Below, piece after piece: positions 1 through 64,000 of a stretch of DNA of 64,000 bases. The translations under genes and the position numbers were made by a program. The DNA is from Populus alba (Eukaryota > Streptophyta > Magnoliopsida > Malpighiales > Salicaceae), in assembly GCF_005239225.2 (NCBI RefSeq), contig NC_133284.1, positions 52,174,697 to 52,238,696 on the forward strand. Reading direction: 5' to 3'. The first letter of the stretch is position 1; every line of letters begins with the position of its first letter. The notes under the pieces are model-generated. The model saw only the letters and a program-made list of their open reading frames with translations. It did not search any database and was not told where the DNA came from.

Positions 1-23
1 CTTTTATACCAAAGCTGAAATTT

Positions 24-218
24 GAGGTCCCTTCTGGCGACCTCCATTGATGAATATCGAAAACGAGACCCCTTCTGGCGATCTCAAACAACTTGGAATC
101 CCATCTGGCGATTCCTTTTATTCAAAGCTGAAATATGAGGTCCCTTCTGGCGACCTTCATCGAAATACGAGATCCCTTCTGTCGATCTCAACAACTTGGA
201 ATCCCATTTGGTGATTCC
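24..218 (-). repeat. Hairpin-repeat array, copy A part
   Basis: Six short inverted repeats spaced about 30-45 bp apart. The first has stem arms GAGGTC (24-29) and GACCTC (39-44) around the 9-nt loop CCTTCTGGC. Others start near 65 (GAGACC/GATCTC), 96 (GGAATC/GATTCC), 138 (GAGGTC/GACCTT), 169 (GAGATC/GATCTC, loop CCTTCTGTC) and 198 (GGAATC/GATTCC, loop CCATTTGGT). Stem sequences differ while their complementarity is kept. The array continues leftwards outside the window. Confidence 0.85.
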
Positions 219-1324
219 TTTTTACCGAATGCTGTCCATGTCGTTCTTCCTGCTGGCAGGGTTTGAAAACCATTATCTTCTCTTCTTGTTGTTCTAGAAT
301 CAACTCAATGATTCTTTTCTTCGTCCATAATCTTGTTGGAATGCGCTACGATCTCCTCCTGTAACGATCCAAAAAACATATATGCAATGATTTATGATTA
401 GATGCAATGCATGCATTCATACCTGGTTTTGAAACATAGGTCCCAGCCTCTTCTTCTAGTTCATGAGACTCCCTCTTAACATGAACTTGCTTTTGAAGTC
501 GTATGCTGGACTTATCTCTCGTGTTGCCTATCATATTCTTGGAGAAGAAGTCTTTGACTTTCTTCAAGTAGTTCTTTTCTCAAAATGTATGACTTGTATT
601 TGCCTCTCTGTCATGCTTTTGTCAAATGTTTTAGCTTGGTTTTCAAATCGTAGGCTTTCGTAAAACTTTTCATAAAACATCTCGTCTTGCCCCCAGTGTA
701 GGGGTGCGATCCTAGTCTGGGTTTTTATATAGAGAAGAAATTCATTTCGACTCAAAACAAAACCACCAACAAAAAACTCTTTAGAGAGTGAAAGGACAAT
801 AATGATGTGTTTTTTTTCAAAAATGCACATTGTTTAGGATTGATAAACTCTATTTTTGTCTTGAAAGAAAATTTACAGGTGATGTATCAATTCATTATGT
901 TATCCAGAGGTGAGGTTGTATTTCAAGGGTAGCTTTTCTTAAATTTCATATTAAACCATTTTATGATACTTTATTTGTAACCACTCAACTTGTTCCAAAA
1001 GTGCATAATCTCATCATTTATTTAAAGAAAAGGTAGGCTCAAAGACAAAACACAAAAACTGGCTGACAAAATAAGCTCTGAGCTCTGAATGCTCACTAGA
1101 GAAAATAAAAGCAAAGACAAAAGCATGCTAAGGCAAATAAAGTTGTTTTACATTTTGAAAACTACGAGAAGTTCTTGGATCAACCCGTTCTGAAACTTCT
1201 TCTAGTGTGTGGAAAGTCAACCGAGGCAATGCTTCATCTTCCTTCCCCACTTGCGTTTCCTTGTCTTCTCCTTCGATCTCGCCTTCTTCATTATTGACGA
1301 CTCTTGACCAAGGTTTTCCAACCT

Positions 1325-2756
1325 TTATCCCCTATCACTTTTGTCATGACCAGGCAATGGATTTGAACTGATATTGGGTGCGTCTTCAAATGACACCCAT
1401 CCTATCTTGATGAGCTTCAACAACTTGTTCTTGAAACCATAGCACGTTTCAAGACAATGCCGGGAATACCAGCATGGTACTCGCAAGTCAAATCAGGCTT
1501 ATACCAGATGGGGAATGGTGGCTGTAGTGGTAATGTAGGGATAGGAGCTATTTGTCCAATGCTCAGTAGTTTGGCATATATGTCCTTTAGAGGCATGGGT
1601 AATGGCGGTAGTTGTTCTGAAATGTATCTTGGGTTTGGTCTTTGGTGGTTGTTTTGGGTGTTTGACTGGCCATTTGCTCGATTAGGGGAAAAAGGTTTGT
1701 TAAAGTTTATGTGGGCCACATGGGAGGTAGGTATTTGTGGGTTATATGAATCCGTTATCTTGTCATTGGACCCACCTTCGAAGTTGTTAACGGGACCTTT
1801 CAATTTTCTTCCAAAAAAAACATTTGTCTCCGATGGCTCAATTATGCGTCCAACTTTAATCCCCTGCTCTATTCTTTCCGCTATGCGTATAGCATCATAG
1901 AAATGTTGAGATGAGCTACCCATTAAAATGCTCATAGTAGGGTGCCTTGAATGTGTTGGCGAACAAAGTCACCATCTCCGTTTCTATCAAAGGGGGTTGC
2001 ACATGCATGGCCTCGTCCCTCCATCTTTGCGCATAAGCCCTTACTGATTCTTGGCTTCTCTTTTTCCATTGACATAAGGCTCATTCGATCTGGAGCAATT
2101 TCCAAATTGAACTTGTATTGCTTAAGGAAAGCCTCAACTAAATCCTTCCATTTCTTGATCTTGGCATTATCCAACCTCATGTACCAACTTAGCGCCGACC
2201 CCGATAGACTATCTTGGAAAAAGTAGATCAGTAACTTATCGTCATGAATCACCTCAGCCATCTTATTGCAATAAGATCGAAGGTGAGTGTTTGGGCATTC
2301 CAACCCAGTGTACTTTATAAACTCCGGAATCCTAAATTTTTTTGGTACCGTGATGTTTGGTACCAAGCATATTTCAGACGCTCGCATGGGGTCAAACCAG
2401 TCATTTCCCTCGACTGCTCTTAACCTTTCTTCCAAGGCTGATATCTTGTCATCGTTCATAAATCTGGTGGACCTATTATCGGGAGGCCCTTCCACAGTGA
2501 TGTGAGCTTGAGGGGGCTGAATGGGAATGGTAGGTGCAAAGTGCTGCCCCGTCACTGAATCTGCCCCCAAGTTCTGAGATGCCCCCGGAACATGAACTGA
2601 TGGTGCTCCTATATGTGGTTGGGTAGATGTTCCCTCCCCATTCTTGGCTCTTAAAAATTGCTCAAGCAGACTGGTCAGTCGAGAAACTTCATTTTTCACA
2701 GATTCCAACTCGGTCTGGTAGTGCGACTCTAATTGAGCTCTTTCTTCATTTTCCAT
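1325..2756 (-). pseudogene. gag: Retrotransposon gag (Ty3/gypsy type), copy A, frameshifted
   Basis: The frame starts at the ATG at 2756 (MENEERAQLES) and runs 274 codons to 1932, then resumes in another frame to about 1325. The N-terminal part is a short coiled coil (residues about 5-40) followed by a Pro/Gly-rich linker. The central retrotransposon-gag domain follows, with IPEFIKYTGLECPNTHLRSY, SLSGSALSWYMRLD and WKDLVEAFLKQYKFN. The second segment has GSSSQHFYDAIRIAERIEQG and a degenerate zinc-knuckle-like CEYH...C region. The break near 1932 is where copy A reads ccttgaatg and copy B ccttttgaatg, so it is private to copy A. Gag would package element RNA into virus-like particles; no pol follows it. 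Confidence 0.8.
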
Positions 2757-3320
2757 TCTTGATCTGGACCGGGTTTGGTGGACTCTGGATGTAGGACCTA
2801 TGTTTCACGATCTGTAATGCATATGATAACAAAATGCGTGATGAAAATGTGATGCACAAGTGATGTACGATGAGTATAACATTATTAATCTTGATGCAAA
2901 TAAGATACATAACCTAAGGACAAACTCTATTTATTAAGTGATAGTGGGTAAGTTTTCTATCTGGTCTCGAAGGGTCTCATATATGCCCAGTGACGTTCTT
3001 CGTAAAGAAGTATGGGGGCGTTGCTAGGAACAGTTAAGACACGTATGTCCACCATTACCAAGCAGGCACTCAGATATGAGTTGGGTGTTTCACGCATTTA
3101 AACCCTGACCAATAGTCCTAGGGTAAATCGCTAATTCCCCACTTAACTTAAAGCTTGTGTGTGCTTTTCAAAATTAAGGCAAGTGATGCATGAGACAATT
3201 ATATACAATGCATGAATAATATGCGTAAAAAACTAAATACGCAAATAAAAGGAAGGGCATATTAACAATAAACACACAAAAAACCAACAAATCAGACAAA
3301 AACAAAGCTTAGTCTACAAG

Positions 3321-3339
3321 GTCCCCAGTGGAGTCGCCA
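3321..3339 (-). other. Primer-binding site for tRNA-Arg(ACG), copy A
   Basis: On the minus strand, three bases after the LTR ends in CGACA, the sequence reads TGGCGACTCCACTGGGGAC. The complement of the 3' end of plant tRNA-Arg(ACG) plus CCA reads TGGCGACTCCGCTGGGGAT, so almost every position pairs. A tRNA-Arg primer is known from the Tat/Ogre lineage of plant Ty3/gypsy elements. The tRNA sequence is from memory. Confidence 0.75.
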
Positions 3340-4346
3340 TTCTGTCGCACCCCAAAAAAATATACATCTACCCATTTTTCAATTGCGGGTTCGACTGGCG
3401 AATTTTTTTTATTTTTGGTTTTTTGGAGTCGCCACCTAGTATTTTGGTCACTAGGAACCTAACTGGTCTCAGAGATCGGGTACGGAGACTGGTTGCGTAA
3501 AGGGAAGGTATTAGCACCCCAAATACGCCCTACCTAAGGTAAGCTGCATTGTTTTATTATCTGATAAAAACTAAGGTGTTATTATACTTCTAGTCGTTGG
3601 TCTGTTTATGGTTCAAGAAAAATCCTCCTCGGTAAGAAGGTCTTTTATCTTATCGGATAAAAATCCTAACCGTTCTAACGTCCATACCAAAATTTTATTA
3701 ATAATACTTAGGAATACGTTTTACGTATAAATTCGTAATCCCAAATATTTAAAATAAGACAAAAAGATTTTTTTTAGAATTTTTGAAATATTGGCCTAGT
3801 TCTCATGGCTTGAATAAACTGGTTATTAAAGCCAAAATGCATGTTAATACATATATTGTTTTGAAAATTTTCTTTGTTGTATGAAAAATATGATGTTATA
3901 ATATTTATATGTATATATTGGAGAGACTAGGCCGTATTTTTAAAAACAAAAAACAATTTTTGGAAAATATTATTTTTTTATGCTTTGGCGAAAATCAGGT
4001 ATTTTAATACTGAGCTTGTATCCTTACGGTATAAAAATACAACCCAATATTAATCCATTTTGATAAAAATATGCAGAAAAATCAACAACATTTTTAGGGA
4101 CTTTTTTAGAATTTTTTTGAAAGCAAAAACATATTTTATTCTGAAAATCTTTGATGTTTTGACGAAAACCGGGTATTTATAACACTGGTTTTGTATCTTT
4201 ACAGTATAAAAAATACAAACCAGAATTAAAAACATTTTTGACAAACATATGCAGAAAAAATCAACAATATTTTTTATTTTTATTTTTTTCGAAATATTTT
4301 TTTTATATATATAAATACATTTTTTATATATATAACATATATACAC

Positions 4347-4349
<3 letters not shown>

Positions 4350-4395
<46 letters not shown>
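4350..4395. repeat. (AAT)n microsatellite in LTR A
   Basis: About 15 uninterrupted AAT/ATA units, preceded by an (AT)-rich run. The same microsatellite lies in LTR B at about 11850-11892. Confidence 0.9.
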
Positions 4396-4426
4396 TAATA
4401 TAATTATAATATATTTATATATTAAA

Positions 4427-4640
4427 AGGGCTGGGCCGGCCCAAACTAAACTGGGCCGGACCCAGCCCACAAGCGTTGGGCCGACCTCGGCCCAACAAGT
4501 ACCGGGCCGACCTCGGCCCAAAAGTACTGGGCCGAACTCGGTCCAAAAAAATAATTAACCTCGGTATGGGCCGGACCGGCCCAGACCGCCGGACTGGGCC
4601 AGATCTCTCTGGCCCGGTCCACATAATTATGGGCCCAGAC
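4427..4640. repeat. GGGCC-rich palindromic tract in LTR A
   Basis: An island of GC-rich sequence in an AT-rich LTR. It is built from repeated palindromes such as GGGCCGACCTCGGCCC and GGGCCGGCCC at about 20-40-bp spacing. Because TGGGCC and its complement recur, it carries many matches to the site II (TGGGCY) class of plant promoter elements. It lies downstream of the LTR TATA box in element sense, so it would be in the transcribed leader and could fold strongly in RNA. The matching tract in LTR B is about 11930-12140. Confidence 0.75.
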
Positions 4641-4954
4641 AACATCTGGCCCAGAGGAATTAAAAAAAACGCAGGGGGGGGAATTATTTCCCCCCCTCGT
4701 CCCCTGCATGCAGAACGCCTCTGCATGCAGGAGACGAAATTTAAGAAACAAAAAGAAAAAAAATGTGCAGGGGGGGAGAGAAGCGTACCTGGCACGGCGG
4801 AGACGACGGCTTGGTGGCGGTGCTGCTGCGGAGACGGTGGCAGCTTGGCTTACGGACGGCGGTTCAGGCGGTTTTCTCTCTCTCTCCTCCCTTCGGGTCT
4901 CTCTCTCTCTATTCCTCTCGGGGTCTCCCTTTTTTCCTCTCGGTTTTTCTTCTC

Positions 4955-4962
4955 TTTTTATA
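4955..4962 (-). promoter_or_regulatory. TATA box of LTR A promoter
   Basis: The minus strand reads CCTATAAAAAGAGAAG here, followed downstream by a long CT-rich leader. This divides the LTR into U3 (about 4963-5852) and R/U5 (3343 to about 4930). The same box is at 12471-12479 in LTR B. Confidence 0.55.
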
Positions 4963-5148
4963 GGGGCAGAACCGTGGGGGACCATCGGGTGTAACGGATG
5001 GTCGGCCAACATCTAAAGGTGGTGGGGGCGAGGAGAGAGAGAGGCGCGGGATGGTTTTTGAAAACGGTTTTCTTCTTCTGTTGCAGGTTCGGGGGGGAAA
5101 AGAAGAAGAGGAACAGTGTCGTTCAAAAACGACACCGTTCCGGTCCTC

Positions 5149-5179
<31 letters not shown>

Positions 5180-5852
5180 GAAACGGCGTCGTTTTGGATA
5201 AAACGCGCCGTTTCATTTAAATGGCCAAACTTCAAATCAGTCCCAAATTTGGTCCCCGCCCCTCTTGTTGGCCGCCTTTTTCACTTTGGTCCTTGGCCTC
5301 TGATTTAAGCAATTGAGCCCCTAATTGATCAATAAACTTTCAATTTCTTCAATTAAGCCCTGAACCGAAAAATTGCAGCCCCTCCATTTACGCGCCTCTT
5401 CCAATTTGGTCCCTGGTTTCGGATTTTCTTTAATTAAATCCCTAATTGGCCTTAAACTTCAATATTTATGCAATTGAGCCCCCTGATTTGACCCAATAAA
5501 TTCCTAAAAAATATATTTTGGCCCAAGAACTTAAATTTTCTCCAAATTAAAGCCCAAATTGGACTTAAAAATCAATTTTTCTTGCCATCAAATCTTCTAT
5601 AAATTCAATCAAAAATCCAATTAAGTCCATAAACATTCAAATTTGGGCTTTTCTCCTCAAAATTCAAATTTTCCTTCTCAATAGGGCTTTCATCCTTCAA
5701 GAATATACTGTCAAAAATTCAATCCTTGTATTTTTAAATTCCTTGACCAATTTTCTGACTTTTTTTTCGGGCGCTTCTGCCTACGGTTTTTTTAACCTCT
5801 TTTGGCTATTTTATTTTATTTTTTTAGGGGGACCCAAAAATGGGTTACAACA

Positions 5853-7032
5853 GATGCCCCCTCTTTATAATACTTACGGAGCATGGGTTTTTGCGCAGTA
5901 AGTGTTATAAAGATAAACCCAAAACGGAACTCCCGAAACTGATATGGTCGAAGCTTGATTTATCTGAAACTTTGTCCTTTACAACAATCCTCCTTAGCCC
6001 AAAACTATGATCCAAACTTAGTCATCTCGAGATCCTTATCCAGCGATCCTCTGAATTATTACTTTAGTTTGATCAACATGGAAATCCATCTGAGATCCCA
6101 TTTGGTGATCTCCTTTAACCTGGAATCCCATTTGGCGATTCCTTTACTCATAACCAATACAAAAATGTGTGTGTGGTCTCTTTTATGATGGTGACCTGCC
6201 CGAATGGAAAAGGGAAAGAGTGGTCTCATTCTTTAGGTGACCTACCCAGAGGGAAGAATGGCCTCATTATTATGGGTGACCTACCCAGGTAAAAAAAAGA
6301 TGAAGAATGGTCTCATTGTATGGGTGACCTACCCAGAAAAATAATGGTCTCATTGTATGGGTGACCTACCCAAGAAAAATGATGGTCTTATTGTATGGGT
6401 GACGAACCCGAGAAAAATGATGGTCTCATTGTATGGGTGACGAACCCAAGAAAAATGATGGTCATTGTATGGGTGACCTACCCAGGAAAAATGATGGTCT
6501 CATTGTATGGGTGACGAACCCAAGAAAAATGATGGTCTCATTGTATGGGTGACCTACCCAGGAAAAAAGATGGTCTCATTGTATGGGTGACGAACCCAAG
6601 AAAAATGATGGTCTCATTGTATGGGTGACGAACCCAAGAAAAATGATGGTCTCATTGTATGGGTGACCTACCCAGGAAAAATGATGGTCTCATTGTATGG
6701 GTGACCTACCCAGGAAAAATGATGGTCTCATTGTATGGGTGACGAACCCAAGAAAAATGATGGTCTCATTGTATGGGTGACGAACCCAAGAAAAGTGATG
6801 GTCTCAATTGTATGGGTGACGAACCCGAGAAAAAAAGATGGTCTCATTGTATGGGTGACGAACCCAAGAAAAGTGATGGTCTCATTGTATGGGTGACGAA
6901 CCCGAGAAAAAAGATGGTCTCATTGTATGGGTGACGAACCCAAGAAAAAAATGATGGTCTCATTGTATGGGTGACGAACCCAAGGGGAAGAATTCTGTAA
7001 ACTCCATGCTTTTCTAAGAAATGGTTTCAATA
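5853..7032 (-). mobile_element. 3' end of copy B internal region, with polypurine tract
   Basis: On the minus strand the sequence immediately before the TGTTGTAACC border of LTR A is AAAGAGGGGGC (5856-5866), a good polypurine tract for plus-strand priming. Between it and the tandem arrays (about 5900-6150) are two more hairpins of the same family: GAGATC/GATCTC at 6092-6112 and GGAATC/GATTCC at 6122-6142. No pol reading frame is present. Confidence 0.75.
6150..6990. repeat. About 39-bp minisatellite, roughly 20 units
   Basis: Tandem units of 37-40 bp containing GGTCTCATTGTATGGGTGAC. Two subtypes alternate irregularly: one continues CTACCCAGG, the other GAACCCAAG. Both keep the 5-bp inverted repeat TGGGT...ACCCA, around a 5-nt loop GACCT or GACGA. 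The units at the left edge are more diverged and those at the right most uniform. The array sits inside the retroelement between the hairpin array and the 3' LTR. Confidence 0.9.
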
Positions 7033-7700
7033 TGAGGTCCCTTCTAGCGACCTTCCTTGATGAATGTCGAAGTACGAGATCCCTTCTGGCGATCTCAAAT
7101 AACTTGGAATCCCATCTGGCGATTCCTTTTATTCAAAAGCTGAAATATTAGGTCCCTTCTGACGACCTCCATCGAAATATGAGATCCCTTCTGGCGATCT
7201 CCTTTAGCCAAACAACTTGGAATCCTATCTGGCGATTCCTTTTATACCAAAGCTGAAATTTGAGGTCCCTTCTGGCGACCTCCATTGATGAATATCGAAA
7301 ACGAGACCCCTTCTGGCGATCTCAAAACAACTTGGAATCCCATCTAGCGATTCCTTTTATTCAAAGCTGAAATATGAGGTCTCTTCTGGCGACCTTCATC
7401 GAAATATGAGATCTCTTCTAGCGATCTCCTTTAGCCAAACAACTTGGAATCCCATCTGGCGATTCTTTTATACCAAAGCTGAAATTTGAGGTCCCTTCTG
7501 GCGACCTCCATTGATGAATATCGAAAACGAGACCCCTTCTGGCGATCTCAAACAACTTGGAATCCCATCTGGCGATTCCTTTTATTCAAAGCTGAAAATA
7601 TGAGGTCCCTTCTGGCGACCTTCATCGAAATACGAGATCCCTTCTGTCGATCTCAAACAACTTGGAATCCCATTTGGTGATTCCTTTTTACCGAATGCTG
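7033..7700 (-). repeat. Hairpin-repeat array, copy B, about 230-bp higher-order units
   Basis: Roughly three higher-order units, each with about six 21-bp inverted repeats. Three stem classes recur in fixed order around the loop CC(T/A)TCTGGC: GAGGTC/GACCTC, GAGATC/GATCTC and GGAATC/GATTCC. Connecting sequences such as CATTGATGAATATCGAAAAC and CTTTTATACCAAAGCTGAAA are also repeated. In element sense (minus) the loop reads GCCAGAAGG, and the GAGACC/GATCTC variant becomes a G-T wobble rather than a mismatch. The unit at 7465-7690 is the one continued in copy A at 1-225. Confidence 0.9.
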
Positions 7701-8805
7701 TCCATGTCGTTCTTCCTGCTGGCAGGGTTTGAAAACCATTATCTTCTCTTCTTGTTGTTCTAGAATCAACTCAATGATTCTTTCTTCGTCCATAATCTTG
7801 TTGGAATGCGCTACGATCTCCTCCTGTAACGATCCAAAAAACATATATGCAATGATTTATGATTAGATGCAATGCATGCATTCATACCTGGTTTTGAAAC
7901 ATAGGTCCCAGCCTCTTCTTCTAGTTCATGAGACTGCCCTCTTAACATGAACTTGCTTTTGAAGTCGTATGCTGGACTTATCTCTCGTGTTGCCTATCAT
8001 ATTCTTTGGAGAAGAAGTCTTTGACTTTCTTCAAGTAGTTCTTTTCTCAAAATGTATGACTTGTTATTTGCCTCTCTGTCATGCTTTTGTCAAAATGTTT
8101 TAGCTTGGTTTTCAAATCGTAGGCTTTTTCGTAAAACTTTTCATAAAACATCTCGTCTTGCCCCCAGTGTAGGGGTGCGATCCTAGTCTGGGTTTTTTAT
8201 ATAGAGAGAAGAAATTCATTTCGACTCAAAACAAAACACCAACAAAAAACTCTTTAGAGAGTGAAAGGACAATAATGATGTGTTTTTTTTCAAAAATGCA
8301 CATTGTTTAGGATTGATAAACTCTATTTTTGTCTTGAAAGAAAATTTACAGGTGATGTATCAATTCATTATGTTATCCAGAGGTGAGGTTGTATTTCAAG
8401 GGTAGCTTTTCTTAAATTTCATATATAAACCATTTTATGATACTTTATTTGTAACCACTCAACTTGTTCCAAAAGTGCATAATCTCATCATTTATTTAAA
8501 GAAAAAGGTAGGCTCAAAGACAAACACAAAAACTGGCTGACAAAATAAGCTCTGAGCTCTGAATGCTCACTAGAGAAAAATAAAAGCAAAGACAAAAGCA
8601 TGCTAAGGCAAATAAAGTTGTTTTTACATTTTTGAAAACTACGAGAAGTTCTTGGATCAACCCGTTCTGAAAACTTCTTCTAGTGTGTGGAAAGTCAACC
8701 GAGGCAATGCTTCATCTTCCTTCCCCACTTGCGTTTTCCTTGTCTTCTCCTTCGATCTTTCGCCTTCTTCATTATTGACGACTCTTGACCAAGGTTTTCC
8801 AACCT

Positions 8806-10238
8806 TTATCCCCTATCACTTTTGTCATGACCAGGCAATGGATTTGAACTGATATTGGGTGCGTCTTCAAATGACACCCATCCTATCTTGATGAGCTTCA
8901 ACAACTTGTTCTTGAAACCATAGCACGTTTCAAGACAATGCCCGGGAATACAGCATGGTACTCGCAAGTCAAATCAGGCTTATACCAGATGGGGAATGGT
9001 GGCTGTAGTGGTAATGTAGGGATAGGAGCTATTTGTCCAATGCTCAGTAGTTTGGCATATATGTCCTTTAGAGGCATGGGTAATGGCGGTAGTTGTTCTG
9101 AAATGTATCTTGGGTTTGGTCTTTGGTGGTTGTTTTGGGTGTTTGACTGGCCATTTGCTCGATTAGGGGAAAAGGTTTGTTAAAGTTTATGTGGGCCACA
9201 TGGGAGGTAGGTATTTGTGGGTTATATGAATCCGTTATCTTGTCATTGGACCCACCTTCGAAGTTGTTAACGGGACCTTTCAATTTTCTTCCAAAAAAAA
9301 ACATTTGTCTCCGATGGCTCAATTATGCGTCCCAACTTTAATCCCCTGCTCTATTCTTTCCGCTATGCGTATAGCATCATAGAAATGTTGAGATGAGCTA
9401 CCCATTAAATGCTCATAGTAGGGTGCCTTTTGAATGTGTTGGCGAACAAAGTCACCATCTCCGTTTCTATCAAGGGGGTTGCACATGCATGGCCTCGTCC
9501 CTCCATCTTTGCGCATAAGCCCTTACTGATTCTTGGCTTCTCTTTTCCATTGACATAAGGCTTCATTCGATCTGGAGCAATTTCCAAATTGAACTTGTAT
9601 TGCTTAAGGAAAGCCTCAACTAAATCCTTCCATTTCTTGATCTTGGCATTATCCAACCTCATGTACCAACTTAGCGCCGACCCCGATAGACTATCTTGGA
9701 AAAAGTAGATCAGTAACTTATCGTCATGAATCACCTCAGCCATCTTATTGCAATAAGATCGAAGGTGAGTGTTTGGGCATTCCAACCCAGTGTACTTTAT
9801 AAACTCCGGAATCCTAAATTTTTTTGGTACCCGTGATGTTTGGTACCAAGCATATTTCAGACGCTCGCATGGGGTCAAACCAGTCATTTCCCTCGACTGC
9901 TCTTAACCTTTCTTCCAAGGCTGATATCTTGTCATCGTTCATAAATCTGGTGGACCTATTATCGGGAGGCCCTTCCACAGTGATGTGAGCTTGAGGGGGC
10001 TGAATGGGAATGGTAGGTGCAAAGTGCTGCCCCTCACTGAATCTGCCCCCAAGTTCTGAGATGCCCCCGGAACATGAACTGATGGTGCTCCTATATGTGG
10101 TTGGGTAGATGTTCCCTCCCCATTCTTGGCTCTTAAAAAATTGCTCAAGCAGACTGGTCAGTCGAGAAACTTCATTTTTCACAGATTCCAACTCGGTCTG
10201 GTAGTGCGACTCTAATTGAGCTCTTTCTTCATTTCCAT
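8806..10238 (-). pseudogene. gag: Retrotransposon gag, copy B, multiply frameshifted
   Basis: Counterpart of the copy A gag. The start region (10238) has lost one T relative to copy A, so the initiating frame breaks at once. Further indels fall near 10020, 9830, 9470 and 9330. The central gag domain (YTGLECPNTHLRSY, SGSALSWYMRLDNAKIKKW) is intact at about 9500-9830, and the segment broken in copy A near 1932 is continuous here (VRQHIQ...YYEHLMGSSSQHF). Most differences from copy A are single-base gains or losses in homopolymers. It is either a young pseudogene or an intact gene disturbed by consensus errors. Confidence 0.75.
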
Positions 10239-10805
10239 TCTTGATCTGGACCGGGTTTGGTGGACTCTGGATGTAGGACCTATGTTTCACGATCTGTAAT
10301 GCATATGATAACAAAATGCGTGATGAAAATGTGATGCACAAGTGATGTACGATGAGTATAACATTATTAATCTTGATGCAAATAAGAATACATAACCTAA
10401 GGACAAACTCTATTTATTAAGTGATAGTGGGTAAGTTTTCTATCTGGTCTCGAAGGGTCTCATATATGCCCAGTGACGTTCTTCGTAAAGAAGTATGGGG
10501 GCGTTGCTAGGAAACAGTTAAGACACGTATGTCCACCATTACCAAGCAGGCACTCAGATATGAGTTGGGTGTTTCACGCATTTAAACCTGACCAATAGTC
10601 CTAGGGTAAATCGCTAATTCCCCACTTAACTTAAAGCTTGTGTGTGCTTTTCAAAATTAAGGCAAGTGATGCATGAGACAATTATATACAATGCATGAAT
10701 AATATGCGTAAAAAACTAAATACGCAAATAAAAGGAAGGGCATATTAACAATAAACACACAAAAAACCAACAAATCAGACAAAAAAACAAAGCTTAGTCT
10801 ACAAG

Positions 10806-10824
10806 GTCCCCAGTGGAGGTCGCC
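10806..10824 (-). other. Primer-binding site for tRNA-Arg(ACG), copy B
   Basis: Same site as at 3321-3339, with one extra G (TGGCGACCTCCACTGGGG on the minus strand). It lies four bases beyond the CGACA end of LTR B, as in copy A. Confidence 0.7.
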
Positions 10825-10828
10825 ATTC

Positions 10829-11844
10829 TGTCGCACCCCAAAAAAATATACATCTACCCATTTTTCAATTGCGGTTCGACTGGCGAATTTTTTTTATTTT
10901 TGGTTTTTTTGGAGTCGCCCACCTAGTATTTTGGGTCACTAGGAACCTAAACTGGTCTCAGAGATCGGGTACGGAGACTGGTTGCGTAAAGGGAAGGTAT
11001 TAGCACCCCAAATACGCCCTACTAAGGTAAGCTGCATGTTGTTTTTAATTATCTGATAAAAACTAAGGTGTTATTATACTTCTAGTCGTTGGTCTGTTTA
11101 TGGTTCAAGAAAAATCCTCCTCGGTAAGAAGGTCTTTTATCTTATCCGGATAAAAATCCTAACCGTTCTAACGTCCATACCAAAATTTTATTAATAATAC
11201 TTAGGAATACGTTTTACGTATAAATTCGTAATCCCAAATATTAAAATAAGACAAAAAAGATTTTTTTTAGAAATTTTTGAAATATTGGCCTAGTTCTCAT
11301 GGCTTGAATAAACTGGTTATTAAAGCCAAAATGCATGTTAATACATATATTGTTTTGAAAATTTTCTTTGTTGTATGAAAATATGATGTTATAATATTTA
11401 TATGTATATATTGGAGAGACTAGGCCGTATTTTAAAAACAAAAACAATTTTTGGAAAATATTATTTTTTTTTATGCTTTGGCGAAAATCAGGTATTTTAA
11501 TACTGAGCTTGTATCCTTACGGTATAAAAATACAACCCAATATTAATCCATTTTGATATAAAATATGCAGAAAAATCAAACAACATTTTTAGGGACTTTT
11601 TTAGAATTTTTTTGAAAGCAAAAACATATTTTATTCTGAAAATCTTTGATGTTTTTGACGAAAAAACCGGGTATTTATAACACTGGTTTTTGTATCTTTA
11701 CAGTATAAAAATACAAACCAGAATTAAAACATTTTTGACAAACATATGCAGAAAAATCAACAATATTTTTATTTTTTATTTTTTTTCGAAATATTTTTTT
11801 TTATATATATAAATACATTTTTTATATATATAACATATATACAC

Positions 11845-11892
<48 letters not shown>

Positions 11893-12659
11893 TATAATAT
11901 AATTATAATATATTATATATTAAAAGGGCTGGCCGGCCCAAACTAAACTGGGCCGGACCCAGCCCACAAGCGTTGGGCCGACCTCGGCCCAACAAGTACC
12001 AGGGGCCGACCTCGGCCCAAAAGTACTGGGGGCCCGAACTCGGGTCCAAAAAATAATTAACCTCGTATGGGCCGGAACCGGCCCAGACCGCCGGACTGGG
12101 CCAGAATCTTCTGGCCCCCCCGGTCCACATAATTATGGGCCAGACAAACATGCTTGGCCCAGAGGAATTAAAAAAAACGCAGGGGGGGAATTTATTTCCC
12201 CCCCTCGTCCCCTGCATGCAGAACGCCTCTGCATGCAGGAGACGAAATTATAAGAAACAAAAAGAAAAAAAAATGTGCAGGGGGGAGAGAAGCGTACCTG
12301 GCACGGCGGAGACGAAGGCTTGGTGGCGGGTGCTGCTGCGGAGACGGTGGCAGCTTGGCTTTACGGACGGCGGTTCAGGCGTTTTCTTCTCTCTCTCCTC
12401 CCTTCGGGTTCTCTCTCTCTCTATTCCTCTCGGGGTCTCCCTTTTTTCCTCTGGTTTCGGTTTTCCTCTTCTTTTTATAGGGCAGAACCGTGGGGGACCA
12501 TCGGGTTTGTAACGGATGGTCGGCCAACATCTAAAGTGGTGGGGGCGAGGAGAGAGAGAGGCGCGGGATGGTTTTTGAAAACGGTTTTCTTCTTCTGTTG
12601 CAGGTTCGGGGGGGGAAAAGAAGAAGAGGAACAGTGTCGTTCAAAACGACACCGTTCCG

Positions 12660-12698
<39 letters not shown>

Positions 12699-13404
12699 GA
12701 AACGGCGTCGTTTTGGATAAAACGAAATACGGTACCGTTTTTCATTTAAATGGCCTCAAAACTTTCAAATCAGTCCCCCAAATTTGGTCGCCCCGCCCCT
12801 CTTGTTGGCCGCCTTTTTCACTTTGGTCCTTGGCCTCTGATTTAAGCATTGAGCCCCTAATTGATCAATAAACTTTCAATTTCTTCAAGTAAGCCCCTGA
12901 ACGAAAAATTGCAGCCCCCTCCATTTTTACGCGCCTCTTCCAATTTGGTCCCTGGGGTTTCGGATTTTCTTTTAATTAAAATCCCTAATTGGCCCTTAAA
13001 CTTCAAATTATTTATGCAATTGAGCCCCTGAATTTGACCCAATAAATTCCTAAAAAAATATATTTTGGCCCCAAGAACTTAAATTTCTCCAAATTAAAGC
13101 CCAAATTGACTTAAAATCAATTTTTTCTTGCCATCAAATCTTCTTATAAATTCAATCAAAAATCCAATTAAGTCCATAAACATTCAAATTTGGGCTTTTT
13201 CTCCTCAAAAATTCAAATTTTTCCTTCTCATAGGGCTTTCATCCTTCAAGAATATACTGTCAAAAATTCAATCCTTTGTATTTTTAAATTCCTTGACCAT
13301 TTTCCTGACTTTTTTTTTCGGGCGCTTCGCCTACGGTTATTTTCCTAACCTCTTTTGGCTATTTATTTTATTTTTTTAGGGGGACCCAAAAATGGGTTAC
13401 AACA
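10829..13404 (-). mobile_element. LTR B, 5' LTR of copy B
   Basis: 2,576 bp, collinear with LTR A; the extra 66 bp is spread over many small insertions, mostly homopolymer extensions. In element sense it starts TGTTGTAACCC at 13404 and ends GCGACA at 10829. TATA box at 12471-12479. The right flank at 13405 (atcaa...) is non-element DNA, so this is the outer right border of the tandem. The paired target-site copy would be beyond the left edge of the window. Confidence 0.9.
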
Positions 13405-15786
13405 ATCAATATGAATGTTTTGATTAATAGTTTGAAAGGGCAGGCATAAACCTCAGAGTGTAAGGTTATTGATCCTGAATCCTTTAAGGAAAGGGTTTAA
13501 TAAATGCACCGTCAGTGTCATGATTGGTATTAGATGTTGAATCTTGTTAGTTGTCTGGTCCTACTCGATCAATGGCGGAAAGAAATGTTTGGATAATAGA
13601 TTTTAGGGGAGGCAAGATTATAGTGCAAAGCTTGTGTTAGGACACAATTCCATTCATATTAAGTTTGGATAATAGATTTGATTCCATCAAAAATGAAAAA
13701 AAAGAAAGAGATAAATTAGTTTTAAATTTCCATTTTTGTTGTAACTTTTGATTGTCTTAGTATAATGAGTGTACAAATAATATTTTAAATTAATTGGGAA
13801 AGGAAGCACCATTTTGAAAATTGTGTATTTTAATTGCTTGAAACTAATATGTTTTGTTATATATCTATACACACACACACACAGAGACGGTTTAGCTTTT
13901 AAAAAAAGGAAAAATTCGAAATCAAGTATTCAATTGCAAGCAAATTTTGAGATGCAAGGACTGAAGTCTGAATTTGCATGATTTTAAAAAATACAAAGAC
14001 TTAAATGCATATTTGTAAAAAATTGAAAATCCCTGGGGAGGCTGCTACCCTCCTCTGTCTATGAAAGTAGTTGCCACTGTACTTGATGTTATCATATCAA
14101 AAGCCTCTTTGTATAAGTTTGTAGGCTTTACCAATGTCAAGAACACGATTTGTCCACACCTACTCATGTTGTTCAATTGATAAAACCATCCCGGAGGCAG
14201 TGAGATTGAGGTTAACTAGGCTTGAAAATGTGAATGATGTAATTGATCTTGCTGAAATAGCATTCTCTGTCATTGGTTTAAATGCTTGTTTCAAATAGAG
14301 TTTCAAATGGCAGACATTAAAACTCCCAATATAACTCTAACCCTGAACCCTTGACAGAGGTGTATAAAGGATGCTTAATATGTGATTAATGCTGTCAGAT
14401 TGGTCTTGTTTGATATTACATGCCAAAGCCTCTCTTATAAATCCCTCTCTTCCTGAACCAATTTGAAGAAAACAATTTACTTTTTACCTTCTTGTCTGGT
14501 TCATAAATAAGTTACTCTTTAGCTGACATTGAGGTTCGGACTGAGGGGTCTTGAAATTCAAAGAAATCTCATGCAAAAAGAGTGTTCTTTGTAAGAGGAA
14601 ATGGAGTGTAACAGGAACTATGTTAAGAAATCAATTGTTTACTGGAGTTGGGCTGTGAAGTGGTTTTATGTCTTTGGTTGCTGATGGAATAAGAATCAAG
14701 TATTGGTAACCTGACTTGTTTGGAAGCAAGATTGTCAAACTTTTAGGTAGAAGGACACTCTAATAGTTGCATTATGGTGTGTTCTCTGGTATTGTGGTGG
14801 TTTCGGCTTGATGCAAAAGAATAAATGAAAATCTGAAAAAAAAATATTTTAATAAAATTACTTTTGCAAGTGCTCCACATACTTAGCATTTGGATCACAT
14901 TTTAAATATCATCCCTTCATTTGTGTGTTGATCCTCCCTACATTGTCTGTTACGGGCAACATAGCATTTCTATTTGGTAGTATGAAGTAGAAACTACTAT
15001 CATGTGCATAAACTAAGTAGATCCCTCTGGAGATTTTATTCTACATAACACACTATTTGATTGTGAGAGATAAAATGAAGCCTGAAAGAGAATTGTTGTT
15101 TGATGGATTGACATGTGCCAGTTCAACTTAAATGTTTTGTACTCAAATAAGACAAGGTAACCTCTACTTTTCATCGCGGTTAAAATTGTATTTGAGTGCG
15201 TTTTAAAGTTGTGTTTGACTTGAAAAAAATATTAAATTTATATATTTTTTTAATATTTTTTAATAATTTTGATGTGCTAATATTAAAAATATTAAAATAT
15301 ATTTTAATATATATTGCGTTACAATACCAAACACACAGAGTTAGTGCACAAGGGAAAACCCTGTACAACTTGTCCAACCAAAATATAGAAATCTTTCCGA
15401 TAACTGCATGCAGCACAGTTTGTCTAGGACCCAGTATTTACAATATTAGGTCTGTATGGATAGTTAGGCTCATAAATAACTTCTCAAAAACGTGTTTTTG
15501 AACAGGGAAAGCTCCTACTGAGAGCTCCTTGTGGTGAATAAAACTGTTAGTGCAATGGATTTTGCTTGGAGTGTACAGAACACCCATGTTAGAGTTGGAA
15601 GCACATTCACCTTGAGGGTTAAACTGACATCTGCTTTTCTTGCATTGGTGTTCCATTTTGGACCATACTTGGTTACTTTTGACTAAGCAAGAGTACCTTC
15701 AAGGAACAGCTTTGTTTCATCCACCTTACCTGGTTTTGTGTTCTCATTCTGATTGACTTAAAATCTGTCGTTTCATGATAATGCAG
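13405..15786 (+). other. Non-coding stretch before the thioredoxin reductase exon, possibly its intron
   Basis: No open frame with recognisable similarity was found. It ends in a good splice acceptor (tttcatgataatgcag, 15786). It contains one MITE-like insertion (about 15170-15340) and ordinary unique-looking sequence with scattered stops. If the exon at 15787 belongs to a live gene, this is intron, and the whole retroelement tandem could lie inside the same intron. Equally, the exon may be an isolated duplicate. Confidence 0.45.
15170..15340. repeat. MITE-like AT-rich insertion
   Basis: Starts near GCGGTTAAAATTGTATTTG and ends with TTGCGTTACAATACCAAACAC, around a core of ATTTTAATATATT runs. 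The ends are imperfectly inverted. The 'GTTTGGTATTG...' end type with a TTTTTAATA-rich core recurs elsewhere in the window (near 22300, 57960, 59860) and resembles short hAT-type MITEs common in poplar DNA. The family assignment is from memory. Confidence 0.45.
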
Positions 15787-15857
15787 GCTGCATGGCAGCG
15801 CTAGATGCAGAGCATTACTTGCAAGAGATTGGATCCCAAGAGGGCAAAAGTGATTGA
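15787..15857 (+). pseudogene. NTR: Last exon of NADPH-dependent thioredoxin reductase (orphan or partial gene)
   Basis: After a consensus acceptor (ataatgcag) the frame reads [12 protein letters not shown], then [11 protein letters not shown] and a TGA stop (15855-15857). This matches the extreme C-terminus of plant cytosolic/mitochondrial NTR (NTRA/NTRB type), whose last intron lies just before this Gly-Cys-Met. NTR is an FAD enzyme that passes electrons from NADPH to h-type thioredoxins. No other NTR exon (FAD-binding, CAVCDG redox motif, NADPH-binding) is seen in the 13.4-15.8 kb stretch. Either the rest lies left of the retroelements, making an intron of more than 15 kb, or this is a duplicated 3' fragment. 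Sequence after the stop looks like an ordinary 3' untranslated region to about 16200. Confidence 0.7.
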
Positions 15858-17083
15858 CTATCTAGGATATGAAAGGGTACTCGGGAATCTGAATAACAGA
15901 GTTACCCCAGATGTGCTGCAGACTTTGATTGCATCGTCGCATGTGTACAACATTAGCACAATATTATCAGTCCCTCCATTACTCGATTTGTAAGTGGAAT
16001 TTGTTGGACATAATTTATGTTTCCACCTTTTCTTCCGTCTGCTGTGAACTTATTTGGGAAGCTTGTGTCCTAACACATGGTGCTCCAATTGGAATTAGAC
16101 CGATCAAAGCTTCCAAATGATGCTTTGCTGAGGCCTTCTGTTTGTCATCACTGACACTGAATGTCTTCACTTCGATGCACCTGAGTTTCCCCATTTTGAA
16201 CTAAAAACATAATATTGTTGGAATCATAATTATGGTCATGTTTTGGGCTTGCATCGATTTGCTTTTTCAAAAGAAAAAAATATTAAAAAAATATTATTTT
16301 AGATGGGAGTTTGATCTTGACCTTGACCTTGACCTGGTCAATTAAGCTGGTTATGTTGTGGAGTGGATGCCATCCTTTCTAGTGGGCTGATATGCAAAAC
16401 GCAAGCAACAAGACCTCATCATAACAGATTGTTGAGGTTTAAACCATGCACGCTGCAGCATGTATTGTATAGCAGTGAAGAACTGATAGCCATTAACATC
16501 AAGGTGGTAAAAAACCCTGCAATATTATGATCAACTTTAGGTTTTGAAGATCCCAGATTGAAGAAGATGATTTCTCCCATTATCCTTTTGCTATAAACTG
16601 TGACTGAAGTAGTTTAACACATGGTAAGCAGTATTTTAGCCTCCATAGATTCAGAAGTTTTCCACATTGATCCTTGTAGTTTAAGATTCTGTAGTGTCAA
16701 CTCTGTAGTTTTGAGAGAGTTCCAATCTAGCCCCAAGGAGCCAGCAGATAGCTTATGAAACCTAGAGGAGAAGTACCCATTCTTTCTCCCATCTGCTTTC
16801 ACTTTTCAACTTTTCCCAAGCTCTCATACATGTGATAATAAATTTTCTAAAATTCGAAATATAATTACAAAACTGGCCTATAATAATCACACCGAAACTT
16901 CTGGAAGCTCAAGGGTTGACATTGGGTATTTTAGAGGAGATGTAAGGTGGAGCTTCCCTGACCCAATAGGGTCTGAAATGTAATTTCCCCGTCAATAAAT
17001 TTATACCGTGTGAATGCTCCTACGCTGGTTTCCATCATTTGTAAATAGTATAAATATCTTAATCCGATAGCTAGAAAGAGTAA
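15858..17083. other. Intergenic stretch, including probable NTR 3' UTR
   Basis: No supported gene. 15858 to about 16200 is a plausible 3' UTR. A short GACCTT direct repeat is at about 16315-16336. At about 16630-16990 is text such as 'ccttgtagtttaagattctg...' that resembles the non-coding part of a dispersed repeat, but no ends could be fixed. Confidence 0.4.
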
Positions 17084-17156
17084 GCCGTCTTAGCTCAGCT
17101 GGTAGAGCGCATGGCTTTTAACCATGTGGTCGTGGGTTCGATTCCCACAGACGGCG
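17084..17156 (+). tRNA. tRNA-Lys(TTT): tRNA-Lys (anticodon TTT)
   Basis: A 73-base cloverleaf without intron. The acceptor stem GCCGTCT (17084-17090) pairs perfectly with AGACGGC (17149-17155), followed by discriminator G. The D arm is GCTC...GAGC. The anticodon arm CATGG/CCATG holds loop CTTTTAA with anticodon TTT. The T arm GTGGG/CCCAC has loop TTCGATT. Internal A (TAGCTCAGCTGG) and B (GGTTCGATTCC) boxes are intact, and T runs about 15 bases downstream can end RNA polymerase III transcription. It decodes AAA/AAG. Confidence 0.97.
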
Positions 17157-18492
17157 GAGCATAAAATATATGTCTTTTTCTTCCATCTTTTTTGAAAGCC
17201 ATTGATTAGTAGCCGTCACTAAGGGTGGGGGAGGGGGGGCTTACCCTAGTTCATAACTTCATATATATCTAGTTAATTGGAGAGGTGGGGTTGCCCTATC
17301 ACCTTCATCCCAGCAGGACGGGTATGCCTAACAGCCACCGCCATCTCACAATGTCAACCTTGCAATCCTACAAGAGATTTGAATTTTTTTTTTTTTTTAT
17401 ATATATAAAATTTGCAATCATCTTCAATTTACTTTAAGAAGTTATTTGAGTTTAAAACTTATATAGATTTATATTATTTATATACTTAATTTTTAATTAA
17501 ATAAATAAAAATAATGAGATTTGAACTCGTAATTGCTTTGTTATTAACGTTCTAATATTATATTAAAAAATCATTTCAACCCAATAACTTAAGTTATGAG
17601 AATTTGAGATATGATTTATATTATTCTCAACACTAAAATAAAATATCTAATGGATATATTTACAAATTAGATTGGCAAAATCAAGTCAAAGAAATAATCC
17701 GAACTTGTTAAACAAGTTTTACATTGAAAACGAGCATGATTTTTCTCCCGAATGTTAGACGTGAAGCTGAAATTTTATCAAAGCATTCTATAGACCATGT
17801 TACATGCAATATGTGTTACAGTAGGAAACGCCAACAAATCAATGATGCCCTAACGCCAAAGCCGATTAATCTCACCAGCTTGTCAGTGCAAATTGCTAGT
17901 TTTTGCTGGGAATGCAAGTGATGCAATTTGATCAAAAAAGAAATCTCCCAGATGGGATTTTTTTAGGTTCAAAATGAGTGATCACAGTGCTAAGAACATA
18001 CACAATCAAGGGTTTTTTGGACCAGCTAGGGCTGATTTTTCATGTGCTTAGCCTGGTAAAATGCAAAGTTACAATACAGACAACAGGCACTTGAAACAGA
18101 TCCAAATCTCATTAATAGATGCTCTCACCTAAAGTTAATCCAGATCCAAAGTACAATTAACAAGATAAATTAACTTTAAGAGATCACATTTTTGGCACAT
18201 AGAGAGCCTCCACAATTGGCATATCATGCAAGGGACAGTGCTAAAAACAACCGATTATGGCTCCACTATCCCTTTTAAAAAAACTCACAAATGGAAGCAT
18301 CCTGGTAAATCCTGGAAAGAGACCTATCAGAGCCACATGATTCCAGCAATGTGAACTGGCCTTGTTTATTAACTAGTTGCTCCACATGGCCATCTACTTG
18401 TTTGTCCCCTCAACACACTTTCTGTCTAGATTTTAATATTTCCCACTTTCTTACTGAAGATTTATTTTTGCTTCTTCATTGTAAGAAATATT
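17157..18492. other. Intergenic stretch with a SINE-like fragment
   Basis: No gene seen. On the minus strand at about 17505-17640 there is a tRNA-derived-looking stretch: a 'gagatttgaactcg' box-B-like motif and 'atcatttcaacccaataacttaag', phrases that recur in dispersed plant repeats. Polyadenylation and the 3' UTR of the HMGR gene are expected within about 18200-18492. Confidence 0.35.
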
Positions 18493-21263
18493 TTAGGAAG
18501 CTATCTTTGACACATCTTTGCTTGATCTGTTGTATTTCATGTGGCTCTTTACAAGCTGACCAGCTGCAATTGCAGACATGAGGGACAGCTCTCCTGCCAA
18601 AACAGAACCAGCAACGATAGCAGCCAAGAGTCTTGAGTTTGATCCTGGAGACTCTTTGCTTGCGCCCTTTACTCCAAGCAGGTTCAAGCAAGCTGACTGA
18701 GATGCTAGTTGGGTGCCACCTCCAACTGTGCCCACCTGAACCAAATAGATGATGCATAACAAAAAAGAGAGTTAGAGTTTTGCTCTTGATGTGATCAGAA
18801 CTCAAATTATAACACAGTTTTTTGATTGCATGACTATTAATTTACACATGGCCTTCCTCTCTTAAGGCCTTCCTCTTCAAGTTACAAGTGGTACCTTGAT
18901 GAACTAAAATAAGGTTCTTTATATATCATGATCATTGTTAGGAAACCTGACCTAGCCAGCAAGTTAACATGGGCCTTGGCCGGGTTTCAAATAAAAAAAA
19001 TTCAGGTTTATATTGGCTCCGTTAAATCTAGACAAATTGTCGGGTCAACCCGAAACTTGAGTTGAATATTGAATCAACAGATTGGAAATGGGCTTATTAG
19101 CTAGGCATTTTACCTCAATGGAAGGCATGGTGACCGAGATATGAAGGTCCTTTCCATCATTAACAGCTTCCATCATAGTAATGCAGTGAGAGCTCTCAAC
19201 ATTCTGAGCAGGATCCTGTCCTGTGGCTATATAGACTGCAGTGACAATATTGCTGGCATGGGCATTAAACCCACCAAGAGCACCAGCCATAGCTGAACCT
19301 GCAAGGTTCTTAAGCATGTTAAGCTCCACCAAGGTATCTATATTGGTCTTCAGTACCTTCTGAACCACCTCTTCCTTTATGATTGCCTCACATACAACTG
19401 ACTTTCCACGCCCTTCAATCCAATTTACAGCTGCAGGTTTCTTGTCTGAACAGAAGTTGCCTGAGGAACTCAAAATACAGATTGAAAATACCGAATCATT
19501 AACTGTATACATCAACCGATAATGAATCCAAAAATGGAAATTATGCAGCACGGCGGAGGGTTTACCAGAGATGCCAATGATGTCCATGTCAGGAAAATCT
19601 GTTTGAAGATAATCAAGTACATTTTGGACTCCTTTGGAGACCATGTTCATTCCCATAGCATCACCTGTGCTGCAACTAAACCTCATGTACAAATTCTTTC
19701 CTGCCACTGCACATTTAATGTTTTGTAGCCTTCCAAATCTGCTTGACCTGCATATCATCCACCACGTCAAGTATTTGTGCCCGTGTGAAATAAAAAATTC
19801 AACCATAATTTTCCTTTTGGAATATAAAAATCTTCCCGACAGAAAGAAAAACTTGTTGTAGTAGATAAAATATAAAATAGGCGGATAATGGTTAACCCAT
19901 GCAAAATACTAATGAAGAAAATTAGAACCCATCGACATCAATAAGTTTTCATTCACCAACAACAAAATAATGCCAAAAGAGCAAGAAAAGTTGTGTCAAG
20001 ACACTCTTTAAAAAAGCAAAACCAAATCAAACAGACTTTGGCAATATCCAAAATCATATGGTACCAACTTTCTAGCTCCTTGGCTGGATAGCCTTGGAGA
20101 TGGACAATTTCCAATTTCCAATTTCAAAAAATCAAGAAATAAATCATTGTAGGCCAAAGAAGACTAAAAAGAAGGATTAAATTTGAAAAGGGAAGATTGA
20201 TTAATTAGTCTAATATCTGCTTTCTTAAAAAAAAATAGGAAAAAGAGGAGAAAATCAAGAACCTGTTGAAAGCAACAGAAAGAGTGTCGAAATTAGCAGG
20301 ATCCTCAACAAAGAACTTCAACTCAGCAGCCCTTTTTGCGGTCCCAAACCTGACAACAGGAGCTCTAGTCATGGCATCTTTAAGCAACATAGAACTAGCC
20401 CCTCCTGATGCATAAATAGCCTTGCACCCTCTATTTGTAGAGGCCACCAAGCACCCCTCAGTCGTAGCAATTGGGACCATATACTCCGTCCCATTAAGCA
20501 ACAGTGGCCCTGCAATTCCCACAGGAATCTGCACAAACCCGACAGGCATCTCACAACACTGCCCCAATATTGACTCATAATCAAACCCTTCTAATGGCAA
20601 TCCCTCCATAGACCTCCCTGTCATCCTCTGAAGCGCTTCACGCCTAATAGCAGCTGCCCTTTTGCAATCTCCAATCTTTGATTCAAGAGAATACGAAGGA
20701 ATAGTCCCAGATACCACTCCTTTGATAACCTCCTCGTCGTCACCTGATAAAAATGGTTCTTGAATCGTTGGTGCAACAACTCTTTCCCTCGAAACAGGGG
20801 CAAGAGTGCATGCAAGTGATTCTGCAGGAGTGCAACCACCACCATTTTTCTTGATCATAACATTATTATCTTCCTCAACATCCCAAGAATCTTGAGACCC
20901 TCGAGAGATAAAAGATTGAACAACGCCAATCCCAAAGAAACCAAGAAGATAAATAAAAGAAGCAGCCAAACAAACTACCCCAGCGATTTCAGGGAAAGTG
21001 ATGATATGAAGGGGAGTGGAGTTTCGGATCTTTTCGCGCCAACGATGGAGAAGGAAGTAGGCCACAGAGAAAAATATCCCGAAGAACAAACCATTTGTTA
21101 AGTAAAGAGGTAATGGGAGTGCATCCGATGCCTTTACAGACGTCGGAGGCTGTAAATCACGATGATCATGGTGGTGACGATGGTACGGTTTCAGGGTGAG
21201 TTCGCCAGCATGTGTGTCCATGCTGACGTCGGATTTGGCTGGACGCCGGCGGACCTCGTGCAT
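18493..21263 (-). CDS. HMGR: 3-hydroxy-3-methylglutaryl-CoA reductase, four exons
   Basis: Reduces HMG-CoA to mevalonate with two NADPH; rate-limiting step of cytosolic isoprenoid synthesis, in the ER membrane. Exons: 21263-20263, 19747-19566, 19460-19114 and 18735-18493, all GT-AG, giving 590 residues, usual for plants. N-terminus has an Arg cluster (RRRP, 5-8), an odd His-rich run (28-34) and two membrane spans (about 51-72, 86-118). The variable linker ends near 165; the catalytic domain follows with [25 protein letters not shown] (Glu269), [20 protein letters not shown] (Lys401), GQDPAQN (Asp477), [11 protein letters not shown] and [12 protein letters not shown] (His575). Ser581 matches the SnRK1-type regulatory phosphorylation site. 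The start MHEVRRRP is preferred over an upstream in-frame ATG (21497) because translation upstream is low-complexity and a TATA box lies between. All key residues are present; it looks functional. Confidence 0.96.
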
Positions 21264-21388
21264 TGAACTCCGGCGAAAAGGGTGAAGATATTGATAAGAA
21301 GAAAAGAAACAAACAAATGCCAGATAGAGAGAGAGATAGGGAGAGGGAGGAGGAGAGGCTTGAGAGGAAGAGCGGAGAGATAGGAAGG

Positions 21389-21399
21389 CTTTTTTTATA
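21389..21399 (-). promoter_or_regulatory. TATA box of HMGR
   Basis: The minus strand reads GTACTATAAAAAAAGCC about 130 bp upstream of the HMGR start codon, followed by a CT-repeat-rich leader (CTCTCTCTCT near 21330-21345) typical of plant 5' UTRs. This supports the 21263 start rather than the ATG at 21497, which would lie upstream of this promoter. Confidence 0.6.
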
Positions 21400-21499
21400 G
21401 TACAAAGAATGGAGGGTGGCGCGCTGTATCGCAGCTCACATGTACGGCATGCCTCTGTATTATTATTATTATTACTATTCCTAATTTTTAAACCCAAAG

Positions 21500-22209
21500 T
21501 TAATATGGGGTAAGTTAACGTCAGGAGTCAAAATGATTGATTTGACTCAACTTAATTTTTTATATTTTATAAAAAATAAAAAAAAACATTATTTAGAATA
21601 AAAATAAAAATAAATTAATAAATTTTATAGATTTGTTCTCTAAAAAACACTAGTTGGAGTCTCATAAATCTTAAGAGCCACTAAAAATTTACATAGTTAT
21701 TAATTTTAAGATTCGTGGGATTAATAAGATACGCGCAAGTTAGCTAATACAACCATTTTAATAATAAAAAATATATATTTTTTTAGCCTTTTTTTTTAAA
21801 ATTTTTTTTTCTTTCATGCTTCCTTTTCTTTCCCATCTCTATCTCTCTTATTGAGTAAGTAAATATTAATAATTACTCATGAAGTTTCTCAACCACGTTT
21901 CTTTCATGCTAATTTTGGTGTTGGTTTGGATAAGAAGATTTTTATTTTTTCCTTCTAGAAGGGAGAATCTGTAATGTACATTGTGACCTCCCTTCAACCG
22001 AGCCTTCAAAGAAGAATGATTTTCTCTTTTTATTTCACTATCTATTATTATTATTATTATTTTTAATAAAAGATTTAATAAGATATAGTTGTCTCACTAG
22101 TTTTTAAAAATAATTGGTAGTACTTTGTTATTATTTCAGGATAAAATAAATAAAAACAATAAAAAAAATAAACTATTAGAAAAATTAAGATATAAAAATA
22201 AATTTATTT
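21500..22209. other. HMGR upstream region with SINE-like repeat
   Basis: AT-rich non-coding DNA. At about 21640-21760 (+) is a degraded copy of the repeat also seen at 30570-30735. Shared phrases are 'gagtctcata', 'ttaagagccact', 'ttacatagttattaattttaag', 'gtgggattaataag' and 'gcgcaagtt'. The box-B-like start and the common order point to a decayed tRNA-derived SINE. Nothing else is recognisable. Confidence 0.4.
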
Positions 22210-23130
22210 GATTGATTTATTAAGAATCACACGGATCCATAAACAAACAATCTCGACAAGATAAAACAAAGGCAAAATATTTTTTTATTTTTATATTAGA
22301 GTGTGGTTATGTTTATTTTTTATTTGAAAATATATTAAAATAATTTTTTTATTTTTAAAAAATTATTTTTAAAATTAGCGTATTAAAATGATTAAAAAAC
22401 ATAAAAAAATATTAATTTAAAGTTAATAAAACATAAAAAAATTTTACTTTTTTTTAAATATTTTTAAAATACAAAAATAAATAAGACGTTTATTTGCTAT
22501 GTACGCGGAACATGCTACCCTCTCATGCTCCTTCGTTGACTTAAAATATATTCCCATGGAAATGGCTTCTCGACAAAGGGACTTCAAAGTAATTAGCTTT
22601 CGCTGTTAGGCATGCATGAGGTACAAGATATCCATTTTCACACACAATTCAAATATTTGAGCATTTTGGTCGCCATAAATGATCATTTTAGAGTAAAAAC
22701 AAGGATAAAAATAATAAAAATAAAAGAGGCATCTTGCATGTAGATTTATTTTAAAATTATTGTCTTCATCTTTATAACTAAATATATTTTTATTTTTTCA
22801 ATATTTATATTATCTTCTATCTAAAATTTTAATTAAGTAGCAATCATGAATGCGATAAAAAAAAAAAAAAAAAAACATAATTTAACACAAACAAGCTACA
22901 TTTTCAATGAAAAATATATTGATTATGTGCCTCGATTGTTTGATCTTATCAAAGTATTAATCCAATTGTTATATAAAGTCACATTAACATTATATCTCAA
23001 TTGAATTAATTGTGTATTTTATGCATGAATCCTTAGCAGACAGCTGACTTTTGCATTGCCTTAATGGCAACTAAGAACGCACAACAACTCGCTATTTATG
23101 TACACCTATCTTAATTTGGACCACCAGAAT
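22210..23130. repeat. Left copy of a direct segmental duplication
   Basis: Matches 28780-29510 in the same orientation. Shared landmarks in order: 'catgctaccctc', 'tgctccttcgttgacttaaa', 'gttaggcatgcatg', 'tatgtgcctcgattgttt', 'aaagtcacattaacattata' and 'aacaactcgctatttat'. The copies differ by many substitutions and by insertions in the left copy (including MITE-like AT-rich sequence near 22300-22490), so the duplication is old. The right end of each copy resembles a core promoter (ctatttat...tac), but no gene follows either. Between them lies the CACTA element copy 1. Confidence 0.8.
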
Positions 23131-23157
23131 AAAAAACCAATATAATTTTCTTTTAAA

Positions 23158-23158
23158 A

Positions 23159-23224
<66 letters not shown>

Positions 23225-23226
23225 AA
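23158..23226. repeat. Compound (AT)(GT)(GA) microsatellite
   Basis: Runs of AT, then GT, then GAGAGA with one interruption, immediately after the left segmental-duplication copy. Confidence 0.9.
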
Positions 23227-23639
23227 CAATTGCCTATAATTTTATAAAGTTCCAATAACATATTTATTCGATTTGTAGCATGTTACATGTAGAAGTTTAT
23301 AATAAGAAAAAAAATTAAAAAAACAAAACTTGATTGTTTGTGTTTTATTTTTATTGAGAAAAGACATAACTAAAAATCAATGTCAAAATTGTTTGATTTT
23401 GAGAATTCTCAAAACGTAATTTTGAGTTGTATTTACATAATCATGTCCCATGTTTCGTTTTGTAAGTATGCATGTTTATTAATTAAGTAAATATTTTTTA
23501 GCTTTAAAAAAAAATTAATTTCATTGTTTGATAAATTTTGATATAATTTTATTTATGATGACTACTATTTTTGTTTATTTTTTATTATTTTTAAATAATT
23601 TTATTTTTCATGAAATTAAAAATTGTTTGTTAACATCAA

Positions 23640-24120
23640 CAAATCAATTACCTAACCATATTAATAATAGAAAATTAAAATTTTTTTCCCAATAATCTAT
23701 ATACAATCATTAAAGAATGTGAAAATACAAAAATAAATTAAATAATTCTAACAATATTTATACAATCATTAAATTTAATGAAAAGTTAAAAAAATAAAAA
23801 TAAAAATCAACAATCTATATACAATCATTAAAAAACATAAAAATTAAAAATTTCCAATAACATTTATACAATTATTAATAACAAAAATACTAAACAAAAA
23901 TATTAAAAATTGCCATCAACATTTATGTAGTTATTTATAACATAATTTTTTTTGAAAAAAAATTAAAAATTGCCATTAACATTTATACAATTGTTTATAG
24001 CAAAAACAATTTTAAAAATAAAAAATTTCCATCAACGTTTATACAATTATTAATAACAAAAAAAAATTAAAAAAAATTCCCAATAACATTTATACAATTA
24101 TTAATAAAAAAAATAATAAA
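23640..24120. repeat. AT-rich tandem array, about 60-70-bp units
   Basis: Seven or more degenerate units containing 'aattgccatcaacatttatacaattattaataacaaaaa'. It could be subterminal repeat sequence of the adjacent CACTA element or an independent minisatellite. A purine-rich strand follows (24180-24370), giving spurious frames. Confidence 0.7.
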
Positions 24121-25412
24121 AAAACACAAAAAAAAAAAAAAAAAACCTTACCTTAATGTTGAGTTATTCTGAGCATGAGAAGAGAAAAAAAAAATCTAAA
24201 CAAATCATTAAATAAATAAGAGAAAGAGAAAAGAGGAAAAGATGTACATGTGTGTGAAGGAGAAGAAAAAAGAATGTGTAAAGGAAAGAAGGAGAGAGAA
24301 AAGAGAAAGAAAGATAAAGATTTGGGAGAAGGAGAGAAGAAGTTCCATATAAAAAAAAGAAGAAGGGATGTGCCCCTATGTTTTGATTTCAAAAATTATA
24401 GCTTTTTAGTTTGAGTGTTTTTATCAACGGTTAATTAAATATTAATATTTTTAATTTTTCTGTTAGTAATTTTACCTGTAAAGTGTAATTAAAATTTTCA
24501 ATTTAATAAAAAACTTTCAGAAAGATGCCAAGTACTACTAATATTTTTATTGTCAAAAAATTTAAAATTAATATTTTAATTGTTCTGTTGGCATTTTTGT
24601 TTGTTAAGTCTAATTGAATTTTTCAATTTAATCCAAAATTTTAAGAAAATCCTCCATGCATCACCAACACCTTTACCAACAATAATTTAAATATTAATAT
24701 TTTTAATAAACCCGCCATCTATCATCGATTACTTCCTGTCCGTCGATGATTCCATTTACAAAGTGTAGTAATAGATAGTGCAAGTGATAAGTGAACACTA
24801 CTTTAGCTCTCAGGAAAATATTGATGTACATTAACCTTAATGATTCCCTATGAAATGAACAATAATAAACATTACAAATAAGAAGTGAACAATACCTTAG
24901 CTATCGGAAAAAAACCAATGTACATTAACCATCGAATATCCTATATGTACTGAACAATAATAAATAATGCAAGTGAGAAATGAATAGTACCTTAGCTCTT
25001 ATGAAAATATTGACAGACATTTGTTTTCGATAACCCCGTATGTATTGAATACAATGAACAATGCGATTGAGAGGTGAAAAGCTCCAATGCTCTCTGGAAT
25101 ATACTGACGACCTTAATCTGTCGGTGTGTTTGTTTGTATTTTTCAAAGTAGTCAGTATTTTCATATGTGAAAATAGTTCATGTTGTGAAATTGTATCTAT
25201 ATTTCTTATGTATCTATCATGCAAATACCTAAAATCACAATAGTACACACAACACAATAGCACAAGTTCTGTGTATAATAATAAAATCACATAAAATAAA
25301 TGTTTCATTGTGATTTAATAATAAATAAACATCATTGTCATTACATTAAATTTAATTTCGTCCAAAAATATTACATCATAGTTTATGGAATTACACAATT
25401 GTTTTGTGCAAA

Positions 25413-25640
25413 TTAATCAGAATCATCTTCTTTTTTAATTTTATCATCGTCATATCCATCACAATCTTTTACGTTGATTTCATCGATATCATTATCTTCA
25501 CTAACTTGTGTATGTTCGCTGGTTTTTAAAACATCATTTAACTTTTCAATGTCAATATCAACAAAAGTATTCTTGGCAATGTGAACATTTAAATTTTCAT
25601 CTAAGTCATTAAACAGAACAACTCGATATGGATCAACCAA
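25413..25640 (-). pseudogene. C-terminal acidic tail of CACTA transposase, copy 1
   Basis: 75 codons, VDPYRVVLFNDLDENLNVHI through an Asp/Glu-rich end. The homologous segment of copy 2 (about 45548-45776, +) has two in-frame stops. This is the longest surviving open stretch of the 3' part and has no promoter of its own. Confidence 0.65.
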
Positions 25641-27299
25641 CTAATCAAGTTGAAAAACATTATCTCTCACAATTAATTCATTGTTGCCATCAAGAAGAAC
25701 CTAGACATGACCCTTGAGTTTGATTTTTACTATGGATAACCAATCAATTCTTGAACGATCATTTCTAAAGTATGTGTAATAATTTTGCTGGTATTGCCTA
25801 GAGAAAACAAAAATATCGTCGACATTGCGAAGTCTAACCTTTGTATTAATTTCAAACAAACCATAATGAGGATCTACTCTAATTTCTCTGTCAGTGGTAT
25901 CATACCAATAATATTTGAGTAAAAAACTCTATTATGATTGTTATGATATTGCAATTCAATGATCTCTTCTAACTTCTTATAGTACTCAGCTTCAAACTCA
26001 TTAAAAGTCGATCTTTTAAAACAAACCACATTGTTATATGTCTTTCTACCCTAACCATACGCTTTAGTATGAAACACATGTTCATTGATAAAATATCTGT
26101 TATGGCACTTCACCTTTCCTTCAGGACCTAGACGTAGTAAATTCAAAGTAAACTAACATTCCCTTCCAATTGATAAACTTGATATATGAAGTACATCTCC
26201 ATCATAGTTCACAAGAAATGTGTAATTAAATTATGTGTCCCTAGAGATAAGAATAATTAAACAGTCCTTACATGTATTATGAACCACGTGGAAAATTATT
26301 CATCTTGCAATCAAAAAATTTAGGATTCAGTTAGTTGTAAGTTTTTGGATAGTAAAAATTGACGATGTTGCCTACAAGAAATTTAATAATATATCAATTT
26401 ATGATAGTATAAGAGATAAATTATTTGAAAGTAACAACATGTGGAGTATTATACTTACTGAATAAAAGGCCTCAATATATGTTTATCTGAATTCTTTCTA
26501 TCAAATATCTTCTTGTAATATTTTTTGGTATGAGTCATCCAGAATGAGAGAATATTGACAAGTTTATAATTAAAGGCATTTCCCCACCATCGTCATGCCT
26601 TGGAACGCAATTAATTCTTGTTCTCAAATGAGGCTTGAAATAGTACGAGATAAATATTGAGATCTCTTCAACAATATAAGCCTCTATTATTAAAGCCTTA
26701 ACATGCGTCTTGTTTCTAACTTTTCTCTTAAGTTTGAACAAGTACATGCATTGAATAAAATAAATCTTTTGAATTAAAAAAAAACAATAGAAACTTAATT
26801 ATGATGCATATGCAATCCCTAACCTCTTGAATTGATAGGGCCTCCAACTTTTTTCTTAAACGATAGATATATATGTAGATACTCTATTTAGTCGAAGAAT
26901 AATAGACATAATATCATCGCAAGTTTTTTAGATTGTCTGGATGATATTCATTCTAAACCTCTCCATACGTTGTGTTTGTAACTTATTAGAGCATATATCT
27001 TTAAAGAAGTGATTGATCTCCATGAGTACATCCTATATCATATTTGGCAATAAATCCCAATAAGCTAGTGGAATGAGAGTTTATATAAACACATGTCAGT
27101 CATGACTCTTCATTCTATATAATTTGCAATCCTCCAAATTCACCAACCTTGGTATGTTCGAATTATGTCCACAAGAAAACATAAACTCTTAAGGTATTGG
27201 TAGACAAGTAACTGTGTATTCTTATCTAAAGCTAAGTTGGCTTTGGGCTTTGTGACCTGTGACCCATCATAAACTAACTTTATAGTCTTACAATGACAA

Positions 27300-27303
<4 letters not shown>

Positions 27304-27350
<47 letters not shown>
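27304..27350. repeat. (AT)n microsatellite
   Basis: About 22 consecutive AT dinucleotides inside CACTA copy 1. Copy 2 lacks it at the matching place (near 42295), so it expanded after the copies separated. Confidence 0.9.
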
Positions 27351-28779
27351 TATCCTTGATGTTGTCATTTGTCTTTCTTTTCATATCAATAACCGTGTTG
27401 AAAATATTTTCAAACATGTTCTTTTCAATATGCATGACATCAAGGTTATAGCGGAAGAGATTGGTCTTTCAATAAGAAAACTCTTAGAAAGCACTTGGTT
27501 TTACTTAATTATGGGTCAAACCAAAACTATGAAACTTCTGCTTATCAAATTGAAAACCAAACATAATGTCAACGTACTCCGACACCACGTCATATAATTC
27601 TTCACCTAACAATAGCGGTGATGTAACATCCCTTTTAACTCTGCCAATATAGAAGCCCTTTCTATTCTTTTTATACTTGTAATTTGTTGGCAAGAACCAC
27701 TTGTGGCAATAAAAAATGATATTTTACCACTATTTGTTAACGTGAAGGCCTTGTTATTTTTCATACAATATTAACATGCTAGTTTTCCTTGTGTGCTCCA
27801 ACCAGAAATCATTATATATGAAAAACAATATTGATAATCCACATCAAAGCTATCTTCATTTGAAAATTTTGTTTCATCAATACATCATATATCAATGCCC
27901 TTGATGACCACAATTACTTCAACTCATCAATCAATGGACGAAGACAAACATTTATATTATGATCTGGACTATTAGGATCGAGTATGACCATAGATAAAAA
28001 CATGAATTCCTGCCTCATACAGATCCTTAGTAGCAAGTTGTAAACCATGAGTATTATTGACCAACAAGAACAATGAGCAACAAATGAATAGAATGGATTG
28101 AATTTGTCTATAAATAACTCAAGATGAACGTTTCTTGATTCCATTAACAAATGATGATGCACCCTATTAAAATGTTTCAGGTTTCATCATCTGAAGGGTG
28201 CATAATCACTCCATTCACTGCATCCTGTGAATGATACTATGTCATGTGCTTAACGGTCTGTTATGACATGAATAATCTTTGCAGTCTAGGTGTGATTGAG
28301 AAGTATCTAAACTTTCTAATGTGCGACAAGATTCCTTTCCATTCCAGTTCTGGGTTTATAATGAGCATACTTACTTGTTCTGCACTCGTCAAGTCATAAA
28401 TTAAATATTACAAATGGATTTACTAATGAATTTAAATTCATCAATAATTCTATTTGTAAAAATAACATGTCATCATACTTCTTGACTATTTTTTTCATTC
28501 ATTTTTTTCTCATTGTAATTCTCTCGATATATATACAAAGGGAATATTTTTGTCAGTGTTTACCGATGGATATTGCTTAGGCATATTCAGTCAAAAAAAT
28601 TCACTGCAATCTATTAACGGAAATATTTTCTTTGTGTATTTGTTTATATTTCTCAATTTCTTGGTTGTATATATTTTCTAAAAAATAATCAAATACTACC
28701 GTGACAACTTGAAATTAAGATCACTTTCAAGCTACAAGTGTAGGAGACCCAAGAGATCCGAGATTTATTTATTTTTTAA

Positions 28780-29510
28780 TTAGGAAACAAGATAGATTTA
28801 TTAAGAATCAGGCAAAACACATACATCCACAAACCAAAAACCTCAACGAAATAGGCTAAGGCAAAAGGCAAAATGCTTTCTCTTTGATTTGCTATATATG
28901 ATAAACATGCTACCCTCTTATGCTCCTTCGTTGACTTAAAAAAAGCTTCTGAGGAAATGGCTGCTTAAAAAGGGGACCTGGTGACTTGAGCTTTGCCTGT
29001 TAGACATGCATGGAGTCACTATCTATAACCAAATTAATTAAGATGCGCGTACAAAATACCCATTTTTAATACATGATTTTGAGCATTTAGGTAGCGTTAA
29101 ATGACCCTTTAAAAAAAAAAGGATAAAAATAAAAGGGAAACGTTTCATGTAGATTAACTTCTATTGTTTTTATTTTTTTAATTAAATATTTTTATTTTTT
29201 TAATATTTATTTTTTATATCTTAAAACGCTAACCAAACATAAGTTTGTTCCAGAAACAACAAGCTAGCCATATATTTTCAGTGGAAAAACTATAACTATT
29301 GACTATGTGCCTCGATTGTTCGATCTTATCAAAGTGTTAATCCAATTGTTCATAGAAGCAGCCAATTATACAAAGTCACATTAACATTATATCTCAATTG
29401 AATTAATTGTGTATTTTTATGCATGAACCCTTATGCAGTAAGCTGACTTTTCCATTGCCTTAATGGCAACTAAGAACGCTCAACAACTCGCTATTTATAT
29501 ACAACTATGT
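28780..29510. repeat. Right copy of the direct segmental duplication
   Basis: Same orientation and order of landmarks as 22210-23130. It has an extra 'catagaagcagccaat' segment absent from the left copy, and ends 'aacaactcgctatttatatacaac'. Confidence 0.8.
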
Positions 29511-31860
29511 ATCATTAATAAAAAAAAAAAATATTAATGACAAATAATAATCACTATCATCCTTTTAAAATAATTAATTTCCCTTGAAAAGTTATTAAGA
29601 ATCATCATCATAATTTTCAAATAATTTTTACTAATATTTTTTGGAAATTAAAACTATCATTATCTTTAATTTAATTAATAAAGAAAACACTTTTAAGTTA
29701 ATTTTTAGTCAATCTATTTTCATGAGAAACTTAATTTGCTTCAAATCATTGTTTTAATTTCAAAAACTTAATTATCAAAGAGACAAGAACTCTAAGAGTA
29801 ATTCCTTACATAGTTATTAAACCTAATTACTCAACTTGGTATATCCACTCGATAACTCGTTAATCGAAAATTTTTTCAAGTCTCATCTCAATGTTGTCTG
29901 AAGGTTGATCAAGTTAAATTTTTTTCGTTCAATTGACCTGATTAAATTTAGACGAGACCTAACTGACTCAAATCTAAAGTATTTTTTTTAAAATTTTTAT
30001 CTAAGATAATATTGATTTATGATTTAAAAAAACTATATAATATTATTTTATCTAAATTGATGACTCAAATCAGTTTTGATAACTATATGATAATAGGGTT
30101 AGTGGCAAGTCATTCTCGGGAACTACTTTTACATTACCAATTTTTTTCTCCTATTCAACCACTACTTATTTTATTGTGGTGGAATTTTTATTGCTTAGAT
30201 GCAAGCACGAAGGAACTGAAAATTCAAAGCTGCAAAATTGCACGTTATCATTTGGGATCAAATTCACCATAGAAGAAGAGATAAATAAGCTTAAAAACTG
30301 AATGAGATGTAGACTTTCTTTCACCTTTCCACGCTAAATATACAGGCTGCCATAATCGTTTGACCCTTTTGCTTTCTCATCAAATTGTTTTGAATTTATT
30401 ATATAGCGTTTATTTTGATATATTTGACCATAATACTCTTGTTTGTTTGGCAGTTTATGAGATGGGCATGATTAGATTAGAAAGTACTAGACAAAACAAA
30501 AAAATAAGGACTTGGTATCATTATGGTTTCATGCAAAGCTCTAAGGATAAAAATACAACCATAAGAAATGTACCTTAATTGATTAGGTTTTAAATTTATT
30601 TTTAAAAGTTACCAATTCGAGTATCACAAACCTCAAAATTATTGAAGGCTTACATGATTGTTAATTTTAGAGTCAGTAAAAATTAATGAGGTGCGCGTAA
30701 GCTGATCTGGACACTGACATTAATAAAAAAAATATAGAAAATACAGAAGATTTGATGATAGGTATGAAATTTAAATTTGTAGTTTTATTCTCTGGAAGAT
30801 AAATCTAATTTTATGTTTTTGTAAAAGTTTACAAGATCTTTAAATAAACTAGAAAACCCTATACCTAATTAGAAAACAAATAAAAATCCAAAAACATTAA
30901 AGAGATTAATACGAAATCTGAAAAAAAACCTAGAAAAAAATAACAAAATTGGCAAAAATAGCAACTTATAGGTCCAATAAATGACAAAATAATCTTACTT
31001 GGAAAAATTACTTAAAGAATCACTTAGAAAAATTTTAAATTCAATCTAATTGTTGGATCTTTCATCTTTTTAAGTCACTATTCTAATATGGTGTAGCCAA
31101 ACCTTCACTCGAGCGTAAATATATTTTATTTATTCATAAATATATTTATTAGATTATCTACATAGTTTATTTATGATATATTTTATTTATTTGTGACAAA
31201 TCTTCAATTAGATACTTAAAACCTTTAATTTTCACAAGATAATTTTGTATTTTCATTAAAATTTTGAATATGTTTTTGATGTTGATATGTAAAGGGTAAA
31301 TCCTGAAAAGCAGTGGCAAAATATAATCGCATTTGAATAATGAAAGAGTTAGAGCAATTTTTTCATGATGAATTCTTATTATTTTTTAAAAAGCTTCGAT
31401 GATTTTTTATTGGAACTCCAATCCATTTTCTTCTTTTAAGCAAAAACATCAGCTAATTCGCTGATCGCCAGGATATAGGTCTCGGTCGTTTGGATGTATT
31501 TTTTAAAATAAAAGTTAAGAAAAATGGTCTTTTAACTAAATTTTTTTTATAGCCATTTAGTTGACATAGTTATTTTTATTAAACGATTAATTGGTTGAGC
31601 TTTACGACTTAGCAACGAAGATCAGTAAAGAATCTTTCGAGAGACAATGGTCAACATGGTATATGTGTTACATATAAAATTAATATTGATTTTATTACAT
31701 GAATCAAGATCTAATTATACTATACTTAAAAAATACATGGGAAAAACATTGTATATTTATTGTGGACATAAACTCATTATATTGTGGATCACACTATAGA
31801 CAATAGTGTTTATATTGTGGATGATGTTGTAGCATCATGAAGGCATTGTTTTTGCTATTT
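29511..31860. other. Non-coding stretch with one SINE-like element
   Basis: AT-rich DNA without a supported gene. At about 30570-30735 (+) lies a SINE-like unit: an A-box-like 'ttaattgattagg', a B-box-like 'aattcgagtatcac', then 'acatgattgttaattttagagtcagt', 'gaggtgcgcgtaagctgatctggacac' and an A-rich tail. Short open frames at 30012-30578 show no similarity and are not called. Confidence 0.4.
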
Positions 31861-31879
31861 TTTAGTCAGAATGTAATGC

Positions 31880-34390
31880 TAGAAGCGTTGTCTTTTGTAT
31901 GTTATGTGCCAAAAGTTGCTAGATTGGGCTGCCTTATGTTCTATGTTAAAAGCTACTAGGTCTGGCTGGGTAGCCAAACCCACCACCATTGGGTATGGCT
32001 GGCTAGCGGGTCTGGCTGAGTCGCTTCTAATATCTGGCTTGATAGCCAGATTTAACACTACTGGATTCGACTTTGAACCAGATCTAGATATGTTCAATTT
32101 TAGTTTTTTTTTATTATTTCTTTTTAGATTTTTTTTCTCTTATTGAATTTTTTTTCATACGATGAAGAAGAAATAAATTAATGAGACTTTTATTATATTG
32201 TGCAAAATTTAGGTGATGATGTTTTTTTTCATTTGAAGTTGGGTTACTTGAATTTATTTTCTCTTAGTGTTGGGCTGTGCTACCAGCAGGACCCAATAGA
32301 TTTGGGTCCCGCTGCCAGCTTTTCCCATTCTAATTATCAAGATCCGGCTACCCAAGTAAGAAAGATTTCTATTAACAAACAAACCGAGGAGAGTGATCTA
32401 CTACTTATTTAATTTTTTTTTTATATATCCTAAAGAGAAAATAAATTGATAAAACTTTTTTTATATTGTACAAAAGTGGGTGATGATAAAAAAAAAAATA
32501 AAATTATTTGAGGTTGGGTTAGATTTTTTAGCCCTGCTGCTAGCTTTGCCTATTCTAATTATCAAGATCTAGCTACCCAAATAAGAAAGATTTCTAATAA
32601 AAAACAAAGCGAGGAGAGCGATGTACAACTTATTTATTTATTTTTTCATATGGTAAAGATGAAATAAATTGATGAGACTTTTTTATATTATATAAAAGTT
32701 GGGTGAGAATAATTTTTTTCAGTTGAGATTGGGTTAAATTTTCTTATTAAAGCATGCTTGTTTTTGCGTTTAAAAAATGCTTTAAAAAAATTTGAATTTT
32801 TTTTCTTTAATTGAAATTATTTTTTTTGATGTTTGTGTATTATTTTGATATGATGATATAAAAAATCAATGTTAATAAAAAATATTATCTCAATATATTT
32901 TTTTTTAAAAAAAATATTTTAACAAATAACTATTATGTAATAATATAATAACTAGCATATTGGCTCGCGCTCAGGTCAATAACAATTTTTTTTCTCAAAT
33001 GTAAAAATACTTGAATTGAGTTAAAAGCACAGAATGTATTTACACCATTACCATTTTCAAATAAAGTATTTTCTACAACAGCACCATGAATATTGCATAG
33101 CAAAGTAGCGCCCAATATACTAGCAACTAATTTCTTTCCCTTTAATTTTTTTTCCTTTTAAGCTATTTTCAATTTGATTTGTTTTCCTTTTTAATTTTTT
33201 TTTCATACTGTAAAGAGGAAATAAATTGATGTTATTTTTTTTTATATTATACAAAAGTTGAGTGATGATAATTGTTTTTCATTTGAGGTTGTGTTGAAGT
33301 TTCTTATTAAAGCATGTTTGTCTTTGTGTTTTAAAAATGATTTTAAAAAAATTGAATTATTTTTTTTTTTTCTTTACTTCAAATTAATATTCTTTGATTT
33401 TTTTGTATTATTTTGATGTGATGATATAAAAAATAAAATTTTAAAAATAAAAAAATATTATCTCAATATTGTTTTTTAAATAACCATTATGTAATAATAT
33501 AATAACTAGCATGTTGGCTTATGCTTCACAGTGGGTGAATAACATTTTTTTAAAAATGTAAAAATGCTTGAGTTGGGTTAAAAGCACAGAATGCATTTGT
33601 ACCATCACATCTTCAAGTAAAATATTTTTTACAATAGCATCATGAATAACTCATAGTAGAACAGCGTCCAAAACACCGTCAACTAATTTTTTTTCTTTTA
33701 ACATATTTCCAATTTTATTTTTTCCCTCTTTACTTTTTTATTTTCTCTTATTTAATTTTTTTTTCCATATTGTAAAGAGAAAATAAATTGATGAGAGTTT
33801 TTTATATTATACAAAAGTTGGGTGATGATAATTTGTTTTCATTTGAGGTTGGGTTGAATTTTCTTATTAAAGCATGTTTTTTTTTTTTTTGCTTTTCAAA
33901 AATGCTTTTAAAAAAATTTAATTTTTATTTTTATTTTTTTATTTACTTAAAATAAATATTTTTTGATGTGATGATATAAAAAAACAGATTTTATAAAATT
34001 AAAAAAATATTATCTTAATATATTTTTTTAGAAAGATATTTTAAGATATTTTCAATTTTATTTTTTTGAGATATTAGGTTTGGTCTGATTGCAAGACCCA
34101 ATAGTGTTAGGCCGTGTTGTCCAATTTGATTAATTATACTGGCAACTAATTTCTTTTCCTTTAATTTTTTTTCTTTTAAAATATTTTCAATTTGATTTTT
34201 TCTTAATTGGACCTAATAGAGGTAGAGCTAATGCTATTATGTCCGTCTTTACAGCCAGATCCAAGGCTATCTTGGGTCTGACATTACCACAAAACCTAAA
34301 ATATTTAATATATTTTTTATACTTATATATTTAAAAAAATATTATTGACTGGCTGCAGAGCGCGGGTAAATATGCTAGTTAATATATAAA
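31880..34390. repeat. Complex tandem-repeat block, about 225- and 570-bp units
   Basis: Two units of about 225 bp (near 32300 and 32530) share 'attctaattatcaagatc', 'ctacccaa' and 'gaggagag'. About three larger units of 560-570 bp follow (anchors near 32650, 33205 and 33775), sharing 'aaataaattgatg', 'aaaagttgggtgatgataat', 'tttcttattaaagcatg', 'gatgtgatgatataaaa' and 'aataactagcat'. At 32950 the motif ACTAGCATATTGGCTCGCGCTC appears, and its near-perfect inverse GAGCGCGGGTAAATATGCTAGT lies at about 34358-34379. The block is probably a nested or tandemly amplified transposon of unknown class; no coding capacity. Confidence 0.6.
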
Positions 34391-35189
34391 ATTGAAACAT
34401 TTTTTATATATATCTAATTAAAGTATTATGATGTTAGATATGATATCACAACTTTACTTAGCTAAGTTTTTATGGTACATTTTTTATGACAATAATTTGA
34501 AGAAATTTTTGTAAAAAGATTTTAATGAGTATTTTTGGACAAACTATTTGCATATCAAATCCAAATCCCTCTCCATTAAATTTCAAGCAAATTATATATC
34601 ATAATCGATATATCAATGGGAAAAAAAAATGGTAACCTTCCTTTGAATTTATATATTTAAAGAAACAAGAAAGTAGAAAAATGTTAAAATCAGATTGTCA
34701 TCTGCTGAGATGACAAGGAAATTATAGAATTAGTCTTGCTTGTATATCTTCTGGGATTGCAGAGTTCGTCTACTGCTATTTCAAGGAGACAAGTTTTTCA
34801 AACCCCAGTATTTGAAATGTAAAGGCATTTAGTTGAGTGAGTCTAATTTACTGACATTTAGCCCTATGATGTCTTTGTCACATATTACACTTCCCCTTGA
34901 AACTCCTCTAATGGGAATGCATAGCTAGATCGACCAGAATACTCCAGCCGGTATAGTTTTGTTTTCTTTTTTTCATTTTAGTTTTTTATGGTTTTTTATG
35001 GTTTTTTATTTTTTTTTTGGGTAGCTGATATTTATACCGTTAATCATAGTTGTAAAATTTATCTCAGGATAGATCTACGTCCCATGTCGAGAGGGTTGAT
35101 CTCAAAAAACAAAGATTAATAGGTTGACGATCATATTTTGACCAAATCAATCCCAGACGGATCAAGTCGGCAAGTTAAATCCGAATTTT
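34391..35189. other. Non-coding stretch, no recognisable feature
   Basis: AT-rich with a less repetitive segment at about 34690-34940. No open frame of note and no repeat partner was noticed inside the window. Confidence 0.3.
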
Positions 35190-36300
35190 TAACAAAATCA
35201 ACCGGTTTTTTTCATTCTTCTATATTTTTTAACCCGGATCAATTTAGGTTGCCGTTCAACTGTATTTTAATGTCATGACAAATAGTTCAATCCCATCTTT
35301 AAAGTTTTCTGACTTGGTGGTTTCATCTCAAAATAATTTTTTATTAAAAAATATATTAAAATATAATTTTTTTTAATTTTTTTAAAAATTTTTTAACAAT
35401 AATCTATCAAAACCTTCAACAACAAATATTAAAAAAATATTAACTTAATATTTTTCAAGTTATAAACACTTTTAAAAACACCTAAGAACATCGTTTTTCA
35501 GCGATGAGCTCCATGCATGCAACAATTTCCAATCTTTTTTAACTTTTCTAATTGCTCTTTGGTCAGAAAATTGTAGATTAAGGAATCATTTTTTCCAATT
35601 AATAAGCTTCTCATATCAAGATAAATTCTACATTACTTGATTACGACATTTTAGGTATATAAATACGCAAATTAACCCGTATCAGTCTAGGTTGCCGGTC
35701 AACTATTAAGTTAGTCTAGATTTTACAACTATATCATTAACCCCCAATAGAAAAAGAGAAGAAAAGAAAAAAATAGTTCTTCTATATTTTTCAACCCAGA
35801 TCAATCTAGGTTGCCAGTCAACTGTATTTTAATGTCATGACAAATAGTTCAATCCCATCTTTAAAGTTTTTGACTTGGTGGTTGCATAATTCATCTCAAA
35901 ATAATTTTTTTTATTAAAAAATATATTAAAATAATTTTTTTCAATTTTTTTAAAAATTTTTTAACACTAATCTATCAAAGCCTTCAACAACAAATATTAA
36001 AAATATTTTTCAAGTTATAAACACTTTTTAAAAACACCTAAGAACATCATTTTTTCCAGCAATGAGCTCCATGCATGCAACAATCCAATCTTTTTTAACT
36101 TTTCTGATTGCTCTTTGGTCAGAAAATTATAGATTAAGGAATGATTTTTTCCAATTAATAAGCTTGTCATATTAAGATATATTCTGAATTACTTGATTAC
36201 GACATTTTAGGTATATAAATACGCAAATTAACCCGTATCAGTCTAGGTTGCCGATCAACTGTTAAGCTAGTCTAGATTATACAACTATACCATTAACCCC
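35190..36300. repeat. Tandem duplication of about 558 bp (two copies)
   Basis: Copy one about 35190-35745, copy two about 35760-36300, same orientation. The landmark 'gagctccatgcatgcaaca' is at 35506 and 36064. Other shared phrases are 'gtcatgacaaatagttcaatc', 'ttgctctttggtcagaaaatt', 'taggtatataaatacgcaaatta' and 'cccgtatcagtctaggttgcc'. A third, 3'-truncated copy lies at about 47290-47625. No coding capacity. Confidence 0.85.
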
Positions 36301-37169
36301 CAATAGAAAAAGAGGAGAAAAGAAAAAACAGAAAGATCAAACCCACAAGATTATCATTACCTTGTGCAAAATTAGCATAAACTAAGTCGTGTAGGAAATC
36401 TATTGTCGATCGAGAGAGAAATTACTATTCATTGGAATAGTAAAGTGACAAGTTTGGCTTTCTTACCAAAAAACACAAAGGATTCTACTAGAGGTAATTG
36501 GATCTTTTCATGGAATTTATAGGTCGTTATTGATTTAAATGGGGGTAACTTGATCTTTTCTTACTTTTTGACACATTATAATAACTTGAATGCCTTTAAT
36601 GACAAAAGGTCTATTTACTTAGGTCTAAGGGCTCATTGAACCTTTTTATATTTATAAGCACGGTGTAACGATTATGTAGCCCTTAGAAACAACATTAAAT
36701 TTGTTAGGAATTGGATTTTTTTATTGAACCCAATATACAAATTCACACATTGCAAATTTAGAAGATTAACTTAGGTATAGAAAATTTAGTTAGGTTTACT
36801 TAGTTTTTCATATTATTAAATTAGATTTTTTTTTCATATTGGTAAAATAACCGAGCTTATTAAACAAGTTGACTTAGTGATCCACGTTAAATTAGTTAGG
36901 AGTTGGGTTTTTTTGTTGAACTTAGGTTTAAGATTTCACGGGCTTTGAATTTAGAAGATTAGTCCCTGTTTAGAATATTCACTCGGGTTTGCTTGATTTT
37001 TTATATTATTGAATTAGAGTTGCCTTTTTTTACATGTTATTGAATTAAACGATCTTATGAAACACAAGCAACTTAATGACTCGAGTCTCATATTTTTTTT
37101 TTTTTACTTCTTTTGAAATACCTACATTGCTTTGACTTTTTTTTTTTCATTCAGTTAAAATTCTTCTAA
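36301..37169. other. Non-coding stretch with a diverged 190-bp duplication
   Basis: Two diverged direct repeats begin at 36701 ('ttgttaggaattgg') and 36892 ('ttagttaggagttggg'), each continuing through 'tttagaagatta' and 'tttgcttgatttt'-like text. Nothing coding. Confidence 0.45.
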
Positions 37170-37315
37170 CATACTGTTGTAACCCAATTTTGGATTCACC
37201 AAGATTTTCTTGAATGTTATTTTATTATTTATAAAAAATAAAAATAAAAATTAAGAAAAAGTTTAAAATTCAAAAATATTTTTTTTCTCGAGTCAACAGC
37301 ATCTTTCCATCAAAA

Positions 37316-37690
37316 CCATGTCGACCAGGGTAAAAAATGAGTTTCGGGTTGTTTCGGGTCAAAACCGTCATTTCCGACCAAAACCGAGGTCACCGGGTCA
37401 ATACAGGTCAAACCATGTCGACCAGGGTAAAAAATGAGTTTCGGGCTGTTCCGGGTCAAAACCGTCATTTCCGGCCAAAACCGAGGTCACCGGGTCAGTA
37501 CGGGTCAAACCATGTCGATCAGATAAAATAATAAGTTTTCATGACGTTTCGGGTCAAAACCGTCATTTTTCATAAAAACCGATTTCACCGGGTTAATATG
37601 GGTCAAACCGTGTCGATCGGGGTAAAAAATAAATTTTAAGGCTATTTCGGGTCAAAAGTGAAAAACCGGTTCACCGGGTCGCTACCCATA
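37316..37690. repeat. 97-bp minisatellite in solo LTR, four units
   Basis: Units start near 37319, 37416, 37513 and 37610 with '(a/g)tgtcga(c/t)c'. They carry 'tttcgggtcaaaaccgtcat' and 'accgggtcaatac'. The first two are nearly identical and the others more decayed. Confidence 0.85.
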
Positions 37691-37899
37691 AAATGTATTT
37701 TTGTGTTAGCGGTTGAAACGAGCTTTTTTCTAATATTGATTTTAATTTTTAGTTTTACCCATATAAATATTTATTATTATATAATAAAACAAAATTAATA
37801 ATTCAAAATTTATTATATTAGGTAAGGTTTAGGTAAAATTAGTTGCACCGAATGCCTTATTTTCTTTTGAATTAAATGAGTTGTCCCCTGCTCATTGGC

Positions 37900-37908
37900 T
37901 ATAAATAG
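37900..37908 (+). promoter_or_regulatory. TATA box of the solo LTR
   Basis: TATAAATAG in the context 'cattggctataaatagccacgag', about 725 bp into the LTR, with a purine-rich leader downstream. It is a standard plant RNA polymerase II TATA context. Confidence 0.5.
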
Positions 37909-39596
37909 CCACGAGAGCAGAGGGCAAAAAAGGGGGGGGGGAAGCAGAAACGAAGAGAAACAATTGCTACTGTGCACATTTTTTTAGTTTTTCTTCAAAA
38001 GAGTAGGATATTGTTTTTTTAAAAAAACAATTTGAAAAATACCAAATATATCCCGACTCATCTCAGCCATTGAAAAAATCCAAGATTTAATCCCGTTGCG
38101 CCACATCATCCAGTGTACCAAGATTTCGGTGCACCGCGTCACACCGGATCAAAACCCAGACTCATCCAGACCGTTCAATTGACCTCAGATCTAGCCAATC
38201 ACAATCATCCGATCATTCCATCTGAGATCCAACGACGCACGGTGTTCAGTGGTACCGGTGTACCATGAACGCGTTCACACCGTAGCGTCATCTCGGACTC
38301 TCTCTCTCTCCTCTCACCGGCGACGCCCTCTCTCTCATCTGATCTCCACTTTCCAGCCGTCTCCAGCCTCCGAGCCACACGCGCTACCGGTGGCATTTTC
38401 GTAATTTTCGAGAAAAGCCGAGGGTATTTCAGTCTTTCACCTATACAGGGGCACTCAGGTAAATTTTTTTTGAGATTCCTAACGTTGTTTTTTATATATA
38501 AATATTTGTAAATTTTCTTGCATGTTGTAAAAAAAACAAACAAACAAACAAAAAAAGTATAAAAGAAATAACAACACGGGTCCAACACCCATCTTATCAT
38601 GTTATTGTTCGTGGGTCCAAAGGCCAATTCTTGAATATGATTATGCCAATTTCTCAATGATATCAAAAGAAAATTTGTTTTATAAACGAATATTGTTTGT
38701 CGACATGTCTCTTTTTACCGAAAAGGACCGATGTCAAAAGTTTAAATAACAAATATGGATTATGTCCATAATTTTTTGGTAACCCTGACGTAATTCTCTT
38801 TTTTAGGGTTAAACATCAATATTTTAGACAAGTTTCCTATTTTTAGGAACTGATGTTATTTTTTTAACGCATCTCCTACGAACGTTGTTTGTTGACACGT
38901 CTTTTTTTACAGAAAAGGACCGATGTCAAGGATTAATACAAAATATGGATTTTGTCCATAAATTTGTTTTTTTGATAACTCAAACATAAATCTCTTTTTT
39001 AGGGTTAAACATCAATATTTTAGACGAGTCTCCTATTTTTAGGGACTGATGTCATTTTTAACGTGTCTCCTATTTTTAGGGACCGACGTTAACTATTTAA
39101 AAAAAAAACAAAATTGCAAATAAGCTCAAAATATAATAACATTTAAATCAAATAAAAAACACACAAGTAAGGGTAACCTTTCTTTTGAAAGGATGTTTTA
39201 AGGGTGATGTCTACCTTCCCTTAATCATAACTAACCTAGTACTCGAATCTCTGGGACCAGTGTCTAATTTGGGATTTCTAGTTCCCTCATATTACTAGAT
39301 GACGACTCCAATAAAAACTTAATTTCCCCCAACCAATAAAAAAAATCTTTTTGTTAAAAAAAAAAAAAAGAAGTGGAGCCGTCGCTCGACGTCGTGTATC
39401 GACACATACGATGTAGCGCCGACTATCAATCTAGGTTTACTTGAATTGTTTTCTTTGTTCTTTTTTATATTTATATATATATTTTTTTGCTTTCAATATT
39501 TGGTTCATCACCATCGACCTTTATGAATTGTTTTGGTATTGGTTCCATAGGGTTATCACATTCTTCTGCCTCAAATCTCGAGTTTTGTAGGTTAAT

Positions 39597-39678
39597 CATG
39601 GTTGGTCGAGGTCGATCCAATATGTCGCAATCTCAATTTAAAAAAAAAACAATATGCAGTCCAATATATAATATTTCA
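39597..39678 (+). repeat. 82-bp direct repeat, left copy
   Basis: Nearly identical to 46519-46604 (+). Shared: 'atggttgg(t/c)cgaggtcga', 'ccaatatgtcg', 'caatatgcagtccaatatat'. The two copies bracket exactly the block holding the Copia fragment and CACTA copy 2. Confidence 0.8.
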
Positions 39679-39689
39679 AACCAAAACCC

Positions 39690-41590
39690 AAACCCGATGG
39701 TTCATTAGATCGCCTTAAAGCTCAAGTAGTGGCAAAAAGGTATCATCAAATGAATGGTCTGGACTACACCGAAACCTTCTCTTCAGTCATCAAACCAGAA
39801 ACAATACGAATGGTCAACGCCATAGCTTTTGTTAAAAAATGGCCCATATGTCAACTTGATGTAAAAATGCATTCCTTCCTGGTTTGATTTCAAAAAACAT
39901 ATACATGGAACAACCTCCAGGTATGGCTGATCCTGCATATCCAAAACATGTGTGCAAGCTTCACAAAGCACTCTATGGTCTCAAATAAGTACCCTATGCT
40001 TGGTTTGATCAGTTTAATATCTTTCTTCTTAAATATGATTTCTTTTGTAGCCTAGCCGACCCTTCCCTGTTTATCTTTCACTCTAACCTTGGCACACTAA
40101 TTATTCTTTTTTATGTAGATGATATCTTGCTGACAGGTTCCTCCATAACGTTAGTGTCCTTGGGCACATAATTCACAATGAAAGACTTGGGTCACATTTC
40201 TCACTTTCTTGGCATTGAAATATAAGAAACATCAACTGGACTACAATTGTCCCAATCTCACTATGCTCTTACCATCCTGGAACGAGCCAACATGGTCAAC
40301 TACAAGCCTATGAGCACGTCCCTTAAAGCTAAAACCAAGACCTCATCAAACAAAGTCCTGCTTGAAGATCCAAGTTATTACAGAGGACTAGTTAGAGCGT
40401 TACAATACCTAACCCTCACAAGACCAGATCTCTCATTCCGTGTGAATTATGCTTCATAATTCATGCATACTCCCACAACTGTGCATCTAAAATTGGTCGA
40501 CAAAATCTTAAGATATGCCAAAGGCACAATTAACTTAGGTTTCCATTTCACTACCAATACAACACTTGATCTTTGTGCTTTCTCTGATGCAGATTAAGTA
40601 GGGTGCCTCACCACGAGATGCTCCACCACAGGATACTGTACATTTTTAGGAGGAAATCTCATCTCATGGTGTGCAAAGAAACAACCCACAATCTCTTGAT
40701 CAAGCATCGAAGCAGAATAACGAGCGATGGCAAATATAGTAGCAAAACTCACATGAATGTCATTTATCCTTAAAGATCTCCAAATTCCACTAGCATCTGC
40801 ACCAACTCTCTACTACGATAATATAAGTGCTCTTCACATAACAATAAATCCAGTGTTTCATGCTCACAACAAACACATTAGATTATCATTTTTTGTGCGA
40901 ATGAGTTACACTTGGACACCTCATAACTCACCATATCTCCACTACAGAGCAAGTAGCAGACCTCTTCACCAAATCATTGTCCAAGGCAGTACTTAGTCAT
41001 TTTCAAACCACACTCTGCCTCCGAACTCGGCACAGTTTGAGGGAGGGTATTGGCACAACCCAACTTGTTGTAACCTCCTATAATTCATGCTACTATAGTG
41101 GAGAGAGGTTGAAGGATGAGTATCATCCTATGGTAGTTCAACTAGCTAAGAAAATTGACGTTGAAGGATTAATTGGTGTATCAATGGCAACAACCCAGCA
41201 TGTTATGGTAGTTCAACCAGCTAAGAAAAGAGATGTTGAAGGATGATTGGTGTATCAATGGCAACAACCCAGTATGATATGGTAGTTCAACCAACCAAGG
41301 AAATTTCAACGAATTGATTGAGCAAATCTTGGATTCAAAATAAGGACAAAACATATCCTGACAGAGCATATCTTGGAATATTAACACAGCTTTAATGTAA
41401 TTACTATTCCTGGAAACCTTGGGCTCATCCTGGCAGAGCATATCATGGAGATTTAATATATTTACCTCTTCTTGTTTGTGTTTAAATAGAGGATGTGGTC
41501 CTCAGTATTTTGTATTGTGAAAAAAAAAAAGTAAATAATAGTTACTTATTTAGCTGTGTTCACATTTTGAAAAGCCTGACTTAGTCATCC
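39690..41590 (+). mobile_element. 5'-truncated Ty1/Copia retrotransposon with 3' LTR
   Basis: Broken pol on the plus strand. Reverse transcriptase from DRLKAQVVAKRYHQ (39700) through GLDYTETFSSVIKPETIR, MEQPPGMADP, KLHKALYGLK and the YVDD active site (40112-40123). RNase H follows, from PSYYRGLVRALQYLTLTRPD (40373) through ILRYAKGT, TTGYCTFLGGNLISW and YYDNISALHI to LREGI (about 41045). In-frame stops, for example after ALYGLK and LGIEI, make it inactive. A polypurine tract TTGAGGGAGGG (41037-41047) precedes a presumed 3' LTR of about 540 bp starting TTGGCACAACC. gag, integrase and the 5' LTR are absent. Its right end abuts CACTA copy 2. Confidence 0.88.
41125..41295. repeat. About 80-bp tandem repeat in Copia LTR
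   Basis: Two and a half copies of 'tggtagttcaaccagctaagaaaa...gttgaaggat...ttggtgtatcaatggcaacaacccag'. Confidence 0.8.
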
Positions 41591-41604
41591 CATTCTTTCT
41601 TTTA

Positions 41605-44600
41605 TTTTTTTTTCTTTTATGTTTTTATCTACGGTCATACCTAGTCCTATAGTCCTGGTTATAATATAAATGTTTGTCTTCGTCCATTGATTGATGAGTT
41701 GAAGTACTTGTGGTCATCAAGAGCTTTGACATATGATGTATTGAGGAAACAAAATTTCCAAATGAAGGCAACTTTGATGTAAAATATCAATATTTTTTTT
41801 CATATGGAATGGTTTCTGGTTAGAACATATGGAAAACTAGCATGTCCATATTATATGGAAAATAACAAGGCCTTCATGTTAACAAATAGCGATAAACATC
41901 TTTTTTTTATTATTTCAACAAGAGATTCTTGCCAACAAATCACAAGTATAAAAACAATAGAAAGGACTTTTATATTGGCAGAGTTAAAAGGGATGTTGCA
42001 CCGCCACTATTATAAGGTGAAAAATTATATGACATGGTGTCGGAGTACGATGACATTATGTTTGGTTTTTAATTCGATAAGCAAAAGTTTTTTGGTATTG
42101 GTTTGACCCATAATTAGGTAAAGCCAAATGTTTTCTAGGAGTTTTCTTATTGAAAGACCAATCTTCTATGCCTTATCCTTAATGTCACGCATATTGAAAA
42201 AAACATGTTTGAAAATATTTTAACATGGTTATTGATATGGAAAGAAAGATAAATGACAACTTCAAGGCTAGAATAAATATGTCTTTGTTTTGTCACTGTA
42301 AGAATATAAAGTTAGTTTATGATGGGTTCCGGGTCACAAATCTCAAAGCCAACTTAGTCTTAGACAATAATGCATAATTACTTGTCTACCAATACTTTAA
42401 AAGTTTATGTTTTCTTAATGGATATACTTCGAACATATCAAGGTTGGTGAATTTGGAGGATGGTAAATTATATGAAATGAAGAGCCATGACTGTCATGTG
42501 TTTATGTAAACTCTCATTCCACTAGCTTATTGGGATTTATTGCCAAATGTGATATAAGATGTACTTATAGAGATCAATCACTTTTTGAGAGATATATGCT
42601 CCAATAAGTTACAGACACAACACATGGAAAGGTTTGGAATGAATATCGTCCAAACAATCTGCAAACTTGCGATGATATTCCCTCTATTGTTCTTCGACTC
42701 AATAAGTTAGAGGCACTATCCATTTGAGAAGTTAGGGATTACATATGCATTGTAATTAAGTTTTTATTTTTTTTTTAATTCAAAAGATTCATTTAATTTA
42801 ATGCATGTGTTGCAATGTCGCAGTCGTACAAATTAATTACCCTAGCTTCAAACACAACACACAAGATAGTATAGAGCAAGCAAGGGGTCGATCCCACGAG
42901 GAAGATTCAAGTTAGATTTTTATGCTAGATGATATGCAATTTGGGGGGGGGGGGTTGGATGTTATCTAGACTAAAACAAAAGAAAACAAAAAAAAAACTA
43001 TCAAACAAAATTTAATAAAATCAGAAAATTATCAAGAGAATAAACCTTGGTCGCAAGCACACATCCACCTATAGAAATCATAACTGATCATGGAAACAAA
43101 ATATCAATTTATATTCTGAATATTTATCTCTTCTTAACATTGGTTAGTTAACGGATCCGCCGTATAACTAACCACTAACCATCAAACAACACAGTGTCTA
43201 TTAGTAATTTAATTCAATAGCAGCCTTAAGAATTAGATAAGTTGATTAATCAAGAAAACATAATTGTCCGCAGTCTATGTTTGATTTGATTGAATATTCT
43301 CCCTAAAATTAATAGCGTAGATCCGCTACAATTATTAAACTCAGTTACTTCAAAAGTTCATATACCACAACTCCAGCTTTGATATCAAACTTAGCAATAA
43401 ATTATCTTCAATAATAACTTAGAGTCCGCTCTAGCAATTAAACTAAACAATCATAGGAAAAATAAGCATAAGAGAACAAACATATTCATCATATAAACTG
43501 AAAAGAAAGGTAAAATAAATCTCACGGTTCTTGAAATCTGAAGGTTTCCGTGTCCTTGCAACCAAGAAAATGAGTTTAGCCTTGCATGTTTGTTGAACAA
43601 CTAATCAAAAAGATGGAGGAATGTATGATTTTGGGTTTCTTAGAGTAGGGGGGTGCTTTTCTCCTCTTGGCTGGTTGCCCCCCTTCTCTTCTCTCATTCT
43701 TTTTATATGCTAGAAAACCTTAATCTCTATTTTACAAAATAGTCCTCCTTTAAGTAGACAGTTTACATTTAAGTAGTTCAATAACTATTTTCCTAAAAAA
43801 GAAGAAATAGCTTTGCATGAAATATTCAATTTTTGACTTAGAGGAGATAAATTGCTGAAATAAAAACTTGGATGTCGGTTTAGATGCTTCGGAACATAAT
43901 TTGGACTCATTTCTTCACGAAACCTGTTTGCTGGCAGAATTAAGTTGTCATTTTTGAAAAATCATATCTCCCTCATATCACATCGTTTTTTGCTAAAATT
44001 TGGAGCGTTTATAGGTCGTTTAGTCAAGAATCCAAAAAAATTGAGTCTGCATCAATTGGACTTCTGTAGCTTCAGATATTCAAGTTGGAATGACTGAAGG
44101 TCAACATTGGTAGATTGCGAGATTTGACTTTGAAAGCTACGATTTCCATGCTCTTCCTTAGTTTATTGTCTTGCCTTAGATGTCCAGAAAGGCATGGATG
44201 TTAGCTTTTTAATGCCACTATAATCACTTTATTTCGACCTTTAGAGCTCACGCTCTGCACAAAACATCGACTGAAGGTCAAATATGCCAATTACCTCCAA
44301 TTTACTCATTTTTGCATCTTTCATCCATAAGTGCCTTCAAAACATAAAACAAAGAATATCAAGGCATTTTATATATAAAACATATGCAAAAAACTAGTTA
44401 AATATGGGTGAAACTATCGAATAATATGGTTGCATCAGCATGTACTTGTTCAAACTTAAAAGAAAAGAAAAAAAATAAGGCTTATGTTGTTGAAGAAATC
44501 TCAACATTTATCTTGTATTATTTCGAGCTTCATTTGAGAACAAGAATCAATTGCATTTCAAGGCATGATGATAGTGGGCAAGTGTCTTTAATTGGGAACT

Positions 44601-46515
44601 TGTCATTATTCTCTCATCCTGGACGACCAGTACTTAAAAATGTTGTGAGAAGATATTTGACAGAAATAGAATTTAGACAAACACATAATTACGTGTTATT
44701 TAATTGCGATGAATTGATGCCTTTTATTCAGTAAGTATAATACTCCACATGTTGTTAGTTTCAAATAATTTATCTCTTATACTATCATAAATTGATAGAT
44801 TGTTGAATTCCTTGTAGGCAACATCGTCAATTTTTACTATCCAAAAACTCATATCTAACTTAATCCTAAATCTTTCGATTGCAAGATGAATAATTTTCCA
44901 CGTGGTTCAAAACACATGTAAGGACTGTCTAATTATTCTTATCTTTAGGGATGCGTAATTTAATTACACATTTCTTGTTAACTATAATGGAGATGTAATT
45001 CATATACCAGATTTATCAATTGGGAGGGAATGTTAGTTTACTTTAAATTTACCAAGTTTAGGTTCTGAAGGAAAGGTGAAGTGTCAACAGAAGTATTTAA
45101 TCAATAGACGTGTGTTTCATACTAAAACGTATGGTCAGAGTAGAAAGATAGACAACAATATGGTTTGCTTTAAGGAATCTACTTTTAATGAGTTTGAAGC
45201 TGACTTATATGAAAAGTTAGAAGAGATCATTGAATTGCAATATCATAGCAAGCATAATAAAGTTTTTTATTCAAATGTTATTGGTATGATACCACTGACA
45301 AAGAAATTAGAGTAGATCTCCATTATGGTTTGTTTGAAATTAATACAAAGGTTAGACTTCACAATGTCGATGATGTTTTCGTTTTTGCCTAGCAATGCCA
45401 ACAAATTTGTTACACATATTTTAGAAAGGATCATTCAAGAGTTGGTTTGTTATCTGTAGTGAAAACCAAACTCAAAGGTTGTGTCAAGATTGTTCTTGAT
45501 GGCAACAATGAATTAATTATGAGAGATGATGTCTTTCAACTTGATTAGCTAGTTGATCCATATCGAGTTGTTCTGTCTAATGACTTAGAAGAAAAATAAA
45601 ATTTTCACATTGCCAAGAATACTTTTGTTGATGTTGATGTTGAAGAGTTAAATGATGTTTTAAGAACCAACAAACATACATAAGTCTGTGAAAATGATGA
45701 TAGCAATGAAATCAACGTAGAAGATTGTGATGGATATGACAATGATGAAATTAAAAAAGAAGACGATTCTGATTAATTTGCATAACACAATTGTGTAATT
45801 CCATAAACTATAATGTAATATTTTTGGACAAAATTAAATTTAATATAATGACAATGATATTTATTTATTATTAAATCACAGTGATTTTATTATTTTATGT
45901 GATTTTATTATTATACACAGAACTTGTGTTATTGTGTTGTGTGTACTACTGTGATTTTAAATATTTGCAGGATGGATACATAAGGAATACATATACAATC
46001 TAACAACATAAACTATTTTTCACCGATGAAAATACTAATGGTTTTGGAAAATAAAACAAACACACAGACATATTAAGGTTGTCGATATATTCCAAAGAGC
46101 ACTAGAGCTTTTCACCTCTCAATCGCATTATTCATTGTATACAATGCATATGGGGTTATCGATGACAAATGCTCGTCGATATTTTTCTAAGAGCTAAGGT
46201 ACTATTCATTTATCACTTATATTGTTTATTATTGTTCAGTACATACAGGATGTTCGATGCTTAATATACATCGGTTTTTTCCCGAGGGCTAAGATATTGT
46301 TCACTTCTTATTTGTAATGTCTGTTATTGTACATTACATATGAATTCACTGAGGTTAATGTACGTCGGTATCTTCCTGAAAGCTATGGTAATGTTCACTT
46401 TTCATTTACAATATTTATTATTGTACTTTGTAGATGGAATATTCGACGGACTAGAAGTATTCGATGATAGTTGGCAAGTCTATTAATAATATTATTACTT
46501 AAATTATTATTGGTA
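41605..46515 (+). mobile_element. Degenerate CACTA (TNP2-type) transposon, copy 2, with nested solo LTR
   Basis: Plus-strand counterpart of 24680-28400. Transposase_21-like text runs from about 41690 (ELKYLWSSRALTYDVL), then YGKLACPYYMENNKAFML (41830), TWCRS...MFGF at 42030 and HDCHVF...LIPLAYWDLLPN near 42490. A DUF4218-like frame is at 44440-44734 (VVEEISTFILYYFELHLRTR, HDDSG, LSLFSHPGRP, NYVLFNCDELMPFIQ). DUF4216-like at 45076-45315 (INRRVFHTKTYGQ, ELQYHSKHNKVFY) and the acidic tail at 45548-45776. The 5' end is missing where the Copia fragment joins. Subterminal repeats like those of copy 1 lie at 46120-46440. Frameshifts and stops are frequent. Confidence 0.82.
42803..44442 (-). mobile_element. 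Solo LTR nested in CACTA copy 2, TSD GCATG
   Basis: Insertion of 1,630 bp (42808-44437) flanked by gcatg at 42803-42807 and 44438-44442. The plus strand starts TGTTGCAATGTCGC and ends GGTTGCATCA, so both strands give TG...CA. The paralogous CACTA copy 1 has the uninterrupted site at about 26743-26752 (minus strand: caatgcatgtacttgttc), with a single gcatg. Sense is probably minus, because 'gtgggatcgaccccttgc' close to the putative 3' end recalls U5 regions of plant gypsy elements. No coding frame. Confidence 0.9.
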
Positions 46516-46518
46516 ATT

Positions 46519-46604
46519 ATGGTTGGCCGAGGTCGAACCAATATGTCGTCATCTCAATATTTTTTTAAAAAAAAACAATATGCAGTCCAATATATAATAT
46601 TTCA
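46519..46604 (+). repeat. 82-bp direct repeat, right copy
   Basis: Partner of 39597-39678, about 6.92 kb away in the same orientation, with a slightly longer T/A run in the middle. Confidence 0.8.
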
Positions 46605-48207
46605 GTATTTTTAAAGTTTTTCTTTTTATTTGGCATGCATCAAAAATTTTGCTTCCTAATATTTTTAAATTTTTTTAAAGCTGAAAAAATTAATTCGAAC
46701 CTAGCATAGCGTGGGTAAAAAAACCACTAATAGACTAAAAACAGAACCCAAATTTTTTTCACACAAAATTACAACTTAATCATTGTGAGTTTTATATCCT
46801 TTTCATGCTATTGTTTTCGTGCTATCCTGCCATGAAACGCTGCTCGTACTGTGATGGGAGGCATTTTGGACCAGTTGACTGCGATCCCTTTTCTTAACAT
46901 TCATTATTTCATAACCTAATCTGTTCATCTTCTTCAACCCATAGGTGCCTCGCTCCATATACAACTCCTCATTCTCAAAAAAAAAAAAAAAAAAAAAGAA
47001 AAAAAAGAGACGTGTAGTCTCTTTGGAATATACATTTATTGTGGAATAAAAATATGGAAGGGGTTTACCAAGACGTGTGGTCATTAATTACTTCGGACCA
47101 CAGCAAAACTAGGCCGGCTCCACGAAGGACAATCAAATTAATTTTAATTAAAAGTCAAATTCTAAATATTATTAATAAATCTCCAAGAACTCCGTGTTTA
47201 ATTTACTGTTTTGTTTTTTAATTATTTTTTTCCGATTCTTGGTGCTTTCCTTCTGAAATTCTATGTTAAATTGTGTTTTCAAACTCTAATTTTAAGGTCA
47301 TGACAAATAGTTCAATCCCATCTTTAAAGTTTTTGACTTTGTGGTTCCATAATTCATTTCAAAATAATTTTTTATTCAAAAATATATTAAAATATATTTT
47401 TTTAGATTTTTTTTTAATTTTTAACACTAATCTATCAAAACCTTCAAAAAAAATATTAATTTAATATTTTTTAAGTTATAAACACTTTTAAAAACACCAA
47501 AAACAGTTTCCAGCAATGAGTTCCATGCATGCAACAATTTTCAATCTTTTTTTAAACTTTTCTTATTGCTCTTTGGTCAGAAAATTATAGATTAAGGAAT
47601 GATTTTTTCTAATTAATAAGCAACTTGTGCTTCTTTTCCCCCTTTTTATGTGGACAAGCAAACTGTCTTGAGCTTTCCAAGGAAGTAATGTCATACTTAG
47701 TAAATCCAATTTGATTTTAAAAAAAAAATCAATTGAGACTCAACCAATCAATTTTTTAATCCAAATTTAGTGTTTTAAAAAAGGCAACTTGTAATTAATT
47801 TAGTCAAAATCTAGATTAATTAATAAATATTCAACCAATCAATCTTTCAATCACTTTAGTGTTTTTAAAAAGTTAACTCGTAGTTAATTTAGTTAAAACC
47901 CAAATTAATTTTTTAAAAATTTTAAGACATCAATATTCTAGCAGCATGAAAATTTAAAATAGACGGATCTAGATGGATCATGAGACGGACTGAATTTAAT
48001 TACTACGGGTGGAGTTTTTATTTTCTTGGTTCTTTCTTGTTTTAGCTTAGGTCACCATGATGTTAGCCAAATTTAATTTTGCTTTTGCTTAGGTCACCAT
48101 GATGTCACTATGATATTAGCCAAATTTAATTAAAATAATTTTGCTTTAGTTTTTTTTACAAATTCTTCCTTTTTTCGAATCTATCATCCAAATTTTCAAA
48201 TGTTTAG

Positions 48208-48254
<47 letters not shown>

Positions 48255-49684
48255 CTACGCTAGATAGTGTTAATGATTTCAAAAATCATTGATATATATT
48301 AATACTAATTTTTATAATTAAACACAAGTCCTAAATCACAAGCTTGTTGTTACGTGTTTAACAAAAATATAAAAAGGAGGCATACAATTTTGATGCATAA
48401 TTCCTGTTAATTAGGTGTCGAAGTTTAGCAGAAAAATCTTTTTGAGATTTGATAGTAACTTAGAAATATAACAAATATAATTAATTATGCATGCAGGGGC
48501 ACATGTCTAATAAAACATTATACTACATGAGTTTTTATTATAGTCATAGACAAAATCTACCATGGGTTGTTATAATAAAAATACTTATTTGTCCTTGAGT
48601 AAAAAAAAAATAGCTTTAAAGATAGGTGTGCTTTGGTCTTTTTCACATGCTTATTGGTCATTAAGAGATTGTTTAGAAATATCTAGATTTTTTTCATTTT
48701 TTTACATGGTGAAAAAACTTTTTTAGCCTTGAAGTCAACAAAACTTAAAGTTATTCATCAAGGTTTTTTTTTTTTTTTTAACTTTTCATAAACTTTTAAA
48801 CAATAAGAATACTTTTTTCTTTCCAAGATAAAAAAATAAAATTGGGTTGTTGGGCAAGAATTTTTTGGTTTTTACTTTATTCATGTACAATTAAAATACA
48901 CTTGTGGTCTTAGATAAGATAAAACATTAGGTTTATATGTAAACGTGTTTTTCAATTTTAATCCTCATTATTTTAATTTATTATTTTGTTTTTATTTTTT
49001 ATATAGAAGTTTTGTTTTATTTTTTAATTTATTCATTTAATTACAATTTTTGATATGTTTTGTCTTTCATTTTGGTCTTTATTTTTTTTCTTAACACTTT
49101 TGTTAAAGTTTTTTACTTTCAATTTCATCCTTCAATCAAAGTTTTTTGTTGTTTTTTTTTTTAATTTCACTCTCATTCTTTTGTTTTATTTTTCCTTTCA
49201 TCAATTTAATTTAACCCTTCAAATGAAAATTTGTGTTTGCCCTCTAGTTTTGTTTTATTTTCTTTTAGATCCTTTCCGTGATTGGTTTTTTTTCCTTGGT
49301 TTCATCTTTGACATTTGATGTGTTAAGGATTTGGTTTCATTCAATCTTATCATTCTGTATGAGTTTTTTGTTTTTTTAAATATTAGTATTGTGATTTTTT
49401 TCAATTTCTTTTCAATGAATTTATCCTGATTTATGACCTAAATCACATGTTTAGCGTGCCTTTTTAGAATATAATTTTTTTTTAAAAAAAATATTTTGTT
49501 TGTGTTTGATTTTTCAAGATATTATTCTAATTTATCTATTTTTTTTGTTTTATACAAATGATCTTCATTTTTCAAAATAAATAATATTTTTAATGTATTT
49601 AGCCTTACATAATATTATTTTTAGGGTATGGAGTTATGAAAGCAGTTTGATTTGTATTTATCTTTTAGGTCATGAGATTTTTAA
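46605..49684. other. Non-coding stretch between repeats
   Basis: No supported gene. It contains a third copy of the 558-bp repeat (about 47290-47625) and an (AT)n microsatellite (48211-48250). There is a poly-A/purine tract (46977-47007) followed by GAGAC...GTCTC, and a short direct repeat of 'gcttaggtcaccatgatgt' (about 48045 and 48090). T-rich sequence at 49050-49320 produces a spurious Phe/Leu-rich frame. Confidence 0.5.
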
Positions 49685-52051
49685 TGTAAACCCCGGTAAT
49701 ATATATATAATTGAGATAAAAAAAAAATGGTCTTGAGAATTGAGTAAAGTAATTGATATGATTTTTATAAGTATGAAATATGAAAATTTGAATTTTTGAT
49801 GAAAAATCACAAACCGACTAATTTTACATTGTAGCATATAACTTTCAATATGGTCATCAAATTAAGTTAAAATTTTACGTGAAGTCTTATAAAATATTAT
49901 TTTAACTTAGTTTAAAGTTTTAGAATTTTTGGAGTAAGATAAGATTTTTTTTTCAGATAAAAAAACAAATAGCACAAATGAGTGTCTTAGAAATTTCTTT
50001 AGTGACCAAATTGAAAATTTGCCCAAAACAACCATTTTTATAAGCTGTCAGCAACGGAAAAAAAAAAAAAAGGAGTGTGCAGCCGGTCAAGAGAAGAAAA
50101 TGTGAAAAGAGGGCTTTTGTTATTTTTCATGGAAATTGCTTGAAAAAAAAAATGTAGTTAGAAAGTGTTAAGTAATTAAAGAGAAGGTTTGGTACATTAA
50201 GGAGCCTACAAGGAATTTAAAGATTTTAAGTGTGCTTTTAGAGAAGGAAAAATTGAGTTTAGAGCAAAGCGTAAAGGAAAATTTGATTTAACTAGTTTTG
50301 GCTTTTGATTCTTCATTATTTAAGGGTAAGAAAACTCTCCATGATTATCCATTGTGTTGTTTTTCATGTTTGTTCTTGGATTGAGTAGAATTGGTATTAA
50401 GTGAAGGTGAGTTCTTGATGTTAGGGTGGTTTGAATGCATGGATTTATGTTGATTATATATTTGTTGAGGGAATACATGCTTGGGATTGTCATTAATTAG
50501 GTTAATTTGTCAAAAAAAAAATTGAAGAAGAAGAAGAGAAAAGAAGATGGAGTGGGGTAAATAGTGATTTCTACCTTTGATTTGCTATTGATCTCTTATT
50601 ATGTTATGAGTAAATATGATCTTATTATGTTGATTAGTGAAATTTTATACATTGATGCTTAGTTATTATTATATATGATTATGGAACTCTTAGATAAATA
50701 GAAATGGTGGATGTAATTTGTGAAGTTGTGCTAGAGTATTGTCTGTTGGCATGAAAAAATAAAATAAAATAAATAAATGGGTTAAAGTTGATTAAGTGAA
50801 AAGTTGAAGAATTATTATGTTATCATTTTTACTTGAATTTTCAGCAAGGGTAAAGAATTTTGGGGGGTGGGTTGAATTGATGTAATTTGAGATTTTTCAT
50901 GACTTAAATGGATGAATTGAATTTGGATGACGGATTAAAATTTAGAGTAGAATGAAATTTATCCTCCTCTTATAAAGGTGATTTTGGCCATGAAAAATAT
51001 AAGAAATAAAACTTTAATCTTAAAGAAATTAATGAATTGCATTTAAATAGTGAAAAAAATAATAATGAAATGATGTGTTGAATTAGGTGTCAAGGAATTA
51101 AACTTCCTATATTTATTGGGAATTTTTTATACTAATATAAGATTCTCTTATAATTGTGATACATTAAAAGTTTAGGTAGATGTAACATTGTAAGAATTAT
51201 TTGTGGAATTATTAAAGAATAAGAAAAAAATAATGATAATAATTTTGGGTATTAAAATTGAATTGATAAAAAATTTTACTATGCAAAAAAGTTTTAAGTA
51301 AATTGTTGGATGATGAAGTATTGAAATCATGTGATTTTTTTAAATGCAACAGGAGAGATTGAAGGCTCTAAACAGCAACAGGGAGATACTAGTCAAGCAT
51401 TAGCAGTAGGTACGTATCCGACATCTTGAATTTTTGTAGAGAGATTAATTGAAAAACATGTATTAATTTTTATTAGAATTTTTGTAATTTATGCTTTGAT
51501 GTCAACAAATGAACTAGCGCCTGGTAATTAGATGTGTGAACTAGCGCCTAATAATTAACTGGGTGAACATATTTGGGCGGATGAACTAATGTCCAGTAAA
51601 TGGACGGATGAACTCGTGCACGATATTTGAGCGAATGGATTAGTGTCCCTAATAACGGAGTAGTGAAATGATACATTGCATTTATTGATAATTATGTTAA
51701 TAAAATGTTAATCTTATTTTCAAGATCCTCGCAGCTGTAGAATAGATCTTGCTTGAATATATAATATTTTTTGTGTATTTATATTGATCAACATATATTT
51801 TGAGATTAATGAATGATGTAAAAGAGGTTGAAGAACCTTTTTATTTGTAGAACAAAATTATTATATGTAATTAATGTGAATGTCATACTTAAAAATATCT
51901 TTGTGTTATATTAAGTATTTGCATTTTATCATAGTTGCTTATAGGATTAAAAATGTTAGAATGATTAAAAAAAGAAGAAGAAGAATAATCTACCCTAAAT
52001 TTTTATATTTAACTAAGAAATTATCCTGGATAAAATAGTAGGAGCGTTACA
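49685..52051 (+). mobile_element. Probable solo LTR, 2.37 kb
   Basis: Starts TGTAAACCCCGGTAAT and ends GGAGCGTTACA, giving TG...CA with a 5-bp inverted terminus (TGTAA/TTACA). Flanks are tttaa (left) and tttat (right), a 4/5 match to a target-site duplication. 'CCCCGGTAA...GGAGCGTTACA' ends are typical of large plant Ty3/gypsy LTRs (Tekay/Del-like, from memory). No internal region adjoins. A degenerate repeat of 'gaact(a)gcgcc...' units of about 33 bp lies at 51510-51650. Confidence 0.6.
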
Positions 52052-52379
52052 TTTATAATCTAAGTTTTTTTTTTTTTTCTTATAATCAATTAATTTTTGC
52101 AAGTTATCTAAACCTTAGGATTATTTATGTATTTTGTTTTTATTGATTGCATCTTTATTATCGGACAATACATGTGTATTATTTTTGTGATGTATTGATT
52201 CGGAATGAGATTTAAGATGATTAGACCATAATTATAATATGAATTGTGTCAGGAATGAAGATGTCGATAACTTGATATGATCCCGTTATAGAAGAAATTA
52301 CTTATTTATAAGAGAAATTTAAAAAATTTAACTCTGCTGAATTTTTAGTAAAGAAATAAAATTTCACCGAATAAAAATT

Positions 52380-52812
52380 AACTCTTATAAATAAATATGT
52401 TTTTTTTTGTTGTTGTGACATTTACGATGTGGATTTATCATTTATTGATTTAAATAAGCATGTTCACTGAACACATTCAGGTCAATATCTTATTTTATGT
52501 GATTGAATATCTTGGGAAAAATACAATAGAACATTCATATTCACTTCTTTTTTTTTCAAATGCATGCCAAAATTTAAGAGAGGACCAATAATGAAAATTA
52601 ACTCTTATAAATAAATATGTTTTTTTTTTGTTGTGACATTTACGATGTGAATTTATCATTTATTGATTTAAATAAGCAAGTTCACTGAACACATTCAGGT
52701 CAATATTTTATTTTATGTGATTGAATATCTTGGGAAAAATATAGTAGGATATTCATATTCACTTTTTTTTATTCAAACGCATGCCAAAATTTAAGAGAGG
52801 ACCAATAATGAA
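52380..52812. repeat. 221-bp tandem duplication
   Basis: 'aattaactcttataaataaata' begins at about 52378 and again at about 52598. The copies stay nearly identical through 'gttcactgaacacattcaggt' and 'gccaaaatttaagagaggacc', differing mainly in T-run length, so the duplication is recent. Confidence 0.9.
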
Positions 52813-54454
52813 AAAAAAATATGATAATTTAATTATAGCTCATATGACCATATTGATTTTAAAAAATCTGGAATTAGAAATTCAACACTATGAAAATCTT
52901 CAAAGGATTCATAATCATCAATATGGTTAGCATGTATATTAACCCTTCAGTTATTTTGGCTTAAAAAGTTTTACTCATCAACAAAATTATACATAAAAAA
53001 ATTATAAACTGATAGAATAAATAACAGGTGGTATTTATAAATAAAAGGATTCTGTTGTTTATTTGTTTGTGTATGTAATTAATTTTTCCGCAAATACATC
53101 TAGGAATATAAACAAGGAATGAGCACTATCCTACCATACGAGGGTACATTTGAACGATGAACCCACTTCTAGATAGGAGTGAATAAAAACATAAAAAACC
53201 AATTAAATTGAGAAAAATAAAATAAAAATAAAAAAATCAAACTGTGAAAAAAACGATTAAAATTTTGAAAAAATTGATTGGTTCAGTTTTGGTTTTATAA
53301 GTCTAAAATCTAAAAAATTGAACCGAACCTAAACCAAAAAAATCTAAAAAAACTAAGCCAAACCAGTTTTTGTAAAAAAAAAAAACTAAACCAAAACTAA
53401 TCGATTTGAACTGATTTCGGTTTTTTTTTAAAAAAAATCAGTTTTTTTTTTGTTTTTTTTTATATAAAAACTAAATCAAAATAAAAAAAATCACCTCAAC
53501 TTCGAGACACTCTCACGAGACTAATATCTCTTAAGTATTTATTCTAGTAGTAGTTTACAAAATTAATATAATTTTTATAGTTTTTTTTTTTTTTGAAGTG
53601 ATAGTTTTGAAGGAAGGAGATTAAAAATCAGATTTCTGATAAATTTATTTAGAGATTTGATAATAAAAGAGATGTGATTTGATGGATTCTTTAGGGATTG
53701 AGGTTTTTTAGTTGACTTCTAAAATTTTGTAGACTTAAGTTATTTCAGTTTTCTTTCCCTTTCCTTAATTCTTGATCACTCTCACAAAATCATAATAAAT
53801 AACAATTGGAAAGAGACTATCCCTTCTTTATGTCTATCCTGTGCGACATTTCCTTCCTGCTAAAGATTGACTTGCTATTTTAGTTAGAAAACTAAGTTAT
53901 TTAACCTCTGCTTGGCCGTAAACTATTAAATATGCAGCATTTGCAACATGTTTTTTTTTTTTTTTGTATAAATAATATTAAGTGTGGATGAAAAGTGTAA
54001 CCATATATCTAATTAAATAAATCAAGGAATATTTATATCAATAAATAAATAAATAAAAATATCATTATCGATAACTAAATACGTATCTGGAAAGGTCAAG
54101 AGGTGAATATAAATCAAGATATTTAATCTTACAATATGATTCATTCATTCAAATATGTTCAATAAATATATTGATTAAATTTATTTTTTATTTAATCAAA
54201 TTATAGTAGAAACAAATAAATACATAAAATTGAGATGATAGTTTATTAATTCTGAGATGATAGGTTTTAAAATCTTATAATGTTTGGGAGTAAAATAATT
54301 TAAAAATATATTAATTTAAAGTAAAATAAAAAATTTAAAATTTTTTTTTAAAAAAACTTTCTCACAGCAAGAAGAGGAAAGATGGGAAATGACTTCACGA
54401 GTTGAACACAATATTTGATCTCAAAACAGTTAGTTATAAGTTACTCGACGATTC
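52813..54454. other. Non-coding stretch with dispersed AACCGAAC-type repeat
   Basis: At about 53170-53470 is a degenerate repeat of 'aaccgaacc', 'aaaaaccaa' and 'tggttcagttttggttt' on both strands, like a dispersed repeat common in poplar-type DNA. The rest is AT-rich, without a gene. A MITE-like AT-rich unit (about 54455-54598) directly precedes the TRAPPC11 fragment. Confidence 0.4.
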
Positions 54455-54598
54455 TGTTTGTTTCTGTATTTTAAAAATATTTTTATAAAAATTTAATTTT
54501 TTTATTTTTTTATTAATTTTAAATTAATATATTTTTAGTATATTTAAATAATTTTTAATATTATTAATATTTATTTTAACATAAAAATTATTTGAAAA

Positions 54599-56642
54599 AT
54601 GAAGAGATCTTCTTTGGAACCTTCATTCACAATATCAGAAACTGCTGATGAAAATGACAGTAATGCCGAATCTGTCGTACCTTCTATTTATGTGGGTCAG
54701 TTTGCTCAATTACTAGTCTTCAAAATGTTTGCTTTGCACTATCTACTTTTACTAACTCGTTGTGTTGTTCATCCAATCTGCAGAGAGTACACTCGTTATG
54801 CTTTTACTGAAGGGAAAAGATTTCAAGATTCCTTTGAAATTATTGCTTTTCTTAAAAAAGCTTATGAATCACTCTCTAATCTAAAAGCCCGGAGGATGGC
54901 CTGCTTCTGTGGGTCCCACATGGCAAGGGAATACTTTGTTGTGGGTGATTTAAGAAATGCAAAGCAATTACTTGATGGTGTTGCTCTTCTACACAGACAA
55001 GAGGGTCGGGTCACTTTATTGTGGGAGTTCTTGGGTTATCTGCGAGAGTGCTCGAGGAAATGTGGTACAGTGAAAGAGTTTGTTGAGTGCTCTCTTGAAT
55101 CGGCAGCATTGCCAGTGCCATCTGATTCTGGGATCCAGTATTTACAGAGAGAAATTATACACAAGGAGGTTTTTGAGCTTGGTGGTGGAGAAACCAGGTT
55201 AGCATCAGTTGAAGGCAATACTGATCTCAAAGTGAATGAAGAAAATCCTCTGCGTCTTGAGATTGATCTTGCGGTATGATTAGTGAGCTCTTATGCTAAT
55301 AATGTCAATATTTGGTTTAATGCAGAACAAAGTGGGAAGCTGGAGTGCATTTATGTTAGTGGGGCTGAAAGTCCTGCTTCAATGGAGGATTTACCTCTTT
55401 GGAATTTTGAGAACCGTGTCGAAACTTTTCCAACCTAGGATCCTGCTCTTGCATTTTCTGGTCAGAAGGCTTCCCAGGTGAATGCTTCGCATTTCCTGTT
55501 ACTGTGGCCTCCAAGGATCATGCCATATTCTACGGACAGCCATCATGTTGAACTTCTTGGAGTTACTGGGCCAGAAGGAGAAGATGAAACTCTAGTGGGT
55601 CCTGACAAAATCAAGAAAATTCAGCAGTCTTTTGGTTTGGTTTCTGTTCCTTTTCTTAAAAGATGGCGAATCATGGTCCTGCAAATTAGAAATTAAGTGG
55701 CATCGACCCTAACCAGTTATGCTCTTTGTATCATTAGGCTATTTTCCAGATAGCAATGAATCAACTTCACAAAGAATCCATGTCCAAAAGAGCTTGCAAA
55801 TTAAAGGAAAGACTGCTGTTGTGTTTAGCCATCAGTTTATGCTGCCATTCCGCCATGATCCACTTTTGCTCTCAAGAATCAAGCCTGTTCCTGGCTCTGA
55901 CCAGTTGGCATCACTTCCTCTGAATGAAACTAGTATTCTAGTTATTAGTGCCAAGAACTGCAGTGAGGAGCCATTGCTGTTGCAGTCAAAGTCTATTGAA
56001 GTGGATGATGGCGTTGAAAGGCCATGTACCCTGGAACATGGTGGCATGGATATTTTACATCCTGCCCATCTTGTTCCAGGAGAAGAGTTCAAAAAGGTTT
56101 TCACTGTCATTCCTAAAGTGGAATCTTCATGTCTTCATTTGGAGTCAGTGTCTTTGAGATGGAGGAGAAATTCTGAAATGGAAGATCTATCTACTTCTGC
56201 TGCCACACAAGAGTGGGTTTTGACCAAACATCAACTTCCAGATGTAAAAGCAGAGTTGCCACCATTGGTATTGAATCTGGAGTTTCCTCCTTATGCTGTT
56301 CTTGGAGATCCCTTAATGTACTCAGTTAAAATTCGGAATCAAACACGGTTGCTTCAAGAGGTCAAGTTCTCACTAGGAGATGCACAGGGTTTTGTGTTAT
56401 CTGGGTCTCACAGAGACACAGTTTTTGTTCTTCCAAAATCTGAGCACGAACTTAGCTACAAGCTTGTGCCATTCGCTTCAGGTCCACACCAATTGCCTTA
56501 ATCTACAGTGATCTCGGCAAGATATCCAGCTGCATTTCAACCTTCCAATGCTGCATTTACTGTTTTTGTCTTCTCCTCTAAACCTCAGTTCAAGACAACT
56601 GATATCAGAGACAATAAATCGGAACCCGTTGCTGCCGAGTAA
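54599..56642 (+). pseudogene. TRAPPC11: TRAPPC11-like pseudogene (5'-truncated, internally deleted)
   Basis: Plus-strand blocks match, in order, the middle and C-terminal part of plant TRAPPC11 (foie-gras/Gryzun family), a TRAPP tethering-complex subunit in Golgi/TGN traffic. 54784-55274: EYTRYAF, FLKKAYESLSNLKARRMA, MAREYFVVGDLRNAKQL, LWEFLGYLRECSRKC, NEENPLRLEIDL. 55327-55480: EQSGKLECIYV, ESPASMEDLPLWNFE, DPALAFSGQKA. 55530-55690: HHVELLGVTGPEGEDE, IKKIQQSFGLVSVP. 55719-56501: MLFVSLGYFPDSNESTSQ through LPKSEHELSYKLVPFASG. 56502-56642: AAFQPSNAAF to the TAA. About 750 N-terminal residues and two internal segments are missing. Stops or frameshifts occur near 55438, 55655 and 56500. Retained intron-like pieces (54696-54783 ending ctgcag; 55275-55325, gt...ag) show it arose by DNA duplication, not retroposition. 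Confidence 0.85.
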
Positions 56643-57382
56643 AAATACTGTTCCCTTTGGTAGTAAATATTTTGCAGAAACCGTGTTCCGCCATTGAAGG
56701 ATGCAGTTGCTAACAAGTGTATCATTGCTCTTTCTATGTGAGGATGGTTAGTTGTTGATTGGACCTCATCTGTCTGTAGGCTTGAAGAAGGCAAATCCAG
56801 TAAAATTCTACTATTTGGATGAAATCTCTTCAGAGAGCGCCTGAGTTTGGGATCCTCAAGCTTTTCTAACAATGCCCTCTCATCCATCTCGTTATGTCAT
56901 ATTTTTATTGTCAATTTGTTAACGTTAATACGGATTTTGATTTGCATGTTATATATAATTTTCTTTCTGCCATCTTAACGAAACACCTAGACACTTAATT
57001 GAAACCTAGGGCAGTAGAGACCTCGGGCATATACAAATCAAAACACAGAATTTATCATATCATTAAATAATATCAGACGAAAGATGGTGATTGTAAAATA
57101 TGTTAATCACTGAAAAATCATTGTTAAGATACCATTTAAATCAAAATAATTGGAAATTTGTTTTTGTTATTTTCAAGAGATGTAGGGTGCAAAAGAAATA
57201 ATATGGCAGTGCATGTTCATTAAATCATCATCATGGTAATTTGATCACAGGAATTATTACGATAAAACATCATCATGTTTTTTCTTGCATACTTAACCAG
57301 TACCTAAAGAATAAATCAAAAGCAAAAGACACAGTAGATCGAAAGCTGAAAGGCCAAAAACAAAAAAAAAAGAGTGAAGAAG
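56643..57382. other. Non-coding stretch downstream of the pseudogene
   Basis: No gene supported. The first 250 bp may be former TRAPPC11 3' UTR. The rest is the 3' part of the minus-strand snoRNA host transcript, or unique intergenic DNA. Confidence 0.35.
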
Positions 57383-57472
57383 AGAATCAGATATATGAAC
57401 TGTCAAACACCATCAAGCATCAAAGAGAAGATGCTTGTAAGACTGGGGCGACAACGAATATCATCATTTTCT
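57383..57472 (-). ncRNA. U31: Box C/D snoRNA, U31 (SNORD31)-like
   Basis: On the minus strand: box C ATGATGA (57467-57461), guide CGCCCCAGT (57450-57442), D'-like box CTTA (57441-57438), C'-like TGATG (near 57420-57410), and box D CTGA (57390-57387). The flanks 5' GAAGAAA and 3' TTCTCTTC can form a short terminal stem. The 9-nt guide is the complement of ACTGGGGCG in the P-loop-proximal part of large-subunit rRNA. Human SNORD31 carries GCCCCAGT followed by its D' box CTGA at about the same distance from box C (recalled, not searched). The rule of the fifth base before D' would place 2'-O-methylation on a G of the GGGG run. The degenerate D' box is the main weakness. Confidence 0.72.
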
Positions 57473-57587
57473 TCCTTTTCAAAAACCCATTACAGAATTG
57501 TAATAAAATAGATTGTTGATCTAGCACAAAAGGAGAGAGATGAGCTGCCGTTCAATATTTTGTGGGAGAAGAGGAATACGAGGGCTT

Positions 57588-57648
57588 GTTTAAATAGGGA
57601 TTTTTAAGGTTTTAGGTTTTGAAGGTTTCATGGGTTTGTCGGGCCCAA
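57588..57648 (-). promoter_or_regulatory. Promoter of the snoRNA transcript: site II, telo-box-like, TATA
   Basis: On the minus strand, TTGGGCCC (57648-57641) is a site II (TGGGCY) element. AAACCTAAAACC (about 57617-57606) is telo-box-like, and CTATTTAAAC (57598-57589) TATA-like, followed by a pyrimidine-rich start region about 90-110 bp upstream of the snoRNA. Site II plus telo-box promoters are known to drive plant snoRNA and ribosomal protein genes. No long open frame follows, so the host transcript appears non-coding. Confidence 0.55.
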
Positions 57649-59558
57649 GGTTTTAGGTGAATGGGCTATCGTTCATTGGGTTAGCAGCAGGATCGCCATG
57701 GGCTTTGGCAATATGAGTGACCTTTAAAGCATTGTTGTATGATCGGTCCTAGAAACTAACTCGGAAAAGGATAGGGATTATCATATCAATTTATGGGTTA
57801 TTAAATTAATTCAAATTATTTTAAAAAAATTAAAATGGTTTTAATTCTAGATTTTTCTTCAAAAAAAGAAAAACAAACTTCGAATGTGATCAGGCTAGAT
57901 TTGGCTTGGTTAACCAAGTCATTAAAATATCACTATGCTACCTAGATTTTGCTTAGAATTTGTTTGAGAATGTAGTTGTTTTTTAAAATATTTTTTATTT
58001 TAAAGTATATCAAAATATTTTTTTAAAATTATTTTTTAGATCAGTGTATCAAAATGATTCCAAAACATAAAAAAATAATTTTTTTAAAAACCCGGGTCGC
58101 ATTTCCAAACGCTCTTTTAAGTCAATGTCTTTTCTACCATGTTCAATAAAACATGCTATTTTTCAATAAATAAATGAATAAAAAGCCATATTTATAATCA
58201 TTTTTTTTTAAAAAAATAACAAAGAAAATTCTGTTTATTTAAAAAGATAAAAGTAAATCATGGATGATAGTAACATCACTAATAAATAATCTCAATTATT
58301 CTTGTTATTCTTATTCTTATTATTTTAAATAATCTGGTTACACAAAACCTAGTATATTGAGTATTATTGGTATTTCAAAACATAAAAGGCATGTAAATAA
58401 AAACATATTCGATGATGAAGATAAAGATATAAAATAAATTTATTTTAGAATAGTTTTGAAGTAAATTTTTATTATTTAAAAATAAAACACACCAAAAGAA
58501 CATGCCCCTCTATCTTATTTTTTGAATCAGAATTTGAAAACTTAGAAATTAGATGCCTCACGAGGGCTCAATTGAATAAATTTCATATCCTCCTTGTTGC
58601 AGGCTTACGAGAGAGCACAAGTTGGCTAACCATCATTATATATGCAATTTTCTTACAAAAAACTTCTTGTTTCATCTCCAACATCAGGGAGACAATGAAA
58701 TGAAGCAATAACATGTTGGTAAACTTTTTTTTTTTCTTTCTTCTATCTAGGGTAAGGCAAAGACAAGATTCGTTTGGTTTTTTAATTTCAAAAATTGAGA
58801 TAATGACCAAATATCTAATTAAAATACATGAAAACTGGCTTTTCAATTGTCATGATGAGCACCTTCAGCTGGTCTTTTCTGGACACAAGCAGGCATGGCA
58901 CTTTACTGCATTGCAGCCACCTCCCGGTAGCTTCTCGACGAGCACAACAGGGCTAGAACCGGCTCCTTCAGCATTCACTTCCTTACCTGAATATTGGCTT
59001 CAACAACACACACCAATATGATCATACCATGCAAAATATTTCCAGCAAAGTGTGTTAGTCATATGTAGCTCTGCGTTTAACAAAATCACCATGATTTTGT
59101 ATTGATTTTAGAACAGATTTCGATGGTGAAACTCTCTGTCGAACACCTGAAATCTTCGCTGCATAATTATATCAGCAAGCAGGATTCAAGGTTACAATAC
59201 AAAACGAAACCACAAAATGTCACCTTACTAAATTACAACTGGGTGTAATGCGCTCATATGACTTAAGATTACCAATCCCATTTCAGAGACAGACTACACT
59301 GGCCATTTATGATGATGGGTTCATTTCTAAATTCATCATATGCGTGTTTCTCCGACTAAGGAGAGAAGAAATCACTTTGGAAACAAAAACCCATCAAGAG
59401 GGTCTCTGGATAACAACCTAAAAGGCCAGAAGAACAGAGATTTTATAGCAAAAACAAGTCTTGGATGGACTCCAAGTACACAAAACCCTCCGATCTGAAG
59501 CTGCTTTTCTAAACCATAGCATTACAAGAGCATAAAAAAGAAAAGGAAAGAAAAAGTT
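57649..59558. other. Non-coding stretch with a MITE-like repeat
   Basis: At about 57955-58115 is a MITE-like unit with imperfect inverted ends ('tttgagaatgtag' ... 'cgcatttccaaacgc'). At 58850-59020 the minus strand is open (KEVNAEGAGSSPVVLVEKLP and Cys-rich text), but I recognise nothing and see no splice context. The rest holds nothing I can name. Confidence 0.35.
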
Positions 59559-59657
59559 GCCTGTAGTAAGACGATCAGTAGCAGAATTAAGTTGGCCTTG
59601 GCTGTTGAGAGTGTCTTGAGCTTTAGAGTCGAAATCCTTAATCACAGTCGCTATCAA
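59559..59657 (-). pseudogene. Possible SNAPIN/BLOC-1-subunit-like exon fragment
   Basis: 33 codons, MIATVIKDFDSKAQDTLNSQ and on through QLNSATDRLTTG, then low-complexity codons to a stop at 59418. The helical pattern 'DFDS.AQ.TL.SQ..L....DRLT' resembles my recollection of the start of plant SNAPIN-like BLOC-1 subunits. No GT donor sits at the expected boundary and no second exon was found nearby, so it looks like a relic. The identification is weak. Confidence 0.3.
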
Positions 59658-59658
59658 T

Positions 59659-60090
59659 GTTGATAAATGACTTTAAACCACAATATCAAAAGGATATTTA
59701 ATGTATATTTAGTATTGCGATAGTTTTTAATAATTGTGGTTTCAAAAAAATAGAATTAATAAAAATTATATACAATAATTTTTTTTAATTAAGGTTTCAA
59801 TACAGAATTTCAAGTGGGTCTCATAAAAATAATGATGTGTATTAAAAATATATTTGAGTGTATTTTAAAAGTATATTTGATTTGAAATATATTAAAATAA
59901 TATTTTTTATTGATATGTAATTTTGATAGTTAATTTTAAAATAAAAAATATTTTAATATATTTTTTTAAAAAAATACCCCAAAAAATTAACATAATTACA
60001 TGGCTAAAGTTCAGATTGTTAATTCTTATATTATATCACAAAAAATAGGAATGGACAACAATACACCTCAAGCGTGACTTAAGGTCGGCA
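59659..60090. other. AT-rich spacer before RPL41 with MITE-like sequence
   Basis: About 59840-59985 holds 'gtatatttgatttgaaatatattaaaataatattttt'-type text resembling the other MITE-like units. No gene. Confidence 0.4.
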
Positions 60091-60094
60091 CGGA

Positions 60095-60135
60095 TTAGGG
60101 TTTCTGAAGCCCTCAAAACCCTGTGCCTATAAAGT
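60095..60135 (+). promoter_or_regulatory. RPL41 promoter: telo-box and TATA box
   Basis: TTAGGGTTT (60095-60103), the reverse complement of the telo-box AAACCCTAA, lies 25 bp before TATAAAGT (60128-60135). The start codon is about 100 bp downstream. The combination is standard for plant ribosomal protein genes. Confidence 0.7.
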
Positions 60136-60231
60136 CTAAAGACACCCCGTTTCTCTCTGTCGAAAACTCTCTCTACAATATTCGGCTATCAGAAAAAAGA
60201 GACCAACAAATAAACAGAACCCTGATCCAAG

Positions 60232-61130
60232 ATGAGAGCTAAGGTATTTTTCTCTGTATAATCCTGTGTTTTGTTTAAATAATCTAGTCTGGTAGATGCA
60301 TTGAGTATCTATCATGTTTGCTTAAATCTCTGCTCCAAGTTCCATTTACTTTGTCTCTTTTTTATTGCTGGAGAAGTTCTTTTTAATCCTGTAATCTAGG
60401 GTTTTAGTGTTTGGCTATATCATACAAATCTACTTGTTCTTTTCTATTCTAAAACTTGTGGTTTGTTGGGTTATAACAATAATGGTTTTGCTTTCCTTTC
60501 TCGATGCTCAAGAAATTGTCAATAATGTTAAAGACACTATTTTTATGCTATGTCGAGTTCGCTTTACAATTGTTTTTTATATATATAATTTTGGTGGTTT
60601 TAGCTTTTTTTCTTGTGTAATTTGGTTTGTTTGATTTAAAATCTTCCGAAGCTGTCAAAATCTGGTATCTAGTCAAACATGTAATGGGTTTTTGTGTTTG
60701 TGACAGTAGCTGTGTAAATAGGTTATAATGTATCTCACCACTCAGTAACTTAACTAATTATCATGTAATTATGCTAGTTACTGATGTTATTGTGGAATTA
60801 CAACTCAGAATGTACATTGTTACTTTACAAAAATTTACTAACAAATTAGAATAATTTTAATAAAAAAGTTCCCGGAAATAAAAAAAATACTATTTAAGCT
60901 GTAGAGGAACTATTTTTGAGTGATTACAAGCTAGTAAGTATTTATATTATTTCATTGTAAATATTTTATTATGTTGTTAATTTGAAGACGCAAAATGTAT
61001 AATGCCTTTAAGTAACCATAGCGAGCCTTGATATTAACTGTTTTGTTGTTATTGTTCTTTTCAGTGGAAGAAGAAGCGTATGAGGAGGTTGAAGAGGAAG
61101 CGCAGAAAGATGAGACAGAGATCCAAGTAA
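60232..61130 (+). CDS. RPL41: 60S ribosomal protein L41 (eL41), two exons
   Basis: Exon 1 is 60232-60243 (ATG AGA GCT AAG), followed by a GT donor. Exon 2 is 61065-61130 after a cag acceptor (ttgttcttttcag). The product has 25 residues, begins MRAKWKKKRM and ends RQRSK, all but five of them Arg, Lys or Met. This is the known length and sequence type of eL41, the smallest ribosomal protein, which bridges the two subunits near the decoding centre. The 821-bp intron splits the gene after codon 4, so no ordinary open-frame scan would find it. Promoter elements upstream (telo-box, TATA) and the leader agree with an expressed ribosomal protein gene. Confidence 0.95.
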
Positions 61131-62499
61131 GCGGTGGACTTGGACAAGATGGAGCTTTCTGCTAGTATATGTCTTTGATTGCTGGTGGCTTTGTGCTGCA
61201 TGGAGCTGCGAGAATGAATGATGTGTATTAGGGAAATACTTCATTTGTTTCATCAGCTAGGGTTTTAAGACCTGCTTCTGCAACTAGTTTTCTGTTGGCT
61301 TAAATTTTGTGTTGTATTTGACTTGCTTTTGTCCTTAATATTTACTTATGAATGGAAATCACCGAACTTAATCAATCTAATATAGTTATCTTTCATAGAT
61401 GTGTTTAATCATGGTTTAGTTTAGATCTTTCTGGTGTGGACCTCGGAATGCACTAGGCATCCACTTGCTACTACCTATTTGAGATTAGTAGAAATGCAGG
61501 GGAACTGGGGTGTGGCATTGGCAAGCTTTTTAGCCATTATGCCTTGGAATAACACCATTTTGATTCATCTCTACCGAATTGAGATTTCTGTTATTTGGTA
61601 TCTAGCAATTTCAAGGATTGTTCACTGTCTCGTGGATTCATCATGAGTTCAGATGTTTGAGGTTATGGCTTGTGTATGCCACAATAAATGTTCAAGCAAT
61701 GCTTGCAAACGTTCATTGGCAGGTGAAGGAATTGATTTGCTAACAACCAAACAAGGGATTCGACTCTTATATTATGTAACTACTGCCTGTGGAGATCAAA
61801 TGGAGGATCTATTTCGTAGACTGCTTTTCCAGTTTTTTTACCTCGGTAAATGGAATTGCGAAAACTGAACAAGAGCAATGGAATTGCCAGCTGTGGTAAA
61901 ATGGCAAGTAAATGAACGAAGCACACATACACAAATTAGGGTGGAGGGGCCAGGGTGGCTGCACGGCGGAGCAATTTACATCAACAGAAATGACACAAAA
62001 TAAGGTACAGAACCTTGCAAGAATTTACAGGTCAACCAGGATCACACACTGCATCCAATAAATAAGCTGAGATGCATCATTTTCGATTAAGAGCGAAAAA
62101 CCCAAGTCAGAATGAGTAATTTATACAATCATATGCCACAGCAACCATGAGAATCAACTTGTACAGCATAAAACAATGATGCAAGTTTTCTGGGCAATGT
62201 TCAGCTCACAGAACATAGGGTGAAGCAAATATAGGAATAGTACTACATAGTCAAGAATCCTTGTGCTTGAACCTGTGCTCCTTCCTTGTGCTCAAAACAT
62301 TCAACACAAACCATTGCTGCGGCTGTCTCTTTCGTTTTCAATACGCAGGATCCTTGGTTCCCGGTCTTGATCGGAAGGTCACAGTATGAAATTCTGATGA
62401 AGCATGGGCATTAGTATTGGTGAGCACCCCGTTGCCTTCTCAGAGTATATTCATTCCATGTTCCCTTGCTTGTTTCTAATCAGGATGATGCACGTAGTT
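61131..62499. other. Intergenic region between RPL41 and the PPR gene (convergent)
   Basis: RPL41 3' UTR probably extends to about 61350. The PPR gene's 3' UTR should occupy part of 61900-62499 on the opposite strand. The open frames at 61434-61868 have no recognisable similarity and no start context, and are not called. Confidence 0.4.
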
Positions 62500-64000
62500 T
62501 TACACTGGTAAACCCTTGAGGTCGTATTGCATAACAAGTCTTTCTACTGTATTTCGTCTCATGACTTGTCTAATGTACAACTCTTTTAAAACTTCTGCTG
62601 CCAACTCTTTTTCTTCTTCATGGGCAATCCCTTCTACTAAAATAGTATAAGTTGTTTCATTAGGTGTGTATCCTTTCAAAACCATCATCTCAAAAATCTC
62701 CAAGGACAAATCTGTTCTACCAGATTTACAAAACCCAAGAATAAGAGCATTGAAATTGCCAAGAATAGGCCTATAGTCATTTTCTTCCAATAGCCTGAAA
62801 ATCTCCAAGGCCTCGTCTAGCATTCCCTCAACACACAATCCTCTAATCAAAGATGAATAGGTATAAGGATCAGGAACAAATCCAGACTGTATCATCTCGT
62901 ATAAAAGCTGAAATGCTGGATATGTGTTCCCTTTTCTACACAAGCTCGAAATCACACCTCTGTAGAAGTCATGGGTGGATGAATTTTGCTTATTACCCAA
63001 GCTTTGAATTATGGAGAATGCCCGTTGCACCCTCCCCCCCTCACAGAGCACAGCAATGGCATTAAACGTTCCATCATTGGGACTGCAGCAGTGATGAATC
63101 ATTTGATCTAGACACTTAACCACGAGGTCTGCCTTCCCCTCTTTGCAAAGATGAGAAATTATAGGGTTGAAGGTTGCAGCAGAGGGCTTAAATGATGCCC
63201 TCATCATTTCATCCAAAACCTGAAATGCATGTTGAATCCTGCCATGGGAGGCAAGCGAACCAATTAGTATATTGTATGTGACCAGAGATGGTGAACGCTC
63301 CTCCGAGTCCATTTCAGCTACAAGCTCGTTTGCCTCTTCCCATCTTCCTTCACAGCACAAGCTCCTCAGTATAATATTACAGCTCACAACGTTCGGATTA
63401 AATCCCTTTGATGGCAAATCCCTGAAGAACTGAATTGCCTCTTCCGTCCTACCTTCCTTGCACAATCCAGTTAATAAAACATTGTAACTAACCAAGTTAG
63501 GCTTCCCGCCCTTTGCAATTATCCCATCCAAAAGCTTCATCGCTTCATCCACACCTCTCTCCTTGTAAGCTGCTTCGAGCAAGAAAGAATGAGTGAATTC
63601 ATTGGGGACCAACCCCTTTCGCATCAGCTTATCTAGTAACTGCAAGCTTTGATTCAAGTTCCCATGCTTGCAAAGCCCTCTAACAAGCGAATTATAGGTG
63701 ACCGTGTTGGTTGGACAGCCATTTTCCTCCATTTTGTCAACTAACTGCATTGCATACCCAATATTCCCTCTCTTACACAAATTGTTCACCAAAAAAGTAT
63801 AAGAAGCTGCATCAGGAATAATACCAGACTCAATCGTCATTTCCATCACCCTCGTCGCTTTCTTCATCTTATTCGACTTGCACAAATCATACAACAGCTG
63901 TGTTGCTTGAGCAACATCAGGTTTATGACCCTTTCTAACAATAAACTCCAAATGAAAAAATGCATCATTGAGCCTAATATCCCTATTTCTTGTGTCCTTC
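62500..64000 (-). CDS. P-class pentatricopeptide-repeat protein, At1g79080-like (N-terminus outside window)
   Basis: One uninterrupted frame from the window edge to the TAA at 62500-62502, 500 codons; it is still open at 64000, so the true start lies to the right and the ATG at 63951 is internal. About 13 consecutive 35-residue P-type PPR motifs can be laid out, each with the usual '(T/S)YN.L(I/V)..LCK.G....A..L...M...G..P(N/D)' pattern. Examples are TVTYNSLVRGLCKHGNLNQS, LVSYNVLLTGLCKEGRTEEA and PYTYSSLIRGLCVEGMLDEA. The C-terminus ends DLKGLPV. Motif order and ending agree with my recollection of Arabidopsis At1g79080, predicted to be plastid-targeted. Such proteins bind organellar RNA in a sequence-specific way. 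No E/DYW editing domain is present. The transit peptide, if any, is outside the window. Confidence 0.92.
   Translation of the reverse strand, partial: KDTRNRDIRLNDAFFHLEFIVRKGHKPDVAQATQLLYDLCKSNKMKKATRVMEMTIESGIIPDAASYTFLVNNLCKRGNIGYAMQLVDKMEENGCPTNTVTYNSLVRGLCKHGNLNQSLQLLDKLMRKGLVPNEFTHSFLLEAAYKERGVDEAMKLLDGIIAKGGKPNLVSYNVLLTGLCKEGRTEEAIQFFRDLPSKGFNPNVVSCNIILRSLCCEGRWEEANELVAEMDSEERSPSLVTYNILIGSLASHGRIQHAFQVLDEMMRASFKPSAATFNPIISHLCKEGKADLVVKCLDQMIHHCCSPNDGTFNAIAVLCEGGRVQRAFSIIQSLGNKQNSSTHDFYRGVISSLCRKGNTYPAFQLLYEMIQSGFVPDPYTYSSLIRGLCVEGMLDEALEIFRLLEENDYRPILGNFNALILGFCKSGRTDLSLEIFEMMVLKGYTPNETTYTILVEGIAHEEEKELAAEVLKELYIRQVMRRNTVERLVMQYDLKGLPV

Follow-up and report, generated by a model that had tools for sequence, protein, structure and literature searches.

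The window (the whole stretch of 64,000 nucleotides of Populus alba DNA analyzed here) contains a minus-strand retroelement with two LTRs, a primer binding site (PBS), a polypurine tract (PPT) and gag as the sole recognized coding region. The element is part of an LTR-internal-LTR-internal tandem, in which positions 1-5852 repeat positions 7465-13404 with 97% identity. An array of short hairpins lies between the coding region and the PPT and 3′ LTR, that is, in the 3′ untranslated part of the element. The features of the locus are the following.

1932..2756, minus strand: gag frame of the neighboring tandem unit (Retrotrans_gag, PF03732)
3330-3339: primer binding site of the neighboring unit, TGGCGACTCC
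3343..5849, minus strand: 3′ LTR of the array-bearing unit, downstream of the array, starting with TGTAACCC and ending with GGTGCGACA
5850..5866, minus strand: polypurine-tract-like (purine-rich) sequence adjoining the 3′ LTR
6092..6112, minus strand: PPT-side hairpin of class B
6122..6142, minus strand: PPT-side hairpin of class C
6211/6307..6984, minus strand: second tandem array, with a 38-base unit and a short TGGGT/ACCCA hairpin with a 5-nt loop
7034..7684, minus strand: main array of 18 hairpin units, A-B-C six times, each with a 6-bp stem and a 9-nt loop, with spacers in between; delineated from the sequence and its higher-order repeat (113/226 bases)
9405..9887, minus strand: gag frame of the array-bearing unit (Retrotrans_gag, PF03732)
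10815..10825, minus strand: primer binding site, starting with TGGCGACCTCC, which follows the upstream LTR
10829..13401, minus strand: 5′ LTR of the array-bearing unit, upstream of gag, 94.8% identical to the 3′ LTR

The matches of the two gag frames to PF03732 (E-values 3.1e-05 and 2.8e-05; 24.6 and 24.7 bits) are slightly over the curated cut-off of 24.1 bits. Among the ATG-initiated frames of at least 150 amino acids in positions 1-16000, two correspond to these gag matches, one adjoins gag and has no Pfam match, one lies within an LTR, and no pol was recognized. The sequence TGGCGACTCC, a putative primer binding site that may be complementary to tRNA-Arg, adjoins the LTR in the neighboring unit and in 18 of the 20 loci from L010 to L029; loci L023 and L026 yielded no LTR pair. 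In a comparison of the stretch upstream of the window with the initial 20 kb of the window, positions 1-5889 of the former (L009) were found to repeat window positions 14091-20000 with 99.5% identity, so that a larger recent duplication might embrace the element. Elsewhere in the window, positions 41129-41293 consist of 2.2 copies of a 74-base unit that are 91% alike.

The main array is built of hairpins as described in an earlier note on this DNA: 18 units of 6 + 9 + 6 bases at positions 7034-7684, with three classes of arms, A (GAGGTC/GACCTC), B (GAGATC/GATCTC) and C (GGAATC/GATTCC), that follow one another in the order A-B-C six times. The units are not arranged head to tail as the contiguous 21-base repeat envisaged in that note; they start 30-43 bases apart, and the array is organized in higher-order repeats of about 113 and 226 bases. 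The two further hairpins outside the array are indeed present (class B at 6092-6112 and class C at 6122-6142), and so is the variant GAGACC/GATCTC, which occurs twice (7303 and 7529) and pairs as G-U on the element strand. The 20 window units include 13 with six Watson-Crick pairs, two with five such pairs and the element-strand G-U pair, and five with a fault in the outermost pair. The claim on wobble pairing holds for the variant itself; the five faulty units comprise four with an A-C mismatch on the element strand and one with another mismatch.

The 14-base core TCGCCAGANGGGAT is found six times in the window (five times in the array and once in the neighboring copy) against 0.00 expected, and a search of the genome (416 Mb in 96 contigs) for the 15-base core RTCGCCAGANGGGAY yielded 6611 occurrences (3245 + 3366) against none in the reversed control, so the array is not a chance product. 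In total, 852 units were detected across 40 arrays of 17 to 38 units each, with the A-B-C order unbroken in 31 of the 40. A second family (e.g., L049 and L065) has its own unit order and the arm pairs GAGGTC/GATCTC and GGAATC/GATTTC, each with one element-strand G-U pair. A coding function of the array appears unlikely, as the 226-base repeat length is not a multiple of three. An Rfam search of window positions 1-16000 at E-values up to 10 produced 38 matches, all below the gathering scores and none within 5233-10314, where the arrays are located; two LTR repeats (4369-4527 and 11864-12026) matched HgcG at 30.1 and 25 bits, respectively, against a gathering score of 77, probably by chance. In the hairpin of the 38-base array, the inner pair is T-A in the family of the window and C-G in the other loci compared (the window against L048, L049 and L065), with C-A intermediates, one form of which is present in 22 copies in 21 loci, so that the hairpin provides no strand signal for the element strand.

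An array of this type is also present in at least one pol-bearing relative. In a relative on contig C6 (L047), which has hairpin units in its 3′ region and gag in a 1116-aa frame, positions 25575600-25578000 encode RVT_1, RT_RNaseH and then RVT_3/RNase_H domains (E-values of 5e-30 for the reverse transcriptase and 4.5e-22 for the second RNase H). In five more elements, all on contig C1, hairpin sites lie approximately 8.1-8.5 kb downstream of gag; the gag frame is 1116 aa long in four of these elements and 924 aa in the fifth. Among 11 loci taken by the distance from gag alone, four (L047, L082, L083 and L086) contain units; the other seven (L077-L081, L085 and L087) have none within the probed stretch, which in L077 still includes pol RNase H sequence, suggesting that the probe was perhaps placed too close to gag. 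All those of the 120 gag matches listed (of 433) that carry an organism name come from Populus, and no gag relative in a viral contig was confirmed. The presence of the array in a pol-bearing relative, as predicted from these domains, is compatible with mobilization of the gag-only elements in trans and is no demonstration of it.

The genome searches scored 40 of 481 and 141 of 2374 candidates, so the copy counts are lower bounds and the family sample is uneven. Similarity to the window array was the criterion for loci L003-L046. Loci L048-L056 were taken from the listing of the RTCGCCAGANGGGAY core (the places listed are the first ones of the 6611, all at the start of contig C1), L057-L076 according to the pairing state of pair 4, and L047, L077-L083 and L085-L087 by the distance from gag. 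Because units were detected by likeness to the three class forms, strongly changed units would be missed.

Judged by its sequence, the window element is a gag-only Tat/Ogre-like LTR element. The likeness to this lineage lies in the Retrotrans_gag domain, in the pol-bearing relative with a reverse transcriptase, an RNase H and a second RNase H, and in the location of the arrays before the 3′ LTR. Tandem repeats in the untranslated 3′ part of Tat/Ogre elements are on record (PMC7004042, PMC6317226), and a 2009 work by Macas is cited for them. Such repeats are described as hypervariable (PMC7004042), Retand elements carry tandem arrays between pol and the 3′ LTR (PMC11963269), and hypervariable 3′ tandem repeats are reported to be common in Tat elements at large (PMC7004042, PMC11963269). 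The second RNase H (aRH) is described for the Tat lineage and is placed between RH and INT in Ogre and Retand (PMC6317226). Tandem repeats in the 3′ regions of Tat/Ogre and Retand, the second RNase H and TR-GAG elements are already known. In contrast to the hypervariable Tat/Ogre arrays, the 21-base hairpin, with its common core, is found in more than one family, and the available text of the Tat/Ogre account (PMC7004042) contains no mention of a hairpin, palindrome or secondary structure. Retand resembles the present family in the long 3′ region with tandem repeats and in that some of its members are non-autonomous; it is further characterized by antisense frames and a TRP28 domain, and the accessible portion of its description does not mention a hairpin, stem or secondary structure (PMC11963269). 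TR-GAG elements likewise have two LTRs and no recognized coding region other than gag, and one is reported to be able to transpose; however, that element belongs to a copia family, and hairpins are unmentioned in the part of PMC8704663 available to us. Among the papers listed, the titles and the starts of abstracts contain no apparent description of a hairpin array of this kind.

One explanation of the array invokes no selection at all. A single old palindrome would have been duplicated into three classes and amplified, its arms being matched by template switching or gene conversion (quasi-palindrome correction) and everything else being inherited, with long arrays in the 3′ untranslated region arising by themselves, as they do in Tat/Ogre elements. 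The common occurrence of hypervariable 3′ repeats in Tat elements favors this explanation, which we regard as nearly as probable as the reading favored below, and much of the variation among the units bears on it. For this analysis, 840 units from the 40 arrays were used (12 of the 852 were dropped). The loop, which the earlier note described as nearly fixed, departs from CC(T/A)TCTGGC in 10 of the 20 window units and is represented by 37 types among the 840 units; it is in fact more variable than the arms, with 441 of the 7560 loop sites (5.8%) off the class form compared to 274 of the 10080 arm sites (2.7%). The proposition that both arms change together is borne out between the classes, which differ by three pairs, each fully compensated, and hardly at all within them: a single one of the 263 within-class departures is a compensated double change. 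In pairs 2-5, covariation within classes does not rise above that in 500 shuffled sets except weakly in class B (the observed value was reached by 500 shuffles in class A, 6 in B and 184 in C). A further compensated form, GAAATC/GATTTC, is found 47 times genome-wide (21 times with loop A, 25 with loop T and once with loop G); for the 25 with loop T, derivation from class C is more likely. The fully compensated class differences and this further form speak for selection on pairing; that the old class differences are only three, the later compensated types few and the covariation within classes slight is what would be expected without it.

The comparison of 25 arrays aligned place by place gives a mixed result. 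Variants common to at least two copies were detected at 17 of 162 loop sites, 5 of 216 stem sites (four of the five in the outermost pair) and 5 of 274 spacer sites, whereas variants confined to a single copy number 12, 10 and 21, respectively. Per site, shared changes avoid the stems relative to the loops (Fisher p = 0.0013), which argues against the absence of selection; in the window's family, to which these 25 arrays belong, the spacers are as quiet as the stems (p = 0.76), which argues for it. When shared variants are weighed against single ones, loops differ from the rest (p = 0.006) but not from stems alone (p = 0.20). Of the 17 shared loop changes, 16 are C/T or A/G exchanges, and all are at the two ends of the loop.

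Folding predictions do not distinguish between the strands. On the element strand, the predicted fold of each class form has a stem of six pairs, followed by a bulged G, two more C-G pairs and a loop of four bases; the opposite strand yields a similar fold, which is equally good in class C and slightly better in A and B. Of 190 distinct units, 119 fold better on the element strand and 21 equally well on both, in a sample that includes loci chosen for the G-U pair. Compared with 20 shuffled sequences each, the window array folds better on both strands (z of -7.4 for the other strand and -5.3 for the element strand), so whole-array folding does not choose a strand, and the good folding of both is in line with the explanation without selection.

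A comparison of the strands makes use of the fact that the two arms are reverse complements of each other, so that neutral mutation without a strand bias should yield G-U and A-C pairs equally, whereas selection for pairing in the RNA would tolerate the former. Counted over all pairs of the 840 units, the numbers are close (121 G-U and 107 A-C), that is, to the letter, the outcome that the earlier note had named as evidence against its reading. An asymmetry is found by position: the inner pairs 2-5 favor G-U on the element strand, and A-C is mostly located in the outermost pair. In the family of the window, the outermost pair has 12 G-U and 102 A-C cells and pairs 2-5 have 95 and 8; in loci L047-L076, the respective numbers are 19 and 19, and 149 and 15. 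Pair 6 also favors G-U and was left out because its C precedes a G and may mutate by methylation. Because the cells repeat inherited changes, they were clustered by flanking sequence in 80 scanned sources, 73 of which contain units (1234 units kept, 17 of 1251 dropped).

Across these 73 loci, the 246 G-U and 23 A-C cells in pairs 2-5 reduce to 21 G-U and 2 A-C clusters shared between loci and 26 and 18 single-locus clusters, altogether 47 against 20 (p = 0.0013 against equality). In the outermost pair, there are 7 shared and 10 single G-U clusters and 8 shared and 16 single A-C clusters (17 against 24). The outermost and inner pairs thus differ (Fisher p = 0.0046 in all loci and 0.016 in the 44 loci introduced below), subject to the qualifications that the split was chosen after the data had been seen and that the clusters are not fully independent; merging by eye the clusters that stem from one inherited change leaves about 14 shared G-U events against 2. 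In the 44 loci that were chosen without regard to the hairpin pattern (900 units, nearly all from the window's own family, with L048-L076 left out), pairs 2-5 have 102 G-U and 9 A-C cells, which correspond to 8 against 1 shared clusters (p = 0.039), 11 against 7 single-locus clusters and 19 against 8 clusters overall (p = 0.052).

The loop served as a control for mutational bias. It shows 44 C>T clusters at positions 2 and 3 and 49 G>A clusters at positions 5, 8 and 9, omitting position 1 (21 G>A clusters), which adjoins the C of the arm; per position, this amounts to 22 C>T against 16 G>A, a mild lean in the same direction (p = 0.17 alone). After correction for this lean, the G-U excess in all loci persists (p = 0.004 for shared clusters, 0.036 for all clusters and 0.039 for the events merged by eye), and in the 44 loci it is not significant (p = 0.17 for shared and 0.24 for all clusters). 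The explanation without selection is in line with the result for the 44 loci; the excess across all loci speaks against it, considering that arm-to-arm correction produces Watson-Crick pairs rather than G-U and is strandless. Genome-wide, the G-U form of pair 4 occurs 905 times and the A-C form 6 times; most of the G-U sites probably represent one widespread family, given that those listed have loop T in all but four cases. No bias is seen genome-wide for pair 3 of class B (6 G-U against 8 A-C), and the A-C form of pair 2 in class C, counted alone, is present at 22 sites.

Taking these lines of evidence together, the reading that we favor, with a probability of roughly 0.38, is that the array consists of RNA hairpins in the 3′ untranslated region of a poplar Tat/Ogre-like family, the stems of which are kept paired on the element-sense RNA and perhaps provide protein docking sites for packaging. 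Selection on the RNA pairing of the stems is plausible and not proven; that selection is the cause of the pairing pattern of the stems is what we infer, and the location and repetition of the hairpins suggest, short of proof, docking sites used in copying or packaging the element. On the element-sense RNA, the stems would stay paired while the loops drift more, and each hairpin would most likely be a weak protein site. The Gag protein of the element is the first candidate ligand because the gag frame is the only recognized coding region in the window element; a host RNA-binding protein comes second. Many copies in a row could make the RNA easy to capture for packaging, and a gag-only element that retains the array might thereby use the machinery of pol-bearing relatives. 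That hairpin repeats occur in the 3′ untranslated region of gag-only members as well as of a pol-bearing relative would fit multiple protein docking sites. An extension of this scheme, which we consider unlikely, is that the 17 to 38 hairpins per array are a selected address label shared across a large group of poplar retroelements, with Gag of the pol-bearing elements collecting its own RNA along with that of gag-only relatives and with the loops tuning family specificity. As a comparison of workings only, the yeast Ty1 and Ty3 elements also have RNA regions near their ends that are needed for mobilization with proteins supplied in trans; those regions were mapped by deletion, and a review calls the packaging structures not clearly defined, whereas the present case concerns a long array (PMC4974528, PMC5371799).

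The position of the array between the coding region and the PPT, and pairing on the RNA strand, if real, would fit equally well a role on the host side, in which the hairpins stabilize the 3′ end, modulate translation or splicing, or either supply or obstruct small-RNA silencing without involvement of Gag. This role has no particular support, with no Rfam match in positions 7033-7700 at E-values up to 10, and appears rather improbable to us. Even less credible is a function at the DNA level, in which extruded cruciforms or folded single-stranded cDNA would stimulate strand transfer or recombination; such a function would account for the tandem arrays as well as the tandem element in the window and could accommodate the varying number of units between arrays, but it is not obvious why pairing in DNA would favor G-T over A-C on one strand. 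Mimicry of the acceptor end of a primer tRNA (GAGGTC-GCCA resembling the PBS complement) with a role in priming was rejected as highly improbable: although TGGCGACCTCC of the window copy matches class A units on the opposite strand, this match rests on one extra base in that copy in place of the TGGCGACTCC typical of the family, a genome-wide pattern search for the predicted tRNA-like hairpin gave 0 sites, and 89 of 1000 shuffled units reach the observed match.

Returning to selected RNA hairpins as the favored reading, the consequences would reach beyond this locus. The tandem repeats that Tat/Ogre elements carry in their 3′ region are chiefly known for seeding satellites (PMC7004042). If it is true that selection keeps some of these repeats as paired RNA hairpins, such repeats would have a job. 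Plant LTR elements would then offer a natural and testable candidate for a packaging signal, with a possible bearing on how gag-only elements borrow the machinery of others.
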